From Candidatus Electrothrix aestuarii (GTDB taxonomy: Bacteria > Desulfobacterota > Desulfobulbia > Desulfobulbales > Desulfobulbaceae): DNA of 64,000 nt. Positions 1 through 64,000 of this stretch are shown here, piece by piece. The DNA lies in contig CP159373.1 in NCBI GenBank assembly GCA_032595685.2, forward strand, positions 1,261,001 through 1,325,000, read 5' to 3'. Positions within the stretch are counted from its first letter, which is position 1. Each line of letters opens with the position of its first letter. The notes beneath the pieces were generated by a model. The model saw only the letters and a program-made list of their open reading frames with translations. It made no database searches and was not told the DNA's origin. The position numbers and the translations under genes are program-made.

Positions 1-476
1 GTCCGCCCGATGGTCACCAGATCACGGTATTGCCGGGCCCGCTGCATGAGCAGACTGATGATCTTGTGCAGGTCGCGCTCCACAACCAGCAGGACATTAC
101 GGAGCTCCAGGACCTGGGCCGTGTCCTGAATATCCTGGGTCGTGGCCCCGAAATGGATGAACTGTCCTGCTTCTTCATCACAGACCTTGCGCAGAGCCTC
201 AAGCAGAGGCATCAGGGAATGATTGGTGAGCTGTAAGCCCTGTCGGATGCCATCAAGATCCAGCAGACAGATCCGGGCATTTTGCTGGATATTATCCGCA
301 GCCTCCTGCGGGATGACCCCTAATTCTGCCTGGGCCGAAGCCAAGGCCACCTCCACATCAAGCCAGTGCTGGTAGCGGCGAAGGTCACAAAAAATTCGAC
401 GGGCCTCAAGGGTTGTATAACCGCCGCTGTAAAATCTGGAATCAACAATGTGGCTGTTCGGTGTGCAGGTGTTCAT
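1..476 (-). CDS. Adenylosuccinate lyase-like enzyme (fumarate lyase superfamily), cut by window edge
   Basis: The first ~158 residues of a class-II fumarase/aspartase superfamily enzyme; the rest lies left of the window. The translated start reads MNTCTPNSHIVDSRFYSGGY, and near residues 110-125 it has FIHFGATTQDIQDTA, the H-x-G-x-T-T-Q-D signature that binds substrate in adenylosuccinate lyase and in 3-carboxymuconate cycloisomerase. The last visible residues (DLVTIGR) lead into the usual R-T-H-G/A-Q motif. Adenylosuccinate lyase acts in purine synthesis; the cycloisomerase would be catabolic. The visible part cannot separate the two with certainty. The ATG at 474-476 follows a purine-rich AGAAGAAAG stretch acting as ribosome binding site. 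Confidence 0.72.
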   Translation of the reverse strand, partial: MNTCTPNSHIVDSRFYSGGYTTLEARRIFCDLRRYQHWLDVEVALASAQAELGVIPQEAADNIQQNARICLLDLDGIRQGLQLTNHSLMPLLEALRKVCDEEAGQFIHFGATTQDIQDTAQVLELRNVLLVVERDLHKIISLLMQRARQYRDLVTIGR

Positions 477-528
477 ATCTTTCTTCTTCTCTTCCTTTTC
501 TGTCCCATATTCTATGGTTTATATGGTT

Positions 529-1416
529 TTATTGTATTTCCTTACCAATCCTGTCCCACCTGATGGAACTCCAACGACGAGCTGAAAGGAGGGGTTCTTT
601 AAGATCCCATGACCAGTAAAAGCTCATGGCTTTTCCTTTTATTGTGCTTTCATCAACAAAGCCCCAAAAACGACTATCAAAGCTATTATCCCGGTTGTCT
701 CCAAGGACAAAGACAGCATGCTCAGGCACAGTCACCGGACCAAAATTATCTCTTGGGTCTTCAGAGCGAGGATGTATTGTGTTATCCTTATGTACTGTCG
801 GATAGGCATCTTGAGGAACTCCATCAACAAAAAGCCTTTTATCCCGGAGCTCAACCACATCTCCGGCCACCGCAACTATACGTTTTATGTAGTCTAGCGA
901 AGGATCTCTCGGGTACTCGAAAACAATGATATCGCCTCGCTCCGGTTGACGCTGCTTGTATATAAACCTATTCACCAGGAGATGATCACCGACCAGTAAG
1001 GTCGGAAGCATTGATCCAGCCGGGATCTTGTAGGCCTTGATGAAATGTTCTTTGACCAATGCTCCGGCAAGTGATTGCAAGACAATATTTGCCAGAAAGA
1101 GGTAGAGAAGATAGAAATACCATTTATTAAACTTCCGCATCTCGTAAGAGGCCGAGCTTTTTTTCGCAGCTCTCACAGAATCAAAAAAATAAAAGAGGAA
1201 ATAAACGACACCAGCGACCAGGGCAACCAGTAGACCGAGCCGGTCCGGTCGAATAAAGAGTAGGAACAGGAGCATCGCCAGAAGCAGCCCCCGTCCCAGG
1301 TAGAAGAGTATGCCTCTTTTTAATTCCCCTGCGTAGACATGCCCTAGCCCACAACTCAAAAGTGACAGCAAAGCGGCAACACATGGCTTCCTTGGCTTAT
1401 CCATAGAATTATTCAT
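529..1416 (-). CDS. lepB: Signal peptidase I
   Basis: Membrane-bound leader peptidase that removes Sec and Tat signal peptides on the outer face of the inner membrane. It has 295 residues. The N-terminal ~120 residues hold several hydrophobic segments, more than the usual one or two. The S26 catalytic domain follows: Ser135 in KIPAGSMLPTLLVGD, the general-base Lys178 in DYIKRIVAVAGD, and the conserved GDNRDNSFDSR box near residue 240. The ATG at 1414-1416 is preceded by AAGGA at good spacing. The four or so extra N-terminal membrane segments resemble a TM2 or DUF5683-like module fused to LepB. It is a single gene between divergent neighbours. Confidence 0.95.
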   Translation of the reverse strand: MNNSMDKPRKPCVAALLSLLSCGLGHVYAGELKRGILFYLGRGLLLAMLLFLLFIRPDRLGLLVALVAGVVYFLFYFFDSVRAAKKSSASYEMRKFNKWYFYLLYLFLANIVLQSLAGALVKEHFIKAYKIPAGSMLPTLLVGDHLLVNRFIYKQRQPERGDIIVFEYPRDPSLDYIKRIVAVAGDVVELRDKRLFVDGVPQDAYPTVHKDNTIHPRSEDPRDNFGPVTVPEHAVFVLGDNRDNSFDSRFWGFVDESTIKGKAMSFYWSWDLKEPLLSARRWSSIRWDRIGKEIQ

Positions 1417-1602
1417 AGAAGATTCCTTAAATATAACATGCTGAATTATGAACTTTCCTTCCGGCGAAGGAAACGAAATAGGTATTTTTTACTCACCCAC
1501 AATACTTGAACGTACCTCATGAATTACGCAAATTGCAATCTATTCGTTTGAAAATGTCTCTTTAACTCAGCTCACTAAAACACTCCAGCAGCACGTCTAA
1601 TC

Positions 1603-2811
1603 ATGAAGCAACAAGAAAAAGCACAGCAAAAAGTTCCAACCAGAACATTCGGCAAAACCGGCTTAGAAATGCCTGTGCTCTCCCTCGGCATGATGCGTTC
1701 CAGATATTCTCCCCAGGATATCCCCCTGGAACAGATCCCGGAGCATGGTCAGCAGGATATGTCCAACCTGGTAGACAAAGCCCTTTCTCTGGGCATGAAT
1801 CATATTGAAACGGCGCGCAATTACGGCACCTCAGAACGCCAGCTGGCCGAAATTCTTGACCAGCATGAACGCAGCTCCCTTATCCTCCAAACCAAGGTCA
1901 AGCCAGAGGATGATCCTGAGCTATTTACTGCTCATGTACTCGACTCACTTGATCGCATGGGACAAAAAAAAGTTGATATGCTGGCCCTACATGGCCTGAA
2001 TGATCATCGGAGCCTATGGCAGATATGCAGACCCGGTGGTTGCCTTGCTGCGGCCCGTAAACTTCAGGACCAAGGAAAAGTGGATTGGGTGGGATTCTCA
2101 GGGCATGGCGATGTGGAGATCATCCTCAAAGGCATTGCCCATCAGGAGGACGGCGGGTTTGATTATATGAACCTGCACTGGTACACGGTGTATCAGCGGA
2201 ACAGCCCTGCCCTGGAAGCTGCTGCAGAAAACAATATGGGCGTGTTTATCATCAGCCCTACAGATAAGGGCGGCATGCTGCAAACACCGCCTGCTTGCCT
2301 CAAAGATATCTGCGCTCCCCTTACCCCGATCCAGTTTAATGACCTCTACTGCCTGCAACGCCCTGAAGTGCAGACCATCAGCGTTGGAGCCGCCCAAATC
2401 TCTGATCTTGACGATCATCTCAAGGCCTTGGACTGGCTGAATGATCAGCAAAAAATCCAGGAAATATATCGGTTATGGGAACGACGCATGGAAGAGGCAA
2501 CCGGTCATACCCGACCTGATGCCCTCTGGTCGAGCTTCCCGCCCTGGCAGCAGACACCCGGCTATATCAATATCGGCATGGTCTTATGGCTGTATAATCT
2601 GGCCCGTGGCTGGGACCTTGTGGAGTTTTCCCGGCGGCGCTATAAGATGCTTGGACAGGATATGCCCTGGGTACCGGGGTTAAATGGAACAGCAGCTCGA
2701 AATTACGATCTTACGAATGTTGCGGAGCAGGCAGGAATGCCCGTTGAAAAATTAATCAGGCTGTTGGAAGAGGCGCATGCCTTGCTAGGGAAATCACGCG
2801 AGGAACAATAA
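1603..2811 (+). CDS. Aldo/keto reductase family protein
   Basis: 402-residue member of the aldo/keto reductase superfamily, a TIM-barrel NADPH oxidoreductase. The N-terminus has the family start (TFGKTGLEMPVLSLGMM), then the Asp/Tyr region (HIETARNYGTSERQLAEIL) with the catalytic Tyr, and the Lys-bearing strand LILQTKVKPEDDPE. The catalytic His appears as MLALHGLND. Sequestered-clade members of anaerobes often end in a 4Fe-4S ferredoxin-like Cys cluster. Here the C-terminal ~110 residues have no such Cys motif and instead form a Trp-rich helical tail of unknown role. The substrate cannot be predicted. It stands alone on the plus strand. Confidence 0.85.
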   Translation: MKQQEKAQQKVPTRTFGKTGLEMPVLSLGMMRSRYSPQDIPLEQIPEHGQQDMSNLVDKALSLGMNHIETARNYGTSERQLAEILDQHERSSLILQTKVKPEDDPELFTAHVLDSLDRMGQKKVDMLALHGLNDHRSLWQICRPGGCLAAARKLQDQGKVDWVGFSGHGDVEIILKGIAHQEDGGFDYMNLHWYTVYQRNSPALEAAAENNMGVFIISPTDKGGMLQTPPACLKDICAPLTPIQFNDLYCLQRPEVQTISVGAAQISDLDDHLKALDWLNDQQKIQEIYRLWERRMEEATGHTRPDALWSSFPPWQQTPGYINIGMVLWLYNLARGWDLVEFSRRRYKMLGQDMPWVPGLNGTAARNYDLTNVAEQAGMPVEKLIRLLEEAHALLGKSREEQ

Positions 2812-2830
2812 AAGACAGAAAAACAAAAAG

Positions 2831-3259
2831 CTACACTTTATACTTCTTCAGGGCAGGAAATAAGAGCTTATCCTCTTTGCGTGCATGAGCGATAATTTCA
2901 CTGATAACCTCCTCACTTGCTTGAATGATCTTTTTGACCTGCTCTTTGTCCGGCTGCGGTTCATAGATCGAGATACTCTCCTTAAATCTCTCTAAGGCGG
3001 TAAGTATATTTTTATGATCTTCCAGAAGCTCCGCGATGAAATACCGTTCATATGAAGAGCCTTTTTTCAGGATAGTCGGAAAAAGCTCCTGCTCCTCAAA
3101 CTTGAAATGCTGGACAACATATTCATCTGCAAATCGATACAGACGTGGAAGATAATTCTTCGCATCATTACTGGTAATAACCTTGAGAAATTTTTCAAAG
3201 AAAACTATTGACTCTGCGAGCTTATCGTGCTCGTGAGCCTCCCTTGTCAATTTATCCAT
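2831..3259 (-). CDS. Hemerythrin domain protein
   Basis: 142-residue single-domain hemerythrin/HHE protein. Four-helix-bundle iron ligands are visible in order: the N-terminal EAHEHDKLAE, VQHFKFEEQELFP (H-x3-E), LLEDHKNIL, and IAHARKEDKLLFP (H-x4-D). Proteins of this type bind O2 or NO at a di-iron centre and serve in oxygen sensing or scavenging and in iron-sulfur repair in anaerobes. It lies convergent with and 19 bp from the aldo/keto reductase gene, so the two may share a terminator region. The ATG at 3257-3259 has AAGAGAG upstream. Confidence 0.9.
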   Translation of the reverse strand: MDKLTREAHEHDKLAESIVFFEKFLKVITSNDAKNYLPRLYRFADEYVVQHFKFEEQELFPTILKKGSSYERYFIAELLEDHKNILTALERFKESISIYEPQPDKEQVKKIIQASEEVISEIIAHARKEDKLLFPALKKYKV

Positions 3260-3427
3260 ACAACTCTCTTTGTTCGATGGGTATCAAAGTGTGTTCAACA
3301 AATGCTACCGGAGAGACAAGAATGCCTCTGATTATTTATTATAAATTAAACATTTTGCAGGAAAAAGCAAACCCTTATCTTGCCTAACAAGGCCAAGTTG
3401 TCGAAAAAATCACTTCTCCCGACACCA

Positions 3428-6400
3428 TCAAAATCCTGGCATAATTTCCAACTGCTCAAGCAACTGCACAAGAGGGTCCAAGGCCTTCTCTGGATCTGCC
3501 GAGTAGCGACTGGCCCTCATCCTGAAGACCTGCCAACCGCATCTTTCCAGTTTTTCCTGATGTTCCAGATCAATTGCATATTGTTCTGGTCCCTGCCATT
3601 GATCACCATCACAGATAAGGGCCAGCTGAGCTTGTGGTCCTTGGATCACCAAGTCGATATTTCTCCCGGCAAAGGGGTATTGCGGAACGACTCTATAGCC
3701 CATTCCACTCAGATGCTGGGCTAAATCCACCTCCAACCAGGTCTGAAATGGAGCTGGCGGCTGCTCCACCACTCTGTTCGTTCCTTGCGCTACCGCATAT
3801 ATCTCTTCCAGTTCTCCGGGCTCTATATTAACTCGCTGCTGAACCGACTGATGAAAATGCTTGAGCAGTTTGCTTCGCAGGCATTCAGGGCGAAGGTGCC
3901 TCTCCTGAACCGAGTGAAAGAGCCACATCTGCTCACAGGCCCGGCTGGCAGCCACATTAAACTTCTGCTGCTCTGCGGTCTTGGTCAGCGCTCTGATCTT
4001 CTGTTCAGGAGCAACCACCATGCTCAAAAAGATAACATCCCGCTCTCTCCCCTGAAAACTGGAGGAATTGCCGCAGATCAATTTTCTTCGCCCCATTTCC
4101 TCAACACCAAGGGCCCTGATCAGGAGCTCTTCAATCAGGTAAGCCTGAGCTGTCCCTTGCAGAACAATAACCCCCATCGTTTTTCCCTGATAGCGCTTAT
4201 CCTGACAGCATTGGACAACCGTGGCCACCAGAGCCTCAGCCTCCTGCTGATTAACAATCCGTTGCCCCTGCCCTTCTCGCGTCCCATCCTTGACAAAAAC
4301 ATCCCGTAAAGGAGTAAGCCGGTTCGGCAGCGACTGACGAAGTGGAATCAGGGGGTCATCCTGATAAAAATGGGTATTACTGAAGGCTATGATTTCTGGC
4401 ATACAGCGAAAATGCTCCTGCAACACAACTCTGTTGCTAAAACGCAGGAGACCGTGATCAAAGAGACTGGAGTCCACATCAAAAGAATCCGCATGCGAAA
4501 AATCAAAGAGGTATGTCTGCATATGCTGCTGCACATGCTCACGGTTCACGCCTACAGCCTCGGGGCTGATCTGCTTATCATCACCCGCAGCAAGGATTTG
4601 CTTCCCAAGGTAGAGCAGGGGCAAGGCCTCGGGACCGCATTGTGAGGCCTCATCAATAATCACGACATCAAAAAAGCCCGGTTCTGCCGGTACGGTTTCA
4701 TACACCCGATGCAGCGGCATAATCCAGACCGGAAGAGCTGCTCGGCAGGCCGTCAGATGGCGGCGAGCATTTTCTTTATGGGCCTGGGCGTGCTTTCCTG
4801 TTCCTTTGCCGAATTTCTTCATGGCCTGCTGCCAGGCAATCATGTGCATATGCTGCTGATGGCCTAACCCCTGAAAAAAATGCTTCCAGGCCCGAACCGC
4901 TGTTAACGCGGAAAGCTCCTCCCGAATTTCCTGGGCAAGGCGCTGGCTATGACGATGATGACTTTCCAGGTCACTGGCAAGGAAGGTCGCCAACCAATCC
5001 TTTGCCTGGGTCCAGGCCCAAGCCTGCTCCATCTGTCCCAGGCGATCAGCCCACTCTATTCTCTGCTGACAACTTCTCAGTTGCGCAGTCAATTGCGGGG
5101 CGCTATCTGCCAGTTCATCCAGCAAACGATTTTTCTCAGCAAGTTCGTCCTGTCTGATCTTAAGCTCTTCAACCTCTCCAAAGAGCTGCTGATAGGTTGC
5201 AATATCTCTCTTTTGCAGACTTTTTATAATCAGCTTGGTGATGGGATGGGCATTGCTCCGTTGGGCAAAAACAGCAAGGCTCTTCTGGGCATGGCTTATG
5301 GAAGAACCAAGCCAAAGAAAATCAAGACGGGCAAAAACAGCCTGGCAATCTTCCAAGAGATTTTGCACTGCAACAGGATCTGACCAGTCAGGCATGTCCA
5401 GGCCACTAAACAAAGCCATCCGCTCTTCCAGAGACTTTCTTCGTGCATGGAGAGCGAGAACCTGTTGCAAGGTTTTCAGCAACTCCTCAAGTTCGGCAAA
5501 CTGTAAGGAAAAATGACCAGTGCACCGCTCTGCCCGGTCCTCCCAAAGATGCCAGACATAATATAATTTCCGATCAACCAGGAGATAATCCACCAACTTC
5601 CACAGAGCATCCACTGTATTACAGGGCTGACCATCCACCCTGATCTTACTGAGCAAGGCTCCATGCTTGCGCACTATCTCTGGTTTAAAAATCCATTTTC
5701 CGGCTCGGCCACCTTCCTTGAAATGCTTTTTCAAGGTCATGGCATCCTGCAAAAGCTTTTTTCGATCAATCTCCCAGGAAATATCCACTTCCAGAGTATC
5801 AACCTGTTCAATACGTTTGGGAAGGCCTTGCAGGGTCTTTTGTGAAATCTGCAAGAGGTTCTCCCAGACCCCGCTCCGCCCAGAGAGCACATCACTAACC
5901 GCTAGCTTCAACCAGGACATGGGGCGTCGTCGCAATTCCCGTACCGTCTCAGTAAAATCAGCAAGCTGGTCCCGGAAGGACTCAAGCACTTTCCGATCTG
6001 CTTTGCCCACCTGGAAAAGTATTTTGCCCGGTCCGCTTTGGATACGTTGTTTTCCCTGATCCGCAGCCTCACGGGCCTGTTCCTCTTTTTCAAAGGCCTC
6101 CTGGACCTTATGGACAGGAAAGTTTTTCTCAAGCTGTGGCAGATCTTTTCCTGCCAGTTTTTTCTCTTCCTGCTCGTCACTTGTCCGTAGATATCTGCGG
6201 AGAAAAAGGAGCTGCTGGGTCGACCAGGGAAAAGGATTCTCCTGCGAGATGCTGTCTGTAAACCATGATAAATCCGGTTCCTCCTCGCGTAGCTGTGCCG
6301 CAATCTGGGCCGCAGTTCCGACATAGCGTCCTTCACAGATCCTGTGCTGTCGGGTCTCCTGTTCACGGAGTTCCAGAATCTTTTGTTCAGTCTCCTGCCG

Positions 6401-7864
6401 TGCCTGCTGTTTCAGGAGAATACGCTGTTCCAGCTCCTGAATCTTTTCATCCCCGGCTACTTGCCCGACTTTTTCCTCGGCCAGGATATTCTTGACCCTG
6501 CGCTCCAGATCTTCCTGCTCTTTCTTTCCCTGCTCAGCTGCGTTAAAACATAAAGGACGAATATGCTCCGGGAGTAAATCATGCAGGACCTGAAGTGCCC
6601 TGGCGGTCTGAGCTGTCACCAAAACCCGCTTTCCTTGCGCAAGTAGATGGCAGATAAGATTAGCAATGGTATGTGATTTTCCGGTTCCAGGTGGCCCCTG
6701 CACAAGAACACCTTTCTTTTCCTTCAGTTTTTCGGCTATCCGGCGCTGTTCCTGATTGGAAGGAAGGGGGAAAAATAATCTCTCCTCTGAAGACTCCTGC
6801 GCTCCGTGCTCCGGTTCCTCCAATATTCCACCGCGTGAATTTTCAAAAATTTCCTCAGGTAAAATTTCACAAAGATGAAGAAATTCCTCCGGAATTGAGC
6901 TGCTGGAAATACAGAGATCTAAAATTTTCTCAAGAATATGCTCCAAAGGACGCATGGAGCGTTTTCTCATAATCAGAGCCGGGGCATAGGTAATGCTTGG
7001 CAACCCTGCCTGTGAAGTGGGGGAATCCCCGGATAAGGCCTGGCCAAGAGTGTCAAGGACTGCATCAAGCGCCTGCTTCTTGCGGAGGTTACCTTCCAGG
7101 GCCTGGTTACACTCCTGAATAATCCTCTGGGCGTCTGCTGGTTGCTCGTCCAGAGAAAGCATATCCAGCTCAACCCTCGGGTTCTGCGAGGTCTGATAAA
7201 CACACAGCTTTTTTGCGGTGGGATCAAAGGAAATCGTGGCCTCAACAACGATCAGGTGACGTTGAACGATTTCCTCACTGGGGGTTTCCCAGGTCAATAG
7301 GCCAAAACAGAGCAGAAGCTCATATTGTTCTCCAAGCTTTTGCTGCTCCTGGTAGAGACGAAACAGATCAGTAGAGATTTTCTCATGAAAAAGGACCTGA
7401 CGGCACTGCTCCCGCCAAGGCTTCCATTGCTGCTCAATATAGTCCTGCCATTGCTGTTCTTTCCGAGCAAAGGTATCAGGATAGAGGGCCTCCTCTCCCC
7501 CGCTCTTGCCCGCAGCAGAGACCCTGTGCAAAAACTCCGCCGGGAGACGAAGCTCCGGGATGACATCAAGGTTTTCCAGTGCCTCCGAGTCAACCCACGT
7601 ACGGCATCGTTCCGGTGGCAATGGCAGGGGCGGTTTTTCCGTCCTTTTGACCTCAATCCAAAGTGCATCGTCTGTCTGATCCTGTTCCGCACGAACCACA
7701 CCAGAGTCCAGGGGTAACCAAAACACCTGGCGGTACTGTTCCAGACTGCGAACAGTTTTTGCACTCATTTTCGAGAGAGCACGAAGGTACCGAACAAAAC
7801 GGACAAACTTCTCTGCGCTATTCTGCGTTAAATCACTCATTCTCAAACAAACCGGGAGTTCCAC
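3428..7864 (-). CDS. Giant SF1 (UPF1/DNA2-like) helicase fused to a PD-(D/E)XK nuclease domain
   Basis: A 1478-residue protein. Helicase motifs run in order: motif I GPPGTGKSHTIANLICHL near residue 390, motif II VVIIDEASQCGPEALPL near 1060, a GDDKQISPE motif III, QEHFRC (IV), SSSFQGRERDVIFLS (V) and FNVAASRACEQMW (VI). Between motifs I and II is a ~600-residue coiled-coil-rich insert. The last ~100 residues (DLAQHLSGMGYRV, NIDLVIQ, LICDGDQW, CGWQVFRMRASR) fit the Vsr/DUF559 (MTES_1575) endonuclease fold usually found at the end of such helicases. The start is ambiguous: GTG at 7862-7864 or ATG at 7838-7840, and neither has a strong ribosome binding site. Large helicase-nuclease fusions of this build are often antiphage or plasmid defence proteins; that role is inferred. 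Confidence 0.88.
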   Translation of the reverse strand: MELPVCLRMSDLTQNSAEKFVRFVRYLRALSKMSAKTVRSLEQYRQVFWLPLDSGVVRAEQDQTDDALWIEVKRTEKPPLPLPPERCRTWVDSEALENLDVIPELRLPAEFLHRVSAAGKSGGEEALYPDTFARKEQQWQDYIEQQWKPWREQCRQVLFHEKISTDLFRLYQEQQKLGEQYELLLCFGLLTWETPSEEIVQRHLIVVEATISFDPTAKKLCVYQTSQNPRVELDMLSLDEQPADAQRIIQECNQALEGNLRKKQALDAVLDTLGQALSGDSPTSQAGLPSITYAPALIMRKRSMRPLEHILEKILDLCISSSSIPEEFLHLCEILPEEIFENSRGGILEEPEHGAQESSEERLFFPLPSNQEQRRIAEKLKEKKGVLVQGPPGTGKSHTIANLICHLLAQGKRVLVTAQTARALQVLHDLLPEHIRPLCFNAAEQGKKEQEDLERRVKNILAEEKVGQVAGDEKIQELEQRILLKQQARQETEQKILELREQETRQHRICEGRYVGTAAQIAAQLREEEPDLSWFTDSISQENPFPWSTQQLLFLRRYLRTSDEQEEKKLAGKDLPQLEKNFPVHKVQEAFEKEEQAREAADQGKQRIQSGPGKILFQVGKADRKVLESFRDQLADFTETVRELRRRPMSWLKLAVSDVLSGRSGVWENLLQISQKTLQGLPKRIEQVDTLEVDISWEIDRKKLLQDAMTLKKHFKEGGRAGKWIFKPEIVRKHGALLSKIRVDGQPCNTVDALWKLVDYLLVDRKLYYVWHLWEDRAERCTGHFSLQFAELEELLKTLQQVLALHARRKSLEERMALFSGLDMPDWSDPVAVQNLLEDCQAVFARLDFLWLGSSISHAQKSLAVFAQRSNAHPITKLIIKSLQKRDIATYQQLFGEVEELKIRQDELAEKNRLLDELADSAPQLTAQLRSCQQRIEWADRLGQMEQAWAWTQAKDWLATFLASDLESHHRHSQRLAQEIREELSALTAVRAWKHFFQGLGHQQHMHMIAWQQAMKKFGKGTGKHAQAHKENARRHLTACRAALPVWIMPLHRVYETVPAEPGFFDVVIIDEASQCGPEALPLLYLGKQILAAGDDKQISPEAVGVNREHVQQHMQTYLFDFSHADSFDVDSSLFDHGLLRFSNRVVLQEHFRCMPEIIAFSNTHFYQDDPLIPLRQSLPNRLTPLRDVFVKDGTREGQGQRIVNQQEAEALVATVVQCCQDKRYQGKTMGVIVLQGTAQAYLIEELLIRALGVEEMGRRKLICGNSSSFQGRERDVIFLSMVVAPEQKIRALTKTAEQQKFNVAASRACEQMWLFHSVQERHLRPECLRSKLLKHFHQSVQQRVNIEPGELEEIYAVAQGTNRVVEQPPAPFQTWLEVDLAQHLSGMGYRVVPQYPFAGRNIDLVIQGPQAQLALICDGDQWQGPEQYAIDLEHQEKLERCGWQVFRMRASRYSADPEKALDPLVQLLEQLEIMPGF

Positions 7865-8000
7865 CCAGAGGAGGCCAGCCTCCTCAATACGTATCAGACC
7901 GGAGGGAACCCCAGTCCGGCTTTACAGTCATCGCGCCGGAATCGAATCAGGCCCTGATTTCTCATACCACTCAGATACGACAAGCAGGACCTGCTCCTCC

Positions 8001-8315
8001 TCAGGAGGACTTCTCTTTTATCTCTTTCAAAATAGTCAAGCCCAGTTTAAACTGCGGCATTTCCTCCCGCTTCACCATTTCATAGAAATCACAACTTTTG
8101 CAATCACCAAACTTCTTCGCATAATCCCCCTGCAGCTCTCCCCGACAGAGAGAGCCTGTTATGGCCCAGCAACAACGTCCGCCCTTTTCGCCACCATGAA
8201 TTCCCTCTGCCCTTCCTTCTTCAGCAACAGGACATACTCCAAGTTCAGCAACCTTATCGCCTCCTGGCTCACGTCCACATTTTTTTACTTCCCAGCAGTT
8301 TAATTTTTTTTTCAT
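8001..8315 (-). CDS. Two-CW domain, Cys-rich small protein
   Basis: 104 residues with the paired LNCWEVKKCGREPGG and CCWAITGSLCRGE segments followed by CKSCDFY, the pattern of the two-CW domain family found in deltaproteobacteria and other anaerobes. Ten cysteines suggest metal or iron-sulfur binding. No function is established. The ATG at 8313-8315 opens with an unusual run of Lys codons (MKKKLNCWE). It lies 137 bp downstream of the helicase-nuclease start and on the same strand. Confidence 0.8.
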   Translation of the reverse strand: MKKKLNCWEVKKCGREPGGDKVAELGVCPVAEEGRAEGIHGGEKGGRCCWAITGSLCRGELQGDYAKKFGDCKSCDFYEMVKREEMPQFKLGLTILKEIKEKSS

Positions 8316-8553
8316 ATTTCTGCCCTCACGGTATATGATTCAACCGGTTGTTCACCGGGTATTGCTCTTCAAAAGCCTCTATTTATAGTTAACACGGATT
8401 ATTATTAGGGGGCAAGAGAGAGCTGAACAAAATAGCGCATTTCGCCTTGACAAAACAGGGTTGGTTCTGTAGAGGAAGCAGAGCAAGACACTCTACCAGT
8501 CTCTTCATATTACGATACAACCATTTAAACTCACTGCTCAAAAGGAATTTCCA

Positions 8554-9015
8554 GTGCCAACTGACACGCCGAAAAAAAATGGCATAGCACGTTTCAAACC
8601 AGATGTCGACAAATCTGTGCATCTTTTTGCTGCCCCTTTCATTTGGACCTCTGTGGGCATCATGCTCATGGTGCGCGGTTTTTCCTGGCTTGGCCTGCAT
8701 CCGGCCTGCTGGATGCTCCTGATCGCTGTCTCTCTGGGCACGTTCAAGTCCCTGACCGTCCTGGATCGTTCTGCCAAAAAGATTCTGAGCCGCATTCTAA
8801 CCCTAAACGAAAAGAGCTGCATCGGTGCTGTCTATCCCTGGAAAACCTGGCTCTTTGTTATCCTGATGATGGCCACCGGCATTGCCTTACGCAGCATGAC
8901 CGAACCTGGTCTGTTCCTGGGCACGATCTATGTTGCTGTGGGCTGGGGGCTCCTATTGTCAAGCCGCCACGGCTGGCGCCACTGGTTGCGGCGGATGCGG
9001 AAAAAAAAACATTGA
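8554..9015 (+). CDS. Small multi-pass membrane protein, unknown function
   Basis: 153 residues, about four hydrophobic segments (near 25-45, 48-65, 95-112 and 118-135) and a strongly basic C-terminus (HGWRHWLRRMRKKKH). I do not recognise a family. Its stop codon at 9013-9015 overlaps the TTG that I take as the alr start, so the two genes are probably co-transcribed and translationally coupled. The basic tail probably stays in the cytoplasm. Confidence 0.7.
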   Translation: MPTDTPKKNGIARFKPDVDKSVHLFAAPFIWTSVGIMLMVRGFSWLGLHPACWMLLIAVSLGTFKSLTVLDRSAKKILSRILTLNEKSCIGAVYPWKTWLFVILMMATGIALRSMTEPGLFLGTIYVAVGWGLLLSSRHGWRHWLRRMRKKKH

Positions 9016-10181
9016 GGCAGCAAAGAGGAGCAGACATCGCCGACCTTTATCATCGCTCCGCAGCCGTGGTCGATCTGGCTTGTATCAGCCATAACCTCCA
9101 GGTCGTCCAGAAAAAAGCCCCTGGCAGAAAAATCATTGCGATGGTCAAGGCTAATGCCTACGGACACGGGTTGGTGCGGGTTGCGGAACACCTTGCTGCG
9201 GAAGGCGTGGATTATCTGGGCACCGCCTTTGTCGAAGAAGCCCTGGAGTTGCGCAAAGCAGGGCTTACCGTGCCCATCATCACCTCGGGTCCCTTTTCAA
9301 AATTCCAAATCGGCCTGTTCATAGAAAATAATATTGATCTGACCATCGCCTCGGTGGATGCCTTGCAACACATCCGAGAAGCTGCCGAGTTCTATGGCAA
9401 GCGGGTCAATATCCACCTGAAGGTGGATACCGGCATGATGCGAATCGGGATACGGCATTCCAATACCGACAAGCTCTTTACCGCAGCCTTACAAGCGGAA
9501 AAATACCTGAACCTGGTCTCTATTTTTTCCCATTTTGCCGATGCAGATAATCCGGATCTCTCCTTTACCCAGCTTCAGCTGGAACGTTTTCACGAGGCAA
9601 CCCGCTTCTTTGACAACGAAAACCGCCCCTCTCCTCTCCTCCAAATTGCCAATTCCGCCGCCATCATGAGGATGCAGGACAGTCAGCTCGACATGGTCCG
9701 GCCAGGGATTATGCTGTACGGCTATCATCCTTCGCCCGCCTCAGCAGCCGAGGCAGAGCTGCTTCCCGCCCTTTCGCTCAGGGCAAAGATCATGTATTTC
9801 AAGGTCGTACTGGCCGAGAACTCTATCGGTTACGGCAGGACCTGGACTCCCAGCAAAAACTGCCGGGTTGTCACCATCCCGGTAGGGTACGGTGACGGCT
9901 ATAGCCGTGGCCTTTCCAATAAAGGACAGGTGCTGCTGCGTGGGAAAAGATATCCGGTGGTGGGGGGCGTTTGTATGGATCAGACCATGATCGGAATTGG
10001 GGATGGGGAGGCCTATATCGGGGAAGAGGTGCAGCTTATTGGCAAGCAGCGTGAGGAGAGCATCGGTGCTGATGAACTTGCTGCCCAGCTCGGCACGATC
10101 AGCTATGAGGTTCTGACCAATATCAGCGCAAGGGTGCCGAGGATTTATATCAATGAGAAGAGGTTAAAACGACCTTGCTGA
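9012..10181 (+). CDS. alr: Alanine racemase
   Basis: PLP-dependent enzyme converting L- to D-alanine for peptidoglycan. The PLP lysine is in MVKANAYGHG (Lys46 with this start) and the second catalytic base is the Tyr in NSIGYGRTW; GGVCMDQTMI and YGDGYSRG are also family blocks. The frame is open upstream to 8643, but that part lies over the preceding membrane protein and does not look like a racemase. The TTG at 9012-9014, overlapping the neighbour's TGA, gives 389 residues, slightly longer than the usual 360-380. The near-adjacent VDLACISHN block confirms that little N-terminal sequence is missing. Confidence 0.93.
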   Translation: MRQQRGADIADLYHRSAAVVDLACISHNLQVVQKKAPGRKIIAMVKANAYGHGLVRVAEHLAAEGVDYLGTAFVEEALELRKAGLTVPIITSGPFSKFQIGLFIENNIDLTIASVDALQHIREAAEFYGKRVNIHLKVDTGMMRIGIRHSNTDKLFTAALQAEKYLNLVSIFSHFADADNPDLSFTQLQLERFHEATRFFDNENRPSPLLQIANSAAIMRMQDSQLDMVRPGIMLYGYHPSPASAAEAELLPALSLRAKIMYFKVVLAENSIGYGRTWTPSKNCRVVTIPVGYGDGYSRGLSNKGQVLLRGKRYPVVGGVCMDQTMIGIGDGEAYIGEEVQLIGKQREESIGADELAAQLGTISYEVLTNISARVPRIYINEKRLKRPC

Positions 10182-10261
10182 GGGTGAAATCGCTGGTCAT
10201 TGAGTGCTGCAATATCTAGGTTCCCCCACCTGCCATCCTTCCAGGCTACTATAGCCCCCTG

Positions 10262-10340
10262 AATATACTATCAGGATTCGAACCCGCACCCCCGATCTGT
10301 AACCCGCATCGCTGCGCGGTTTGATTTTGCCCTGTGATAC
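10262..10340 (-). other. tRNA-like remnant (T-arm only)
   Basis: Read on the minus strand, the stretch contains GGTTCGAATCC inside a GC-rich arm, as in a tRNA T-arm, followed by a short tail. No matching anticodon arm or acceptor stem can be folded, so it is not a functional tRNA. A second stretch with the same TTCGAA block and the same neighbouring CTGCGCGGTTT string occurs at 62207-62252. This may be a leftover of an integration site. Confidence 0.4.
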
Positions 10341-10498
10341 CGAGTTGAGTACTTTTTATTGACGTTTTCAATTTCAGATGTATCTATGTCAAATTGAAAT
10401 CAGTAGCTTTTTTTAATTGTGGTCAATTGTGGTCTGCCCCTAATTTAGTCCCTAATTTATGTTAATTTATGTCCCTAATTTACCGATTCTTTTGAACT

Positions 10499-10650
10499 AT
10501 GGATAATACTGTAAAAAAATTTCCAAAAATAAGCTTTGCTATTTTCTCTGCTATTGTTGCTGTAGGGATATACTTATTTGAAAGAGAGATTAGCATTAAA
10601 GAGGCCAATAATCTTTTCCTTAGAGAAGAGATAGCTTTCTTAAAGAACAA
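10499..10650 (+). pseudogene. 5' fragment of a membrane-anchored coiled-coil protein split by an IS91-type element
   Basis: Encodes MDNTVKKFPKISFAIFSAIV and onward: one transmembrane helix (residues ~10-27) followed by charged helical sequence (EREISIKEANNLFLREEIAF). The frame then runs into the end of the IS91-type element and stops at 10697-10699. The continuation of an AT-rich, Lys/Glu-rich coiled-coil protein appears on the other side of the element from 11985. The simplest reading is one gene of about 380 codons broken by insertion. That the two halves belong together is inferred from composition, strand and position. Confidence 0.5.
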
Positions 10651-11984
10651 AACGCCCTACGGGCGGATTAAAACGGAAGCAATTGCGGTATCCACTTAAC
10701 CTGCCGACCCGAAGAGTTTCTCTTGTTGCATTCTTGTTTACTCTTGCTTTCCACAAAAGGTCCGTCTCTGCTCAGATCAAAGATATCTCCATAGTCAGGA
10801 TGCCAAATCCGCCATAAAAACATTTTTTCTTTACAGTTTGGACATGTTAACGGATCTTTCCCGAAACTCTGTACTAGACGCTCTCTCCAGCTCAATGACC
10901 TTGAATCACTTTTCATGAATTCAAAAGTCTTCTGGATAAAACGTTTACAGTCCATCAAAATCTCTATCGCGATTGTTTTTGTACGTCGAGAATATAACCC
11001 ATAATGGCGGACCATCTTGAATCCCTTTAGCGGGATATGGTCAATTAATCGTTGTATGAACTCTTTGGCTGGAATCGCTTCGGTAACTTTAACTTCTGTT
11101 TTATGATCAATATACCAAAATGTTACTTCCTCACCATCGTAATTCGTTATCTTGTGCTCTGCCAATGCTGGACGAGCCATATAGCGACCAATATATCGAG
11201 CTGCATGTCTTGCTGATGTCATCTTGCTTTTACCATTTACATAAAAACCATTACGTTGGCTTTTAAACAGGTAATCTATGAATCTTACATTTTCTTTTGT
11301 TTGCGGCAAGCTAGCCTTTATTTCAGTCAGCAAATAATATTGCCATTTTTTTCTAAGCAGACCATATGGCAAAAATGGAATATCAACCCACTGATTGGAA
11401 GATGTTAATCCTCCTTCTGTCATTAACATATGGACATGCGGATTAAACTTAAGATCTCTTCCAAACGTATGGACAACTAATAGAATTCCCGGAACAGCAT
11501 CAACTCCTTTACTTTGAAGTACTTCCACAGCCGCTTTTGAAGCACAATCCATCATAATCTTGATCAGCATACGATCACTAAAAATTATCTTTCGGAGTTC
11601 TTGTGGAATGGTAAACACTAAATGTCGATGAACTACGTCGAATATACTTTTCACTGTCTTTTCAACCCATTCATCGACGTATCGCTTACCGCAAGACGTA
11701 CAGAATCGACACTTACAGGTGAACCCTACTCTCTTTTTTCAAAACAATTCGGACAAATATACTCGACATAGCCATTGGTAGACTCTCCACAGTTGATCAT
11801 TTTTTCTACATTTTCAACGATTGACTCCCAGTGAAGGCTTGAGTACCTGCTTGCCAATTCAACGCAGACTACATACCAAAAATCACGAAAGATTAATTTT
11901 ATCAGCTTATTTTTCATTAAGCTAATACTCTATTCGCAATTACAACATGTTGAAAGGAAAATTTTATAATTTCCTATACAATAA
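10645..11984 (-). mobile_element. IS91-type insertion element (approximate ends)
   Basis: Contains a single HUH (Y2-type) transposase on the minus strand. A hairpin CGCCC-TAC-GGGCG at 10653-10665 sits just past the transposase stop, as expected for the replication-terminating end of this family. IS91 elements lack terminal inverted repeats and target duplications, so the ends given are estimated from where the flanking coding sequence stops and restarts. Confidence 0.6.
10668..11917 (-). pseudogene. IS91-family HUH transposase with a -1 frame break
   Basis: The larger part (start near 11654) has the HUH motif in NPHVHMLMTEGG, the Tyr-bearing RHAARYIGRYMARP and the family block PLKGFKMVRHYGLYS, plus a late zinc pair CPNCKEK. 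The N-terminal part (11726-11917) carries the Cys-rich finger CGESTNGYVEYICPNCFEK. The two lie in different frames: reading -1 at the A-run near 11740 restores CKCRFCTSCGKRYVDEW and joins them into about 416 residues. It is either a dead gene, a sequencing undercall, or -1 frameshifting; the phase does not match the canonical slippery heptamer. Confidence 0.8.
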
Positions 11985-12961
11985 AAAATTAAATCTGGTA
12001 GTTTTTCATACACTTGGACTGAACTAGATGCCCAGAAAAAAGTATATCAACAAAAACTAGATGAACTAAACAAGAAAATTGAAAAAATTAGAAGCGACCT
12101 TGTTTTAGAAAAAAAAGATAATGCAGATAGGAAAAAATCACTCGATGAGCTTGAGGTCACTTTATATGAAAAAGAGAATTTATTACGTAAAATAAAAAAA
12201 GTATTATTCAGAGATAAAGAGACAGGTTGTTCTTATAAGATTAGAGCATTAAAAAAGCAATAGAAAATAGTTCGCCATCAAATTATAAAAAATTACTTTG
12301 CGATATTCCTTATGATTCAATTTATAATATAGAAAAATATTTATCAAAAATTAAAAAGGCCACTAAAGAAAGCAGAGAAGAATTTATGAAGGCTTTTAAT
12401 TACCAGGATGAGCTTGTTGATTCTAAAAAAATTGCAAAAGAATACTATGATATAATAAAATCACAAAAAATAAAAACTGTAGCTTTTGTTGCAAAATTCA
12501 AAACATCATTAGAAGTCGAAAAAAGCACAGATACAGATCGAATTGCTATTTTAAATCCAATTAAGCTAAATGCAAGTTTTTGCCTATATAAATCTTTAAT
12601 TGATTACGATAAGGATAATGAGTTAAATTTTATGGATCAATTTCTTTTTTTTGATTTTATCAAAAAAATATCTTCTATTTCTTACGATAAAATTTACAGT
12701 AGAAATCAAGAAACTATGGATTTTCTTAATTCATCAGGCATTGATGGATTGATTACATTTACTGTTGCAGGCGATCATAGTTTTATTGTTGAACTTGTTT
12801 TGACCTCAAACAATTCTTCGTTTAATACGAGAAAAGTGCTCATGATAGACAAAAATAAAAACAACGCGCTACTTGAGGCTTATGAAGAATACTCAGAGGA
12901 GGTAGAAGATTTGACATCAAGATTGTATTTTGACCTTCAAACGCTAGATATGTTTCATTAA
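11985..12961 (+). pseudogene. 3' part of a coiled-coil protein, 5' end lost to the IS and one frame break
   Basis: Open from 11985 without a start codon: TWTELDAQKKVYQQKLDELN, then Lys/Glu-rich heptad sequence to a TAG at 12261-12263. Reading -1 at the A-run 12251-12256 continues smoothly (RALKKAIENSSPSNYKKLL) into the long frame ending at 12961. With the repair the piece is about 325 residues. The C-terminal ~190 residues are a mixed alpha/beta domain (AILNPIKLNASFCLY, DGLITFTVAGDHSFIVELVL) that I do not recognise. The first ATG giving a clean downstream protein is at 12386 (191 residues), which could be an internal start. Very low GC suggests transfer. Confidence 0.55.
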
Positions 12962-13086
12962 TTGATATAACACATACCTTCTACCACCCTGAGATGCTCT
13001 CAAAAAATCAGAATCGAATGCTATATACAGAAATAGTGTAAGCTGGTAGGGTTCGAGAGCCATAAAGCAAATGTTAGTTGAAGCAG

Positions 13087-13126
13087 AAAAAGGGCCGCCA
13101 GCTTAATTGCTAGCGACCCTTTTTTT
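13087..13126 (+). terminator. Rho-independent terminator of a repeated family
   Basis: A-run, stem GGGCCGCCAGC / GCTAGCGACCC with loop TTAATT, then seven T. Almost the same hairpin follows other genes at 47683, 60580 and 62255, so it is also a dispersed repeat. Functional in both directions by sequence. Confidence 0.75.
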
Positions 13127-13193
13127 ATGTAAAATCAGCGTATATTATGTTGCCAACTATACGAATGATTCTTTCTTGTAATGATTTTTTATG

Positions 13194-13385
13194 TCACGCG
13201 ACTTTTCTTTTCTCTTTTTCATCTTCTCTGCTTCTGATCCATTCCACAAACTCCGGGAAAGCCTTTTCAAATTGAATTTCAAACCATGCTTTTTTTTCTT
13301 GAATCCTGCCTCGTAGGTAAATAGGGGACGTAGCCCTATTATGATGCGGAATCGCGTCCTACGACTTCTGTTCCCAGTCGCCCAT
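13194..13385 (-). pseudogene. 63-codon small gene with an in-frame UAG, directly behind mqnB
   Basis: The ATG at 13383-13385 starts 2 bp after the mqnB stop codon. The frame reads MGDWEQKS, a UAG at 13359-13361, then DAIPHHNRATSPIYLRGRIQ and a Lys/Glu-rich tail ending in KEKRKVA and TGA. There is no ATG, GTG or TTG soon after the UAG that would give the same protein. Sequence quality of the downstream part (Trp, Phe and charged residues in natural order) looks coding. It may be a nonsense-mutated small protein, a repeat-derived fragment, or a readthrough or pyrrolysine case; the first two are more likely. Confidence 0.4.
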
Positions 13386-13387
13386 CT

Positions 13388-14050
13388 TCAGCCCGTCTTC
13401 AGCCCCGCCACAAGAACCGCAGCAGCCCTACCCGCTTCAGCACAAGCCTCCTGAATCCGCCAATTCTCCCGATTGCGATCCTCAACCATATTGCTGATGC
13501 AACGGACCTCCAGGCAAGGCAGGGAAAATTCCGCACAAACCCGTGCCACAGCTGCCCCTTCCATATTTTCGCACAGCCCGTGAAACTGGCGTCCCAGCTG
13601 ATTTCCCCGCAGCAAGGTCCCGCTGGCACAGTTCACCGTAACAAAGACACCCTGCAAAAAGGAAATACCCTCCTCACGCAACATTCCTCCCGCTAAAGCC
13701 AGCAGATCAGAATCCAGAACAAAACTATCCTGAACTGGTAAATCATCCCTAAATCTTTCCACCTTATCTGCCAACTGAATCCCGAGGTCCCCCAAAACTT
13801 CCTGTTCCGCAAGGCACAAATCAAGGAGCCCGGCCTGAACCGGACTATCATTTTCCATATATGCTCCGGCAATACCAAAATTGAGCACGCAACGTATCTC
13901 AGCCTGCTGCTGAAGAGCCCTTGCCAGAGAAAGGGTGGTCTCCACCGGCCCAATCCCTGTGATGAGCCGATATATCCCTTGCTGATCACCACCAGCATCA
14001 AGAAAGGCCTGCATCTCCATTTCCGTTGCCGCTGTCACCAATATGCCCAT
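13388..14050 (-). CDS. mqnB: Futalosine hydrolase
   Basis: 220-residue nucleosidase of the MTA/SAH nucleosidase fold. It cleaves the purine base from futalosine in the alternative (futalosine) route to menaquinone. Visible family blocks: the N-terminal VTAATEMEM, LITGIGPVETTLSLARAL, VLNFGIAGAY, and the purine-site ENMEGAAVARVC. In place of the MTA nucleosidase signature it has LCLAEQEVLGDLGI, typical of MqnB. Other mqn genes are not in the window. The CDS ends 2 bp before a small gene with an in-frame UAG. Confidence 0.92.
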   Translation of the reverse strand: MGILVTAATEMEMQAFLDAGGDQQGIYRLITGIGPVETTLSLARALQQQAEIRCVLNFGIAGAYMENDSPVQAGLLDLCLAEQEVLGDLGIQLADKVERFRDDLPVQDSFVLDSDLLALAGGMLREEGISFLQGVFVTVNCASGTLLRGNQLGRQFHGLCENMEGAAVARVCAEFSLPCLEVRCISNMVEDRNRENWRIQEACAEAGRAAAVLVAGLKTG

Positions 14051-14215
14051 AATCTCCTCCTGCTCCTCGATGCAACATATTATTAAATCGATAAATTTTA
14101 GCCATCGACACCTATCCCGTCAGAGTTCCAAGTAAAAACTTTCTCACGCCTTCTTCAAAGCCTCATCCTTTTCATCCCAGCAGATCTACTGTAACGGGAT
14201 GACATATATTTCTTT

Positions 14216-14244
14216 TTGACAGAAATCCTCTTATGGTTTACAAC
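14216..14244 (+). promoter_or_regulatory. Candidate sigma-70 promoter for the secreted Ig-like protein
   Basis: TTGACA at 14216-14221, 17-bp spacer, TACAAC at 14239-14244 (four of six matches to the -10 consensus). It lies in the 328-bp gap between divergent genes mqnB and the plus-strand secreted protein. Otherwise I see nothing coding in that gap. Confidence 0.5.
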
Positions 14245-14378
14245 CAGTGTACATGTTTTTTTCACCAGCCCGCATTTTCTCATACTGCTGAGCGGGCATC
14301 AAACCAAGAAATGATAGTTTAACTGATGACAGTTCGTACGATACCGAACGTTAGAGAATTGATCCTCGGAGGCCGATC

Positions 14379-16592
14379 ATGAATTCCTTGATGAACACAA
14401 AAAAGCTGCAAAACAATAAGCGCATAGCCCGGAGCGCCCTGCTCTCGCTCATCGTCTGTTGTTTTATGGTCATCAGCCATAATGCCTTTGCCCAATATCA
14501 GCCTGATATTGAAGCAACAGACAGTGGCGGAGGCACCTGGGGAGAAATTCTGCGAATGAACGTCCGCATCCAGGGATCTGGTGCCATCTTCAGCATCACC
14601 TCCAAGAAAGGCCCTTTTTATAACACAAACAGCGTCACCATCCGATCCGGTAGCCATGACGGCCCGATCGTTGTTGCCGGAAAAATTGCTCCGGGCAGCG
14701 AAGCAGCAAACCTGCAAGTGGATTTAGATGCGGTACCCTCATTTCCCCATCGCTTTTTTGCCACCATCACCAATAATATCGGCTTTGCCTGGGTTGGTCC
14801 CATCCAAATTTCTAAAAACGTGACCGCAATCACCGAGCCGGTACCCTGGGAGGACACCCCAAGCAATGTTGCTCCTCAGCCTCAGCGTCCCATTATCGAT
14901 GAGTCGCCGGACAAGGCAGAAGTAGACTCTGTGGTCAATATAGCCGTGACTGCCGGACAAAACCATACCAATGATATGGTCAGACTACAGTGTACAGCCA
15001 GCAGCTCCGATACCTCGCCAAGCAGCCCCTACCGCTCTGGCTGGGTGTATAGCGGTGATACCATCAAAATCCCCCTGACCTTCCACTCAACCGGTACCCA
15101 GGTAATTTTCTGTAATACCCTGAATAATCAAGGCGAGACCAGTTCTCTAAGCCAACGCACAATTATCGTCACACCGGCTCAGCGTTTTGCTATTACCCCG
15201 CCTGCACCGAGAAACAATATTTCAACACCTGTAGCCCCTATGGCGACACCAGCGACACCTCGTTTTACCGATTCAAGGCCTCGGATGTATACGCCCCCGG
15301 TAACACCGTCTGCACCAGCAACGCAACCCAACTACACTGCGCCGAAACCAAACTTCTCTCCCCCTGCACCGAATTACTCTGAGACTCCACCTCCCAGCAC
15401 ACCTGCCCGGAGACGAATCACCAGTACCCCGGTTCCCCTTGTTGAAGTTCCAGATCAGGGACCTGTTAATACACCAATCAGCATCAAGCTGACTGCCGGA
15501 CTTGATCCGCAAAACAGAGATCTGGTCAGGATTGGTTGCACAGCCAGTGATTCTGACAGGACACCGGATAATCCCTACCTGTCCGATTGGTTACCACCAG
15601 AAGGAAAAGCAGAAGGCACCTTTACCTTTTACTCTCCTGGTCCGAAAACCATCTACTGCACCTCATACAGCAGACAGGGGGTGACCAGTCCTTCGACCAA
15701 CAGGACGCTCAACGTCCAGTACGCCAATCAAGCTCCGGGAGCTCCGGTCATCAGCGAGTATCCTTATACCACTGAGCCTGGAAGAACCACCTATATTACG
15801 GTCACTGCTGGAGGTGATCCTGACGGCGATCAGGTACAGGTGAAGTGCTCAGCAACAGATTCCAGCATCACAGGGAACTCTCCTTATCTCTCCGAATGGG
15901 TAGCACCGAAGGCAACCGTGAGTGCCTCCCTTACCTTTTTCACTGCTGGAAATAAGGAAATAACCTGTATAAGCATTGACAGCAAGGATGCACAGAGCAA
16001 TCCAACGACACGCAAACTACACGTGCATACTTCCCAATATGCATCAACACACCGTATGCCTGATTATAATTTCAACAACCGGTCCAGTGCTTCATCAAAT
16101 GCAGCTGCTGCCCAAGATTGTGGCTGTGACCAGAAAAAGAAGGCCCAGGAAGAAATAGACTTTAACCAACCCTACATTCCCGGCTTCCCTATCCCCAATC
16201 GCCAAAACACCTACGAGCCGCCCAAACGGCAAGCAGACCTGAGCGGCCGGGTTGTTTACAGAAGCAGCGGCAGGCCTGCCCAGAATGCTCTCATCAAATT
16301 CTGGAACCCCATGTCCGGTCAGACATACACCGAGACAACGGATTTTAATGGCTCCTTTGAGTTCAACTTTCTCCACAAGAACCTCACAGGACAGCTTCAA
16401 GCCACCAAAGGGGCTGACGCTTCCGTTATTCGGGAAGTACAAATAAAACCTGCTGAGCCTGTTTTCCTTGACCTGACGATCATGGACAGCACCCCGGCAC
16501 CTGCTCCGGCGCCACAGCAGTCGTACTGGCCGTCTCAACAGGCTACGCAACCAGCCCCCCCAGCCCATAATAGTGTTTGGCAATTTAATTAA
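14379..16592 (+). CDS. Secreted protein with three Ig/PKD-like repeats and a carboxypeptidase-regulatory-like domain
   Basis: 737 residues. A Sec signal peptide (SALLSLIVCCFMVISHNAFA) ends near residue 38. Three related ~80-residue beta domains follow, each with a Cys pair: near 175-265 (LQCTASSSDTSP...VIFCNT), 355-440 (IGCTASDSDRTP...TIYCTS) and 455-540 (VKCSATDSSITG...EITCIS). The first two are separated by a Pro/Thr-rich linker (TPATPRFTD, SPPAPNYSETPPPS). After a QDCGCDQKKK segment there is an Ig-like CarboxypepD_reg-type domain (DLSGRVVYRSSGRPAQNALI) and a Pro/Gln-rich tail. It probably acts at the cell surface or outside; no enzyme motif is seen. The ATG follows GGAGG at 8-9 bp. Confidence 0.8.
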   Translation: MNSLMNTKKLQNNKRIARSALLSLIVCCFMVISHNAFAQYQPDIEATDSGGGTWGEILRMNVRIQGSGAIFSITSKKGPFYNTNSVTIRSGSHDGPIVVAGKIAPGSEAANLQVDLDAVPSFPHRFFATITNNIGFAWVGPIQISKNVTAITEPVPWEDTPSNVAPQPQRPIIDESPDKAEVDSVVNIAVTAGQNHTNDMVRLQCTASSSDTSPSSPYRSGWVYSGDTIKIPLTFHSTGTQVIFCNTLNNQGETSSLSQRTIIVTPAQRFAITPPAPRNNISTPVAPMATPATPRFTDSRPRMYTPPVTPSAPATQPNYTAPKPNFSPPAPNYSETPPPSTPARRRITSTPVPLVEVPDQGPVNTPISIKLTAGLDPQNRDLVRIGCTASDSDRTPDNPYLSDWLPPEGKAEGTFTFYSPGPKTIYCTSYSRQGVTSPSTNRTLNVQYANQAPGAPVISEYPYTTEPGRTTYITVTAGGDPDGDQVQVKCSATDSSITGNSPYLSEWVAPKATVSASLTFFTAGNKEITCISIDSKDAQSNPTTRKLHVHTSQYASTHRMPDYNFNNRSSASSNAAAAQDCGCDQKKKAQEEIDFNQPYIPGFPIPNRQNTYEPPKRQADLSGRVVYRSSGRPAQNALIKFWNPMSGQTYTETTDFNGSFEFNFLHKNLTGQLQATKGADASVIREVQIKPAEPVFLDLTIMDSTPAPAPAPQQSYWPSQQATQPAPPAHNSVWQFN

Positions 16593-16616
16593 GGCCGCGT
16601 AAAAGCCCAGGAATAC

Positions 16617-16640
16617 TCCCGCCCCTTCTGAGGGGCGGGA
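16617..16640. terminator. GC-rich hairpin behind the secreted protein gene
   Basis: CCCGCCCC and GGGGCGGG arms of 8 bp around TTCTGA, 25 bp after the stop codon. There is no clear T-run, so termination would be weak or factor-assisted. Confidence 0.45.
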
Positions 16641-16823
16641 TTCAAACCAGAATCGGATCGTTACAACCTTTCCTGCAATCCGCAGGATGTTTCCACAGCC
16701 TCACGCTTTTCCGCAACTCTTTCCATTATATCCCTCTCTGCGACTCCCAACCTTTCTTACCCAGTGAAAAGAATAACTACCCGTTGCAGAAGGATATTTT
16801 TTTAAATATACACGTATACACTT

Positions 16824-17950
16824 ATGTCTCAATGTAACGAGACGGCAGATAATGCCGTGCAGGAGATCTACCAACTTTCCTCTTACGACTACCCCTTACC
16901 AGAAGAGCTGATCGCTCAACAGCCTGCTCCCCAGAGAGACCAATCCCGCCTTCTGGTCCTGGATTGCGTCAACAACAGCAGGCAGCATACCCAGTTCGAG
17001 ACCCTCTGCCACTTGCTCCGTCCAGGGGACCTGCTGGTGGTCAATAACACCAAGGTCTTCCCGGCCCGCCTATTTGGCCAGAAGGCAACCGGGGGCAAGA
17101 TAGAAATGCTCCTGCTCCATTTCCCAACCCGGATCAAAGAGGAAAAAGGGATCTGCCAGGCTGGGACCCTGGCCCTGATAAAAAGCTCCAAACGGCCAAA
17201 GCCGGGTAGCATGCTCCATTTCTCTGAGAACCTGCAAGCCAGAGTTGACGCACTGCTCCCTGATGGTAAGGCTGAAGTCAGCATCCTCTACCCTGCTGAT
17301 GCTGATCTGGAGCTACTGCTGGAACAACATGGAGAGATCCCCTGCCGCCCTATATCAAACGACCGGAAGGCAGCACTGAGGAAGATGCGCAGCGCTATCA
17401 GACCAAGTATGCCCGCCATATCGGCTCAGTTGCGGCACCAACCGCTGGTCTCCATCTCAGTAAGGCGCTGATCAAAAAGCTTCAGGATAGCGGTATCGGT
17501 TTCGCAGAGGTAACCCTGCATGTGGGCTACGGGACCTTTGCCCCTGTACGTTGTGAGGATATTCGGGAACATACCCTCCATAAAGAGTTAGTTCGTGTTG
17601 CAGAGGAAACAGCGGAAGCGATCAATACAACCAGGGAAAAAGGCGGAAGGATATGGGCCGTGGGCACAACCACGGCCAGGACGCTGGAATTTGCAGCCAA
17701 GCATGCGAACACAGCAGGTAAGCTGCAAGCGATTGAGGAACTCTGCGGTCTGTATATTTATCCAGGCTACCAGTTTCAGGTAGTGGATAACCTGATCACT
17801 AATTTCCACCTCCCAAAATCATCCTTACTCTTTATGATTGCGGCCTTGGCAGGAAAGGAGCGGGTCTTAGAGGCCTACGGGGAAGCTGTTGAACAGGGAT
17901 ATCGTTTTTTCAGCTACGGGGATGCAATGGCGATTATCACCAAAGAATAA
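16824..17950 (+). pseudogene. queA: S-adenosylmethionine:tRNA ribosyltransferase-isomerase, one base missing
   Basis: QueA transfers and isomerises the ribosyl of SAM onto preQ1-tRNA to make epoxyqueuosine. The N-terminal part is clear (YDYPLPEELIAQQPAPQRDQ, LLVVNNTKVFPARL). At 17339-17342 the run CCCC in what should read GEIPLPPYIKRP lacks one C, so the frame leaves the family sequence and stops at 17471. The other frame continues perfectly (RYQTKYARHIGSVAAPTAGL, VTLHVGYGTFAPVR, DNLITNFHLPKSSLLFMI) to 17950. Restoring one C gives 375 residues, a normal full length, and all domains are otherwise intact. Either a very recent inactivation or a sequencing undercall. Confidence 0.92.
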
Positions 17951-17992
17951 AAAGGTACTTGAGGTGTAGTGAGCGCTTCTTTTGTTTCGCGC

Positions 17993-18469
17993 TCAGCCTT
18001 CATCATCCTCATCCGGCTCCAGCTCAAAGGAGACCGCTTTGACGAACTCCGCTCCCAATTGCATGGGGTCTTCAGCCTCGTAGAGTAAGGTGGTCTGAAG
18101 GAACAAAAAGCTTTCATGTCCCATTGAGAGAAATTCAAGGGCCATGCCCTCCTCATTCACCCAAACAACAGTGCAACGGGCCCGGAGCTCAATACCAAAG
18201 TCATTCTCAGGATTGCTCAGTTCGACGATGCAGGTATCTCCTTTCTGTTGGTCAAACTGCCCCTTAACATACATTCCGCCCAGACTGAGATTGTCGACGG
18301 TGTTATGTGTATATTTCTTTCCGTCGAAATCAATATGTACATCTCGCTGGAAGTCCACTCGGGTATACTGCCGGGTTCGAGTATACTCCCCGGTATTTAA
18401 AGTATTCATCAAACCGTCTTTATGGGAAAAGGGTATTCGCAATGTCTTGAAAGAGGACAATTCCTGCAT
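17993..18469 (-). CDS. PilZ domain protein
   Basis: 158 residues with a PilZ-type c-di-GMP binding core: basic N-terminal part (EYTRTRQYTRVDFQRDVHID) carrying the R-x3-R-like motif, then DNLSLGGMYVKG matching D/N-x-S-x-x-G, followed by beta strands (LRARCTVVWVNEEGMALEFL). The C-terminal ~40 residues are acidic and end in DEDDEG. It probably couples c-di-GMP to motility or surface behaviour; no partner is nearby. The canonical RxxxR is imperfect (RQYTR), so binding should not be assumed. Confidence 0.75.
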   Translation of the reverse strand: MQELSSFKTLRIPFSHKDGLMNTLNTGEYTRTRQYTRVDFQRDVHIDFDGKKYTHNTVDNLSLGGMYVKGQFDQQKGDTCIVELSNPENDFGIELRARCTVVWVNEEGMALEFLSMGHESFLFLQTTLLYEAEDPMQLGAEFVKAVSFELEPDEDDEG

Positions 18470-18775
18470 ATAGGATTTATCACATCAAAGTAAAAATAAT
18501 AAATGATCTTTCCTGTTTTTTCAAAGTAAATATTTCAAATTGCCCATTTGGCGGGCACTCTCCTTCAGAACAAACAACTTACGCTCTCCAGTACCCACTG
18601 TTCTCAAGAACATTCGCAGGTACCAGGCCGGTATACAGCAGGCCGTCGCCTTGCTGCCCTCTCGTATATAAAAAAATAAATGTCTGATAGAAAAGCTGAT
18701 AAGGGCTTACTTTGTTTGCGGGTGGGGAGGGAGGTATGGGAGGGGAGAGGCGGGCTGCCATAGGGTCGTTTCTGT

Positions 18776-18865
18776 CCGGGGTGTTACCCCGGCCTGGTTT
18801 ACATTGCCCTTTCAGGGCATTGCCCCGAAGGGGCTGTATATATCAGCTCAGGGTAACACCCTGAG
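18776..18865. repeat. Cluster of four tight hairpins forming one larger dyad
   Basis: Within 90 bp there are four perfect stems with 3-nt loops: 18776-18792 (7 bp, loop GTT), 18806-18818 (5 bp, loop TTC), 18822-18834 (5 bp, loop GAA) and 18847-18865 (8 bp, loop AAC). Hairpins 1 and 4 are roughly reverse complements, and so are 2 and 3, so the whole segment is a nested palindrome. It fills the non-coding gap 18470-19021 together with the repeat at 18914-18972. No gene is visible there. Confidence 0.65.
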
Positions 18866-18913
18866 TATGCTGTGGGTTCGCTCTGCCCTGTTGCGGTGGT
18901 GCAGGGTGAACAG

Positions 18914-18972
18914 AAAGGGCGACCGGCTGGTCGCCCTTGTGGGGTGTAATACCCTCCTCTTCATAGGGTAGG
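18914..18972. repeat. Solitary composite hairpin repeat R1 (CRISPR-repeat-like core)
   Basis: First part AAGGGCGACC-ggct-GGTCGCCCTT at 18915-18938, then a TTGTGGGGTGTAATACCCTC segment and the hairpin ...CTTCATAGGGTAGG ending at 18972. The second part equals the reverse complement of the CRISPR repeat core of this window apart from three extra bases. It lies just beyond the RelE toxin stop. Confidence 0.8.
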
Positions 18973-19021
18973 AACGACCACAGAAACTAACGCAGAAGGC
19001 GACAATGGAAGATTGAAAATG

Positions 19022-19276
19022 TTATCTATATACTTCCCGGCGATGTGCTATGGTGACCACCAGAATAATGAGTTCATTATCCTGAATTTCATAAATGACG
19101 CGGTACGTTCCGATTCGGATGCGCCATGCCGGACGTCCTGTCAGCTTCTTACAGCCGGACGGTCTGGGATTGTCGGCCAAGGCATATATTGCCGAAGCAA
19201 TGCGGTTGCGCGTTTGACTCTCCAGCTTGGCAAGCTGCTTCTGCGCTGAACGAAGGATAGTGACCGAGTAGGTCAC
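19022..19276 (-). CDS. RelE/ParE-type toxin
   Basis: 84 residues with the RelE fold pattern: MTYSVTILRSAQKQLAKLES, helix AIYALADNP, PSGCKKLTGRPAWRIRIGTY, then RVIYEIQDNELIILVVTIAHRREVYR. The Arg-rich RIRIGTYRVIYEI strand and terminal HRREVYR fit ribosome-dependent mRNA interferases of the RelE/YoeB superfamily. The start codon overlaps the end of the antitoxin gene by 4 bp, giving the usual antitoxin-first operon with coupled translation. Confidence 0.9.
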   Translation of the reverse strand: MTYSVTILRSAQKQLAKLESQTRNRIASAIYALADNPRPSGCKKLTGRPAWRIRIGTYRVIYEIQDNELIILVVTIAHRREVYR

Positions 19277-19479
19277 GCCCGGTTCTCCGGCTCAATTTCG
19301 TGCATTGCCTGGGCAAACGGAACAGCTTCCTGCGGACCTGCCTTAGCGGCATCGTATTGTCGGATGTCGTCCAGTTCCTCCAGTGCTTCAAGAACCTTTT
19401 CCCATTCGGCTGCGGAAATCAGTACAGCCGTTCGCTTCCGGTCGGCATTAACAACATATTGCGGATGAATTGACAGCAT
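19273..19479 (-). CDS. Phd/YefM-type antitoxin
   Basis: 68 residues; N-terminal Phd/YefM DNA-binding pattern (YVVNADRKRTAVLISAAEWEKVLEALEELDD) and an acidic C-terminal tail that would wrap the toxin. Preceded by AGAGG at about 8 bp. Probably autoregulates the pair. A solitary hairpin repeat (R2) lies about 200 bp upstream. Confidence 0.85.
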   Translation of the reverse strand: MLSIHPQYVVNADRKRTAVLISAAEWEKVLEALEELDDIRQYDAAKAGPQEAVPFAQAMHEIEPENRA

Positions 19480-19619
19480 TGCGGTACCTCTTTTGGGTCA
19501 TTGTATCCAGAGACAAGGAGAGTAACGTTATTACAGAATGTTATCACCTTGTCTATGCAGAAGCAAATGAAAAGCCCCCTCATCTCTTTCAGTCCGCCTT
19601 CTTTGCGCGGTACAAACAG

Positions 19620-19655
19620 AAAAGGCCGTCTGCAAGAAAAGCAGGCGGCCTTTTT
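19620..19655 (-). terminator. Intrinsic terminator behind the Rpn-type gene
   Basis: Stem AAAAGGCCGTCTGC / GCAGGCGGCCTTTTT with a short A-rich loop, between the Rpn-type gene (stop at 19714) and the antitoxin start. It would work on either strand. Confidence 0.65.
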
Positions 19656-19684
19656 GTGCTCTGTTATCAGGCAAAGATCGGCAG

Positions 19685-19704
19685 AATACCCTCTTCATAG
19701 GGTA
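19685..19704. repeat. Solitary CRISPR-repeat-like hairpin R2
   Basis: AATACCCTCTTCATAGGGTA, a 20-bp exact match to the reverse complement of the CRISPR repeat core. It forms TACCCT-cttcat-AGGGTA. It lacks the GGGCGACC hairpin found at the other three copies. It sits between the Rpn-type gene and the toxin-antitoxin operon. Confidence 0.8.
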
Positions 19705-19713
19705 TAACGTACC

Positions 19714-20718
19714 TTACTCGGCAAAGACATCCTCAAGGCTGACAGCGGTGAGAATGCGCTCAGACCATATTTCAAGCATCCCACCGGATGCCTCTTTCAG
19801 CATCTGCTCTGCCCATTCGGGAAGCTCTCCGAAACGTTTTCTCAGCTGCCGTGAAAGGAGCTGGAGTTCTCCCTGCACAACGCCCTGCTGCACGCCCTGC
19901 TGAAGACCCCGTTGCACTCCCTGCTCAAGCCCCTGATCGTAATATTTCTTCAGAAAAGATTGCATGATATCGCCTCCATGAACAGAATCTTCCAGAACTG
20001 CTCCAAGTGTTTCTTCGTCCAGTTTCCCTGTGCCCTCGGTGAGGTAATAGAGCAGAGTGAATATGATTTCGCGCCCGTTGTCATTGTCCAGCATCTCACG
20101 GGCCTGCGCCAGTATTTCCGGCAGCCGCACTGACAAATCATCCCGGAAGACGTGCTTGAGTGTCAGCAGCACTGTCCGGGCAGATATCCCACCCCGGACA
20201 TCCTGATCATCCAAGCGGGAGAAGTCCTGAAGTACCGGTGAAAACTCGGGCAGCCGCGCAAGCAAGGCTGGTTCCTGTACTGTGAACAGGGAATGGAAGT
20301 TCACTGGATGCTGCCAGGGCCGTGCGCCGTGATAGATAATCATGGGGTACACCGGCGGCAGTTTTGTCGCCTTTGGGTGCTCCGCGCAGTACTGCTCCCA
20401 GATGCGCACCATATAACGCAGAACCTGAAACACGGTCATGGGATCGATGTAGCTCTTATGCTCAAGGAGCAGATAGAGCAGGAGCTTTTCCGTGTCACCG
20501 CCCTGCACGGGCGTGTACTCCACCGCATAAAGCAGGTCCGATGCCGAGGGATGCAGCTCCGGGTCAACAAAGCTGTCCGGGATACGCTCCAGTGTTTCCA
20601 GGTTAATGTGCTCAAGCAGCTCTTCCGGGAGATTATGGCGAAAGTATCCTGCTGCCACCTCGGGCTGCCCAAAGGTCTGCCGGAACACATGATCATGCGG
20701 ATTGGTTACCGAACTCAT
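19714..20718 (-). CDS. Rpn-family recombination-promoting nuclease / PD-(D/E)XK transposase-like protein
   Basis: 334 residues of the Rpn (Transposase_31) family. The nuclease core is near residues 55-95: SDLLYAVEYTP (Asp) followed by LLLYLLLEHKSYIDP, which supplies the E-x-K motif, then MVRIWEQY. The middle is helical. The C-terminal part holds a short-period repeat QGLEQGVQRGLQQGVQQGVV (often a phase-variable or copy-number region) and a DUF4351-like end (LSRQLRKRFGELPEWAEQML). Rpn proteins cut DNA without sequence specificity and can promote recombination; some act in defence. Start ATG at 20716-20718. Confidence 0.9.
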   Translation of the reverse strand: MSSVTNPHDHVFRQTFGQPEVAAGYFRHNLPEELLEHINLETLERIPDSFVDPELHPSASDLLYAVEYTPVQGGDTEKLLLYLLLEHKSYIDPMTVFQVLRYMVRIWEQYCAEHPKATKLPPVYPMIIYHGARPWQHPVNFHSLFTVQEPALLARLPEFSPVLQDFSRLDDQDVRGGISARTVLLTLKHVFRDDLSVRLPEILAQAREMLDNDNGREIIFTLLYYLTEGTGKLDEETLGAVLEDSVHGGDIMQSFLKKYYDQGLEQGVQRGLQQGVQQGVVQGELQLLSRQLRKRFGELPEWAEQMLKEASGGMLEIWSERILTAVSLEDVFAE

Positions 20719-20787
20719 GCTGATAATATAACGATATTCGCCAAGATTGGCAACTACGGAGGGGAGGAGTTTGAAATGATCGCAGGC

Positions 20788-20844
20788 AAGGGCGACCGAC
20801 CGGTCGCCCTTGTGGGATGTAATACCCTCTTCTTATGGTAGGTA
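20788..20844. repeat. Solitary composite hairpin repeat R3 (CRISPR-repeat-like core)
   Basis: AAGGGCGACC-gacc-GGTCGCCCTT at 20788-20811, then TGTGGGATGTAATACCCTCT and a second hairpin with one mismatch (TTCTTATGGTAGGT). Located between the Uma2-type gene and the start of the Rpn-type gene. Confidence 0.8.
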
Positions 20845-20913
20845 CTCAAAGGCCACCTGTTTGTCAAAGCCATGTAGGGTGCATTTCATGCACCTTTTCG
20901 GTGCGGAGGCACC

Positions 20914-21342
20914 TCAGACCTGTTTTTCATCGCTTCCAAAGATGTCCGAGAAATTCACACTCACTCCCTCAGAGGATACCTGACCGGTCAATTCGACCTT
21001 CCGTGACCCAGGCCGAGATACGTACACAAGCTGCCCGTACGGTTCAATGGTCCAGACCGCTGCAATGCCCTCCTTCAGAAAGCGTTCTGCCTTTTGCATC
21101 AATTCATGTATGGACTGACTTGGTGAGGCGACCTCAATGACCAGTTGCGGCAGCACTGCGCATTTGGTGCTGTCTTCGTGAAAGTTGGGACGGATGGTCC
21201 CTCGTTTGTACACGGCAAGATCGGGAATAAGTCCTGCTCCGATATCCAGCGTCAGCTCAGGCCATGCCTCCCATTTTCCAGTCTTTTCCAGTTCAACTAT
21301 GATCCGTCTGCACAGATAGCTATGATTCAGTGAAGGGGTCAT
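20914..21342 (-). CDS. Uma2-family (DUF820) restriction-like endonuclease
   Basis: 142 residues of the PD-(D/E)XK DUF820/Uma2 family: LTLDIGAGLIPDLAVYKRGT carries the catalytic Asp, QLVIEVASPSQS the E-x-(S/A) motif, then KAERFLKEGIAAVWTIEPYG. It is about 40-50 residues shorter at the N-terminus than typical 180-200-residue members; the usual N-terminal EEY/ELI region is missing, so the start may be trimmed. The ATG has GGAGC upstream. These proteins are abundant in multicellular or large-genome bacteria and are thought to be nucleases of mobile elements. Confidence 0.87.
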   Translation of the reverse strand: MTPSLNHSYLCRRIIVELEKTGKWEAWPELTLDIGAGLIPDLAVYKRGTIRPNFHEDSTKCAVLPQLVIEVASPSQSIHELMQKAERFLKEGIAAVWTIEPYGQLVYVSRPGSRKVELTGQVSSEGVSVNFSDIFGSDEKQV

Positions 21343-21447
21343 TATATCTGCTCCATTATGTGCATCATTGGTGGTGTGGAGGCCACTGGTTACCCGGCTA
21401 AGGGATAAGGAGGGGACGTATGTTTACTTCAGTGGTAGGGAAAATGT

Positions 21448-21503
21448 AGGGGCGACCGACCGGTCGCCCTTGTGGGTGTAATACCCTCTTCATAGGGTAG
21501 GTA
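21448..21503. repeat. Solitary composite hairpin repeat R4 (CRISPR-repeat-like core)
   Basis: GGGGCGACC-gacc-GGTCGCCC hairpin, then TTGTGGGTG and a hairpin from 21479 to 21502 identical over 24 bp to the reverse complement of the CRISPR repeat (bases 9-32 of the 36-bp unit). Upstream of the Uma2-type gene start. The best-conserved of the four copies. Confidence 0.85.
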
Positions 21504-22715
21504 CTCCAACAACCTTGTATTAAGTAATAATAGCCTCACCGGATTATGCAAGAAAAAAACGACAGCAAACACATTTTAAGGGTGTTGAAAAGTACCCCAG
21601 CATAGAGCAATTTCAGTTGTCCGAGATGCCCAATAAGCATTTTTTTTCGTTTATCAGTGTTGCTGCAGCTTGATGTCGAACACTTTCCAGGCGGATTTTA
21701 GCCTTTTTCAAACCACTATGGGCAAAGACTCTGTTTTTTGGACAAGCCGACTGTCAGGAACAGCAAAAATGAGCAAACGGGTATTGTTGGGTGCTGCAAT
21801 AATTTACATTGTTTCTTTGATCTTTCTGTTATGCTGCCATTTTGAAGAGCGGCAGTTGCGGTGACTTTTTAGCAGGTTCTTTTTTGCGGGTTCCTGCCAT
21901 TTTTAACAATAACAAAGAGATGCTGCTGAACGTACATCGAACTGTGATTGCGGACTGACCGCGAACCCGAACGGTTTCAAGACCGGTTTGATGCTTTAAC
22001 AGATTGAAAGGCCGTTCACAGTTCTTGCGAATATCATGCGCCTCCCGTATCTGCTCGACATGGTAAGGTATTCGCTGGAAAAAGCCTCTGTCTAATGATA
22101 TGCTTCGACATTGAGGGCAGCTTCCTTTAAGAAGGCATTCACCTGTATTTGCTGCGCATTTATACTCGTGATGATCTTCGTCAACGCCCGCATACTCCAT
22201 AGGAACAGAACATTCGTTATGGCAGAAAACCGTGCCATTGGCGGTATCAACATTGTCCGGTGTAGATACTGTGGAACAGGGTGGGGTTGTCACGTATATA
22301 CCTTTTTTGTCGTGCAATGATCCGTCATTGTCATGATAGGCAGTATCGGCGGTGACCAGTTTCACCTCAACGCCCATAGCCTGCGCCACATCAACCAAAA
22401 GCGAAAGAAAATGGCTGTCATGGTGATTTGCCGGTGCAAGCAGGGAGATAATCGGAAAACTATGACCGGTTTCAGTATCAATCGCGGTTAACGTATGCAG
22501 ACGATAGCCGACTACGTATACAGATTTGTCACGCTTGTTGCGTCGTTTTCCACAGTCGCTATCGAGATCACTGTAAATACGTATGTTTTGGCCATTGATA
22601 TTTAGTGAAGCCAAGGGGATTTTACATTCATTGACCAGTTCGGTAGAGTCCACTCCGTGCAGAATATGGTCACCAAGCATCCCGGACTGCAAAAAATGGT
22701 GCAAAATATACACCG

Positions 22716-24579
22716 TAAGGGTGTTGAAAAGATCATCTCAATATTGCACAAAAACAGTTGCTTAAGCTAAAAAAGCCTGTATAATGAAAAAATTCAATAA
22801 TATTAAATCGCTTGCTCATTTCAAGTGTTATGCATAATAAAAATATCAAACGTATCGTACAAAAAGAGCTCAAGAAAAACTATCCCAATTGGAACCGTCT
22901 GAATCGAAAAACCAAAAAAGAAATCTCTCGAAAAGTTCTTGCGCAGGTCGCAGGCGAGTATGATTTTAAACAGGAGATTTCAGCCTCGTCGGATGAGCTG
23001 CTCGGCGTGGAGCAACAGGTTCAGACAAAAGGCATTATCAGCCTTGACCAGATGGCTGATATTGTCAATGAATCAAAAAATAACAATATCATGAAGCTTT
23101 GCGGAAAAAGTCGTTTCGCCAAATATATCAAAGATGAAGAACTCCGGTTTATCGACCAGCTGCTTGACAACGAAATTATCAATCGCCTGTTAGCTTATGA
23201 GGGCTATAGTCCTGCTATGCGGGACTTATTTCCTCACAACATGTTTCGTGCCGAACTGCTCAAGACGATCAAGTATCCAGAAATAAGCTACCGAAAATTC
23301 TGTGATAAAGAATACCTCGGCCTTGACCGCAAACAGAACCGCGCCTTTATCGGATTGTCATTGCGTGAAAAAGCAATTATTGACCATACTCAGCTCAGCA
23401 AATTCCGTCATTCCCTTACATTTGTCCAACAAATTAATATTACGGTGTATATTTTGCACCTTTTTTGCAGTCCGGGATGCTTGGTGACCATATTCTGCAC
23501 GGAGTGGACTCTACCGAACTGGCCAATGAATGTAAAATCCCCTTGGCTTCACTAAATATCAATGGCCAAAACATACGTATTTACAGTGATCTCGATAGCG
23601 ACTGTGGAAAACGACGCAACAAGCGTGACAAATCTATATACGTAGTCGGCTATCGTCTGCATACGTTAACCGCGATTGATGCTGAAACCGGTCATAGTTT
23701 TCCGATTATCTCCCTGCTTGCACCGGCAAATCACCATGACAGCCATTTTCTTTCGCTTTTGGTTGATGTGGCGCAGGCTATGGGCGTTGAGGTGAAACTG
23801 GTCACCGCCGATACTGCCTATCATGACAATGACGGATCATTGCACGACAAAACAGGTATATACGTGACAACCCCACCCTGTTCCACAGCATCTACACCGG
23901 ACAATGTTGATACCGCCAATGGCACGGTTTTCTGCCATAACGAATGTTCTGTTCCTATGGAGTATGCGGGCGTTGACGAAGATCATCACGAGTATAAATG
24001 CGCAGCAAATACAGGTGAATGCCTTCTTAAAGGAAGCTGCCCTCAATGTCGAAGCATATCATTAGACAGAGGCTTTTTCCAGCGAATACCTTACCATGTC
24101 GAGCAGATACGGGAGGCGCATGATATTCGCAAGAACTGTGAACGGCCTTTCAATCTGTTAAAGCATCAAACCGGTCTTGAAACCGTTCGGGTTCGCGGTC
24201 AGTCCGCAATCACAGTTCGATGTACGTTCAGCAGCATCTCTTTGTTATTGTTAAAAATGGCAGGAACCCGCAAAAAAGAACCTGCTAAAAAGTCACCGCA
24301 ACTGCCGCTCTTCAAAATGGCAGCATAACAGAAAGATCAAAGAAACAATGTAAATTATTGCAGCACCCAACAATACCCGTTTGCTCATTTTTGCTGTTCC
24401 TGACAGTCGGCTTGTCCAAAAACAGAGTCTTTGCCCATAGTGGTTTGAAAAAGGCTAAAATCCGCCTGGAAAGTGTTCGACATCAAGCTGCAGCAACACT
24501 GATAAACGAAAAAAAATGCTTATTGGGCATCTCGGACAACTGAAATTGCTCTATGCTGGGGTACTTTTCAACACCCTTA
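22716..24579 (+). mobile_element. Insertion sequence copy A, inserted into copy B in opposite orientation
   Basis: Ends TAAGGGTGTTG at 22716-22726 and CAACACCCTTA ending at 24579, flanked by CCG on each side, a 3-bp target duplication taken from the transposase gene of copy B. Length 1864 bp. Nearly identical to copy B, with only a few amino-acid differences, so the transposition was recent. Confidence 0.88.
22830..24328 (+). pseudogene. DDE transposase of IS copy A, one base missing
   Basis: N-terminal frame from ATG 22830 runs to the point matching copy B residue ~210 (INITVYILHLF) and then leaves the family sequence; the DDE core continues in the -1 frame from about 23465 to 24328. Compared with copy B, one A is missing before the T-run at 23459-23464 (CACC-TTTTTT instead of CACC-ATTTTTT). 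Adding it gives exactly 500 codons. Differences from copy B include Val/Ala before NECKIPL, Thr/Ala in IDxETGHSF and Lys/Thr in DKxGIYV. Confidence 0.87.
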
Positions 24580-25340
24580 CCGTAATATTAATTTGTTGAA
24601 CAAATGTAAGGGAATGACGGAATTTGCTGAGCTGAGTATGGTCAATAATTGCTTTTTCACGCAATGACAATCCGATAAAGGCGCGGTTCTGTTTGCGGTC
24701 AAGGCCGAGGTATTCTTTATCACAGAATTTTCGGTAGCTTATTTCTGGATACTTGATCGTCTTGAGCAGTTCGGCACGAAACATGTTGTGAGGAAATAAG
24801 TCCCGCATAGCAGGACTATAGCCCTCATAAGCTAACAGGCGATTGATAATTTCGTTGTCAAGCAGCTGGTCGATAAACCGGAGTTCTTCATCTTTGATAT
24901 ATTTGGCGAAACGACTTTTTCCGCAAAGCTTCATGATATTGTTATTTTTTGATTCATTGACAATATCAGCCATCTGGTCAAGGCTGATAATGCCTTTTGT
25001 CTGAACCTGTTGCTCCACGCCGAGCAGCTCATCCGACGAGGCTGAAATCTCCTGTTTAAAATCATACTCGCCTGCGACCTGCGCAAGAACTTTTCGAGAG
25101 ATTTCTTTTTTGGTTTTTCGATTCAGACGGTTCCAATTGGGATAGTTTTTCTTGAGCTCTTTTTGTACGATACGTTTGATATTTTTATTATGCATAACAC
25201 TTGAAATGAGCAAGCGATTTAATATTATTGAATTTTTTTATTATACAGGCTTTTTTAGCTTAAGCAACTGTTTTTGTGCAATATTGAGATTATCTTTTCA
25301 ACACCCTTATTTTGAACATTGCGCCCTTTACAAAGAGGAA

Positions 25341-25485
25341 GCCTGCATACTCCCCAAGAGCATGCCTGTATCCTCCTGCCGGGAATCACTGCGTCCCCCT
25401 CCTTTTTCACCCTATTTCCAGAGGATGAACAATAATTCCATTGACAAAGCCGGAAGAGCGCCGTAATTTGGCACAAGCAGTTCTG
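25341..25485. repeat. Partial copy of the 23-bp array plus its downstream leader
   Basis: Near-identical to 27359-27503: the last two 23-bp units, then CTGCCGGGAATCACTGCG and on to GCACAAGCAGTTCTG. The copy stops exactly where the group II intron begins. It shows that the array and leader once existed twice, or were duplicated in the course of the insertions. Confidence 0.8.
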
Positions 25486-27230
25486 ATCGGGTCAGAGGGA
25501 GCCGAAGCTCCCGTCTGCCCACAGAACCGTGCGTACGGGTCCGTACACGGCTCCTCATGTTATACTCTTATCCATCGATGAAGAGGTAACCAGTGCGAAT
25601 GCTTTTGATCTGACCGTATCTCTTGTCCCTTTTCCTGGATGAACCAAGCAACAGGGTATGCTTTTTCTAACGCAAAAGTATGAGATAAGGCCCATCGACC
25701 ATTATTCGAAAATGCCGCGTTTGCTGCACTCTTTCGGCTCACCCCTCTTTTCTTCAGCTTCTTGAACAGATGGCGACGCCTTTTCTGTTGATCCACCAGA
25801 CGCGCACGGAGTCTTCTCCGTATATGCGCTTCGATTTTGCTGAGTTGAGATGGATATTCCGTCATCCGATAATACCCGGCCCAACCGACATACCAACGGT
25901 TTATCCGCTTAATCGTTTTCTCCAGCGGCAGATACGTGCCTCGCGGTGTCAACTCTTTGACTTTCTGCATGGCCGTTTTCATCGATTTCGCTGAAATAGC
26001 CAGTGTTCCTTCAACGATAGTCATTCCGAGAAATTTCACCTCGCTGGAATGAGCGACCTTGCTCTTATCACGGTTGATCTTCAGCTTGAGTTTCTTTTCA
26101 ATAAATTTACTGATACTGCTCATGACACGCTCTGCCGCTTTGGGCGAGCGAACATAGATATTGCAATCATCAGCAAAGCGGCAAAACTCAAGCCCCCGCC
26201 GTTCAAGCTCCTTGTCCAGTTCATCAAGCACTACATTGCTCAACAGCGGACTCAGAGGACTTCCCTGGGGAGTGCCTTTCTCACTGAGCATCACATCACC
26301 GTCCTTCATTATCCCGCTCCGCAGAATCATGCCGATTAAACGGAGTACCCGTTTATCATCCACATGCCCTGAAAGAAGATAAATCAAACGATCATGGTTC
26401 ACTCGGTCGAAAAATTTCGACAAGTCGATGTCCACCACATACTCTTTCCCGCTCTTCACAATCCGCTGGCCGGATTCCACCGCCTGACGTTGACTACGTC
26501 CGGGACGAAAACCAAAGCTGTGATCAGAAAATCCCGGATCAAGTATGGGCTCCAAAAGCTGTTTGATCGTCGCATGAACAACCCTGTCTTTTACGCAGGG
26601 TACTCCAAGCAAACGAACGCCTGCACCTTTGCCCGGCTTGGGTATTTCAACCCGTCGCACCGGACTCGGTTTATACCTCCAGCCTGCAAGTTCTTTCGCA
26701 AGCTGTTCTATCTCTTCTTTCAGGCTGCTGCCGAATTCTTCGACCGTTACCCCGTCTACTCCCGGGGAGCCGCCGTTCTTCCTCACTGCCTTGAAACCTG
26801 CACGCAAAAATCGCACGTCGCAGAGTTTCTCAAAGAGACTTCTTTCATCAACAAACAGTTCCCTTTGTCTCATTTCACCTTCCATTTTGCGCTGTTATTT
26901 CATCACTCCGCACAGTCTCTGTTGTCATCGGAAGTATACGTATCCGCTTCAAAGACAGTTCCTACGGCTGAGCTCATAACAACATCTATTCTGAGAGTCC
27001 GGTTCTGATAACATGTTCCGCCCTTCGGCTCCGGCATTGCTGCCACTTTCTTGAATTATTTCAAGCAGTGCGAACCAAGAAAAAGCATTTCCCCCTCTAA
27101 CCCCCTGAGTAATCGTACGTAATTGACATAAAAAAAGCCTACCCCGAAATGTACGCTGGAGGTTCGCGCAGAACAGGCATCCGGGTATGCATCCAGATTG
27201 CCCGAAGCAATATCGGCGGCACCACTGTCT
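25486..27230 (-). mobile_element. Group II intron (5' end approximate)
   Basis: Minus strand. Domain V lies at 25522-25553 (starting GAGCCGTGTACGG and closing CGCACGGTTCTG) directly behind the maturase stop. A TTCG-capped domain VI hairpin follows (GGGAGC/GCTCCC). The 3' end is fixed by the break against the uninterrupted repeat at 27503. The 5' end is estimated from a GTGCC-type start near 27224-27230. The intron has sat down beside or inside the 23-bp array region. Confidence 0.75.
25560..26885 (-). CDS. Group II intron reverse transcriptase/maturase
   Basis: Up to 441 residues. RT motifs in order: GGSPGVDGVTVEEF, RRVEIPKPGKGAGVRLLGVP, FGFRPGRSQRQAV, YVVDIDLSKFFDRVNHDRL (first catalytic Asp), GTPQGSPLSPLLSNVVLDELD, and the active site FCRFADDCNIYV (FADD form of YADD). 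The maturase X domain follows (LPLEKTIKRINRWYVGWAGY, HIRRRLRARL). There is no HNH endonuclease domain, so it belongs to an En-minus lineage. The ATG at 26883-26885 lacks a good site; the ATG four codons on (26871-26873) is preceded by GGAAGG and is the likelier start. It assists splicing and retrohoming of the surrounding intron. Confidence 0.93.
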   Translation of the reverse strand: MEGEMRQRELFVDERSLFEKLCDVRFLRAGFKAVRKNGGSPGVDGVTVEEFGSSLKEEIEQLAKELAGWRYKPSPVRRVEIPKPGKGAGVRLLGVPCVKDRVVHATIKQLLEPILDPGFSDHSFGFRPGRSQRQAVESGQRIVKSGKEYVVDIDLSKFFDRVNHDRLIYLLSGHVDDKRVLRLIGMILRSGIMKDGDVMLSEKGTPQGSPLSPLLSNVVLDELDKELERRGLEFCRFADDCNIYVRSPKAAERVMSSISKFIEKKLKLKINRDKSKVAHSSEVKFLGMTIVEGTLAISAKSMKTAMQKVKELTPRGTYLPLEKTIKRINRWYVGWAGYYRMTEYPSQLSKIEAHIRRRLRARLVDQQKRRRHLFKKLKKRGVSRKSAANAAFSNNGRWALSHTFALEKAYPVAWFIQEKGQEIRSDQKHSHWLPLHRWIRV

Positions 27231-27238
27231 TTCGCAGG

Positions 27239-27399
27239 AGCATACCTGCATCCTCCCGAAGAGCATACCTGCATACTCCCCAAGAGCATGCCTGCATTCT
27301 CCTCAAGAGCATGCCTGCATTCTCCCCAAGAGCATGCCTGCATACTCCTCAAGAGCATAGTGGTATCCTCCGCAAGAGCATAGCTGCATCCTCCTGCCG
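27239..27399 (+). repeat. 23-bp-period tandem array 1 (seven units)
   Basis: Seven units of exactly 23 bp beginning at 27239, 27262, 27285, 27308, 27331, 27354 and 27377. Consensus starts AGCATGCCTGCAT and ends CTCCCCAAG; the first half is most constant, positions 14-19 vary. The array lies 146 bp upstream of the DUF4469 gene at 27545. The period is not a multiple of 3, so it is not a coding repeat. Confidence 0.9.
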
Positions 27400-28096
27400 G
27401 GAATCACTGCGTCCCCCTCCTTTTTCACCCTATTTCCAGAGGATGAACAATAATTCCATTGACAAAGCCGGAAGAGCGCCGTAATTTGGCACAAGCAGTT
27501 CTGCTCCATCCCATTTTATCCCATCATTTCAAAGGAGAATCCTCATGTCAAACGTTCAATGGAAACCAGTTGAAAATGCCCTGACCACCCCCCGATCTTA
27601 CCGCGTTCAGGTTGTGCCGTATAATACGCCCGGCTACGATGAAATGGCTGCTGACATCTCGGCCCTGAATCCCAACTACAACGCGAACCTGATCCGTTCC
27701 CTTGCTCCCCTGATGATGGAGTGGATTCAGACACGGCTGATCAACGGCGACCGGGTAACCCTGGAGGATGCCCTGAGCTTTCATCTCACCATCAGTGGCA
27801 GGCTGGACGGGCCGGATTCTCCCCTGCCTGATGATGAAGATCTGATCAATGTTAATATATATGCCACCCGGCCCTTTGTGGAGAAGATCCGCAAAGAGGT
27901 CCAGTTAGAACGGCTGCCCATGAGCAAAAAACAGCCGCTGATTACCTCGGCAGAAGACACCAAACTCAAGCTGACCGATGTACTCAACCCGGACGGCGTA
28001 CTGCACCTGACCGGCAGTAATCTCTTTTTCCAGGAGGATAACCCGGACTGTTCCTGCGTTCTCCAGGGCACCCGGAGTGGTCAGACCAAGGAATGT

Positions 28097-29377
28097 AAAA
28101 AAAATAACTTCCCGATTTGCTCCACTGCTGTAAAATATCCTGTATTATGAAAACAGCACATTACACATCAGAAGTAGAGGAAGGCATGCAGCTATTTGCA
28201 GCAACACTTAATGAACGAGATTTTCGTCGCTATGCGGCAATCGAAGCTCTAAAGTTGGGGCACGGCGGTATTAGCTACATTTCAAAGTTGTTATCCCTTG
28301 ATCCCAAAACAATTTCTAAAGGAATCAAGGAGATTTTAAAAAAACATTAAATCATGAATATATCAGGAAGCCTGGAGGCGGTCGTTCGTATATTGATGAG
28401 AAATATCCCAATATTCACAAGGTTTTTCTGTCGATAATTAAAGAACATACCGCTGGATGCCCGATGAATGATGACATTCGCTGGACGTATCTAACCCACC
28501 ACGAAATTGTCGAAAAATTAGCGAAGAAAAAAATCTTTATTAGCTCTCCCACTGTTGCTGATTTACTCAAGTTTCATGGCTTTAAAAAGCGTAAAATGAG
28601 CCAATGCAAGACAATCAAAGATGTTGAAAACAGAGATGAACAATTCATAAATATAGAGAGACTACGTAATATCTACACCCAAGCAGGAGAACCAGTTGTC
28701 AGTGTTGACAGCAAGAAAAAGGAACCGTTTGGCAGTTTGTATCGAGAAGGTGAAGTCTATTCAACAAGTTCCCCTGAAGTATATGATCATAGCTTTGCTT
28801 CCTTGCAAACCGGTTTATCCGTACCTCATGGCATTTTTGATATCAATAAAAATAAAGCATGTGTTAACATAGGGTTGTCTCGCGATACCGCCGAGTTTTT
28901 CTATGACAGTATGGTTTTGTGGTGGGAGACTTATGGAAAGATTGAGTACCCTGATGCTAGAAAATTGTTAATTCTTTGTGATGGTGGTGGTTCAAATGGT
29001 TGCAGACATTATGTTTTCAAGGAAGCTGTGCAAAAATTAGCCAATACGCTTGGTCTTAGTATTCGTATTGCCCATTATCCGGCCTATTGCTCAAAATATA
29101 ACCCCATAGAACACAGGGTTTTCCCTCATATAACCAGAGCGTTATCCGGTGTTGTCCTGGATAGTGTACAGACAGTGAAATCTTTGATTGAGAGTAGGGC
29201 AAAAACAAAAAAAGGTTTAGAAACCTACGTGAATATAGTGGATAAAATCTACGAAACGGGCAAAAAGGCGTCGGAGTTGTTTATGGAGAATATGCCTATC
29301 GTTTTTGACCAGTTCCTGCCGAAATGGAATTATAAGGCCGTGCCAGTTTTTTGAAATCGGGAAGTTATTATTTTTTT
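28097..29377 (+). mobile_element. ISAzo13-type insertion sequence
   Basis: Inverted ends AAATAACTTCCCGATTT on the left and AAATCGGGAAGTTATTATT on the right, each bordered by an A or T run, flanked by GT on both sides (2-bp duplication). Length 1281 bp. It carries one transposase with a -1 shift. Confidence 0.85.
28147..29354 (+). CDS. ISAzo13-family transposase, probably made by -1 frameshifting
   Basis: First frame 28147-28350 gives 67 residues with a helix-turn-helix (GGISYISKLLSLDPKTISKG). The second frame continues IRKPGGGRSYIDEKYPNI and the long DDE part: VVSVDSKKKEPFGSLYREGE (Asp), LLILCDGGGSNGCRHYVFK (Asp), and HYPAYCSKYNPIEHRVFPHI (Glu), all diagnostic of the ISAzo13 family. The joint is TT-A-AAA-AAA-C at 28336-28344, where the slippery heptamer A_AAA_AAA is in the correct phase for -1 slippage. 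The repaired length is 402 residues, which is normal. A lost base is the alternative. Confidence 0.85.
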
Positions 29378-29959
29378 GTTCCAAGCAGACCACCTTTGCC
29401 TCCATCGCCAACAGCGAAGTCCTGCTGGTGCCTGACATCCCTGCCCAGCCTGACCCGTGGAACAACGAGTACACCGTATCCATCAGCACCCAGTACACCG
29501 AGCACGGCACGGTCCGCACCGGAACCTTTGGCCGCAAACTGCGCACTCCGCTCAGCGTCACCCTGGGCAATGGCGACGGCATCCTGACTGATGATGCCAA
29601 TGCGCCCTATGTCACGGTGGAGGGGGGCAATCTGACTGGGGAGGAGATGGTGCGTATTCAGGTTGTACAGGATCTGCACGAAGGCCTGCTGTTTTTCAAT
29701 CTGCGGGATATGCACGAAAACGGGGAGCAGGGCGAGCCTGTCCGGGTGAGCGGCAACGGCCCCTGCACCCTGCCCGGCTTTACCGGTTCCGGCCTGACCA
29801 GTCTGGACCTGACCGTGCAGAAGTACAGTAAGCTGATGGATATGATCCGTAATAAGTACGGCGGAAGACTGGTGGATGTGCTCAAGGTGGAGAGCGGGGC
29901 CTGATCCGGTTATCCTTACGTTATTCTTCTGATCGGGGATTATCGGCCAGCGCATTATT

Positions 29960-30025
29960 GTAGGGGTCGCCCCCTGTGGCGACCCTGCCTATCACAAAGC
30001 GGACAAGCACAGGGGCTTGCCCCTA
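29960..30025. repeat. REP-like palindrome pair (GTAGGGG...CCCCTAC type)
   Basis: GTAGGGGTCGCC ... GGCGACCCT and a second arm pair GACAAGC / GCTTGCCCCTAC. The same GTAGGGG/CCCCTAC-framed palindromes with other inner words occur at 30876-30937, 32265-32291 and 32346-32371. These are dispersed intergenic repeats. Confidence 0.7.
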
Positions 30026-30148
30026 CCCTTCCGGTCTTTTATTCAGCAGCCAGCCGGGCCTTGTCCTCCTGATGCTTCCTGTGAAGGAGACATCATCAAG
30101 GGCCTTGGTATCCGGGTATTCATAGGTCAGGTGCTGAACGCTGATCAT
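30023..30148 (-). pseudogene. N-terminal stub of an ABC transporter ATPase
   Basis: Starts with a good GGAGGG site and reads MISVQHLTYEYPDTKALDDV SF, the opening strand of an ABC ATPase, but diverges after residue 28, before the Walker A motif, and stops at 30023 inside a REP-like palindrome. 41 codons. It looks like the end of a gene whose 3' part was removed by deletion at the repeat. Confidence 0.6.
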
Positions 30149-30189
30149 TGCTCTGTTCCCTCCGAGTTATATTGATATCCCTGTGGAAC

Positions 30190-30852
30190 TTACTCCACAA
30201 AGGTGGCAATCTCTTCCACCGGGCTGCGCTCAGTGCGGTAGCCGTTCACCGGGGCTGCCAGATCAGGGTAGCCAATAGACATCCCCAGGACCAAGCGGTT
30301 ATTCTCCGGGATACCAAGATACTCTTTAATGGCCTCTGCATAGTCGGTCAAAAAGGCCTGGGGAACCGTACCCAGCCCCTTGGCCTGGGCTGCCAGCATC
30401 AGGTTTTGGGCAAAGAGCCCTAAATCAAAAAGGGACCAGGAGGACAGGGAGTTGTCCTGATACAAATAGATGGCATGGGGGGCTCCGTAGAAAGAGAAAT
30501 TGGCCCTCTTGGCCCTGGTAACCACAGCAGGATCACGCAGATCCATGCCTGTCAGTTCCTGGCGCTTATTCATCAGGTAGGTAATACGGGCCTGCTCTTC
30601 TTCAGGCCAGGATGCAGGGGGAGGAAGATCCGGGTTAGGCGGGGTGTTGTTGTCCAGCAGATCTATCATCAGCTGAGAGAGACCTTCCTTTTTCTCCCCG
30701 GAGATCACCATCACCTTCCACGGCTGGGTGTTCTTATAGGAGGGGCTCCAGCAGGCCATTGAAATGATCTCTCTGAGCAGATCCTGGGAAACCGGCTTTT
30801 CCTGGAAAGCGCGGATACTGCGCCGGTTAGTAATGCATGCGATGGCGTCCAT
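30190..30852 (-). CDS. Nitroreductase family protein
   Basis: 220 residues. Family blocks: the FMN-binding start ITNRRSIRAFQEKPVSQDLL, ACWSPSYKNTQPWKVMVISG, and the C-terminal LFDLGLFAQNLMLAAQAKGL followed by GMSIGYPD. An FMN-dependent NAD(P)H oxidoreductase; the substrate is open. The ATG at 30850-30852 follows AGGAGAAAGAG. Flanked on both sides by REP-like palindromes, with purH-type gene 97 bp upstream on the same strand. Confidence 0.92.
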   Translation of the reverse strand: MDAIACITNRRSIRAFQEKPVSQDLLREIISMACWSPSYKNTQPWKVMVISGEKKEGLSQLMIDLLDNNTPPNPDLPPPASWPEEEQARITYLMNKRQELTGMDLRDPAVVTRAKRANFSFYGAPHAIYLYQDNSLSSWSLFDLGLFAQNLMLAAQAKGLGTVPQAFLTDYAEAIKEYLGIPENNRLVLGMSIGYPDLAAPVNGYRTERSPVEEIATFVE

Positions 30853-30875
30853 ATCTCTTTCTCCTTTATGTCACG

Positions 30876-30937
30876 GTAGGGGCGAACCTGTGTGTTCGCC
30901 CTTGATATAGCGGGCAGACACATGGGTCTGCCCCTAC
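30876..30937. repeat. REP-like palindrome pair
   Basis: GTAGGGGCGAAC...GTTCGCCC and GGGCAGACACA...TCTGCCCCTAC arms, in the gap between the purH-type gene and the nitroreductase gene. Confidence 0.7.
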
Positions 30938-30949
30938 AGATCGTTCTGA

Positions 30950-32239
30950 TTAATGCTTAAATGAGCGCTGACCAGTGAACATCATAGCCACCTGGGGGTT
31001 GGCCTCGTTACAGGCCTCAATGGTGGCATAGTCACGCATGGAACCACCGGCCTGGAGGATAGCGGTGATACCCTCACGGATACCCACATCTGCGCCATCG
31101 CGGAAGGGGAAAAAGGCATCGGAGATCATGGTGGAGCCGGGCAACCCGCCCCGATCTTCCTTGACCTTGGCATCAATGGCTGCTTTATCGCCTGCATCCC
31201 GCTTGCCCTGCTCAATTTCTAACGCCAAGTCCGCATAAGGGATTCCATACTGATCAAAACAGATGATGTCGGCATATTTCACATAGGCCTTATGCACGGC
31301 AATCTCTGCCACGCCCACGCGATCCTGCTCACCGGTACCGATGCCGGTGGTGCAGCCGTCTTTGACATAGATGACTGAGTTGGAGGTAACCCCGTGCTCC
31401 ACAGCCCAACCGAAGATCATGTCATCCAGCTCCTGCGGAGTGGGCTGGCGCTCACAGGCGTACTCCTGACCCTTCCAGGTTGCGGTGGCTGGCTTCAGGT
31501 CTGCTGCTGAACGAATAGAGTTGACCGCAGACTGCTGGATGATGATACCGCCATCAATCAGGGACTTGAAATCAACAAAACGATATTTCTCAAAGTCCGC
31601 CAGACGGTTGATGCCGTCCATACGGATAACCCGCAGGTTCTTGGCCTTGGCCAGGATCTCCAGCGTCCCTTCCTCGAACTCAGGGGCACAGACAACCTCC
31701 AGGTAATTCTGGCTCATCAGCTCAGCGGTTGCCTTATCAATAGCCCGGCTGGTGATAACAGCACCACCGAATGCAGCAATGCGGTCAGCCCGGTTGGCCT
31801 TATTGTAGGCATCTGCCAGATTGCTGCCCACGGCGGCACCACAGGGGTTATTATGCTTAAGGATAACCGCAGCAGGTTTATCCACCAGATACTTGATAAT
31901 GTTAAGGCCGTTATCCACGTCAGTGAGATTGATCTTGCCCGGATGCTTACCCACCTGGAGCATATCCTCAACGCTGATGCCGCTGACCAGTGAGTTGCCC
32001 GGCTCAATGAATTTGCAATCGCCAAGTGCCAGATTGCCGTTCACCAGCTCATACAGGGCTGCTTCCTGATCCGGATTCTCGCCGTAGCGAATACCGCGCT
32101 CGTCCACCCCGCCATCTTCTGTGGGAATGGCCCAGGTTCGCTTGCGGTAGACCAAGGTCTGGTCGCCAAAAGAGATGGTCATATCCATGGGGAAGGAATC
32201 ACCGAGGATGGTTGTGTACATTTTCTTGATGTCGCTCAT
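30950..32239 (-). CDS. purH: AICAR transformylase / IMP synthesis enzyme (PurH C-terminal domain, stand-alone)
   Basis: 429 residues covering the AICAR formyltransferase domain of PurH: RYGENPDQEAALYE, NLTDVDNGLNIIKYL, and the catalytic KHNNPCGAAVG with the Lys-His pair, then IAAFGGAVITSRAID and FFPFRDGADVGIREGITAIL. The N-terminal inosinicase (IMP cyclohydrolase) domain of the bifunctional enzyme is absent. The protein adds the formyl group to AICAR in the penultimate step of purine synthesis; ring closure must be done by another protein. The stand-alone form is common in some anaerobes. The start ATG at 32237-32239 is followed by MSDIKKMYTT. Confidence 0.88.
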   Translation of the reverse strand: MSDIKKMYTTILGDSFPMDMTISFGDQTLVYRKRTWAIPTEDGGVDERGIRYGENPDQEAALYELVNGNLALGDCKFIEPGNSLVSGISVEDMLQVGKHPGKINLTDVDNGLNIIKYLVDKPAAVILKHNNPCGAAVGSNLADAYNKANRADRIAAFGGAVITSRAIDKATAELMSQNYLEVVCAPEFEEGTLEILAKAKNLRVIRMDGINRLADFEKYRFVDFKSLIDGGIIIQQSAVNSIRSAADLKPATATWKGQEYACERQPTPQELDDMIFGWAVEHGVTSNSVIYVKDGCTTGIGTGEQDRVGVAEIAVHKAYVKYADIICFDQYGIPYADLALEIEQGKRDAGDKAAIDAKVKEDRGGLPGSTMISDAFFPFRDGADVGIREGITAILQAGGSMRDYATIEACNEANPQVAMMFTGQRSFKH

Positions 32240-32264
32240 TGTTTTAGCTCCGGGTTTTCTTGGG

Positions 32265-32371
32265 GTAGGGCACGGCGCGCCGTGCCCCTACGGAATGACA
32301 AAACTATTTTACAAAACTATGTTACAAACTATGTTACAAACTATTGGGCAGACACACAGGTCTGCCCCTAC
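32265..32371. repeat. Two REP-like palindromes in the purH-glyQ gap
   Basis: A perfect palindrome GGGCACGGCGCGCCGTGCCC at 32268-32287 framed by GTA/CTAC, and GGGCAGACACACAGGTCTGC at 32346-32365 followed by CCCTAC. A direct repeat of ACAAACTATGTTAC-like words lies between them. The rest of the 390-bp gap between divergent genes shows nothing else. Confidence 0.65.
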
Positions 32372-32629
32372 GGCCTGTCCTTGCTTCACAGACACGGGTT
32401 CTCTTCAGAAAACTCAAAAAGATAACGAGTATAATAGGAACAGAATCAGTTGCCAACAGAGAAAATGCGGAGTTACCACCTGAAGCGCAGCTCCTGTTGA
32501 CCAGCGGAATGACAAAATCATTTACCCCCACTTCCTGCTGTGTTAGATTAGCAGCCATTTATACTGTTACTTTGGGTTTGTTCATGATCTCCGGGTGAGA
32601 AAAACTCAGCAAGAAAGGGATTATCCATC

Positions 32630-33517
32630 ATGTATTTTCAAGACATTATCGCCGCCCTGAATAGCTATTGGGCCTCTGCTGGTTGCGTTGTTATGCAGCC
32701 CTATGACATGGAAGTTGGTGCCGGAACCTTTCACCCGGCCACCCTGCTCAAGGCCCTTGGGCCGGAACCCTGGAAAGCCGCCTATGTGCAGCCCTCCCGC
32801 CGTCCCACCGACGGACGCTACGGCGAAAACCCCAACCGTCTCCAGCATTATTATCAATACCAGGTGGTGATTAAACCCTCTCCTGATAACGTCCAGGAGA
32901 TGTACCTGGAAAGCCTTAAGCGCTTTGGTCTGAATCTGCTGGAGCACGATATCCGCTTTGTTGAGGATGACTGGGAATCACCCACCCTTGGTGCCTGGGG
33001 TCTGGGTTGGGAGGTCTGGCTTGATGGCATGGAGATCACCCAGTTCACCTATTTCCAGCAGGCCGGTTCCATTGACCTGAAACCCATTACTGTAGAGATC
33101 ACCTATGGTCTGGAGCGCATTGCCATGTACCTCCAGGAAAAGGAATCTGTCTATGATATTCAGTGGAATAAAGAGGTCACCTACGGGGATATCTTCCTCC
33201 AGGCGGAAAAAGAATTCTCTGCCTTTAACTTTGAAGAGGCTAAGGTGGATGATCTGATCACCAGCTTTGATAATTATGAGCGAGAGGCCCTGAAGCTGGT
33301 GGAAAAAGACCTGATCCGCCCGGCCTATGATTACTGCCTCAAATGCTCTCATACCTTTAACCTACTGGATGCCCGTAAGGCCATCTCGGTGGCTGAGCGT
33401 ACCCGCTATATTGGTCGGATTCGCAATATCGCCCGTCAGGTAGCCCAGCATTTTGTGGACCAGCGTGAGGCAATGGGTTGGCCTATGCTCAAAGAAAAGG
33501 TCGCTGAAGCAGCATAG
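32630..33517 (+). CDS. glyQ: Glycine--tRNA ligase alpha subunit
   Basis: 295 residues, the catalytic chain of the bacterial alpha2-beta2 glycyl-tRNA synthetase. Clear family sequence from the first residue: [58 protein letters not shown], and the C-terminal [20 protein letters not shown]. The ATG is preceded by AAGAAAGGG. The beta subunit glyS normally follows directly, but here the next gene is a methyltransferase, so glyS must be elsewhere. Confidence 0.96.
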
Positions 33518-33558
33518 TTCTTTGGTGGCCATGTAGATATCTCAGGATCAGGAAAAAA

Positions 33559-34377
33559 ATGGGGCAGCAGAACATCAAAGAGTTGTACAAGAAGACCTTT
33601 AATACGGTTGCTGAGGGGTATGATAACCCGGCAATGCACTTTTTTCCCGAAAGCGCACAACGGATTGCCTCCTATCTGAACCTCAAAGGCAATGAGCATG
33701 TACTGGATGTGGCCACCGGGACTGGTTGTGCCGCACTCGCCTTAGCGCATGACCTACCTGATGGCCAGGTTACCGGTCTTGATTTCTCCACCGGCATGTT
33801 GGCGCAGGCAATGGAGAAGCAGGAGCAGGCCGAGCTCGACAATATCTTCTTTGTTGAGATGGATATGCAGGCAATTGACTATCCTGATCAACATTTCGAT
33901 GCTGCCGTAAGTGCATTCAGTATCTTCTTTGTTGATGATATGGAAAGGCAATTAGCCCATATCGCTGACAAGGTGAAGGCCGGTGGACGGGTTATCACAA
34001 CTACCTTTTACGACACCGCCTTTACCCCGCTTGTCGGTCTTTTTCTCCGGCGTCTCCAGCAATACGGGATTGAACCGCCTTCCCTGGCCTGGAAAAGAGT
34101 AGCGACTGAGGAACAATGCCTTGCCCTTTTTCAGGCAGCTGGGCTCCAGGATAGCCAATGTCATCGTGTGGAATGCGGGTATCATCTCCAGGATGCCTCT
34201 GAGTGGTGGTGCCTGATCTGGAACGGTGGTTTTAGGGGCCTGGTGAATCAACTTGCTCCAGATGATATGGATCGTTTTCAGGAAGAGCATTTGGCAGAGG
34301 TACAGGCCCTTGCCTCAGAGCAGGGAATCTGGCTTGAGATGAACGTGCTGTATACCGTCGGCAAGAGAACCGTATAA
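33559..34377 (+). CDS. Class I SAM-dependent methyltransferase
   Basis: 272 residues. Motif I VLDVATGTGCAALALAH, motif II region VTGLDFSTGMLAQAM, then VEMDMQAIDYPDQHFDAAVS (post-II) and VKAGGRVITTTFYD (post-III). The layout is UbiE/COQ5-like, with an extended C-terminal half rich in Trp that may recognise the substrate. Substrate unknown. RBS AGGA before the ATG; 41 bp downstream of glyQ and likely co-transcribed. Confidence 0.85.
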   Translation: MGQQNIKELYKKTFNTVAEGYDNPAMHFFPESAQRIASYLNLKGNEHVLDVATGTGCAALALAHDLPDGQVTGLDFSTGMLAQAMEKQEQAELDNIFFVEMDMQAIDYPDQHFDAAVSAFSIFFVDDMERQLAHIADKVKAGGRVITTTFYDTAFTPLVGLFLRRLQQYGIEPPSLAWKRVATEEQCLALFQAAGLQDSQCHRVECGYHLQDASEWWCLIWNGGFRGLVNQLAPDDMDRFQEEHLAEVQALASEQGIWLEMNVLYTVGKRTV

Positions 34378-34404
34378 CCTCATAGAGGTAGGAGAATTTT
34401 CCCT

Positions 34405-34674
34405 ATGACCTGGCAGGAAACAGGGGCTTTTATTGTCCAGCGTTTTGTGGCTTTAGTGACAGGCCTTGTTATTATTACGATTCTCGAACCAACTCTTCTG
34501 CCGCCGGACATGCTTCCTCCTGATGCCAGCTGGTTTGCCCGGAACGCAAAGCTTGTTTATAGCGCTGTGGTGTTTACGGAGGTGGCCCTGGTCTTCCAGT
34601 ACTGGGTGCAACCCCTCAGAAAAGTCGGCTGGGCGCTTTTGGCGATTACCTTTGTGATAGCGAAATTCTGGTAA
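34405..34674 (+). CDS. Small inner-membrane protein, unknown function
   Basis: 89 residues with three predicted membrane segments (residues ~12-30, 47-65 and 70-86) and short polar ends. GGAG lies 10 bp upstream of the ATG. I do not recognise a family. It follows the methyltransferase by 27 bp on the same strand. Confidence 0.65.
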   Translation: MTWQETGAFIVQRFVALVTGLVIITILEPTLLPPDMLPPDASWFARNAKLVYSAVVFTEVALVFQYWVQPLRKVGWALLAITFVIAKFW

Positions 34675-34789
34675 GACATCATATAAATATACACATGCCT
34701 TGAGCCCCCTTGAGCTCCATAAGGCAGAGTGAAAGATTAACAAAATATTTGAAGAGAAACGAAGCGGAGCAGCTCGTCGCGATATTATT

Positions 34790-36745
34790 ATGACCACCTA
34801 TATAACCACCCCCATTTACTATGTAAACGCCATGCCCCACATCGGGCATGCCTACACCACCATCGTTGCCGATACCTATGCCCGTTTTCGTCGTCTCTGT
34901 GGCGATGAGGTTCGCTTCCAGACCGGTACGGATGAGCACGGCGAAAAAATCGTCCAGGCTGCTGAAAAGGAGGGTGTCAGTCCCCGAGACTACGTTGACC
35001 GTATTTCAGCTTCCTTTCATGACACCTGGCCAGACCTGGATATTGCCCCGGATAATTTCATCCGCACCACGGATGCCGATCATATCAAGCTGGTACAGGA
35101 TATCCTGCAAAAGGTCTACGATGAAGGAGATATCTATTTCTCCGAGTACTCAGGTCATTACTGCAAGGGCTGTGAACGTTTCCTCACGGAAAAAGAACTG
35201 GTGGACGGTAAGTGCCCGGACCATCTCACCGTACCCGAGGAGATCTCTGAGCAGAACTACTTCTTCCGCATGTCCAAGTATCAGGACTGGCTGATTGAGC
35301 ATGTTGAGAGCAATCCTGAATACATCACCCCGGAACGCTATCGCAACGAGGTGCTCTCCTTTCTCCGTGAGCCGCTGGAAGATCTCTGTATCTCACGGCC
35401 CTGTTCCCGCCTGACTTGGGGTATCCCTCTACCTTTTGATGAGAACTTTGTCACCTATGTCTGGTTTGATGCCCTGATCAATTACCTCACCGGGATCGGC
35501 TATCCAGACGGCTCTTGTTTTGATTACTGGGCTGCTGCCGAGCATGTGATTGCCAAGGATATCCTCAAGCCCCATGCCATTTATTGGCCCACGATGATCC
35601 GGGCAATGGGACTACCTCCGTATAGACGCCTGCATGTCCACGGTTACTGGAATGTGGATGAGACCAAGATGTCAAAATCCTTGGGCAATGTAATTCGTCC
35701 TGGCGAGCTGGTTGAGGAATACGGGGTGGACACTGTGCGCTACTTTTTGCTCCGGGAGATGAGTTTCGGGCGGGATTCTTCTTTTTCCACGGAAGCCTTG
35801 GAAGCTCGCCGTAATTCGGACCTGGCCAATGATGTAGGCAACCTGTTCTCACGCGCCCTGACCATGCTGGTCAAATATGCTAATTCGACTGTACCGGAGC
35901 TTGATAAGGAAACCGTGACCGAAGAAGATCGGGTCTTGGTGGATGCTTTGGAGAAGATGGTGGCTGATTACAGCGCAGCCATGAATAGCTTTGAGTTTCA
36001 TAAAGCCTTGCAGTCCATCTGGGAAGTGATCGGGATGTTGAACCGCTTCATCGTTACCAATGCACCCTGGGAGCTGGCCAAGGACTCTGATCAGGCCGGG
36101 CGGCTGAACACCGTCCTGTATTTCCTGGCAGATAGTCTACGCCTGCTGGCCGTGGTGCTCCGTCCAATTATGCCCACGGCTGCGAAAAAGATGGCAGCAG
36201 CTCTGGGGCTGGAGAAAGAGCTGGCTACAGCACAACTGGAAAATGAAGGGTGCTGGGGCAAGATGCAGGCCGGGACGACCCTGAATCAGGGCGAGGCCTT
36301 GTTTCCCCGCTTGGCGAAAAAGAAAAAGCCACAACAACCTCAGGCCCAACAACAGAGCAAGAAAGGCAAGGCAAAGAAAAAAGAGGCTGAGCCGGAAATC
36401 GACATGGAAGGACTGATAACCTTTGAGCAATTCGGTGAGGTTGAATTGCGGGTGGCGGAGATCATCACCGCAGAGAAGGTCAAAAAGGCGAACAAGCTGC
36501 TCAAACTCACGGTCAAGGCCCCGGAGGAGCGGACTTTGGTAGCTGGTATTGCCAAATTTTACGCTCCAGAGGAACTGGTCGGGAAAAAGGTGATCATTGT
36601 TGCCAACCTGAAACCGGCCAAGTTGATGGGGATTACCTCTCAGGGTATGGTATTGGCGGCCAAGGAAGTCGATGCGGACGGTAATGAGCACTTGGTGCTC
36701 TCCACCGTGGCAGGCGATATTGCACCGGGTTCTCGGGTGGCGTAG
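34790..36745 (+). CDS. metG: Methionine--tRNA ligase with C-terminal tRNA-binding domain
   Basis: 651 residues. Class I synthetase signatures: the HIGH box in MPHIGHAYTTIVAD (residues ~15-20) and KMSKS in NVDETKMSKSLGNVIRPG. A zinc-type insert has CKGCERFLTEKELVDGKCPDH. After the anticodon domain comes a Lys/Gln-rich linker (PQQPQAQQQSKKGKAKKKEA) and an EMAPII/Trbp111-like OB domain (FGEVELRVAEIITAEKV, KVIIVANLKPAKLMGITSQG). Charges tRNA-Met for initiation and elongation. No close RBS is seen; the ATG is preceded by GGAGCAGCTCG at about 20 bp. Confidence 0.95.
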   Translation: MTTYITTPIYYVNAMPHIGHAYTTIVADTYARFRRLCGDEVRFQTGTDEHGEKIVQAAEKEGVSPRDYVDRISASFHDTWPDLDIAPDNFIRTTDADHIKLVQDILQKVYDEGDIYFSEYSGHYCKGCERFLTEKELVDGKCPDHLTVPEEISEQNYFFRMSKYQDWLIEHVESNPEYITPERYRNEVLSFLREPLEDLCISRPCSRLTWGIPLPFDENFVTYVWFDALINYLTGIGYPDGSCFDYWAAAEHVIAKDILKPHAIYWPTMIRAMGLPPYRRLHVHGYWNVDETKMSKSLGNVIRPGELVEEYGVDTVRYFLLREMSFGRDSSFSTEALEARRNSDLANDVGNLFSRALTMLVKYANSTVPELDKETVTEEDRVLVDALEKMVADYSAAMNSFEFHKALQSIWEVIGMLNRFIVTNAPWELAKDSDQAGRLNTVLYFLADSLRLLAVVLRPIMPTAAKKMAAALGLEKELATAQLENEGCWGKMQAGTTLNQGEALFPRLAKKKKPQQPQAQQQSKKGKAKKKEAEPEIDMEGLITFEQFGEVELRVAEIITAEKVKKANKLLKLTVKAPEERTLVAGIAKFYAPEELVGKKVIIVANLKPAKLMGITSQGMVLAAKEVDADGNEHLVLSTVAGDIAPGSRVA

Positions 36746-36812
36746 CAGGAAGTGGTCGTTTCCTGCGCTGGGGCGTGGGAACAAGAAAAAGGTTCTTTAG
36801 AGAGACGTTGGG

Positions 36813-37913
36813 ATGATAACACAGCTTGAGATAAAGAACTTCAGAGGTTTCTCTGAATATAAGATTGATGATGTCGGGCAGGTTAATTTGCTGGTCGGCA
36901 CGAACAATTGCGGAAAGACTTCAATCTTAGAGGCTGTTCATCTGCTTAAATCCCGTGGAGATGCTTCTGCATTGTTTTTCCTTCTTTTTCGTAGAGGAGA
37001 ACGGATTATTCAAAACGAAGAAAAAACAAGCCGTAGCACAGAAGGAGATCTATGTCGTCTGTTTCATGGATTTCGGTTAACTCCAGAGTTAGATTTATCT
37101 ATAAATTCTATTGACCATGCTGTTGAAAGTTTATCAATTTCTATCAATGAACTCCAATCTGTTCAGCTTAACCAGTTTAAAGAATTAGCTGATTCTATAG
37201 GAGGCTATCAACTGGACCTCGAATGGAGATGGGGTCAGGATGGACATGAGAAACAGGCTTATCCCATCACTTATAGTGGAGGCTTATCTTATTATTTGAT
37301 GCGAAAGATGGTTCTCGCCAGACCTAGTACGAAGAAATGGGTTAATGTATTTGTACCAACTTCTTCTCTGTCACCAAAAGGTGTGGTTGCCTTATTTGAC
37401 AATGTAGTCCTCTCTCCTGATGAAGACTTGGTGCTGGAAGCAATAAAAATCATTGAACCTGACATTACTCGCCTTGCTTCGCTTGGCGGAATCGCTTCTT
37501 CTGACGATTATCCTCGCGGTGGTATCATCGTCAAAAGCAGCAAGTGGGAAGAGCGCATCCCCATCGGAAATTTCGGCGACGGCATCTGGCGACTGCTCGG
37601 CCTGATCCTCTCCCTTGTCGCAGCAAAAGACGGGACCTTACTCTTTGACGAAATCGACACCGGCCTGCACCACACGGTCATGTCAAAAATGTGGAAGCTG
37701 ATCTGCACCACAGCGAGAAAACTCAACGTCCAGGTCTTTGCCACCACTCACAGCAGCGATTGCTGGAAGACCTTAGCAGACAATGCGGTTGAAGAGGAAT
37801 TTGCTGACATGCCCATACGTATCCATCGGATAGATAAGAATAAAAGTAAACCAGAGACGTTTACTAATCGAGAAATGCACCTTGCCTTGGACCAGGAAAT
37901 AGAGGTTCGCTAG
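36813..37913 (+). CDS. AAA ATPase of the OLD/AAA_15-AAA_21 type
   Basis: 366 residues. ABC/SMC-like ATPase head: N-terminal ITQLEIKNFRGFSEYKIDDV, Walker A VGTNNCGKTS (residues 28-37), signature-like FGDGIWRLLGLILSLV, Walker B GTLLFDEIDTGLHH and the switch ATTHSSDC. Such ATPases pair with a TOPRIM protein in OLD-type nucleases, and here the next gene, 1 bp downstream, encodes a TOPRIM-like DUF3226 protein. The TOPRIM part is thus split off rather than fused. An antiphage role like that of PARIS or OLD systems is an inference from architecture. Confidence 0.85.
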   Translation: MITQLEIKNFRGFSEYKIDDVGQVNLLVGTNNCGKTSILEAVHLLKSRGDASALFFLLFRRGERIIQNEEKTSRSTEGDLCRLFHGFRLTPELDLSINSIDHAVESLSISINELQSVQLNQFKELADSIGGYQLDLEWRWGQDGHEKQAYPITYSGGLSYYLMRKMVLARPSTKKWVNVFVPTSSLSPKGVVALFDNVVLSPDEDLVLEAIKIIEPDITRLASLGGIASSDDYPRGGIIVKSSKWEERIPIGNFGDGIWRLLGLILSLVAAKDGTLLFDEIDTGLHHTVMSKMWKLICTTARKLNVQVFATTHSSDCWKTLADNAVEEEFADMPIRIHRIDKNKSKPETFTNREMHLALDQEIEVR

Positions 37914-37914
37914 G

Positions 37915-38559
37915 ATGGCTCGGCAACACGAAAAGGTACTTCTGGTTGAAGGAGTAGAAGACCAACGGGTTATTCCCGAGCTTGTTGAGGCGAACGGCAT
38001 ACAATGGGGTGACAGAGAAAAGGACTGGATTGTTCAAATTAAATCCATGAACGGCGTTGAAAACCTCCTGGATAAACAACGAATCAATGTCCAGCTGAAA
38101 AGTTCCGCATTGAAAATCCTGGGCATCATTCTTGATGCTGATGATGAACCCGCCGACCGCTGGCAAAGTATGCGCAACTGCCTTCTTGACCGATATCCAG
38201 ATATTCCAGAAGAATTGCCCGCAACCGGCCTGATTCATCCCGGCGAAATCACAGTTGGGGTATGGATGATGCCTGATAACCAAAAGCGCGGTATGTTGGA
38301 AACCTTTCTTGAATTTCTTCTCCCGGATAACAGCGAGGAATTGTGGAATCTAGCAAGCCAAACCTGCGAACAAGCTGCAGCAAACGGAGCAGCGTTTAAA
38401 AAGGCCCATACAGATAAAGCCCGAATCCATACTTGGCTGGCATGGCAAAATCCACCGGGAAGACAGCTTCATAACGCTATAACCGAACGCATTCTCTCTC
38501 CGACTTCACCACAGGCCGCAGTGTTCATGCAGTGGTTCAAAGACCTGTTTGAAGTATGA
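37915..38559 (+). CDS. DUF3226 (TOPRIM-like) partner of the AAA ATPase
   Basis: 214 residues. The N-terminal EKVLLVEGVEDQRVIPEL supplies the TOPRIM Glu, and LGIILDADDEPADRW the D-x-D motif; IHPGEITVGVWMMPDNQKRG and MLETFLEFLLP are DUF3226 blocks. The TOPRIM fold suggests metal-dependent nuclease or primase-like chemistry. The ATG starts 1 bp after the stop of the ATPase gene, so the two are made together. Confidence 0.85.
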   Translation: MARQHEKVLLVEGVEDQRVIPELVEANGIQWGDREKDWIVQIKSMNGVENLLDKQRINVQLKSSALKILGIILDADDEPADRWQSMRNCLLDRYPDIPEELPATGLIHPGEITVGVWMMPDNQKRGMLETFLEFLLPDNSEELWNLASQTCEQAAANGAAFKKAHTDKARIHTWLAWQNPPGRQLHNAITERILSPTSPQAAVFMQWFKDLFEV

Positions 38560-38573
38560 AGGATCTCTTCTCG

Positions 38574-39623
38574 TCAATGCAACTCAAAACGCACCGGCAC
38601 CTTCACCCACATTGACTGGGCCCTGCCCCCTACCGTACCCGGAGAGAACTTCCATCCCCGTACAGCCTTCAAAGCTGCCTTATCAAGGATACTATGCCCG
38701 CTGCTGGCAAAGAGCCGTAACTCTGCCACCCTGCCGTTGGGATCAACCTTGGCCTCGATGGTGACAACTCCTTCAAGCCCACGTCGTCTCGCCATGCGGG
38801 GATATTCCGGTGGCGGGTTGCTCTGATAAAGCGGTGCTGCTTCCCGGACCACACCTGTATTCTTCGCTGGTGTTGCTCGCTTTGTTATTTGATTTGTTGT
38901 TCGGACTGTCCTCCCGCTTGTTGTTCTACTTGGAGTTGATGCAAGCACCTGCCTCGTACGCACCTGCCTTGTGCTCACCGGCTGTCGATATGTACTCTGT
39001 GTTCTCTGGGTTCTCTGATATGTTTGCCGATACCTTGTCGGTGTTGCTGGATGTATCGTTGCACTGCGCACTATAGGCCGCTGCTGCGAAACGACAGGTT
39101 GAGAACGAACAGGCTGGGATGAGACTGAACGAGTCTGCACCGGTGTAGGAATACGTTGCGGCTCAGGCTTTGGTAACGGCTTGACGACTTTCAAGGGCTT
39201 AATCTCCTGCTGCGTAACCGGAGCGATCTTCGGCAGCACCGGGAGCTTGGTGGAGATCTTCTTTCCCGGCTGGAGCTTAACCGGACGAATCGCTTGATGC
39301 TGCACCTGCGCAAGCTTGGGCAGTGAAGGCACCTTTTGCACGATCTTCTTCAGCGGTTTGGGCTTGGGTACGATCGGTTTGATCGGTTTGATCGGCTGAT
39401 ACTCTGCGGCTGCAAGCTGGGGAAGAGATGGCACCTCCTGGACAATCTTTTTCATCGGCGGCGCAGGCGGTGGAAGCCTCGTCAGACTAACTGTAATCTT
39501 CTGCGGTAAAGGCTTCGGTCGTACAGTCGGCGGGGGCTGCTGCATTCGCCAGGAAAGCAAGGCCCCATGCAGACCAATGGTGAACAGGATTGCAGGGACC
39601 ATCCGCTGCATGGCTTCATTCAT
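38574..39623 (-). CDS. tonB: TonB energy transducer
   Basis: 349 residues. One N-terminal membrane helix (VPAILFTIGLHGALLSW), a very long Pro/Lys-rich periplasmic stretch with repeated units (PKPLKKIVQKVPSLPKLA and similar), then the C-terminal TonB domain (PPEYPRMARRRGLEGVVTIE, ARVDPNGRVAELRL-like VDPNGRVAELRLFASSGHSI). It links ExbB-ExbD proton energy to outer-membrane receptors. Its start overlaps the exbD stop by 4 bp; the order is exbB-exbD-tonB. Confidence 0.93.
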   Translation of the reverse strand: MNEAMQRMVPAILFTIGLHGALLSWRMQQPPPTVRPKPLPQKITVSLTRLPPPAPPMKKIVQEVPSLPQLAAAEYQPIKPIKPIVPKPKPLKKIVQKVPSLPKLAQVQHQAIRPVKLQPGKKISTKLPVLPKIAPVTQQEIKPLKVVKPLPKPEPQRIPTPVQTRSVSSQPVRSQPVVSQQRPIVRSATIHPATPTRYRQTYQRTQRTQSTYRQPVSTRQVRTRQVLASTPSRTTSGRTVRTTNQITKRATPAKNTGVVREAAPLYQSNPPPEYPRMARRRGLEGVVTIEAKVDPNGRVAELRLFASSGHSILDKAALKAVRGWKFSPGTVGGRAQSMWVKVPVRFELH

Positions 39624-40048
39624 GGTGTTGCGGCCTCTGCCTGAGCCTGAAGAGATATACTGGTCAGGCCAGCCAAGCGAACCCGATCCAAGACCTGAAA
39701 AAGCTCCTGATAGGAAACCGACTTATCGGCAAAGATCTGGACATCAGGGCTGTTCTCCGCCCCCTCTTTCTTCTTGCCCTCCAACAGATGCTCCAGCTGG
39801 GGGAGCTCTACCGGCTTTTCATCAACAAAAAGCTTCAGGGCTCCGTTCTGATTCTGGATGGTCACACTGACCGCCTCTGCCGTTTCCAGACCCGCAGTGC
39901 CGGATTCCGGCAGATCCACGGTTTGACCACGATGCACAGCCATAGAGAGCATGGCATAGATAAAAAAGACCAACAGCAGGAACACGATATCAATCAGGGG
40001 CAGCATTTCCACCCGAGGCGGTGCTATACTGCGATTGTTCAGTTTCAT
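39620..40048 (-). CDS. exbD: ExbD/TolR biopolymer transport protein
   Basis: 142 residues. One membrane helix near residues 15-35 with the conserved Asp in LPLIDIVFLLLVFFIYA, and the periplasmic domain (VSVTIQNQNGALKLFVDEKP). Proton channel component with ExbB; overlaps exbB and tonB by 4 bp on each side. Confidence 0.95.
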   Translation of the reverse strand: MKLNNRSIAPPRVEMLPLIDIVFLLLVFFIYAMLSMAVHRGQTVDLPESGTAGLETAEAVSVTIQNQNGALKLFVDEKPVELPQLEHLLEGKKKEGAENSPDVQIFADKSVSYQELFQVLDRVRLAGLTSISLQAQAEAATP

Positions 40049-40659
40049 TGTATTCCCTCCGCCTGTAATCTCCGATATCCTACCTCCAGCCGGGTAGCGT
40101 ATTTTTCCATGAGATGGGCTGCGTTCTCAATCCGGCTCTTGAAATAATTATAGGGGAAGACCGTAAAAATGGAGATGGTCAGGCCCGCAGCTGTGGTAAT
40201 CAGGGCCTGGGCAATTCCGCCGGTGACCAGCTTGGGATCAGCCATACCACTGCTGCCAAGCATCTTGAAAGAGGAGATAATCCCGATCACCGTGCCCAGG
40301 ATACCCAGAAGCGGCGCCACCGTGATTATAGTGTCCAGTACGGTCATAAACTGGGACATCTGCTTGAGCAGGTGCTGGGCCTCGGACTCCATTGCCTTAC
40401 TCATATCATAGTCCCTGTGCAGGATTCCTACTTTGAGTACCCGGACAATAGCATCATCACTGTCTTCTGTTTTTTCTTCAATCTGCTGCCAATCCCTGCT
40501 TTCGGCAATATGCAACACCTCATCGCGCAAGGGGCGGTTACGTCGATAGGCCATAGTTCCCCAGAACAAGATACGTTCAAGGATAATAGTCAGCACAATC
40601 ACAGAACAGGCCAGGAGTGGCCACATAACCAGGCCACCGTTACGAATAATTTCCAACAT
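40045..40659 (-). CDS. exbB: ExbB/TolQ proton channel protein
   Basis: 204 residues of the MotA/TolQ/ExbB family: three membrane helices (residues ~10-30, 115-135 and 155-175), with the family block VAPLLGILGTVIGIISSFKM and the conserved TTAAGLTISIFTVF. First gene of the exbB-exbD-tonB operon. A small non-coding gap (267 bp) separates it from the next downstream gene. Confidence 0.95.
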   Translation of the reverse strand: MLEIIRNGGLVMWPLLACSVIVLTIILERILFWGTMAYRRNRPLRDEVLHIAESRDWQQIEEKTEDSDDAIVRVLKVGILHRDYDMSKAMESEAQHLLKQMSQFMTVLDTIITVAPLLGILGTVIGIISSFKMLGSSGMADPKLVTGGIAQALITTAAGLTISIFTVFPYNYFKSRIENAAHLMEKYATRLEVGYRRLQAEGIQ

Positions 40660-40926
40660 AGTAAGGTCTCACTCTTGATATATCTTGATGTATTGAACGT
40701 AATGAAAAGTGACAGCAGCGATTCTGCTTGAGAGGACAACGGATCTTGAAAAATTCACCGCACAAACCAGCTGCTGTCACCATCTGGTAAAGTAAACCAT
40801 TGCGGGCTTCCTGGACAATGAGGCGGAAGGCTCATTTTCTCGGGAAGATCTCCCGATATTCGGGAAATATGGCCGCCTATGCAGGCAGAGGAATAGACCT
40901 GAAAAAACATACCATCCTCTTATCAA

Positions 40927-41787
40927 TCAAGGGCTGCGGAGCTCCGGGTGGATCAACTTCGCCATAAGAGAGAGTGTTTCCGCAAAGGTAGCAGGGGATG
41001 GGCTACAGGCCAAATCCGGATCAACCACTGAGACCTGCTTCTTTTGCACAGCACTGAGCATAGGAAAACCCTCCCATTTCTCCTTTTCCTCCTGGGCAAT
41101 CCCGGTTTCACTGCCCATCATGGCTATAATGATCACATCGGGATTCTTCATCAGCACCTTTTCATAGCTGACCGTGCCTTTCTTCTGTTCACCGATCACG
41201 TTGATACCGCCGCTCAGGGTGATAAAATCCTGGGTAAAGGAATTCTGCGCTGCCCCAAAAAGCGGGCGGGAGCCGATCTGAAGAAAAACTTTAGGCCGAG
41301 GAAGCGGAGCAACAGCGGCAACTACCTTGGCTACCTTTTTCTCTGCCTCTCGAATGACTTTCTCAGCCTGTTCCTCCAGGCCAAGCAGTGCCCCGATGCG
41401 GCGGAACTGTTCGCAGATCTCGACAAAGGAGGAGGACTGGCGAAATTGCTCCACCCGCAGGCCCAAATCACGGAGCTTCTTGAGTTGGACCGGCGATGTC
41501 AGTCCGGTGGCAAGGATCAGGTCCGGGCGCAGGCTGAGGATCTTCTCAATAGAGACCTGCATCACCGACCCGATCTTTTCCTTGTCCTTGGCTGCCTTTG
41601 GCCGGACGCAGTAATTGGTATTCGCAACCAGGCGGTCCTCCGCACCAAGGAGATAGACATTCTCGGTGTTGATCGGTCCCAGGGAGATAATACGTTGGGG
41701 AAAGCTGTTTTCCCGGGCCTGTCCGGTCAGGGGAAGAAAGTAGGACAGGAGGGTGATAAATAAAAAAAAGAACCTATACCTATACAT
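40927..41787 (-). CDS. Cobalamin/iron-type periplasmic binding protein (BtuF-like)
   Basis: 286 residues with signal peptide (residues 1-24, FFLFITLLSYFLPLTGQA). Helical-backbone metal receptor fold: RIISLGPINTENVYLLGAED, the SVMQVSIEKILSLRPDLIL block, and ITLSGGINVIGEQKKGTVSY. The family binds corrinoids or ferric siderophores for an ABC importer. The nearby receptor under a cobalamin riboswitch makes cobalamin the more likely ligand, but the ABC permease and ATPase are not in the window. Confidence 0.8.
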   Translation of the reverse strand: MYRYRFFFLFITLLSYFLPLTGQARENSFPQRIISLGPINTENVYLLGAEDRLVANTNYCVRPKAAKDKEKIGSVMQVSIEKILSLRPDLILATGLTSPVQLKKLRDLGLRVEQFRQSSSFVEICEQFRRIGALLGLEEQAEKVIREAEKKVAKVVAAVAPLPRPKVFLQIGSRPLFGAAQNSFTQDFITLSGGINVIGEQKKGTVSYEKVLMKNPDVIIIAMMGSETGIAQEEKEKWEGFPMLSAVQKKQVSVVDPDLACSPSPATFAETLSLMAKLIHPELRSP

Positions 41788-41827
41788 TTAATCTGAACAG
41801 ATAGAAATTATTCTGATAACATACATT

Positions 41828-41856
41828 GCATGCAATGCTTGCAAAGCCTATAATAA
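41828..41856 (+). promoter_or_regulatory. Sigma-70 promoter with a palindromic operator candidate for fitAB
   Basis: TTGCAT at 41828-41833, 17-bp spacer, TATAAT at 41851-41856. The -35 box sits within the 12-bp perfect palindrome ATTGCATGCAAT (41827-41838), suited to repression by the ribbon-helix-helix antitoxin encoded 78 bp downstream. Confidence 0.65.
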
Positions 41857-41933
41857 ATACATACAAAGCTGTTCGCTTCAACCATCGGAATAGCCAGCAA
41901 AATTCATATAAACATAAACTTACGGTGTGTACC

Positions 41934-42182
41934 ATGCCAAGTCTTACCATCCGAAACCTTGACCCTGCTGTTAAACGAGGCCTGAGAATACAGGCTGCCC
42001 GCCATGCCTGCTCAATGGAAGAAGAAGCCAGAAGAATATTGCGGGCTGCTATACTGCAACCTGTTAGGGAAAAAGGCTTAGGTACTTTCATTCAGCAGAA
42101 ATTCCATAAGAACGGCGGAGTTGAAATAGATCCTGTCCGCGCTGCTCCCCGCTCCCCTGTCATACAGGATGATGAGGAATGA
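41934..42182 (+). CDS. FitA-type ribbon-helix-helix antitoxin
   Basis: 82 residues: the N-terminal RHH domain (MPSLTIRNLDPAVKRGLRIQ, AARHACSMEEEARRILRAAI) matches FitA/VapB-like Arc proteins, followed by a C-terminal arm that would bind the toxin. The frame is open further upstream, but the ATG at 41934 begins the domain directly. Stop and next ATG overlap (ATGA). Confidence 0.85.
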   Translation: MPSLTIRNLDPAVKRGLRIQAARHACSMEEEARRILRAAILQPVREKGLGTFIQQKFHKNGGVEIDPVRAAPRSPVIQDDEE

Positions 42183-42598
42183 TACTTCTTGATACCAACA
42201 TCCTCTCCGAGCCGATGCGTCCTTCGCCGAATGAGCAGGTCATCTCCTGGCTTGACGAACAAATCGTCACGGACCTCTTTATCTGCGCTGTCACCAAGGC
42301 GGAAATAGAACTCGGCATCGCCTTGTTACCGGAGGGCCGAAGAAAAAAGGCCTTGTTTTCCGCAGCTCAGGAGCTGTTCAGTAAATTTTCCGAACGCTGT
42401 TTGGCCTTCGGTGAAGCTGAGGCTTCCATCTATGCCGCAATTATTGCCGATACCCGTGCCAAGAGCGAAACAATGAGCGTTGAAGATGCTATGATCGCTG
42501 CGGTCGCCCTGTCCTATGACTTCACCCTGGCAACACGGAACATCAAAGACTTTAAGGGAATTGACGACATATCACTCATTAATCCCTTTGCAACCTAA
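42179..42598 (+). CDS. FitB/VapC-type PIN-domain toxin
   Basis: 139 residues. PIN-domain RNase with the acidic residues in MILLDTNILSEPM (Asp5), TKAEIELGIALLP (Glu), and MSVEDAMIAAVAL (Asp), plus the LATRNIKDF end. Acts as a ribonuclease that is inhibited by the overlapping antitoxin gene product. Most similar in layout to FitB. Confidence 0.9.
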   Translation: MILLDTNILSEPMRPSPNEQVISWLDEQIVTDLFICAVTKAEIELGIALLPEGRRKKALFSAAQELFSKFSERCLAFGEAEASIYAAIIADTRAKSETMSVEDAMIAAVALSYDFTLATRNIKDFKGIDDISLINPFAT

Positions 42599-42621
42599 CC
42601 CTACTCGACCTCAGACAGACA

Positions 42622-44616
42622 TCAGTACCCCCACCGCAGCGCAGCAAAGAAACTCCGGCCCGGCATGGGGTACCCTTTCACATAGGCGTACTCCTCGTCA
42701 AAGAGGTTATCAATCTGCCCACGTAGAGTGAAGCTCCCCAGCCGCTCATTCTCATAGAAACGCCAGGAAGCACTGAGATCAGTGACCGTGCTGGCATCCA
42801 GCTCAACCACCGGGGTCGGGTAAGCCCCGGACTCCCAATCCTCCACATCCTGCGTGCCGCTATAGGCCACATTGAGGCGGCAGCTTATCCCGTCCCCGTT
42901 ATTGACCAGCAAGCCGGTGGAAAAATTCATTGCGCTGACATCCTGAAGATCCTCACCCGTACTTTCATCCTCATACTGGGTCAGCAGGGTAAAATTGAGA
43001 TAGGGACGCACCTCCCAATCCCAGCCCATGCTCAGACCCAGATCATAGGAAAACTCGCCTTCAAAGCCCGAGATCGTGGCATCACCCAGGTTTTGCCAGG
43101 TTCTGGAGCCATCTGCCAGATAATCAACAATGATCTTATCGGTAAAATCGGTATAAAAAGAGGTGAACGAGGCATTGAGTCCGCTGGCGCTGAAGTCCAG
43201 CCCGGCCTCATAGGTACGGCTGGATTCCGGCTCCAGCTCGGAGTTACCCACTGTCCGGGAGCCGAAATGGGTAAAATCTGCTGCCAACTGATTCGCCGAG
43301 GGAATCATAAAGGCCTCAGCATACTGGGCCCGCAACTTGAGTTGCTCTGTGACCAGCCAGGACAGGCCAATCTTAGGGGTGAAGTGATCTGTATCGATGG
43401 TGCGACCAGCTGGTTCCACCACCTCTACCTCGTACCAATCCTGGCGCAGCCCCAGATCAAGGGTCAGGCGCTGCGCGGGAAAGGTGGTCTTGCCAAGGAG
43501 AAAAAACGCTGGATTGCTGTAGCTGGTCTTTGTTGGTGTCCAGGTATTGTCCACTGCATAGTCCAGCCAGTCAATACCACTGGTGATCCGGGTGTGCCCG
43601 AAGGTTCCGGTCAGCTGGGCCTGGGCTCCCTGCTGATCGGTGCTGTTGGATGAGACCTCGCCATTATCCCAGCCATCCGGGTCGGAGGCAACAGGATCAT
43701 CCCAGGAGTTCTCGTCCTTGCCGAAGAAATAACGAGCCATCCATTGCCAGTGCTCAGCGCTGTCTGTCCCTGCATAGCTCAGATCAACCGAGTAATTTTT
43801 CTTGTCCGTGCTGTCATCCAGATCATTGGCCGAGAAATAACCAGGGCTGCCGCTGTTATCCAGTTCCGAAGCAGTGACGATCAGGCCCAGGCGGTTCTTT
43901 TCCGGGTTCTCTTCCGTAAACGACCAGCCCAGATTGGCGCTCAGGCCGGAGGCTGCATCCAGGCCGGTATTATGAAACTCTGCCCCGCTCCCGGTCTCAT
44001 AGGCGTCCCGCCTGGAACGACTATAGGAACCGGCAAAGTCGAAAGCGCCCTCTTTCAGGGTACCGCCGATGCCGGATTCATAGGCGCCAAAGGAACCTGC
44101 GCCTGCCTCGGCAAAGGCTGCATTGCGCTCTCCCTTGCGGGTAATGATATTAACCACCCCGCCCATTCCTGCTGAACCGTACTGCACAGCTCCCGGTCCC
44201 CGGATAATCTCAATCCGCTCAATATTACCAGTCAGCAGCTTGGCCACATTACCGGTTCCGGCACGACGCCCATCAAGCAGAATCAGTACATGGCCCTGAA
44301 GGTCATTCCCGAGGCTGTCGGTACGAAATCCACGCAGACCGATGGAGGTCAGGGCACCGGGGTATTTATGGATATGCCCGATGGCCTTCTCCGCCAGCAG
44401 ATCACCCACATCCCTGGCACCGGATTGCTTGATCTCTTCCCGGTCAATGACCGTAATATTGGCACTGACCTCTTTCTTGCTCTCCGCTGTTCTGGCGGCG
44501 GTCACCACCACTTCATCCATCTTCATCGACTGCCCAGGTGTAGCGGCAAGCCCGGTGTGTACAGCGCAGGTGCCGATAAGCAGCTGCACAGCCACGGTTA
44601 CAAAACTCTTCTTCAT
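42622..44616 (-). CDS. btuB: TonB-dependent outer-membrane receptor, probable cobalamin receptor (BtuB-like)
   Basis: 664 residues with signal peptide (to LAATPG near residue 26), a TonB box MDEVVVTAART near 33, plug domain (VGDLLAEKAIGHIHKYPGAL, LILLDGRRAGTGNVA, IEIIRGPGAVQYGSAGMGGV, NIITRKG) and 22-strand barrel ending in ALRWGY. The transcript starts with a cobalamin riboswitch plus terminator, which makes cobalamin or another corrinoid the likely substrate. The ATG is preceded by GGAGAAGGG. It is divided from the BtuF-like gene by fitAB on the other strand. Confidence 0.88.
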   Translation of the reverse strand: MKKSFVTVAVQLLIGTCAVHTGLAATPGQSMKMDEVVVTAARTAESKKEVSANITVIDREEIKQSGARDVGDLLAEKAIGHIHKYPGALTSIGLRGFRTDSLGNDLQGHVLILLDGRRAGTGNVAKLLTGNIERIEIIRGPGAVQYGSAGMGGVVNIITRKGERNAAFAEAGAGSFGAYESGIGGTLKEGAFDFAGSYSRSRRDAYETGSGAEFHNTGLDAASGLSANLGWSFTEENPEKNRLGLIVTASELDNSGSPGYFSANDLDDSTDKKNYSVDLSYAGTDSAEHWQWMARYFFGKDENSWDDPVASDPDGWDNGEVSSNSTDQQGAQAQLTGTFGHTRITSGIDWLDYAVDNTWTPTKTSYSNPAFFLLGKTTFPAQRLTLDLGLRQDWYEVEVVEPAGRTIDTDHFTPKIGLSWLVTEQLKLRAQYAEAFMIPSANQLAADFTHFGSRTVGNSELEPESSRTYEAGLDFSASGLNASFTSFYTDFTDKIIVDYLADGSRTWQNLGDATISGFEGEFSYDLGLSMGWDWEVRPYLNFTLLTQYEDESTGEDLQDVSAMNFSTGLLVNNGDGISCRLNVAYSGTQDVEDWESGAYPTPVVELDASTVTDLSASWRFYENERLGSFTLRGQIDNLFDEEYAYVKGYPMPGRSFFAALRWGY

Positions 44617-44661
44617 CCCTTCTCCTCAGGTTTATCGTCCGAGGATCTCCCTGCACAAGGC

Positions 44662-44703
44662 AAAAAAAATCCCCGGACCAATTACATACATTGATCCGGG
44701 GAT
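44662..44703 (-). terminator. Riboswitch-controlled intrinsic terminator
   Basis: On the minus strand: ATCCCCGGATCAAT ... ATTGGTCCGGGGAT followed by eight T, between the cobalamin riboswitch and the receptor start. It lies 46 bp before the ATG, so a switch by transcription attenuation is the natural reading. Confidence 0.8.
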
Positions 44704-44801
44704 GCCCTATTTTTCCACGAATAACTCTCCGCATCTCTCCCTTGTCCACGGGGAGCGAGACGGTCCTGACGTGCCAGCTATCCGGCATGCAAGTCATATG
44801 A

Positions 44802-44963
44802 GTTTCAGACAGGTCTTCTGACTCTCGGTTCATCCTCCTGCTGCGCCTTCCCACATATACTATGCAGTGGCATTCTACAGCATTTGTCCCCGATCACAGC
44901 GGCGGGCCCGTCCCGGATTTACACCGGGTTCCCTATTAAGCTCGGTTAGGAGCATCTGAAATA
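44802..44963 (-). ncRNA. Cobalamin (B12) riboswitch
   Basis: Minus strand. P1 pairs TTTCAGA with TCTGAAA. The signature blocks are in order: AATAGGGAACCCGGTGTAAA, CCGGGACGGGCCCGCCGCTG, TGATCGGGGACAAATGCTG, TAGAATGCCACTGCATA, GTGGGAAGGCGCAGCAGGAG, and the B12-box end GAGTCAGAAGACCTGTCTG. All agree with the cobalamin class found upstream of btuB and cobalt genes. Confidence 0.93.
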
Positions 44964-45118
44964 CAGGCGAATATATAGCCGAAAACTGGTGGATCTGTCA
45001 AGAGGGAGAAGCTGGAGCAGGATGCAATACGTCTTGACTTCCCAGGTTGTAAGGGTATTTTTCAGCACAGGAGAACACAGAACATCGCTGGATAGATAAA
45101 CAAAAAGGAGCAGGAAGA

Positions 45119-45888
45119 ATGAGCAGGGATAACCGGAAAAAAGAATTAACCGACCTCCTGAATGAGGTTGACGCACTCAAGGAGCAATTGGATGCGGTCA
45201 GGCCCCCCTTGCAGGCAGAGAAATCCTTCAGGCCCTTGATACCGAATACACCTATGAAAGCAACCGGATCGAAGGCAATACCCTGACCCTACGAGAGACA
45301 GACATCATCGTCAATAAGGGACTCACCGTGGGTGGAAAATCCATGCGTGAACACCTTGAGGCGGCCAATCATTACGAAGCGGTTGCCTTTGTTCGGGAGC
45401 TTGCCCAGGAGCAGGTACCTGTTTCGGAGAGCATTGTCAGGCAGGTCCATGCCCTTATCCTGCAAGGCATTGATAGAGAAAATGCGGGAGTATATCGTTC
45501 CATTCCCGTGGCCATCTCGGGTAGTCGCCATGTTCCACCCCAACCCTGGCAGGTCCCCAAGCTGATGGAGGAGCTCTTTCTCCGCCTGGAGCAGGAAGCA
45601 GAGCACATGCATCCGGTTGTCTCTGCTGCTGAGCTCCATGAAGGCATAGCAACCATCCATCCCTTTACTGACGGCAACGGCAGAACAGCCAGACTCCTGA
45701 TGAACCTGGCCCTCCTCCGGCAGGGCTATACTATCACCAATATTCCGGGGGAAAGCCAAAGTCGGCTGGCCTATTATGATGCGCTGGAGAAATGTAATCT
45801 GGAGCAGGAGAAGACGGAATTTCATCTCCTGATGGCCGGGTATGTCCGGGCCAGCATGGAGAAGCTTATCCGCTTGCTGGGAAAGTAG
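45119..45888 (+). pseudogene. Fic (filamentation induced by cAMP) family AMPylase, one base missing
   Basis: Full frame from ATG 45119 (RBS AAAGGAG) gives MSRDNRKKELTDLLNEVDAL, then a -1 shift at the C-run 45203-45208 joins to the rest. Past the shift it reads EYTYESNRIEGNTLTL, where SNRIEGN fits the inhibitory helix motif (S/T)xxxE(G/N) of class II Fic proteins, and later the Fic motif HPFTDGNGRTAR. With one base added the length is 256 residues. A shorter frame opens at GTG 45328, which would make the catalytic core without the inhibitory helix. Fic enzymes add AMP to target proteins. Confidence 0.85.
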
Positions 45889-45899
45889 GGAGCAGGTCC

Positions 45900-46257
45900 G
45901 CTTGAGAGGAGCGAAAGCGGACATAAGCCTGAAAAGCGATAGACTCAAACTGTTCTCCTTTTTTTATCTCCTGTATTTTGTGCATCAAAATACAAGTATT
46001 TTGCAACCATGAATTAGGGATTTTATATCTCAAAATATCTATATTCGTATACACAGAATACCTGTATGATATAGACCATGACTTTCACATTCTGGAAGCT
46101 GAGCTTCTCTACCCAGAGATAGCCAAGCAGAGCTTAGGCACCAGCAAAAAAACGGTACGTGATACCGGGATGAATACATTCTTTCGTTGTAACGGTGACT
46201 TTATCATTGTCTTGTGAACGTCTTGAAGTTTAATCAATTCATATACTCGGAAACTAG
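45900..46257. other. AT-rich gap of 370 bp before the PLD gene
   Basis: No convincing gene. A run of coding-like sequence (YDIDHDFHILEAELLYPEIA and on to about 46217) might be a gene remnant. The TTTTGTGCATCAAAATAC segment shows weak dyad symmetry. The promoter of the PLD-type gene should lie here, but no clear -35/-10 pair was found. Confidence 0.35.
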
Positions 46258-47565
46258 ATGAAAATATATTCAACACATTACCATAATACTGTTGATTGCA
46301 AGAAACTGCGGAAAAGCATATTGCTAGCACATGCAAAAAAGTCGATAAAGATTAAAATATTAACTGCATATTATTCAGCGAGTTTCATCAAATCTTTCTT
46401 TAAAGACATATCTAAGGAAAAAAGAAAAACCTGTGGAATAACATTAGTTGTTAATGGTTTCTCGGGAAAAAGACTTAAAGAACAGGTAAAAGAACTTACT
46501 AGGATAAAAAAAGATTTTAATCTTTGGGGATTTAAAAAATCTAGCATATATATCAATTATGAAAATACCTTATTTCATACTAAGCTTTATCAGTTTGTCA
46601 AGACGACAGGAAATATTTGGTTTCTTGGCTCTGCGAATGCTTCAGAAATAGCCTTTAGTGGAAATGAGGAGCTTCTTGTAAAAATAGGTGCAAAAAGAGC
46701 GGATTTAGAAAGGTATGTTGATTCTGTAATTTCCAATTCGATTGAAATTAGTAAATTCAAACCACCAAAAATAAACAATCTAATTAACTTTTTAAAATCA
46801 GGTACTATTTATTTCAAGCCTAATACACAAATTCAATTTACATTTAATGAATTGAATATGCCAGACGATGTAATAGAAGAACTCGGAAATCTAGATAAAA
46901 CAGAAAGGCCTCGTGATACTAATCCAGGTGTTTTATGGGGAGCCTATAATGTAAAAAGAGCACTCGGGATGCAAAATAGCAAACAAAAAAGAAAAATAGT
47001 ATCAACTAGTCGCTTTGCTATAGAGACATGTTTTGGATACTGGGTGCCATCAACATATTCCAAAGATCTTGATGCACAAATAAAAGCATCTGGCGCAAAT
47101 AAAAGAAATGAAATTGAGTCAGCACGTGATAAACTAGAAGAAGTTGGTGTTTATGAGATGATAGAAAAATTTGATTTGTATTTGCAGGATGTTGTAAAAA
47201 TTTTAAATGAAAACGATGTTGAGTGGAGACCAGCTCAAAACCTTTCAGATAAATTTAAAACTTTTGTACAAAACTTACAGAAACGGTTAGAGACCCCAAA
47301 GCAGATAGAAAGAGCAAGCGATCCTTTTATTTCAAGTTATCTACCAGAAATCTGGAATGATCCAATTTCCAAGGAAGATTTTTTTGATTCATTTTTTGAC
47401 TATATTGAATATAAAATCAAGCAATCATCTCCCCCATTGATAGTTAGATCATTGAAAAAAAACTTTAGCCTAGATCCAAGCAACACATCAAAAGAAATAA
47501 GAAATAAGATGGAAAAACAACTTAAAAAAGATGGGTGGTCAGAAGACCAATGGGTTCAACCATAA
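46258..47565 (+). CDS. PLD-superfamily (HKD) nuclease-like protein
   Basis: 435 residues, very AT-rich compared with its neighbours. One HKD motif: FHTKLYQFVKTTGNIWFLGS (His107, Lys109) then GSANAS (124-129) and the downstream acidic NEELLV. One motif per chain implies a dimer, as in BfiI and NgoFVII-type restriction endonucleases. The C-terminal ~250 residues are helical and unrecognised. It stands alone; a defence or restriction role is suggested by composition and context only. An attC-like hairpin follows the stop at 47580-47660. Confidence 0.7.
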   Translation: MKIYSTHYHNTVDCKKLRKSILLAHAKKSIKIKILTAYYSASFIKSFFKDISKEKRKTCGITLVVNGFSGKRLKEQVKELTRIKKDFNLWGFKKSSIYINYENTLFHTKLYQFVKTTGNIWFLGSANASEIAFSGNEELLVKIGAKRADLERYVDSVISNSIEISKFKPPKINNLINFLKSGTIYFKPNTQIQFTFNELNMPDDVIEELGNLDKTERPRDTNPGVLWGAYNVKRALGMQNSKQKRKIVSTSRFAIETCFGYWVPSTYSKDLDAQIKASGANKRNEIESARDKLEEVGVYEMIEKFDLYLQDVVKILNENDVEWRPAQNLSDKFKTFVQNLQKRLETPKQIERASDPFISSYLPEIWNDPISKEDFFDSFFDYIEYKIKQSSPPLIVRSLKKNFSLDPSNTSKEIRNKMEKQLKKDGWSEDQWVQP

Positions 47566-47579
47566 AAAAATACATAAAA

Positions 47580-47662
47580 TGTCCAACGAGTGTTTCCAGC
47601 TGACGTTTCCCGCCGCTCGTTCATCGCTCTGGGTAACGCAGCTGAAACAGGTGTTAGTCACA
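47580..47662 (+). other. attC-like recombination site candidate
   Basis: GTCCAAC (fits the RYYYAAC box) at the left, GTTAGTC near 47653 on the right (fits GTTRRRY with one mismatch). Between them GTTTCCAGCTG pairs with CAGCTGAAAC with one extrahelical base and unpaired spacers flank this inner stem, as in integron attC sites. The loop is about 37 nt. No integrase in view. Confidence 0.4.
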
Positions 47663-47682
47663 TAAGTGATGTTATGTTAAAC

Positions 47683-47722
47683 AAAAAGGGCTGCCAGCAA
47701 GTCATGCCAGCGACCCTTTTTT
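47683..47722 (+). terminator. Rho-independent terminator of the repeated family
   Basis: A-run, GGGCTGCCAGC / GCCAGCGACCC stem and six T, related to those at 13087, 60580 and 62255. It serves the PLD-type gene and perhaps the convergent receptor operon. Confidence 0.7.
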
Positions 47723-47770
47723 CTCGCGCTATCAACTCAACCGGGAAGCACCCCGGCTAAGAACGCATCA

Positions 47771-50005
47771 TTAATACTTCACCGAAAGACTCAGCATCCC
47801 GGAGAACGGCGTGCCGGGATAATAGGTCGCCACGCCCTGCCTGCTGTCATCCATCGCATTAATGGTGGAGACATATTCCTCATCCAGGAGGTTGTTCAGC
47901 TCCAGAGAGAGCTTCATCTCCTTGCTCTTGAGGACGTTGGGGAGGGTGTAGCTCATGCGGAGATCAAGCACGGTAGCGGCGTCCACTTCATCTTTGTTTT
48001 CCAGATCACTGTAACGGCTGCCGATATAGCGAAGCATGGGCACCACCTCAAAAGGACCGTTATGCCAGATCAGGCCGGTCTTAACCAGCCATTCCGGGGT
48101 ATCCACAACCTGGTTGCCGTCCGCCTCCAGGGTCTTGCCTGCATAGACCAGATTCTTGTCATACTGCATGGTGGTGTAGGTAGGATTGATGAATAGGGTC
48201 AGCTCGTCATTGAGATAGGCGTTCATCTCCAGATCTAGGCCGTAGCCGGTGGCCTCCCCGATAAACTGATCATAGTTCAGGCCTACCCTGGAATCATAGA
48301 CCGTGCAGACCAGATTGCTGTGGGTGCTGTAGAACAGGGTGGGCGAAAGCTCAAACCAGGGGCCGATATACCGTAGCCCCAGGTCAAAGGTATGGGTTTC
48401 CTCGATATCATAGCCATCAAAGAGGGTTTGCAGGTTCATGCCCTGGGCAAGAAAGGTGCTCCGGTTAGCGCTGTAGAGATTAACCAGGGGCATGTACTTG
48501 TATGGGCGGATAAAGGTCTTGCCGTAGCTGGCCCGCAGCTCGGTCGAGTCGCTGAGCAAGTTGGACGCGGCCAGGGTAGGAAGGAGGATATCGTACTCTG
48601 TGGAGGACCGGTCCAGATCAGGAGTACGCACTAAGGCATAATCCGGGCCAGGACCGCTCATGTATCCCTGGCTGTCATCCTCCTGAAAGTTAAAGTACTT
48701 GAGCCCGGCTTGCCAGTTGAAGCGCTCATAGGCACCTGCCAGCTTGAGGTAGGGACTGTGGATATAGGAGGTGCCGCTACTGGCCATGCGTCCGTAGCCG
48801 CGATAGGCCAGACCGCTGTCCACAATGGCGTAGTTCTGGCTGTGGATATCCATGTCCACGGCCTCAAAATGATACCCCAGTGAGGCATTGAAGCTGGCTG
48901 TCTCCTGCACCGCCTCAGCAATAAGGCCAGTCCGCTGAATATCACGGACCCTCTTTTGTACCATGACTCCACCCTTTGTTATTCCCTGGAGGATCTCCAC
49001 ATCTTCCTTGGAGGCATAGGGCTTGAGGGATATGGACAGGCTGTCGGTGAGCTCTGATGACAGTACAGCTAGGAAGTCATCATTCAGATACGTACCCCGG
49101 TTATAATCATAGTAATAGATGTCTTGCTTCACGTCTCCGGTCAGGGTGCCATTGAAGTCCTTGTCATAATTCCCCCCCAGGTCCTGGATATCATCCCAGC
49201 TCAGGGCGCGGTACAGGTGCTGGTCCAGATCATTATGGTTATACCAGAGCTTGATCGAGGTCTTCTCACCCAGGGCTTGCCTGAGGGAGAGGTTCCCGTT
49301 AAAGCGGGGGCCAAGTTCCCCCTCACCACGCCACTTGTCAGATTCGGCATAGGAGAAGGAGCCAGACAGGGCCGTGCCCGTGGCAGGCAGTTCCCCTGAA
49401 TCCAGGCGGAGATAGGTCCGGGTGTAGGCATCAGAACCCAGGCTCTGCTTAAAGGCCACACCAAAATCCTCATGGGGCCAGTCTGGTCGCAGCTCCACTG
49501 CCCCGCCTCGTGAGCCCACGCCGGTGCCGATATCACCAGGCACAGCCCCCTTATACACAGAAACTGCCTCCATGTTTTCCATATCATAGAGATAGTCACG
49601 TGGCCCGATAGGGTTGCCGCCGTAGTTGGGCACGCCCTCCACAGTCAGGGCACCGAGGGCCCCCTTGACCCCACGCACCCGCACGCTGCTCATCTCCGCA
49701 GCCAACCCATTGCTATCCGGGCTCTCCACGTTGATGCCGGGCAGCATATCCAGGGTGTTATAGACGCTGGTGGTGGCCTTCGTGCCCTGGATCTCCATAC
49801 CCTTTGCCGTGATCTCACTGCCGGTGTAGACGGTCTCACTGGCCTGCCGGGTCGGGGTGATGAGGCGTTCTCCCACCACCAGCACCTCTGCCATTGCCTT
49901 GTCCTCTTCTGCTGCATATAACGAAGCAGCTGAGACGGCCTGAGCGCCCAGAGCCGCTGCTGTCAGACTGAGCAGGATTCTTTTGTTGTAGACTTTGTTC
50001 TGCAT
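47771..50005 (-). CDS. TonB-dependent outer-membrane receptor (2)
   Basis: 744 residues. Signal peptide to about residue 31, a TonB-box-like MAEVLVVGERLITP, plug with SVYNTLDMLPGINVESP and RGVKGALGALTVEGVPNYGG, and VSVYKGAVPGDIGTGVGSRG in place of the usual GPASxLYG block. The barrel ends in LSLSVKY. Ligand unknown. It is the second gene of a two-gene transcript behind the small periplasmic protein at 50103; RBS GGAAG. Confidence 0.88.
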   Translation of the reverse strand: MQNKVYNKRILLSLTAAALGAQAVSAASLYAAEEDKAMAEVLVVGERLITPTRQASETVYTGSEITAKGMEIQGTKATTSVYNTLDMLPGINVESPDSNGLAAEMSSVRVRGVKGALGALTVEGVPNYGGNPIGPRDYLYDMENMEAVSVYKGAVPGDIGTGVGSRGGAVELRPDWPHEDFGVAFKQSLGSDAYTRTYLRLDSGELPATGTALSGSFSYAESDKWRGEGELGPRFNGNLSLRQALGEKTSIKLWYNHNDLDQHLYRALSWDDIQDLGGNYDKDFNGTLTGDVKQDIYYYDYNRGTYLNDDFLAVLSSELTDSLSISLKPYASKEDVEILQGITKGGVMVQKRVRDIQRTGLIAEAVQETASFNASLGYHFEAVDMDIHSQNYAIVDSGLAYRGYGRMASSGTSYIHSPYLKLAGAYERFNWQAGLKYFNFQEDDSQGYMSGPGPDYALVRTPDLDRSSTEYDILLPTLAASNLLSDSTELRASYGKTFIRPYKYMPLVNLYSANRSTFLAQGMNLQTLFDGYDIEETHTFDLGLRYIGPWFELSPTLFYSTHSNLVCTVYDSRVGLNYDQFIGEATGYGLDLEMNAYLNDELTLFINPTYTTMQYDKNLVYAGKTLEADGNQVVDTPEWLVKTGLIWHNGPFEVVPMLRYIGSRYSDLENKDEVDAATVLDLRMSYTLPNVLKSKEMKLSLELNNLLDEEYVSTINAMDDSRQGVATYYPGTPFSGMLSLSVKY

Positions 50006-50102
50006 GCTTCTTCTTCCTTTCTTTTATCTTAAACGCCTACCCCTCCCCGCCGGGGAGAGGCAACACAACACATGTGCAGATGATGTCATCAGATGATCCA
50101 CC

Positions 50103-50450
50103 TTAATGCTGGCTCAGCATCTCCTTACTCACCTTGGTGCCCAGCCGGACAAAATGGCCGTCCTCATCCTTTATGGTGATCTTCCAGCGGCCCGGTGCAT
50201 CCGGGCGGAAACAGAAATAGCCGTTGCGGTCAGTGCGACCGGACTGGAAGGGGACCTCGGCATTAGGGGCTGTGATCTCCACGTTTGCATAGCTCATCGG
50301 GCCGCCGTCATCGTAGGATGCAGATGTGCAGAGGGCCTCACTGCTGCTGCCGGTTTCCCCGTGTACACTATGGGCCTGTACCTGCCCCGTAATGGTGAGG
50401 GCCAAGAGGAGCAAAAGAAAGGAACTGAACTTTGTCGAGGGAATCTTCAT
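50103..50450 (-). CDS. Small periplasmic protein with a carboxypeptidase-regulatory-like fold
   Basis: 115 residues. Signal peptide (FSSFLLLLLALTITGQVQA) then HSVHGETGSSSEAL, two Cys, and the beta-sandwich pattern GRTDRNGYFCFRPDAPGRWK, IKDEDGHFVRLG. This resembles short Ig-like/DUF4198-type periplasmic domains found beside metal importers. The mature N-terminus has two His residues near the cut site, a possible metal site. It precedes receptor 2 by 97 bp and is probably part of the same transport system. Confidence 0.65.
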   Translation of the reverse strand: MKIPSTKFSSFLLLLLALTITGQVQAHSVHGETGSSSEALCTSASYDDGGPMSYANVEITAPNAEVPFQSGRTDRNGYFCFRPDAPGRWKITIKDEDGHFVRLGTKVSKEMLSQH

Positions 50451-50601
50451 GGGTATTCCTTAGGTAATGGTTAACAATTTCTTCTTGATATTTCTTCAGA
50501 AACTCGGTTCTGTCTCCTCACCCTGAGAAAAGCACGATGAGCATGGCACAGCGCGGCAGGATCTCAAAGGAGGCAGACAGATTGACTGAGTGACTCCACA
50601 A

Positions 50602-50702
50602 ACAGGTACAAATACAGGTACAAATTTTTATTCGCGAGTAAGCTACCAGACAAGAAATGCCCGAACAATAAGATAACAGGCTCATTTTAGTGGGGAATCC
50701 AC
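50602..50702 (-). promoter_or_regulatory. Upstream regulatory region of receptor operon 2, shared with operon 4
   Basis: A perfect 12-bp tandem repeat ACAGGTACAAAT at 50602-50613 and 50614-50625, then, at 50647-50702, a block (CAGACA, GAACAATAAG, CTCATTTT, CCAC) also found at 57061-57117. The 616-bp gap 50451-51066 between the operons shows nothing else convincing; a 66-residue plus-strand frame at 50772 is weak. Confidence 0.55.
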
Positions 50703-51066
50703 CTCAGAGCTCGGGAGGGAAAATTATGACGGAGGTGCCACAATATCAACAGGAAAACAAACAAAACAAGATTGAATGAATCAGCTCACCAGCCCAAAAT
50801 GACTTTATCAAGACGGATTTTGCCCGAGTTCGCCCTTAACAATCATGCCATTCGCTCAGGAAAGACGGGCGATGATCCCGTGATGCGTAGTATGATGAGG
50901 ACAGGCCAGAATCAGGCTTTTTACAAGGGGAAAGAGAAAAAGGAATACTTTGTGGTGGATTACGAATCCTAAAAAAACGACGACCACAGAAGAAAGAAGA
51001 TGGAAAAACAGTGGCCGCCGTCTTGCACAAAAAGGTAAATCAGCTCAATAAGAGCAATTTGCCTGC

Positions 51067-51837
51067 TTATCTCACCTCTAAGGTGAGGGTTGCTGAAAAC
51101 GCCTCAACATCACAGACCTTTTGATCCGAGTACGGCTCTTCGTATTCTGCCTTGATCAGCCAGATACCGGGCTGGAGGATGCGAATCCTGCCCATTCCTT
51201 CTTTATCGGTCTTTGTCGTATAAGCAAAGACATCACTCTCTGTAGAAAACCCCATATAGGTCGCAAAAAGTTTAGCCTGATGAGGTTTGCCGCGAAGAAG
51301 AAGCTGCACAGGCAGGTAATCGCCTGCCCGTAAAGAGGCAGGATTGGCCTGAGGAACAATCTCCAGAACATGACCGAGCGCCTTTTTATCCATCGTAGCA
51401 TCTTCAGCATCTACAGTGAGCAGCCCTTTTGCGCTTTTATGGGAGAGGGAGCAGCGCAGGACATTCTTTAACCCCTCCTTGGTCTGACGTTTCCAGCCAT
51501 CTGTAGTTTTTGTATAAAAAATAGCCTTACGCTGAGCTGCAACAGTATATATTCCCGGTTCGCTCAAAGCTTCTTCTGGTTCATATTCAATAATATTAGC
51601 TTCCTTCAAGGGGATCTGACCGGTGGGACCGGTCAGACTCATGCTCTCCAGATCCTCTTGCTGTAAAAAACTTCCCAAAGGATAACCATGCCCGTAACCA
51701 ATATTAATTTTAGGTGATTCGCCAGCGTGAGGGAAGTAGCTTTCCGCATTGATCCAGGGGTAATGGGCCAGGGCCTGGGTGCTGCCAAAAACTGTCATCC
51801 CTAAGAAAAGGGCAAGTGTTGCATAGTGTTTGCGCAT
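51067..51837 (-). CDS. DUF4198-type periplasmic protein (1)
   Basis: 256 residues. Signal peptide (to QALA, residue ~23), mature start AHYPWINAESYFPHAGESPK with an H-x2-W pattern, then beta-rich domains (GYGHGYPLGSFLQQEDLESM, GIYTVAAQRKAIFYTKTTDG, LPVQLLLRGKPHQAKLFATY, KEGMGRIRILQPGIWLIKAE). Family members lie beside receptors and metal (nickel or cobalt) importers. A close paralog is at 54165. RBS GGAG. Confidence 0.82.
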   Translation of the reverse strand: MRKHYATLALFLGMTVFGSTQALAHYPWINAESYFPHAGESPKINIGYGHGYPLGSFLQQEDLESMSLTGPTGQIPLKEANIIEYEPEEALSEPGIYTVAAQRKAIFYTKTTDGWKRQTKEGLKNVLRCSLSHKSAKGLLTVDAEDATMDKKALGHVLEIVPQANPASLRAGDYLPVQLLLRGKPHQAKLFATYMGFSTESDVFAYTTKTDKEGMGRIRILQPGIWLIKAEYEEPYSDQKVCDVEAFSATLTLEVR

Positions 51838-51901
51838 TTTTTCTCCTTTACAGTGTATGTGAGTTCAATGAATACATTGAGTTGTTGAAATCGTTCTTAC
51901 C

Positions 51902-54013
51902 TCAGAAGTCTACAGTCATGGTCAGATAGGTTGACAAGGGCAGGGCCGGAGAATACGAGCTGCTTGAGGTGTAATCTGCATATTTCTCGTCAAACAGGTT
52001 CATGACATCCAGAGCAAGCAGATAGCTTTCCTTTTCTCCGAAACGATAGGAAAGCTGCGCGTCAACCCGGCCCCAGTCCTCAGACTCCTGTTGATTCTCT
52101 TTGTCCAGATAATAGCCCTCCTCCCAATGATAACGGACCCGTCCTCCTGCCCCGCTCGGCGGGTTGTACCCCACCTCCATATTCACAACATGCTCCGGCA
52201 CCCCGGTCACGGTGTTATCGGCATAGGACTGACCGTCAACCTGATATTCATCATACTTCGCATCAATGTATGCGTAGTCAGCGTGAACATACCCGTATTC
52301 AAAGCCGTACAGATCCAGCCGTACTTCTGCGCCGTTACGGGTGGTCTTACCCACGTTGTCAAACTTACCAGAGCCTGCCACGCTTTCTATAAAATCCTCT
52401 GAGGTCTTGAGCTGGTAGCCGACAAGTTCCGCCATAAACCAATCTGTAGGCCTGATGCGGGAACCTGCCTCTACCTGAGTCCGTTTCTGCGGGTCCCAGT
52501 TTTCCTGGGTAAAGGCGGCCATCTCCGAGAAACCGGGCATAAGGGCGAAGCCTTCACTGTAATTGGTAAACAGTTCCAGATGATCGTCCAGCAGGGTGAG
52601 TACGCCACCCGCCTTGGGAGAGAAAATAGTCTGGGTATCCATAGAAAACTCATTCCCGTTATCCAGGTAGTCGACAAGATCTCCGGCAAAATAGTCGAAG
52701 CGGGCGCCTACGTTCAGACGCAGGAAAGGAGTAACCTGAAAACTGCCTTCGGAAAAGAGCCCAAGGGACTCCATATCTATGTTGTAATTCCAGAATTGCT
52801 CCCCTTTTTCCCGGCCGGTTCCGGCAAGCAGCCGCCAGCGTTTGCGGCTGTCATCCTCAACCATATAATCGGCACCGGCTGTCAGGTGCAGTTCCCGGTC
52901 AAGGAGCTTACCGATAAAGTTGTAACTTCCGCCCACTCCGTACACAGCACGGTCAAAGTCACGGAGATTGCCAACAACAGTGTCAGCAGAAAGCCCTTCC
53001 GGGTCATCTGCATACCAGCGCTTGAAGTTCTGGTCTGAGTTCCAGAGATAGAAGAGGATCTTGGAGGTCGTATTGAGGCGATAATCAAAGTCCAGCCTGC
53101 CTTCCAGGCGATCTTTGCTGCCGCCGTTGGTCTCGCTCACGGCCTGAGTGGGATCTGCATCAAATTTCTCCTGGGTCAGGTAGCCCGGAGCATCCCAGTC
53201 TGAGTTAAAGCCCCGCAGGCTGATTCGGGCACTCAGGGAGTCATTGATCTTGTGGGTGATTCGGGTGGCAGCATTCAGTTTGTCCCAGTCGGAATTATCC
53301 TGGTAGCCGTCTGTGTGGTAATTCAGCAGGGAAAAAACATAATCGGTCTCGTCAGTGGAGAATCCGCCGACATAATTGCCCTCATAGGTATTATGAGCAC
53401 CGTAGTGCAGTTTCACCTGCTGTCCGTCAACGCGCTTTTTGGTGTAATAGGACAAGGTACCGGCAGAGGCGTAGTTTCCGTACAGGGCTGAGGCCGGTCC
53501 TTTGATAACCTCTGCCCGTTCCACCTCGTTGGGATTAATGGTGTTGGTGTCTGCATAGCCGTCTCCTTCATTGAGAAGAATACCGTCTACATAAATGGCG
53601 GTGTTAGGACCGTGCGAATTACCGCTAAATCCACGCATGATGAAGTTGGCCGCAGTTCCTCCCTGTTTGTACTGCACAACAGAGACCCCCGGCGTCTGCT
53701 CCACCATATCCAGCGGGGTAATATAAACCCGGTTCGTGATATCTTCATTGTCCAGGATTGTGGCCGAAGTGCTCTGAAGATTTGTGTTAACCGCTTCACC
53801 CCGTACAACCACCTCGTCGAGCAGGGTGGAAGCGCCAACATCCTTCTGTTGTTCCTGCTGTTTCTGTTGTTCCTGTTCTTCCTGTTGCTCCGCTACCACC
53901 GGTTCGCTTGCTCCGGCAAAAACCGGAAAAAGCAAGAGCAGAGCAACAGCAGGCAGCAGGGGATATTTCCCGCTCCCTGCTTTCTGTATATCAAGTACTT
54001 CCTTATCGTTCAT
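51902..54013 (-). CDS. TonB-dependent outer-membrane receptor (3)
   Basis: 703 residues from the ATG at 54011-54013 (a TTG precedes it). After the signal-like stretch (LPAVALLLLFPVFAGA) there is an unusual Glu/Gln-rich run (residues 42-58), a TonB box TLLDEVVVRGE, and plug blocks VEQTPGVSVVQYKQGGTAAN, IYVDGILLNEGDGYADTNTI, RAEVIKGPASALYGNYASAG. The barrel ends in TMTVDF. It sits between the two DUF4198 genes in one minus-strand operon. Confidence 0.9.
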   Translation of the reverse strand: MNDKEVLDIQKAGSGKYPLLPAVALLLLFPVFAGASEPVVAEQQEEQEQQKQQEQQKDVGASTLLDEVVVRGEAVNTNLQSTSATILDNEDITNRVYITPLDMVEQTPGVSVVQYKQGGTAANFIMRGFSGNSHGPNTAIYVDGILLNEGDGYADTNTINPNEVERAEVIKGPASALYGNYASAGTLSYYTKKRVDGQQVKLHYGAHNTYEGNYVGGFSTDETDYVFSLLNYHTDGYQDNSDWDKLNAATRITHKINDSLSARISLRGFNSDWDAPGYLTQEKFDADPTQAVSETNGGSKDRLEGRLDFDYRLNTTSKILFYLWNSDQNFKRWYADDPEGLSADTVVGNLRDFDRAVYGVGGSYNFIGKLLDRELHLTAGADYMVEDDSRKRWRLLAGTGREKGEQFWNYNIDMESLGLFSEGSFQVTPFLRLNVGARFDYFAGDLVDYLDNGNEFSMDTQTIFSPKAGGVLTLLDDHLELFTNYSEGFALMPGFSEMAAFTQENWDPQKRTQVEAGSRIRPTDWFMAELVGYQLKTSEDFIESVAGSGKFDNVGKTTRNGAEVRLDLYGFEYGYVHADYAYIDAKYDEYQVDGQSYADNTVTGVPEHVVNMEVGYNPPSGAGGRVRYHWEEGYYLDKENQQESEDWGRVDAQLSYRFGEKESYLLALDVMNLFDEKYADYTSSSSYSPALPLSTYLTMTVDF

Positions 54014-54164
54014 CAAGTGTTCCTTTCGTTCCTTTCTGTTTGAGAAGACAGGGCGAACACAGGGAATCTCCTCCCTGCACTCCCCACTATAAACGCTCTG
54101 AAAAACTGCTCCCGATGCCTATACAAGCACAGTCGGGAGCAGGGAGATGGCTCATGCTAAAAAC

Positions 54165-54944
54165 CTATTGTATTTCCAGGGTCAGGGTGGCAGAAAATGA
54201 TTCCACGTCACAGACCTTCTGATCTGAATAGGGTTCCTCGTATTCCGCCTTAATCAGCCAGACACCGGGCTGAAGGATACGGATTTCCCCCATGCCTTCT
54301 TTATCGGTCTTCGCTGTATAGGCAAACACATCCTTTTCTGTGGAAAAGCCCATATAGGTGGCAAAGAGCTTGCCCTGATGGGGTTTGCCGTACAGGAGCA
54401 GCTGCACCGGAAAATAATCACCGGCCCGCAGAGAGGACGGATTGGCCTGTGGAATAATCTCCAGGGGATGTCCCACCGGGGTGGTGTTTACCTCTTCCGC
54501 TTCCTCATCCTCTCCAACCGTCAGGAGGGCCTTCATGGTCATATGAGAACGAGAGCATCGAAGGACGTTTTCCAAACCTTCCTTGGATTGGCGCTTACCG
54601 CCCTCTGTGGTCTTGGTGTAGAAACCGGTTTTGCGCTGAGCCGCAACGGTATAGGTACCAGGAGTGCTCAGAGCCTCTTCTGACTCGAATTCCATACTGT
54701 TGCTCGCCTTGAGAGGAATAACATACCCACCCGGCTCTCGCAGACTCATGCTCTCCAGATCTTCCTGCTGGAGAACACGGCCCAGGGGATAACGGTGCCC
54801 CCAGCCTATGGAAATATGCGGTGTTTCCCCGCTGTGGAGGGTGTAGCCGTCTGTATTGATCCAGGGAAAATGGGCCAAGGCCTGGGAGGAAAAGAGGCCG
54901 CTCAAACCGATGGTCAGTGCGCCTGCTGCAATAACTTTACGCAT
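54165..54944 (-). CDS. DUF4198-type periplasmic protein (2)
   Basis: 259 residues, a close paralog of the protein at 51067 (same AHFPWIN start, GWGHRYPLGRVLQQEDLESM, KTDKEGMGEIRILQPGVWLI and C-terminal SFSATLTLEIQ). The main difference is an acidic insert VGEDEEAEEVNTTPVGH. Third-from-last gene of the four-gene receptor operon; 26 bp downstream of receptor 4. Confidence 0.82.
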   Translation of the reverse strand: MRKVIAAGALTIGLSGLFSSQALAHFPWINTDGYTLHSGETPHISIGWGHRYPLGRVLQQEDLESMSLREPGGYVIPLKASNSMEFESEEALSTPGTYTVAAQRKTGFYTKTTEGGKRQSKEGLENVLRCSRSHMTMKALLTVGEDEEAEEVNTTPVGHPLEIIPQANPSSLRAGDYFPVQLLLYGKPHQGKLFATYMGFSTEKDVFAYTAKTDKEGMGEIRILQPGVWLIKAEYEEPYSDQKVCDVESFSATLTLEIQ

Positions 54945-54970
54945 TTTGTTTCTCTGTTCTGTTGTGAGTA

Positions 54971-56926
54971 TTAAAAGGAGTAATCCAGCTTGGCCAGAAA
55001 GGCCCTGCCAGTACGGTAGTTGCCGTCATCGCCCTTATCGGAATCAAAGATATTATCGGCCTCAAGGCTCAGGGTGGTGCGCTTGCCCAGCTGTTTCGCT
55101 ATCCTGGCATCCACAACCGTATGTGCATCTATCTCCGAGGTATTGCCACTGTCTGTGTACTGTTTACCAGTGTAGCTGAGACCTCCACTCAAGGTCATAC
55201 CATAGGGGCTGTAGCTATAGGACGGGGTCAGGGCAAGGCTGTGCTCCGGCACATAGGGGAGATTCATTCCAGTCTCGGTATTCTCCGAGTCCGTATAGGT
55301 GTAGGAGCAGTTAAAGGAAAACTCGCCCAGGTTGAGGCGGGCAGAGAGCTCCAGCCCCTGGGTGGTGGCCTCATCCACATTATAATAGCTCTGTAGAGGG
55401 AGACCGTCGTAGAGCAACCCTGTGTCTTCCCGGACCACCATATCCTCTACCTCATTGCGGAACAGGCCAGCAGAGAGAATCAGCCGGTCATCTGCCAGCC
55501 ATTGCTCAATGCCTGCGGAGTAGCCCAGGCCCAGCTCCGGCTGGAGATCCCGGTTGGACTGGACATAGTAGTCGCCGTGCTGATACGGGGTATTATAATA
55601 GAGCTGGCGAATGGTCGGGGATTTGAAGGAACGTCCGGCAGAAGCACGAAGGGTCGTGCTTTCAGAGAGGGTATACATCAGACTCAGCTTGGGATTAACC
55701 TCCGAGTCAAAGACCGAGTGATCATCAAAGCGAAGGCCTCCCACCAGAGTCAGGGACTCACCCAGGACAAGCTCATCCTGGGCATAGAGGCTGGCCGTGT
55801 CCACTTCCTCATCTACCCGGATAACCGAGCCGGTGGGGTTCTCGATAGTATAGTCGATGGTCTGACGTTGCAGCTCACCACCCAAGGTCAGGGTATTGCT
55901 GTCGCTGCTGTACCAGGTATATTGCAGTTCGCCCTGGCTATAGCTGATATCTCCGTACTTATAGCCGTGGGCATAGCCTGGTGAGCCGTGGGTGAAGTCC
56001 CAGTTATAGACATAGCCTTTGATTGCAAGGAACGTATCCTGGCTCAGCCGCCATTCCATACCCGGCGACAGGCGCAGGCTGTCTTCCTCCCGATTATCTT
56101 CCTTTTCATAGGAACTGGCCTCGCCTTTCAGAAAAAGGTCCACGCTCTCGTTGGCTGCCAGATCGATCTTAGCCATCAGGGAATGCCGATCCGAGTCAAT
56201 GGGGTCTGCTCCTGCATCCTGGGCAGACTCGTAGTTATAATTCACCAGATAGCCCAGACGCTCTGAGGGCTTATCACCAAAAGAGAGATAGGCCTGGGAG
56301 GTGTTGCGGTAATCACCATCATCCGAGGCCGGGGATGTTGTCCCGTCAGCGTTGACCTTTTCCTTGATGGTGTACCAGCCATAGGAGGCACCTGCCCGGG
56401 CGGTCATCTGCTGCGGGGTCCTGCGGGTGATGATGTTGATCACCCCGGCCATAGCATCGCTGCCGTACAGGGCCGAGCTCGGTCCCTTGACCACCTCAAT
56501 CCGCTCAATCATATCCACAGGCAGCTGGTTAAGGCCGATACCATACTCGCCCATACCGCCACTCTGGCCGCAGCCCATAGCCCGCTGACCATCGATAAGG
56601 ATCAGGCCGTAGCCGTCATTGAAATTAAGACCGTGCATATTGGCCCGCCAGGTATAGGTACCGAACACATCATCATGGACCGAGGTATTGATGCCAGGCA
56701 CGGTCTTGAGCACATCTATGGCGTTCTGGGCAGTACTCTGCTCTATCTCCTGCCGAGTAACCACCACCGTCTCCACTGGCACGTCCTTGAGGGTATGCGG
56801 GGTACGGGTGGCCGTGACCACCACCTCGTCCAAGGCGTGGGTCTTATCTTGCGCCTGCTCCTGGGCAGAAGCGGTCCCTGCAAGCAGGACAGCAAGGGCT
56901 AGTGCTGGCATCATCTGTTTCTTCAT
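54971..56926 (-). CDS. TonB-dependent outer-membrane receptor (4)
   Basis: 651 residues from the ATG at 56924-56926, which has AAGGAG upstream and a proper signal peptide (MKKQMMPALALAVLLAGTASA); the frame is open 84 bp further but that part lacks a site. TonB box LDEVVVTATRT, plug blocks IDVLKTVPGINTSVHDD, LILIDGQRAMGCGQSGG, IEVVKGPSSALYGSDAMAGV, then the barrel ending KLDYSF. First gene of the operon receptor 4 - DUF4198 - receptor 3 - DUF4198. Confidence 0.9.
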   Translation of the reverse strand: MKKQMMPALALAVLLAGTASAQEQAQDKTHALDEVVVTATRTPHTLKDVPVETVVVTRQEIEQSTAQNAIDVLKTVPGINTSVHDDVFGTYTWRANMHGLNFNDGYGLILIDGQRAMGCGQSGGMGEYGIGLNQLPVDMIERIEVVKGPSSALYGSDAMAGVINIITRRTPQQMTARAGASYGWYTIKEKVNADGTTSPASDDGDYRNTSQAYLSFGDKPSERLGYLVNYNYESAQDAGADPIDSDRHSLMAKIDLAANESVDLFLKGEASSYEKEDNREEDSLRLSPGMEWRLSQDTFLAIKGYVYNWDFTHGSPGYAHGYKYGDISYSQGELQYTWYSSDSNTLTLGGELQRQTIDYTIENPTGSVIRVDEEVDTASLYAQDELVLGESLTLVGGLRFDDHSVFDSEVNPKLSLMYTLSESTTLRASAGRSFKSPTIRQLYYNTPYQHGDYYVQSNRDLQPELGLGYSAGIEQWLADDRLILSAGLFRNEVEDMVVREDTGLLYDGLPLQSYYNVDEATTQGLELSARLNLGEFSFNCSYTYTDSENTETGMNLPYVPEHSLALTPSYSYSPYGMTLSGGLSYTGKQYTDSGNTSEIDAHTVVDARIAKQLGKRTTLSLEADNIFDSDKGDDGNYRTGRAFLAKLDYSF

Positions 56927-57019
56927 ACTTGGCGTTCTCCTTCTTCTTTGCGCATCGACAAACAGAACCATCATATATCCTTGATTCTGTTGTCTCTTCA
57001 GAATCAGCATCTCCTCTCA

Positions 57020-57047
57020 AAATTTTGTACTTCTATGTACAAAATTT
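57020..57047 (-). promoter_or_regulatory. Perfect inverted repeat operator candidate
   Basis: 11-bp arms AAATTTTGTAC and GTACAAAATTT around TTCTAT, 94 bp upstream of receptor 4. The word GTACAAAWTTT recurs at 50619-50629 upstream of the other receptor operon. Likely a site for a dimeric regulator. Confidence 0.7.
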
Positions 57048-57060
57048 ACAACGAGGGTAA

Positions 57061-57117
57061 CAGACAGATACACGCCTGAACAATAAGGTAATAACCTCAT
57101 TTTTATAGGATTTTCCA
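57061..57117 (-). promoter_or_regulatory. Upstream block shared by two receptor operons
   Basis: CAGACA, then GAACAATAAGGTAATAACCT and CTCATTTT, ending TTTTCCAC; corresponds to 50647-50702 in order and spacing. AGGTAATAACCT is itself a palindrome here, but not in the other copy. Confidence 0.5.
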
Positions 57118-57162
57118 CAGCAACACAGGGCAAAAACGGGCAAGAGCAGGAAGGCAGGAAAG

Positions 57163-57309
57163 CATAGAGAGAAGAAGAATTCTCTCTATGTTAAGGAGAT
57201 ACAAGCCAGGGCAAGGACAAGTTGCAAAAGGTGCTTCCTTTCATCAGAGAATAGATCGGGGATTTTCCCGAACAACAGGGCAAAACGCCCGTGGGGACGG
57301 GCGGGTTTT
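57163..57309. repeat. Non-coding hairpins between the receptor operon and the DUF4469 gene
   Basis: An 11-bp stem CATAGAGAGAA/TTCTCTCTATG with a 6-nt loop (57163-57190) and a GC-rich hairpin CGCCCGT-GGGG-ACGGGCG flanked by AAAA and TTTT (57282-57309). Short reading frames here are not convincing. Confidence 0.55.
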
Positions 57310-57374
57310 CCTGCATGTCATGAGCGGCGTAGAAGGAAAGACAGAGATGGTCACTGTGTGGGAGAGAGGAGGAA

Positions 57375-57400
57375 CCCAGCCCTTCGGAGGAAGGACTGGG
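57375..57400 (-). terminator. Hairpin behind the DUF4469 gene
   Basis: CCCAGCCCTTC and GAAGGACTGGG around GGAG with one mismatch, 12 bp past the stop. No clear T-run, so a weak terminator. Confidence 0.4.
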
Positions 57401-57411
57401 GGTGTTTCTCA

Positions 57412-58464
57412 TCAGGCACCGCCGAACTGATCCATAGTGCAGACTTCCAGGACATATCGTCCTCTGGTAAGCAGAAAGTCGTACAAAGCCTGATACGCAT
57501 TTGTATCTGCAACAGTAAGGATCACATCCACACCGGATGTGACGCCCTGAAGAGTAATTTCACCACCGCCTGTTGGGAGAATAACCGCAGTCCCCATCTC
57601 CCCGATGTAGGGGCCGATTGCCAATGTCATAGTATTGTCCGGCTTTAAGATCGCCTCAACCCGACACTCCTCAGCTTCCGCATCGTGCTGCACAGCCTGA
57701 ACAGGGCCTGTTGCCTCTGCACCAGCCACAAACATCTCAACCTGTTCAGAAGAGATAAAATTCATGCTCCGCACATACTCGTATGAACCCTCCCGGAGAG
57801 TACCGTTGCGGGTATATCTGTTCCGGCAAAGAAGAGTTTTCTCGACATTAGGAGACCCCGCAGGCTCTCCGCCGAAATCCGCAGTGATGATCACGTTGGA
57901 TGGGTCATTGAGACCGATCTTGTCCTGCTCAATCTCATTCTCGTTGGCATCAAGCAGAAAGATTCCCAGGTCCTCATCAGTACCATCAAAACCAATATTT
58001 TTTCCGGTAAGACGAAACGGGTACCCTTCCCTGATGAACCGGGGATACTCAGTCTTTGTTTCATACCCAACAACCACTTTAGGGGCTTTGGACGGATACC
58101 CCAGCCGTTCATAGGTAGCTATGTTCTGAACAGCCCGGTTGAGCTCTTTTGGAATTTTTGCAGCTACTTTCACTGCATCAGAGGGGATGTCATCCGTTGG
58201 AAGATCTAAACGCGCCTGGATGCGCGGCATGAAGGAGACAAAGTTCTTCAACTTGACGAACTTGCCGTCAGCAACCTGCTCTGTGACAACCAGCTGGAAG
58301 TTCTGCAAAACCGTCCTGACCTGCGCAGCAGTGATTGAGGGATTCATGAGGTGAATAAGTTCCGCAACCCTGTCATCGCCGAGAGTCTCTTCCGCAGTTG
58401 TCTGACAATAGTATGAAGGGGGAGTGGTGATTTTGTTCTCTCGGACATAGTATGAAACTGGCAT
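57412..58464 (-). CDS. HU-like DNA-binding / DUF4469 protein (intact paralog)
   Basis: 350 residues. N-terminal HU/IHF-like domain (NPSITAAQVRTVLQNFQLVV, TEQVADGKFVKLKNFVSFMP), a helical bridge, and a C-terminal Ig-like DUF4469 region (FRLTGKNIGFDGTDEDLGIF, NVIITADFGGEPAGSP). It is the intact relative of the split gene at 27545-29904. The start ATG has GAGGTTCCCC upstream. The region 92 bp upstream carries a 23-bp tandem array, as at the other locus. Function unknown; a role in chromosome-associated or phage-like structures is speculation. Confidence 0.85.
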   Translation of the reverse strand: MPVSYYVRENKITTPPSYYCQTTAEETLGDDRVAELIHLMNPSITAAQVRTVLQNFQLVVTEQVADGKFVKLKNFVSFMPRIQARLDLPTDDIPSDAVKVAAKIPKELNRAVQNIATYERLGYPSKAPKVVVGYETKTEYPRFIREGYPFRLTGKNIGFDGTDEDLGIFLLDANENEIEQDKIGLNDPSNVIITADFGGEPAGSPNVEKTLLCRNRYTRNGTLREGSYEYVRSMNFISSEQVEMFVAGAEATGPVQAVQHDAEAEECRVEAILKPDNTMTLAIGPYIGEMGTAVILPTGGGEITLQGVTSGVDVILTVADTNAYQALYDFLLTRGRYVLEVCTMDQFGGA

Positions 58465-58555
58465 GGGGAACCTCTTGATAAGAAAAGATTATTCTTTATA
58501 GAAAGACGGCAGATAGATACGATGGTACTTGCGGATTTTTTGTGAATCAAAAGCC

Positions 58556-58775
58556 TGGGCTTTTATATACTAAAAGGTCTGCCTTTTGAGATATAAAACC
58601 CTCCTTTTTGATATATAGAAGGGGAGGTTTTTGATACGTAGAAGTTAGGGCTTTTGATAGGAAACGCCCTGGCCTTTTGAAAGACAAAACCTACGCCTTT
58701 TGATCGGCAAAGCCTATGCCTTTTGATCGGCAAAGCCCATGCCTTTTGACAGGCAAAACCTATGCTGTTTCCCAA
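58556..58775 (-). repeat. 23-bp-period tandem array 2 (about nine units)
   Basis: In the direction of the DUF4469 gene (minus) the units begin CAAAAGGC and end near TTTGCCGAT; six successive units are exactly 23 bp, followed by units of 22 and 24 bp that are more diverged. The best-conserved units are farthest from the gene. Different sequence from array 1 but the same period and the same place. Confidence 0.85.
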
Positions 58776-58989
58776 ACGGATGAACGAAACTATATAGCCC
58801 TGTTACTTCGTGCCTGTCAATTGTTTTTCGTAAAATTTCTTAACGTAACAGACAGATACAGAGGGAATACCGTTGCGACACAAGTGAAAAACAGAAAAGC
58901 CACCAGCAAAAAAATATACGATAAGAGCTCAGCGATTTTTTTTTGCTTGCGTAATCTGTCGAGTACATTTATTTTTGATAAATAAGAAG

Positions 58990-60553
58990 GAATGGACACC
59001 TACCCTATGAAGAGGGTATTAAGACGCAAGACCTGTAACGAGTGGTGCCATGACTACCGGTCGTAACACCTACCCTATGAAGAGGGTATTAAGACTTTTA
59101 TTCATCCTTTCCTCCTGCTGTTTATTAAGTCGTAACACCTACCCTATGAAGAGGGTATTAAGACACAGTGGTGTGGCCGATGCCAATCCAGCCCATAATA
59201 GGTCGTAACACCTACCCTATGAAGAGGGTATTAAGACCGCAGGGGAATGACCAATTTGTCGGAAAGTGGCGTCGTAACACCTACCCTATGAAGAGGGTAT
59301 TAAGACGGGTTGGGAAGGTACACGTATACTTTCTCGCTCCAGTCGTAACACCTACCCTATGAAGAGGGTATTAAGACAATCTGAATCGAGTTAGCATGCT
59401 CATGTATGCGTCGTAACACCTACCCTATGAAGAGGGTATTAAGACCCACTGAACGACAGTTTTCCGTAGGGCGTTTGCGTCGTAACACCTACCCTATGAA
59501 GAGGGTATTAAGACCGTTTGGTTCAGCCTGTTCAATAGAAGTAAGTGGTCGTAACACCTACCCTATGAAGAGGGTATTAAGACATAACTATAATCATCAT
59601 AATAACGCCAATAATTGGTCGTAACACCTACCCTATGAAGAGGGTATTAAGACAATGTGCGTAATCCCCTTGCATCCATGTTTTGCGTCGTAACACCTAC
59701 CCTATGAAGAGGGTATTAAGACCTTTGCTGAACTGGACGACTAGACTGTTGGCAAAGTCGTAACACCTACCCTATGAAGAGGGTATTAAGACACAGGGTT
59801 AAGACGTTGCTAAACCCTATGATCAGTCGTAACACCTACCCTATGAAGAGGGTATTAAGACCTGCAACACCTGATATCAACGAGCCAATGATTATGTCGT
59901 AACACCTACCCTATGAAGAGGGTATTAAGACGGATTCTCTTCCTATACTTGTATAAGGGATAATTTTGTCGTAACACCTACCCTATGAAGAGGGTATTAA
60001 GACTATCAATCAGAACCTCATGAGCAGTATTAGTATCTGTCGTAACACCTACCCTATGAAGAGGGTATTAAGACTTTCTGTCAAAACTGCTGTGTCTAGA
60101 GCCTCTGTCGTAACACCTACCCTATGAAGAGGGTATTAAGACAGTGTTACCTTCTACACCATAGATGACCCCTCCTTGTCGTAACACCTACCCTATGAAG
60201 AGGGTATTAAGACAAGAGCCAAGGAACAAACTGCAACAGTAACCAGTCGTAACACCTACCCTATGAAGAGGGTATTAAGACATCATATTCGGAGTAGTAT
60301 TTCCCACCCTCTTGTCGTAACACCTACCCTATGAAGAGGGTATTAAGACGCCTTCTCGCCCTTGTTCCATGAGAATTTCCTTTCGTCGTAACACCTACCC
60401 TATGAAGAGGGTATTAAGACGTACATCCAAGAGCCATCATACTGCTCCAGTTGTCGTAACACCTACCCTATGAAGAGGGTATTAAGACTGGATTCTGTCG
60501 GGAAGTTTCAGATATCCGAGTAGTCGTAACACCTACCCTATGAAGAGGGTATT
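58990..60553 (+). CRISPR. CRISPR array, 23 repeats, no cas genes in the window
   Basis: 36-bp repeats beginning GTCGTAACACC and ending GTATTAAGAC, with the hairpin TACCCT-atgaag-AGGGTA. Repeats start at 58990, 59060, 59129, 59202, 59271, 59342, 59410 and so on to 60523; spacers are 32-37 bp. The first repeat is diverged in its first 7 bases and the last in its final 5. The left flank is AT-rich (leader-like) and a terminator follows on the right, so + transcription is likely. All 22 spacers look different from each other and from the window by eye. Confidence 0.97.
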
Positions 60554-60579
60554 TCTCTGTTTCACCCGTTGATAGGCAC

Positions 60580-60617
60580 AAAAAGGGCCGCCAGCTTAAT
60601 TGCTGGCGGCCCTTTTA
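60580..60617 (+). terminator. Rho-independent terminator of the repeated family
   Basis: A-run, GGGCCGCCAGC / GCTGGCGGCCC stem with loop TTAATT, then TTTT. It sits 27 bp after the last CRISPR repeat and may end the pre-crRNA. Confidence 0.7.
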
Positions 60618-60776
60618 CACAAACGGTACCCTCCCCTATCCCTCCCTATTCTTTCCCTATTGATAATTATTGTTATTCATGAAACTATCAATATAGGAAA
60701 TGACGATATCTCACAAAATAACAGCTTTCCCTATATGTTTACTACTGTCTTCTATAATTATTATTGCTGGTCAGTT

Positions 60777-60965
60777 ATGTTAAACAACAAAGAAAAAATC
60801 ATAAAACTGATAGAAGAGAGTGCGTATTTACTGCATTTAATCTTAATAGGGTTTTCCTGCTGTTTATGCTTAGCCAGCATAATATTTTTGTTTACAGGTA
60901 TCATTTTCCTTATAACTGGAGATCAAAATGTTTTTCTTCATAAAAAACAACTTCAGTGTAATTAG
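60777..60965 (+). CDS. Small membrane protein, unknown
   Basis: 62 residues from the ATG at 60777: MLNNKEKIIKLIEESAYLLH, then two hydrophobic stretches (LILIGFSCCLCLASIIFLFT, GIIFLITGD). The frame is open upstream to 60600 with another ATG at 60735, but no ribosome binding site decides between them. AT-rich. Could be spurious. Confidence 0.35.
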   Translation: MLNNKEKIIKLIEESAYLLHLILIGFSCCLCLASIIFLFTGIIFLITGDQNVFLHKKQLQCN

Positions 60966-61024
60966 AAACTAAATAACGAGATCGGCTATCTGCCGATGGT
61001 GTAAATAAAAGGAGGAGTAACGCT

Positions 61025-61351
61025 ATGAATTTAAGAATATTATTATTTGGAGGACTGCTCTTGGCTCTGCCATGTATAGCGAGCGCTAAAAGTGGTTATG
61101 TTGATCATGATTACAGTGTTGAATGCGAGACTCATGACGAGACGAAATGCACTGTGAAATCGAATAAAACAATAAAGTCTGTTCGGGTAGAATTTTTATC
61201 CCATAAAGCCCATAGCCAAAGCGGTTTTGTGAAAAAGGAGTTCGAAGGGTGCCCGACAGAAGTATCTATCGATTTTGATGCTTCGCCTAAAGCAAAATTC
61301 TTCATTCAAACATGCGATGGAAGTAGTGGAGTTAAGGTAATTGGATTGTGA
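61025..61351 (+). CDS. Small secreted protein with two disulfide-type Cys pairs
   Basis: 108 residues, signal peptide to ASA (residue ~21), then a beta-rich mature part with four Cys (VECETHDETKCTV, EGCPTEVSI, IQTCDGS). Strong RBS AAAGGAGG. No family recognised. A terminator follows. Confidence 0.7.
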   Translation: MNLRILLFGGLLLALPCIASAKSGYVDHDYSVECETHDETKCTVKSNKTIKSVRVEFLSHKAHSQSGFVKKEFEGCPTEVSIDFDASPKAKFFIQTCDGSSGVKVIGL

Positions 61352-61398
61352 CGTCCAAGTATAGAACTCTATAACAGGACAAGGTGACTTTGTTCTTT

Positions 61399-61436
61399 TA
61401 ACCGGGTGCGTGCCCAGCGCGTAACCCGGTTTTTTA
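61399..61436 (+). terminator. Rho-independent terminator, repeated type 2
   Basis: AACCGGGT ... ACCCGGTT with the loop TGCCCAGCGCGTA, then T6. An almost identical hairpin lies at 62158-62192. Confidence 0.8.
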
Positions 61437-61488
61437 CTTCCTACCGAAGTTCAGAGTATAAACCGAGGCATACCCCAATTTGTACCAA

Positions 61489-61555
61489 ACCGACTTTTTG
61501 CCCATCTCCCCCTTTTGGCCGTCATGAGCGCCGTTGTCCTCGGTGAATGCTTCCT
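61489..61555 (+). repeat. Dispersed repeat, copy 1
   Basis: About 60 bp (AAACCGACTTTTTGCCCATC ... CCTCGGTGAATG) that recurs with small changes at 63409-63474. Non-coding. The rest of 61437-61756 shows nothing else apart from the region immediately before the CZB gene. Confidence 0.65.
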
Positions 61556-61756
61556 AAGCTGATCTTTTAGCTTAATTTCTCCTATAGCGGATCAGTTTGT
61601 TTTTTTTATCCTTAAAACAGAACCATATACCACTACGTATCCTTTTTATTCCGCTTCAAACAGTTAGCACAAAAACCGGACTGGTAATCACTCCCAATAA
61701 GCGTTATAATTAAGCTCATAAGGAAGAATGGCTACTTATTATAGAGGGAGAACATT

Positions 61757-62122
61757 ATGGATGTAGCAAGATTACAGGTAGCAACAATTAATCACTTGCA
61801 GTGGAAGTCAAAGCTTTCTGATTTCTTTTACGGGTTAGAGAACCTAACCTCGGCAGACGTTCCAGATCACTCGAATTGTGCTTTTGGTAAGTGGCTGTAT
61901 GATACAGGAATGCAAGAATTTTCCGCATACCCTGAAATGAAAAGAGTAGAGATCCTTCATAAAACTTTTCATGAAGAAATCAAACGGTTGGTCCAGATGC
62001 CGGAAGAGCAGAGGAAAAGCTCTGAAGGGCAACAGGCTCTGCAAGCTTTCAAAGCTAAATGCGACGACTTTGTCAACTTACTCGAAACTATTCAGGCTCA
62101 AGCCGCAAAGGATAGTATTTGA
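61757..62122 (+). CDS. Stand-alone CZB (chemoreceptor zinc-binding) domain protein
   Basis: 121 residues. The CZB pattern is complete: NHLQWKSKLSDF (His13), DHSNCAFGKWLYDTG (His and Cys of the C-x-F-G-x-W-L-Y motif) and LHKTFHEEIKRL (His). These domains sense zinc or redox state at the end of chemoreceptors or diguanylate cyclases; here it stands alone, as a possible free regulator. The ATG has GAGGGAGA upstream. Confidence 0.85.
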   Translation: MDVARLQVATINHLQWKSKLSDFFYGLENLTSADVPDHSNCAFGKWLYDTGMQEFSAYPEMKRVEILHKTFHEEIKRLVQMPEEQRKSSEGQQALQAFKAKCDDFVNLLETIQAQAAKDSI

Positions 62123-62157
62123 TCATTTTTGAGTCGTTCTCGCTTGAAACAATTTTC

Positions 62158-62192
62158 ACCGGGTACATGCCCAGCGCGTAACCCGGTTTTTA
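62158..62192 (+). terminator. Rho-independent terminator, repeated type 2
   Basis: ACCGGGT-ACATGCCCAGCGCGTA-ACCCGGT then T4, 35 bp after the CZB gene. Same family as 61399. Confidence 0.75.
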
Positions 62193-62202
62193 TTGCCCAG
62201 CC

Positions 62203-62252
62203 TCTGGGATTCGAACCCGCCCCCCGACCTCTCCCCCTCATAGCTGCGCGGT
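62203..62252 (-). other. tRNA-like remnant (second copy)
   Basis: GGGTTCGAATCCCA-type T-arm on the minus strand with a GGGGG stretch and the CTGCGCGGTTT word shared with 10262-10340. No full tRNA fold. Confidence 0.4.
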
Positions 62253-62254
62253 TT

Positions 62255-62287
62255 AGGGCCGCCAGCTAATTGCTGGCGGCCCTTTTT
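62255..62287 (+). terminator. Rho-independent terminator of the repeated family
   Basis: AGGGCCGCCAGC / GCTGGCGGCCCT stem with loop TAATT, then T4-5. Fourth copy in the window. No gene is seen between here and 62553. Confidence 0.7.
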
Positions 62288-62553
62288 ACACAAAACCCGG
62301 TCCCCTTACGGGCCTCCAAAATGTAAAGTCGCTCTTTACAAAAAAGTTATACATCTTTTCATGATGAACAAACTCTCTTTACATTCGTCGGATATTCTAT
62401 GTGCGTAATGGAGAACGTTTTATCAAGAGTAGAAAAGCGCAACAGGCTTAAAAGTTCCTTTTTTTGATTCTCCTAGCCCTTTCTCTGTATTGAAGGTAGA
62501 GTTAATATAATAACAAATATCGATAAATTAATTTTGTTAGTTGGTTTTGAAAA

Positions 62554-63339
62554 ATGTTTACAAAAAATATCACATCAATCCTTCTGGTAATGATCGCTTT
62601 GTTTTTTTCGTTTCCCTCACGAGGCTGGAGTACCCTCTATGAATCTGGAGACCGTACGTATGAGGTAACGGCATATACTTTTTTGGAAACTGCTAACCTG
62701 GAGAGTGTAAAGGGAAACTATGATGCCGCCAGGAAAGCATATTTTGAAGCTGAAAAACTCTTTAGGCGTGAGCAGAACTCGCTTGGTCTCGCTAAAGTGC
62801 TTCTCGGAGTTGGCAACACAGAAAGCATAGGTGGAGACCTGGATGCTGCAAGAAAAGCATACATGGAGGCTGAAAAACTGTTTAGGAACAAGCAGGAATG
62901 GCTTGATCTGGCTAGAGTGCTTCTCGGGATTGGTAATATGGAAAGGATAAGCGGAAATCTGGATGCCGCTAAAAAAATATACATTGATGCTGAAAAACTG
63001 TTTAGACAAAAACCGTATTGGCCAGGGGTGGCGAAAGTGCTCCACGGACTTGCAGAGGTGGAAAGCAGGCTGGGGAATTCAGAAAAATCTCTGGAAATAT
63101 ATAACGAACTAGCAAAAATACAGGATAGAATTAACGATCAATACAAGCAATTCGAGATTGTGAATGTATCAGAAGAACATTCATCAATACTACCTGATGA
63201 TACTGTAGAGAGTGACATCGCTTGTAACCTATCCGATATTTTTACGGGAAAAATAACAATAGTTATCTTTATAAGTGTTATTAGCGCACTGGTAGCAATT
63301 ATTATCTATCTTAAACCGCTTCGACGATTTAAAAAGTAG
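62554..63339 (+). CDS. TPR-repeat periplasmic/membrane protein
   Basis: 261 residues. Signal peptide (ITSILLVMIALFFSFPSRGWS), then four tetratricopeptide-like units of ~40 residues, three of them near-identical (DAARKAYFEAEKLFRREQN, DAARKAYMEAEKLFRNKQE, DAAKKIYIDAEKLFRQKPY), then a linker and a C-terminal membrane helix (ITIVIFISVISALVAIIIYL) with basic end. An inner-membrane protein with its repeats in the periplasm is likely; TPRs bind other proteins. The near-identity of the units suggests recent duplication. Confidence 0.78.
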   Translation: MFTKNITSILLVMIALFFSFPSRGWSTLYESGDRTYEVTAYTFLETANLESVKGNYDAARKAYFEAEKLFRREQNSLGLAKVLLGVGNTESIGGDLDAARKAYMEAEKLFRNKQEWLDLARVLLGIGNMERISGNLDAAKKIYIDAEKLFRQKPYWPGVAKVLHGLAEVESRLGNSEKSLEIYNELAKIQDRINDQYKQFEIVNVSEEHSSILPDDTVESDIACNLSDIFTGKITIVIFISVISALVAIIIYLKPLRRFKK

Positions 63340-63408
63340 CGAGTAAACCAGAGTAAACGAGGGACAGATCCCAATTCAACCCCTTTTTTTACACAAAACC
63401 CGCCCCCC

Positions 63409-63474
63409 AAACCGGCTTTTTGCCCATTTCCCCATTTTTGGCCGCCATGAAACGCCGTCGTCCTCGGTGAATGA
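63409..63474 (+). repeat. Dispersed repeat, copy 2
   Basis: Second copy of the segment at 61489-61555 (AAACCGGCTTTTTGCCCATT ... CCTCGGTGAATG). Confidence 0.65.
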
Positions 63475-63908
63475 TTATCAAAAAAAACACTCTTCAGCAC
63501 CCTGCTGTTGACCTTTCTTCGCCTTTCTGTTTCTTTGAATTAATCAGTTTTGCTTCTCTGGCATTTTCTTTTGTATTTATAATTCTAATTATTATTGAAA
63601 ACATGGATCAACATACAGTTAAAAAACAGGCAAAATTAGCAACTAGAAAAGTTATGAAATTCTGGAGGAAGTATGAAGTTATTGACAAGCAGGTATTTGA
63701 GAAAGGGCTTGATATTATAATAAAACAGGTAGCAAAGCAAGCAGGCGTATCGCTAGAGGGCGTGGGGCAATATACATGTAAGGTCTTGGACGAGTCTTTC
63801 GAGGATTTTGATAAAATTCCTGATGAAGAAAGAACTCATGAGGATATGATTCTAATTATATATTTTAGATATTTGTATCACATTGGGATATTAGAGGAGG
63901 CTTGTTAA
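63471..63908 (+). CDS. Helical protein of unknown function (start uncertain)
   Basis: 145 residues from ATG 63471, or 101 from ATG 63603 (MDQHTVKKQAKLATRKVMKF). The longer form starts with a hydrophobic segment (LISFASLAFSFVFIILIIIE) that could be a membrane anchor. The core is alpha-helical with an acidic middle (DESFEDFDKIPDEERTHEDM). No family recognised. The longer start overlaps the dispersed repeat, which argues mildly for the shorter one. Confidence 0.5.
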   Translation: MIIKKNTLQHPAVDLSSPFCFFELISFASLAFSFVFIILIIIENMDQHTVKKQAKLATRKVMKFWRKYEVIDKQVFEKGLDIIIKQVAKQAGVSLEGVGQYTCKVLDESFEDFDKIPDEERTHEDMILIIYFRYLYHIGILEEAC

Positions 63909-64000
63909 CTGGAATAAAGCAGTAAACCAGGGACAGGCCCCAATAAACCACATAACGCTCCTTTGGCACGACGGGTTATTACTTCATGGACAGATTAAAA

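Follow-up and report, generated by a model that had tools for sequence, protein, structure and literature searches.

An exchanged ATPase-DUF3226 gene pair of cable bacteria as a candidate split OLD-type defence unit

A pair of genes located behind metG in Candidatus Electrothrix aestuarii, encoding an ABC/SMC-type ATPase and a DUF3226 protein, is probably a horizontally exchanged two-gene anti-phage unit of the split-OLD kind. The pair displays a constant gene order, intact Walker A and Walker B motifs, a predicted TOPRIM fold and a patchy presence, and it has undergone whole-allele exchange at a fixed site. Its role in defence has indirect support: both genes match PADLOC candidate models, plasmids carry the pair, its presence is patchy, alleles have been exchanged, and in one relative a Lamassu-type system takes its place at the same site. 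Profile matches and gene adjacency show that the pair itself is already catalogued, as PADLOC candidate PDC-M38, and the exchange site is the newer part of this analysis. For this widespread candidate, the results predict a fold, point to a likely catalytic site and a likely logic of action, and provide two natural alleles.

The gene pair and its predicted proteins

The window, by which is meant the whole 64,000-nucleotide stretch of DNA analysed, comes from a genome represented by a single 5.11-Mb contig. The first-pass annotation had placed the two reading frames 1 bp apart, which was confirmed: both lie on the same strand, with a single base between the ATPase stop codon and the ATG of the DUF3226 gene (Table 1). 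Upstream lies metG, whose product carries methionyl-tRNA synthetase domains, and downstream a convergent 349-aa TonB-like reading frame is followed by exbD/exbB (the names tonB, exbD, exbB, glyQ, radC and valS are read off the sequences rather than taken from separate profile scans). The neighbours of the pair within the window, metG and tonB, are ordinary genes. In what follows, G-numbers denote the genomes compared (G000 being that of the window) and L-numbers denote individual loci.

Table 1. Features of the ATPase-DUF3226 pair and its borders (positions in the window; homolog counts as described in the text).
Feature	Position	Strand	Basis
metG 3' end, seemingly exchanged with the pair	36601..36745	+	83-86% identity to G401; most other metG 100-base bins 96-100%
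Spacer, metG stop to ATPase start	36746..36812	+	G395 letters nearly the same, G401 more different (by eye)
ABC/SMC-type ATPase gene, PADLOC PDC-M38A type, 366 aa	36813..37913	+	ORF; PDC-M38A, AbiLi and AAA_15 matches; structure model
Walker A, residues 29-36	36897..36920	+	G29, N31, K35 invariant, 75/75 aligned homologs
Walker B, residues 275-280	37635..37652	+	D279, E280 invariant, 75/75 aligned homologs
Switch histidine H313	37749..37751	+	Invariant, 75/75 aligned homologs
DUF3226 protein gene, TOPRIM nuclease-like, PADLOC PDC-M38B type, 214 aa	37915..38559	+	DUF3226 and PDC-M38B matches; structure model
E12 and D16, equivalent by position to E400/E404 of Bp OLD	37948..37962	+	E12 81/82; D or E at 16, 79/82 homologs with a residue there
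DxD, D74/D76, equivalent by position to D455/D457 of Bp OLD	38134..38142	+	D74 83/83; position 76: D 71, N 10, E 2 of 83
E129, equivalent by position to E508 of Bp OLD (metal B)	38299..38301	+	83/83
K168, equivalent by position to K562 of Bp OLD	38416..38418	+	83/83
Right border, DUF3226 stop to convergent tonB stop	38560..38576	.	G000 = G401 over the whole stretch

The assignment of the first gene to the AAA ATPases was borne out by its Pfam matches to AAA_15 (3.4e-25, 89.9 bits) and AAA_21 (4.5e-18, 66.8 bits) and by its sequence motifs, namely Walker A (GTNNCGKTS), Walker B (LLFDEID) and a switch histidine (in ATTHS). Residues 1-366 align with positions 1-383 of the PADLOC profile PDC-M38A (PDLC04611; 7.5e-80) and the protein matches AbiLi (PDLC02336) over its full length (8.5e-55), while AriA is matched at 3e-26 only, far below PDC-M38A. 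An ATPase profile also matches chains of OLD, PtuA, GajA and AriA, and the predicted model (pLDDT 91.3) matches SMC/Rad50 heads and PtuA with Z of about 17-18. Residue conservation was counted over 75 ATPases and 83 of the 105 DUF3226 ORF hits, after removal of duplicates, of truncated or broken copies and of loci L027, L042 and L046, which are divergent. In the ATPases, the invariant positions include G255, G257 and the C-terminal residue R366 along with the motif residues of Table 1, and variability is highest around residues 101-180, where entropy reaches 3.2-3.4 bits, compared with 0.9 at residues 21-40.

The second protein matches Pfam DUF3226 over residues 7-213 (2e-70) and PADLOC PDC-M38B (PDLC04624) end to end (1.6e-70). 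Its description as TOPRIM-like in the first-pass annotation is weakly reflected in its sequence, with a match to OLD-like_TOPRIM (0.016) under that family's cut-off and AriB chains reached at E of about 0.5 by a profile of the 83 DUF3226 sequences, and is now supported by the predicted fold. The model (pLDDT 94.9) combines a TOPRIM with a helical fold like the C-terminus of Class 2 OLD proteins. Foldseek placed Class 2 OLD C-termini, retron Eco2 and AriB at the top, with E-values of 4e-3 and worse. The best VIA-align match was PH0156 of Pyrococcus (2p62; Z 12.5, 191 residues, rmsd 3.7), followed by the OLD C-terminus of B. pseudomallei (6nk8; Z 11.0, 161 residues, rmsd 3.8), with retron Eco2 (Z 8.8), T. 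scotoductus OLD (TsOLD; Z 8.2) and AriB (Z 7.7) further down; since Argonaute-family chains, presumably unrelated, appear at Z 8.0, only the first few of these matches stand clear. These lists are similarity rankings with omissions, and the absence of a family from them is not taken as its exclusion.

In the OLD protein of B. pseudomallei (Bp OLD), the two-metal site is described as comprising E400, E404, D455, D457, T506 and E508, with K562 nearby (PMC6755086). By position, the DUF3226 protein appears to keep most of the metal and lysine residues of OLD-type two-metal nucleases (Table 1), the exception being T506, in whose place it has M127; the equivalence is based on order, spacing and fold rather than on superposed coordinates. 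The E...D/E, DxD, E and K set of TOPRIM two-metal nucleases of the OLD/M5 type is, by position, present together with a predicted TOPRIM fold.

Both proteins match the PDC-M38 models of PADLOC-DB 2.0 end to end, and their genes are adjacent in the order A, B; no difference from this candidate was found. Neither "PDC-M38" nor "DUF3226" occurred in the literature searched, which covered articles without supplements and few subscription journals. The DUF3226 version had been called less well characterised, which is a fair description, although the pair is already catalogued. The combination of an ATPase with a TOPRIM domain is recurrent, being described in OLD, Gabija, retrons, AbiL, MADS and PARIS (PMC12409363). 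PARIS (AriA-AriB), which has been proposed as Class 4 of the OLD proteins (PMC10568477, PMC12796447), resembles the pair in having separate ATPase and TOPRIM genes, AriB is among the structural matches of the pair, and the ATPase passes the thresholds given for PARIS (AAA_15 32, AAA_21 27; PMC9122126). The TOPRIM partner in PARIS, however, is DUF4435 (PF14491), through which Rousset et al. describe detecting the system (PMC9122126), whereas the partner here is DUF3226 and has no DUF4435 match at E<=1, so that the distinction from PARIS drawn earlier by TOPRIM family holds. Class 2 OLD and GajA share with the DUF3226 protein the TOPRIM and helical domains and E, DxD, E and K at matching positions, but differ at the T506 position and in that no helicase gene lies directly downstream of the pair; moreover, OLD proteins of Classes 1-3 are single polypeptides, whereas the pair consists of two reading frames with a stop codon between them. 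AbiL (AbiLi-AbiLii) is similar in its ATPase only, the second gene having no AbiLii or RloB match at E<=1, and in Septu the partner is the HNH nuclease PtuB instead of DUF3226. The layout of the pair is split like that of PARIS, and its TOPRIM fold, as modelled, is nearer to that of OLD.

Allele exchange and the metG and valS 3' ends

Exchange of the pair was apparent when the window, divided into 500-base pieces (128 in all), was compared with 75 kb of the sister genome G401. Alignments cover more than 90% of the length of 78 of the 128 pieces, with a median identity of 98.0%, and 27 pieces have no match, 15 of which (5.5-13 kb) adjoin an inversion and may fall outside the G401 stretch compared. 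Among pieces aligned over at least half of their length, two regions alone drop below 91% identity: the pair including its left border (36501-38500; 88, 71, 84 and 67%) and a CRISPR-like array (59001-60500; 73-75%). The start of the ATPase gene and the bin 37701-37800 remain 96 and 97% identical to G401, respectively, whereas identity is 66-72% in the middle (37001-37500) and 57-64% across most of the TOPRIM gene. The dS values of the ATPase (0.99) and DUF3226 (1.98) genes are far above those of metG (0.11), tonB (0.10) and glyQ (0.15), which argues for replacement by foreign alleles and not fast change in place.

The 3' end of metG departs from the remainder of the gene in the same way. Over the last 146 metG columns G000 agrees with G401 at 124/146, with G400 at 130/146 and with G395 at 128/146 positions, compared with 88/94, 67/94 and 78/94, respectively, just upstream; judging from this alignment, the last 146 columns seem to have moved together with the pair. 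On the other side, G395 shares letters with the window only to just past the DUF3226 stop and then continues in other DNA towards radC.

Behind metG, eight same-genus genomes carry different contents. The pair is found in G000, G401 and G395, that of G401 being a divergent allele within otherwise ~98% identical DNA; G400 is empty, with the metG and tonB stops about 60 bp apart; G397 has an amylase-domain gene; G396 has two genes without a Pfam match; and the G399 site, at a contig end, falls outside the comparison. In G398 (Ca. Electrothrix aarhusensis), the site is occupied by a three-gene Lamassu/ABC-3C system, which consists of other genes than the pair (LmuB, 1.5e-101; LmuA, 2.6e-38; ABC-3C middle component MC3, 1.1e-16). 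This system is bounded by metG on one side and on the other by a 91-bp repeat of the metG 3' end (83.5% identical), after which tonB follows. Such a direct repeat was seen in G398 only, and in none of the window, G401, G395 or the metG loci of G397 and G400; the G400 spacer contains a 24-base inverted match to the metG 3' end.

The pair is also found behind valS, directly or after at least one gene, in G397, G400, G398 and G403, the last belonging to another genus, and no pair is present in the 4 to 6 kb behind valS in G000, G401 and G395 (the valS flank of G396 covers 138 bp past the gene). In G400, a gene of a second defence candidate, PDC-S69 (4.4e-111), lies between valS and the pair, the DUF3226 gene there is interrupted by two stops, and beyond the pair 38 bp of the valS 3' end are repeated (94.7%); in G399, PDC-S69 stands in front of an ATPase fragment. 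In G398, a 46-bp repeat of the valS 3' end precedes the pair on its valS side, a position that marks another insertion, while G397 was found to lack a valS 3'-end repeat and G403 has no more than a 22-base match. The same-genus genomes compared carry many insertions.

One hypothesis is that synthetase 3' ends serve as a hotspot for repeated insertion in which the synthetase gene stays intact. In the case of the pair, the insertion reading draws on one repeat and the exchanged metG end. A more specific proposal, which we regard as tentative and somewhat doubtful, is that in cable bacteria the 3' ends of the essential genes metG and valS are exchange sites for small defence cassettes; these would encode no integrase and would restore the invaded gene with a synthetase 3' end that they carry themselves. 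The pair, the Lamassu-type system and PDC-S69 would then be alternative cargoes, and sensor and nuclease would diversify by whole-allele swaps. Its odds are lowered because the valS repeat in G398 does not flank the pair.

Linkage, distribution and neighbourhoods

A single scan of 84,980 species genomes found 316 places encoding a DUF3226 relative, the best 80 of which, together with the window, make up the 81 loci studied. An ATPase gene, whether whole, cut by a contig end or damaged, lies directly upstream of DUF3226 in 78 of the 81 (74 from a first pass and four in which an early start codon of the second gene had hidden the ATPase), so that the pairing is not due to chance. The exceptions are L144 and L155, which are cut by contig ends, and L103, a truncated DUF3226 without an ATPase. 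The gap between the genes is -4 to +5 bp in 65 of 75 loci measured. Pairs occur in many phyla, including cyanobacteria, planctomycetes, cable bacteria and Bacteroidota, yet presence is patchy: DUF3226 was found in 13 of 395 genomes of the phylum, counting that of the window (12 over the cut-off), in 9 of 57 relatives, and in six of the eight same-genus genomes, own genome counted and one copy broken.

DUF3226 was further found in nine plasmid records. A 6.4-kb mobilisable Citrobacter ColE10 plasmid has six annotated genes, which besides the pair are rep, two genes for mobilisation and one other; on Acinetobacter plasmids, the pair adjoins BrnTA or BrnTA lies elsewhere on the same plasmid; and on a Plesiomonas plasmid the pair is close to phage tail genes. 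In 50,697 phage records, tblastn gave no match to the DUF3226 protein and two partial matches to the ATPase, and none of 17 stretches of viral contigs that fit a search pattern was confirmed. A viral structure library gave no match at E<=0.001.

The first-pass annotation had proposed comparing neighbourhoods for enrichment in defence islands, and here the result was negative. The matched comparison drew on the 80 scan loci and used 20 long contigs: up to three genes per side of the pair (120-900 aa, n=118) were set against 120 control genes taken from windows of these contigs that lie about 19 kb or more from the pair. At 1e-15, PADLOC models matched about 2 of 118 flanking genes and about 3-6 of 120 controls, these numbers being estimates since the tallies are of families (4 models in flanking genes versus 7 in controls) and not of proteins. 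A wider set of 135 immediate neighbours, chosen by hand from 180 after short, very long and duplicate ones were dropped, matched 41 PADLOC families at 1e-15, in about a dozen proteins judging from the 25 listed; HmaB, Type I, III and IIG restriction genes, DpdF, PDC-S69 and others are among the matches listed. This set is uncontrolled and mixed with short contigs, and is therefore not counted as support for defence.

A constant third partner was rejected, as none of the 158 Pfam families found at 1e-5 in the 135 neighbours occurs in more than four members. A functional link to aminoacyl-tRNA synthetases was likewise set aside: adjacency to metG or valS was seen in cable-bacteria loci, and tRNA-synt_1 occurs in 2 of the 135 neighbours, which must be metG of the window and valS of G397, metG of G395 and G401 and valS of G403 lying outside the 135 (with 25 of the 158 families listed, single class II synthetases would escape). 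The adjacency to metG and valS is read as a site effect.

Proposed mode of action and rival explanations

A triggered effector is, on this analysis, the best reading of the pair. The ATPase and the DUF3226 protein would form one complex, in which an oligomeric ATPase may keep the TOPRIM nuclease inactive, with the variable middle of the ATPase (about residues 60-240) as the putative sensor. A phage-made trigger or a change of nucleotide would then free or activate the nuclease, which might cut host tRNA, as AriB does, or DNA, as OLD and GajA do, and infection would be halted, probably at a cost to cell growth. In PARIS, a hexamer of AriA is described as holding AriB until a phage protein triggers its release, upon which AriB cuts tRNA-Lys through an M5-like two-metal site (PMC12409363). 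The same defence unit could cut DNA under nucleotide control in the manner of Gabija and OLD, with the nuclease staying on the ATPase. This variant, which is part of the preferred reading and shares in its odds, is plausible but has somewhat less than an even chance: Class 2 OLD, which cuts DNA, matches the modelled TOPRIM fold better (Z 11.0) than does AriB, which cuts tRNA (Z 7.7), while the genes are split as in PARIS, and the DUF3226 fold cannot separate DNA from RNA cutting because RNase M5 and AriB are described as sharing the catalytic geometry (PMC6755086, PMC12409363).

The earlier proposal of a split OLD-type defence unit thus stands as to its architecture, through the fold, the catalytic residues and the near-constant pairing, and has indirect support as to defence. 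Counted against the defence reading are the absence of island enrichment on the contigs compared, the ordinary neighbours of the pair in the window, the lack of a DUF3226 match in phages or a confirmed one in viral contigs in the searches above, and a metG site that also takes cargo not known as defence, together with the change of T506 to M127, N in place of D76 in 10 of 83 homologs, and the modest Foldseek E-values. A rival reading is a toxin-antitoxin pair, in which the DUF3226 TOPRIM protein is toxic alone and is neutralised by the ATPase made first, with phage defence a side effect or absent. The ATPase gene does come first and is tightly coupled, plasmid copies lie next to BrnTA, and AAA-TOPRIM_OLD pairs are reported as validated toxin-antitoxin pairs (PMC10440598). 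Against this reading stands plasmid pAHTJR2, where the ATPase is divided among three frames but the DUF3226 frame remains open and retains the catalytic residues, though silence or an assembly error could account for this. The MAG contigs L112 and L121 likewise combine a damaged ATPase with an open DUF3226 frame, as weaker cases in which silence or sequencing error is possible and, in L121, the catalytic E12 is A. The converse, an intact ATPase with a damaged DUF3226, occurs in G400 and L125, and L090 has stops in both genes. In PARIS, moreover, loss of either gene is described as non-toxic (PMC9122126), and on balance we consider a toxin-antitoxin pair unlikely.

Less probable still, and in our view very improbable, is a housekeeping or repair ATPase-nuclease of the RecF/SbcC type fixed beside metG with no function as a defence unit. 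The ATPase is indeed similar to RecF, Rad50 and SMC heads, and the long-contig neighbours have no excess of defence genes, but DUF3226 was not found in 382 of the 395 genomes of the phylum, the metG site of one same-genus genome is empty, pairs reside on plasmids, and the allele has been swapped whole.

The preferred reading, an exchanged two-gene defence unit, implies that a candidate can fail the island test yet occupy a defence-exchanging site, and site-by-site comparison of close genomes may therefore find defence genes that enrichment misses. Little on phage defence in cable bacteria was found in the literature, and the main text of PMC11976967 contains none of the words CRISPR, defence or defense. 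The genome of the window itself holds a second, divergent pair at about C1:461.7-463.4 kb, in which the DUF3226 frame is shorter and the profile match crosses stops.

The window and its sister genome

When 500-base pieces of the window that aligned over at least half their length were compared with the sister genome (G401), identity fell below 91% only in the ATPase-DUF3226 pair and in a CRISPR-like array, the final repeat copy of which is degenerate. The greater part of the segment carrying the ParE-type toxin and the transposase-like genes was without a match in the compared G401 DNA, that is, in the stretch fetched from that genome.

Neighbors of the pair and of metG in related genomes

The genes for the defense candidate PDC-S69 that precede the ATPase gene or its fragment in two cable bacteria genomes (G400 and G399) sit at different sites, and further strong matches to PDC-S69 were found elsewhere in the genome of Ca. 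Electrothrix aestuarii and in another genome of the genus (G396). Behind metG in Ca. Electrothrix aarhusensis lies a Lamassu-type insert, on the far side of which a 91 bp repeat of the metG 3' end is found. The second DUF3226 3'-end fragment in G397 is another 3'-end duplication, and the 166-aa protein encoded upstream of metG in G399 is, by reading, putatively PIN-like.

Features of the window and of stretches (L) fetched from cable bacteria genomes (G) and a MAG
Feature	Stretch	Position	Setting
ParE-type toxin, YhgA-like transposase, Uma2, repeated transposase-like ORFs, group II intron reverse transcriptase	Window	19022-26885	
FitA-like antitoxin and PIN-domain toxin pair	Window	41826-42598	~3.3 kb downstream of the ATPase-DUF3226 pair
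CRISPR-like array, 23 repeat copies of ~36 bp, spacing ~70 bp	Window	58990-60576	
PDC-S69 candidate gene, 301 aa	L029 (G400)	8053-8955	Ahead of ATPase gene
PDC-S69 candidate gene, 301 aa	L190 (G399)	2783-3688	Ahead of ATPase fragment
LmuA/LmuB (Lamassu-type) and ABC-3C middle component	L189 (Ca. Electrothrix aarhusensis)	609-4209	Inserted behind metG
PLP-decarboxylase-domain gene	L028 (G397)	10409-11935	Between intact DUF3226 gene and second DUF3226 3'-end fragment
166-aa protein and AAA/DUF3696 protein	L052 (G399)	2583-3709	Immediately upstream of metG
Two tandem ATPase-DUF3226 pairs	L115 (single MAG contig)	7001-10636
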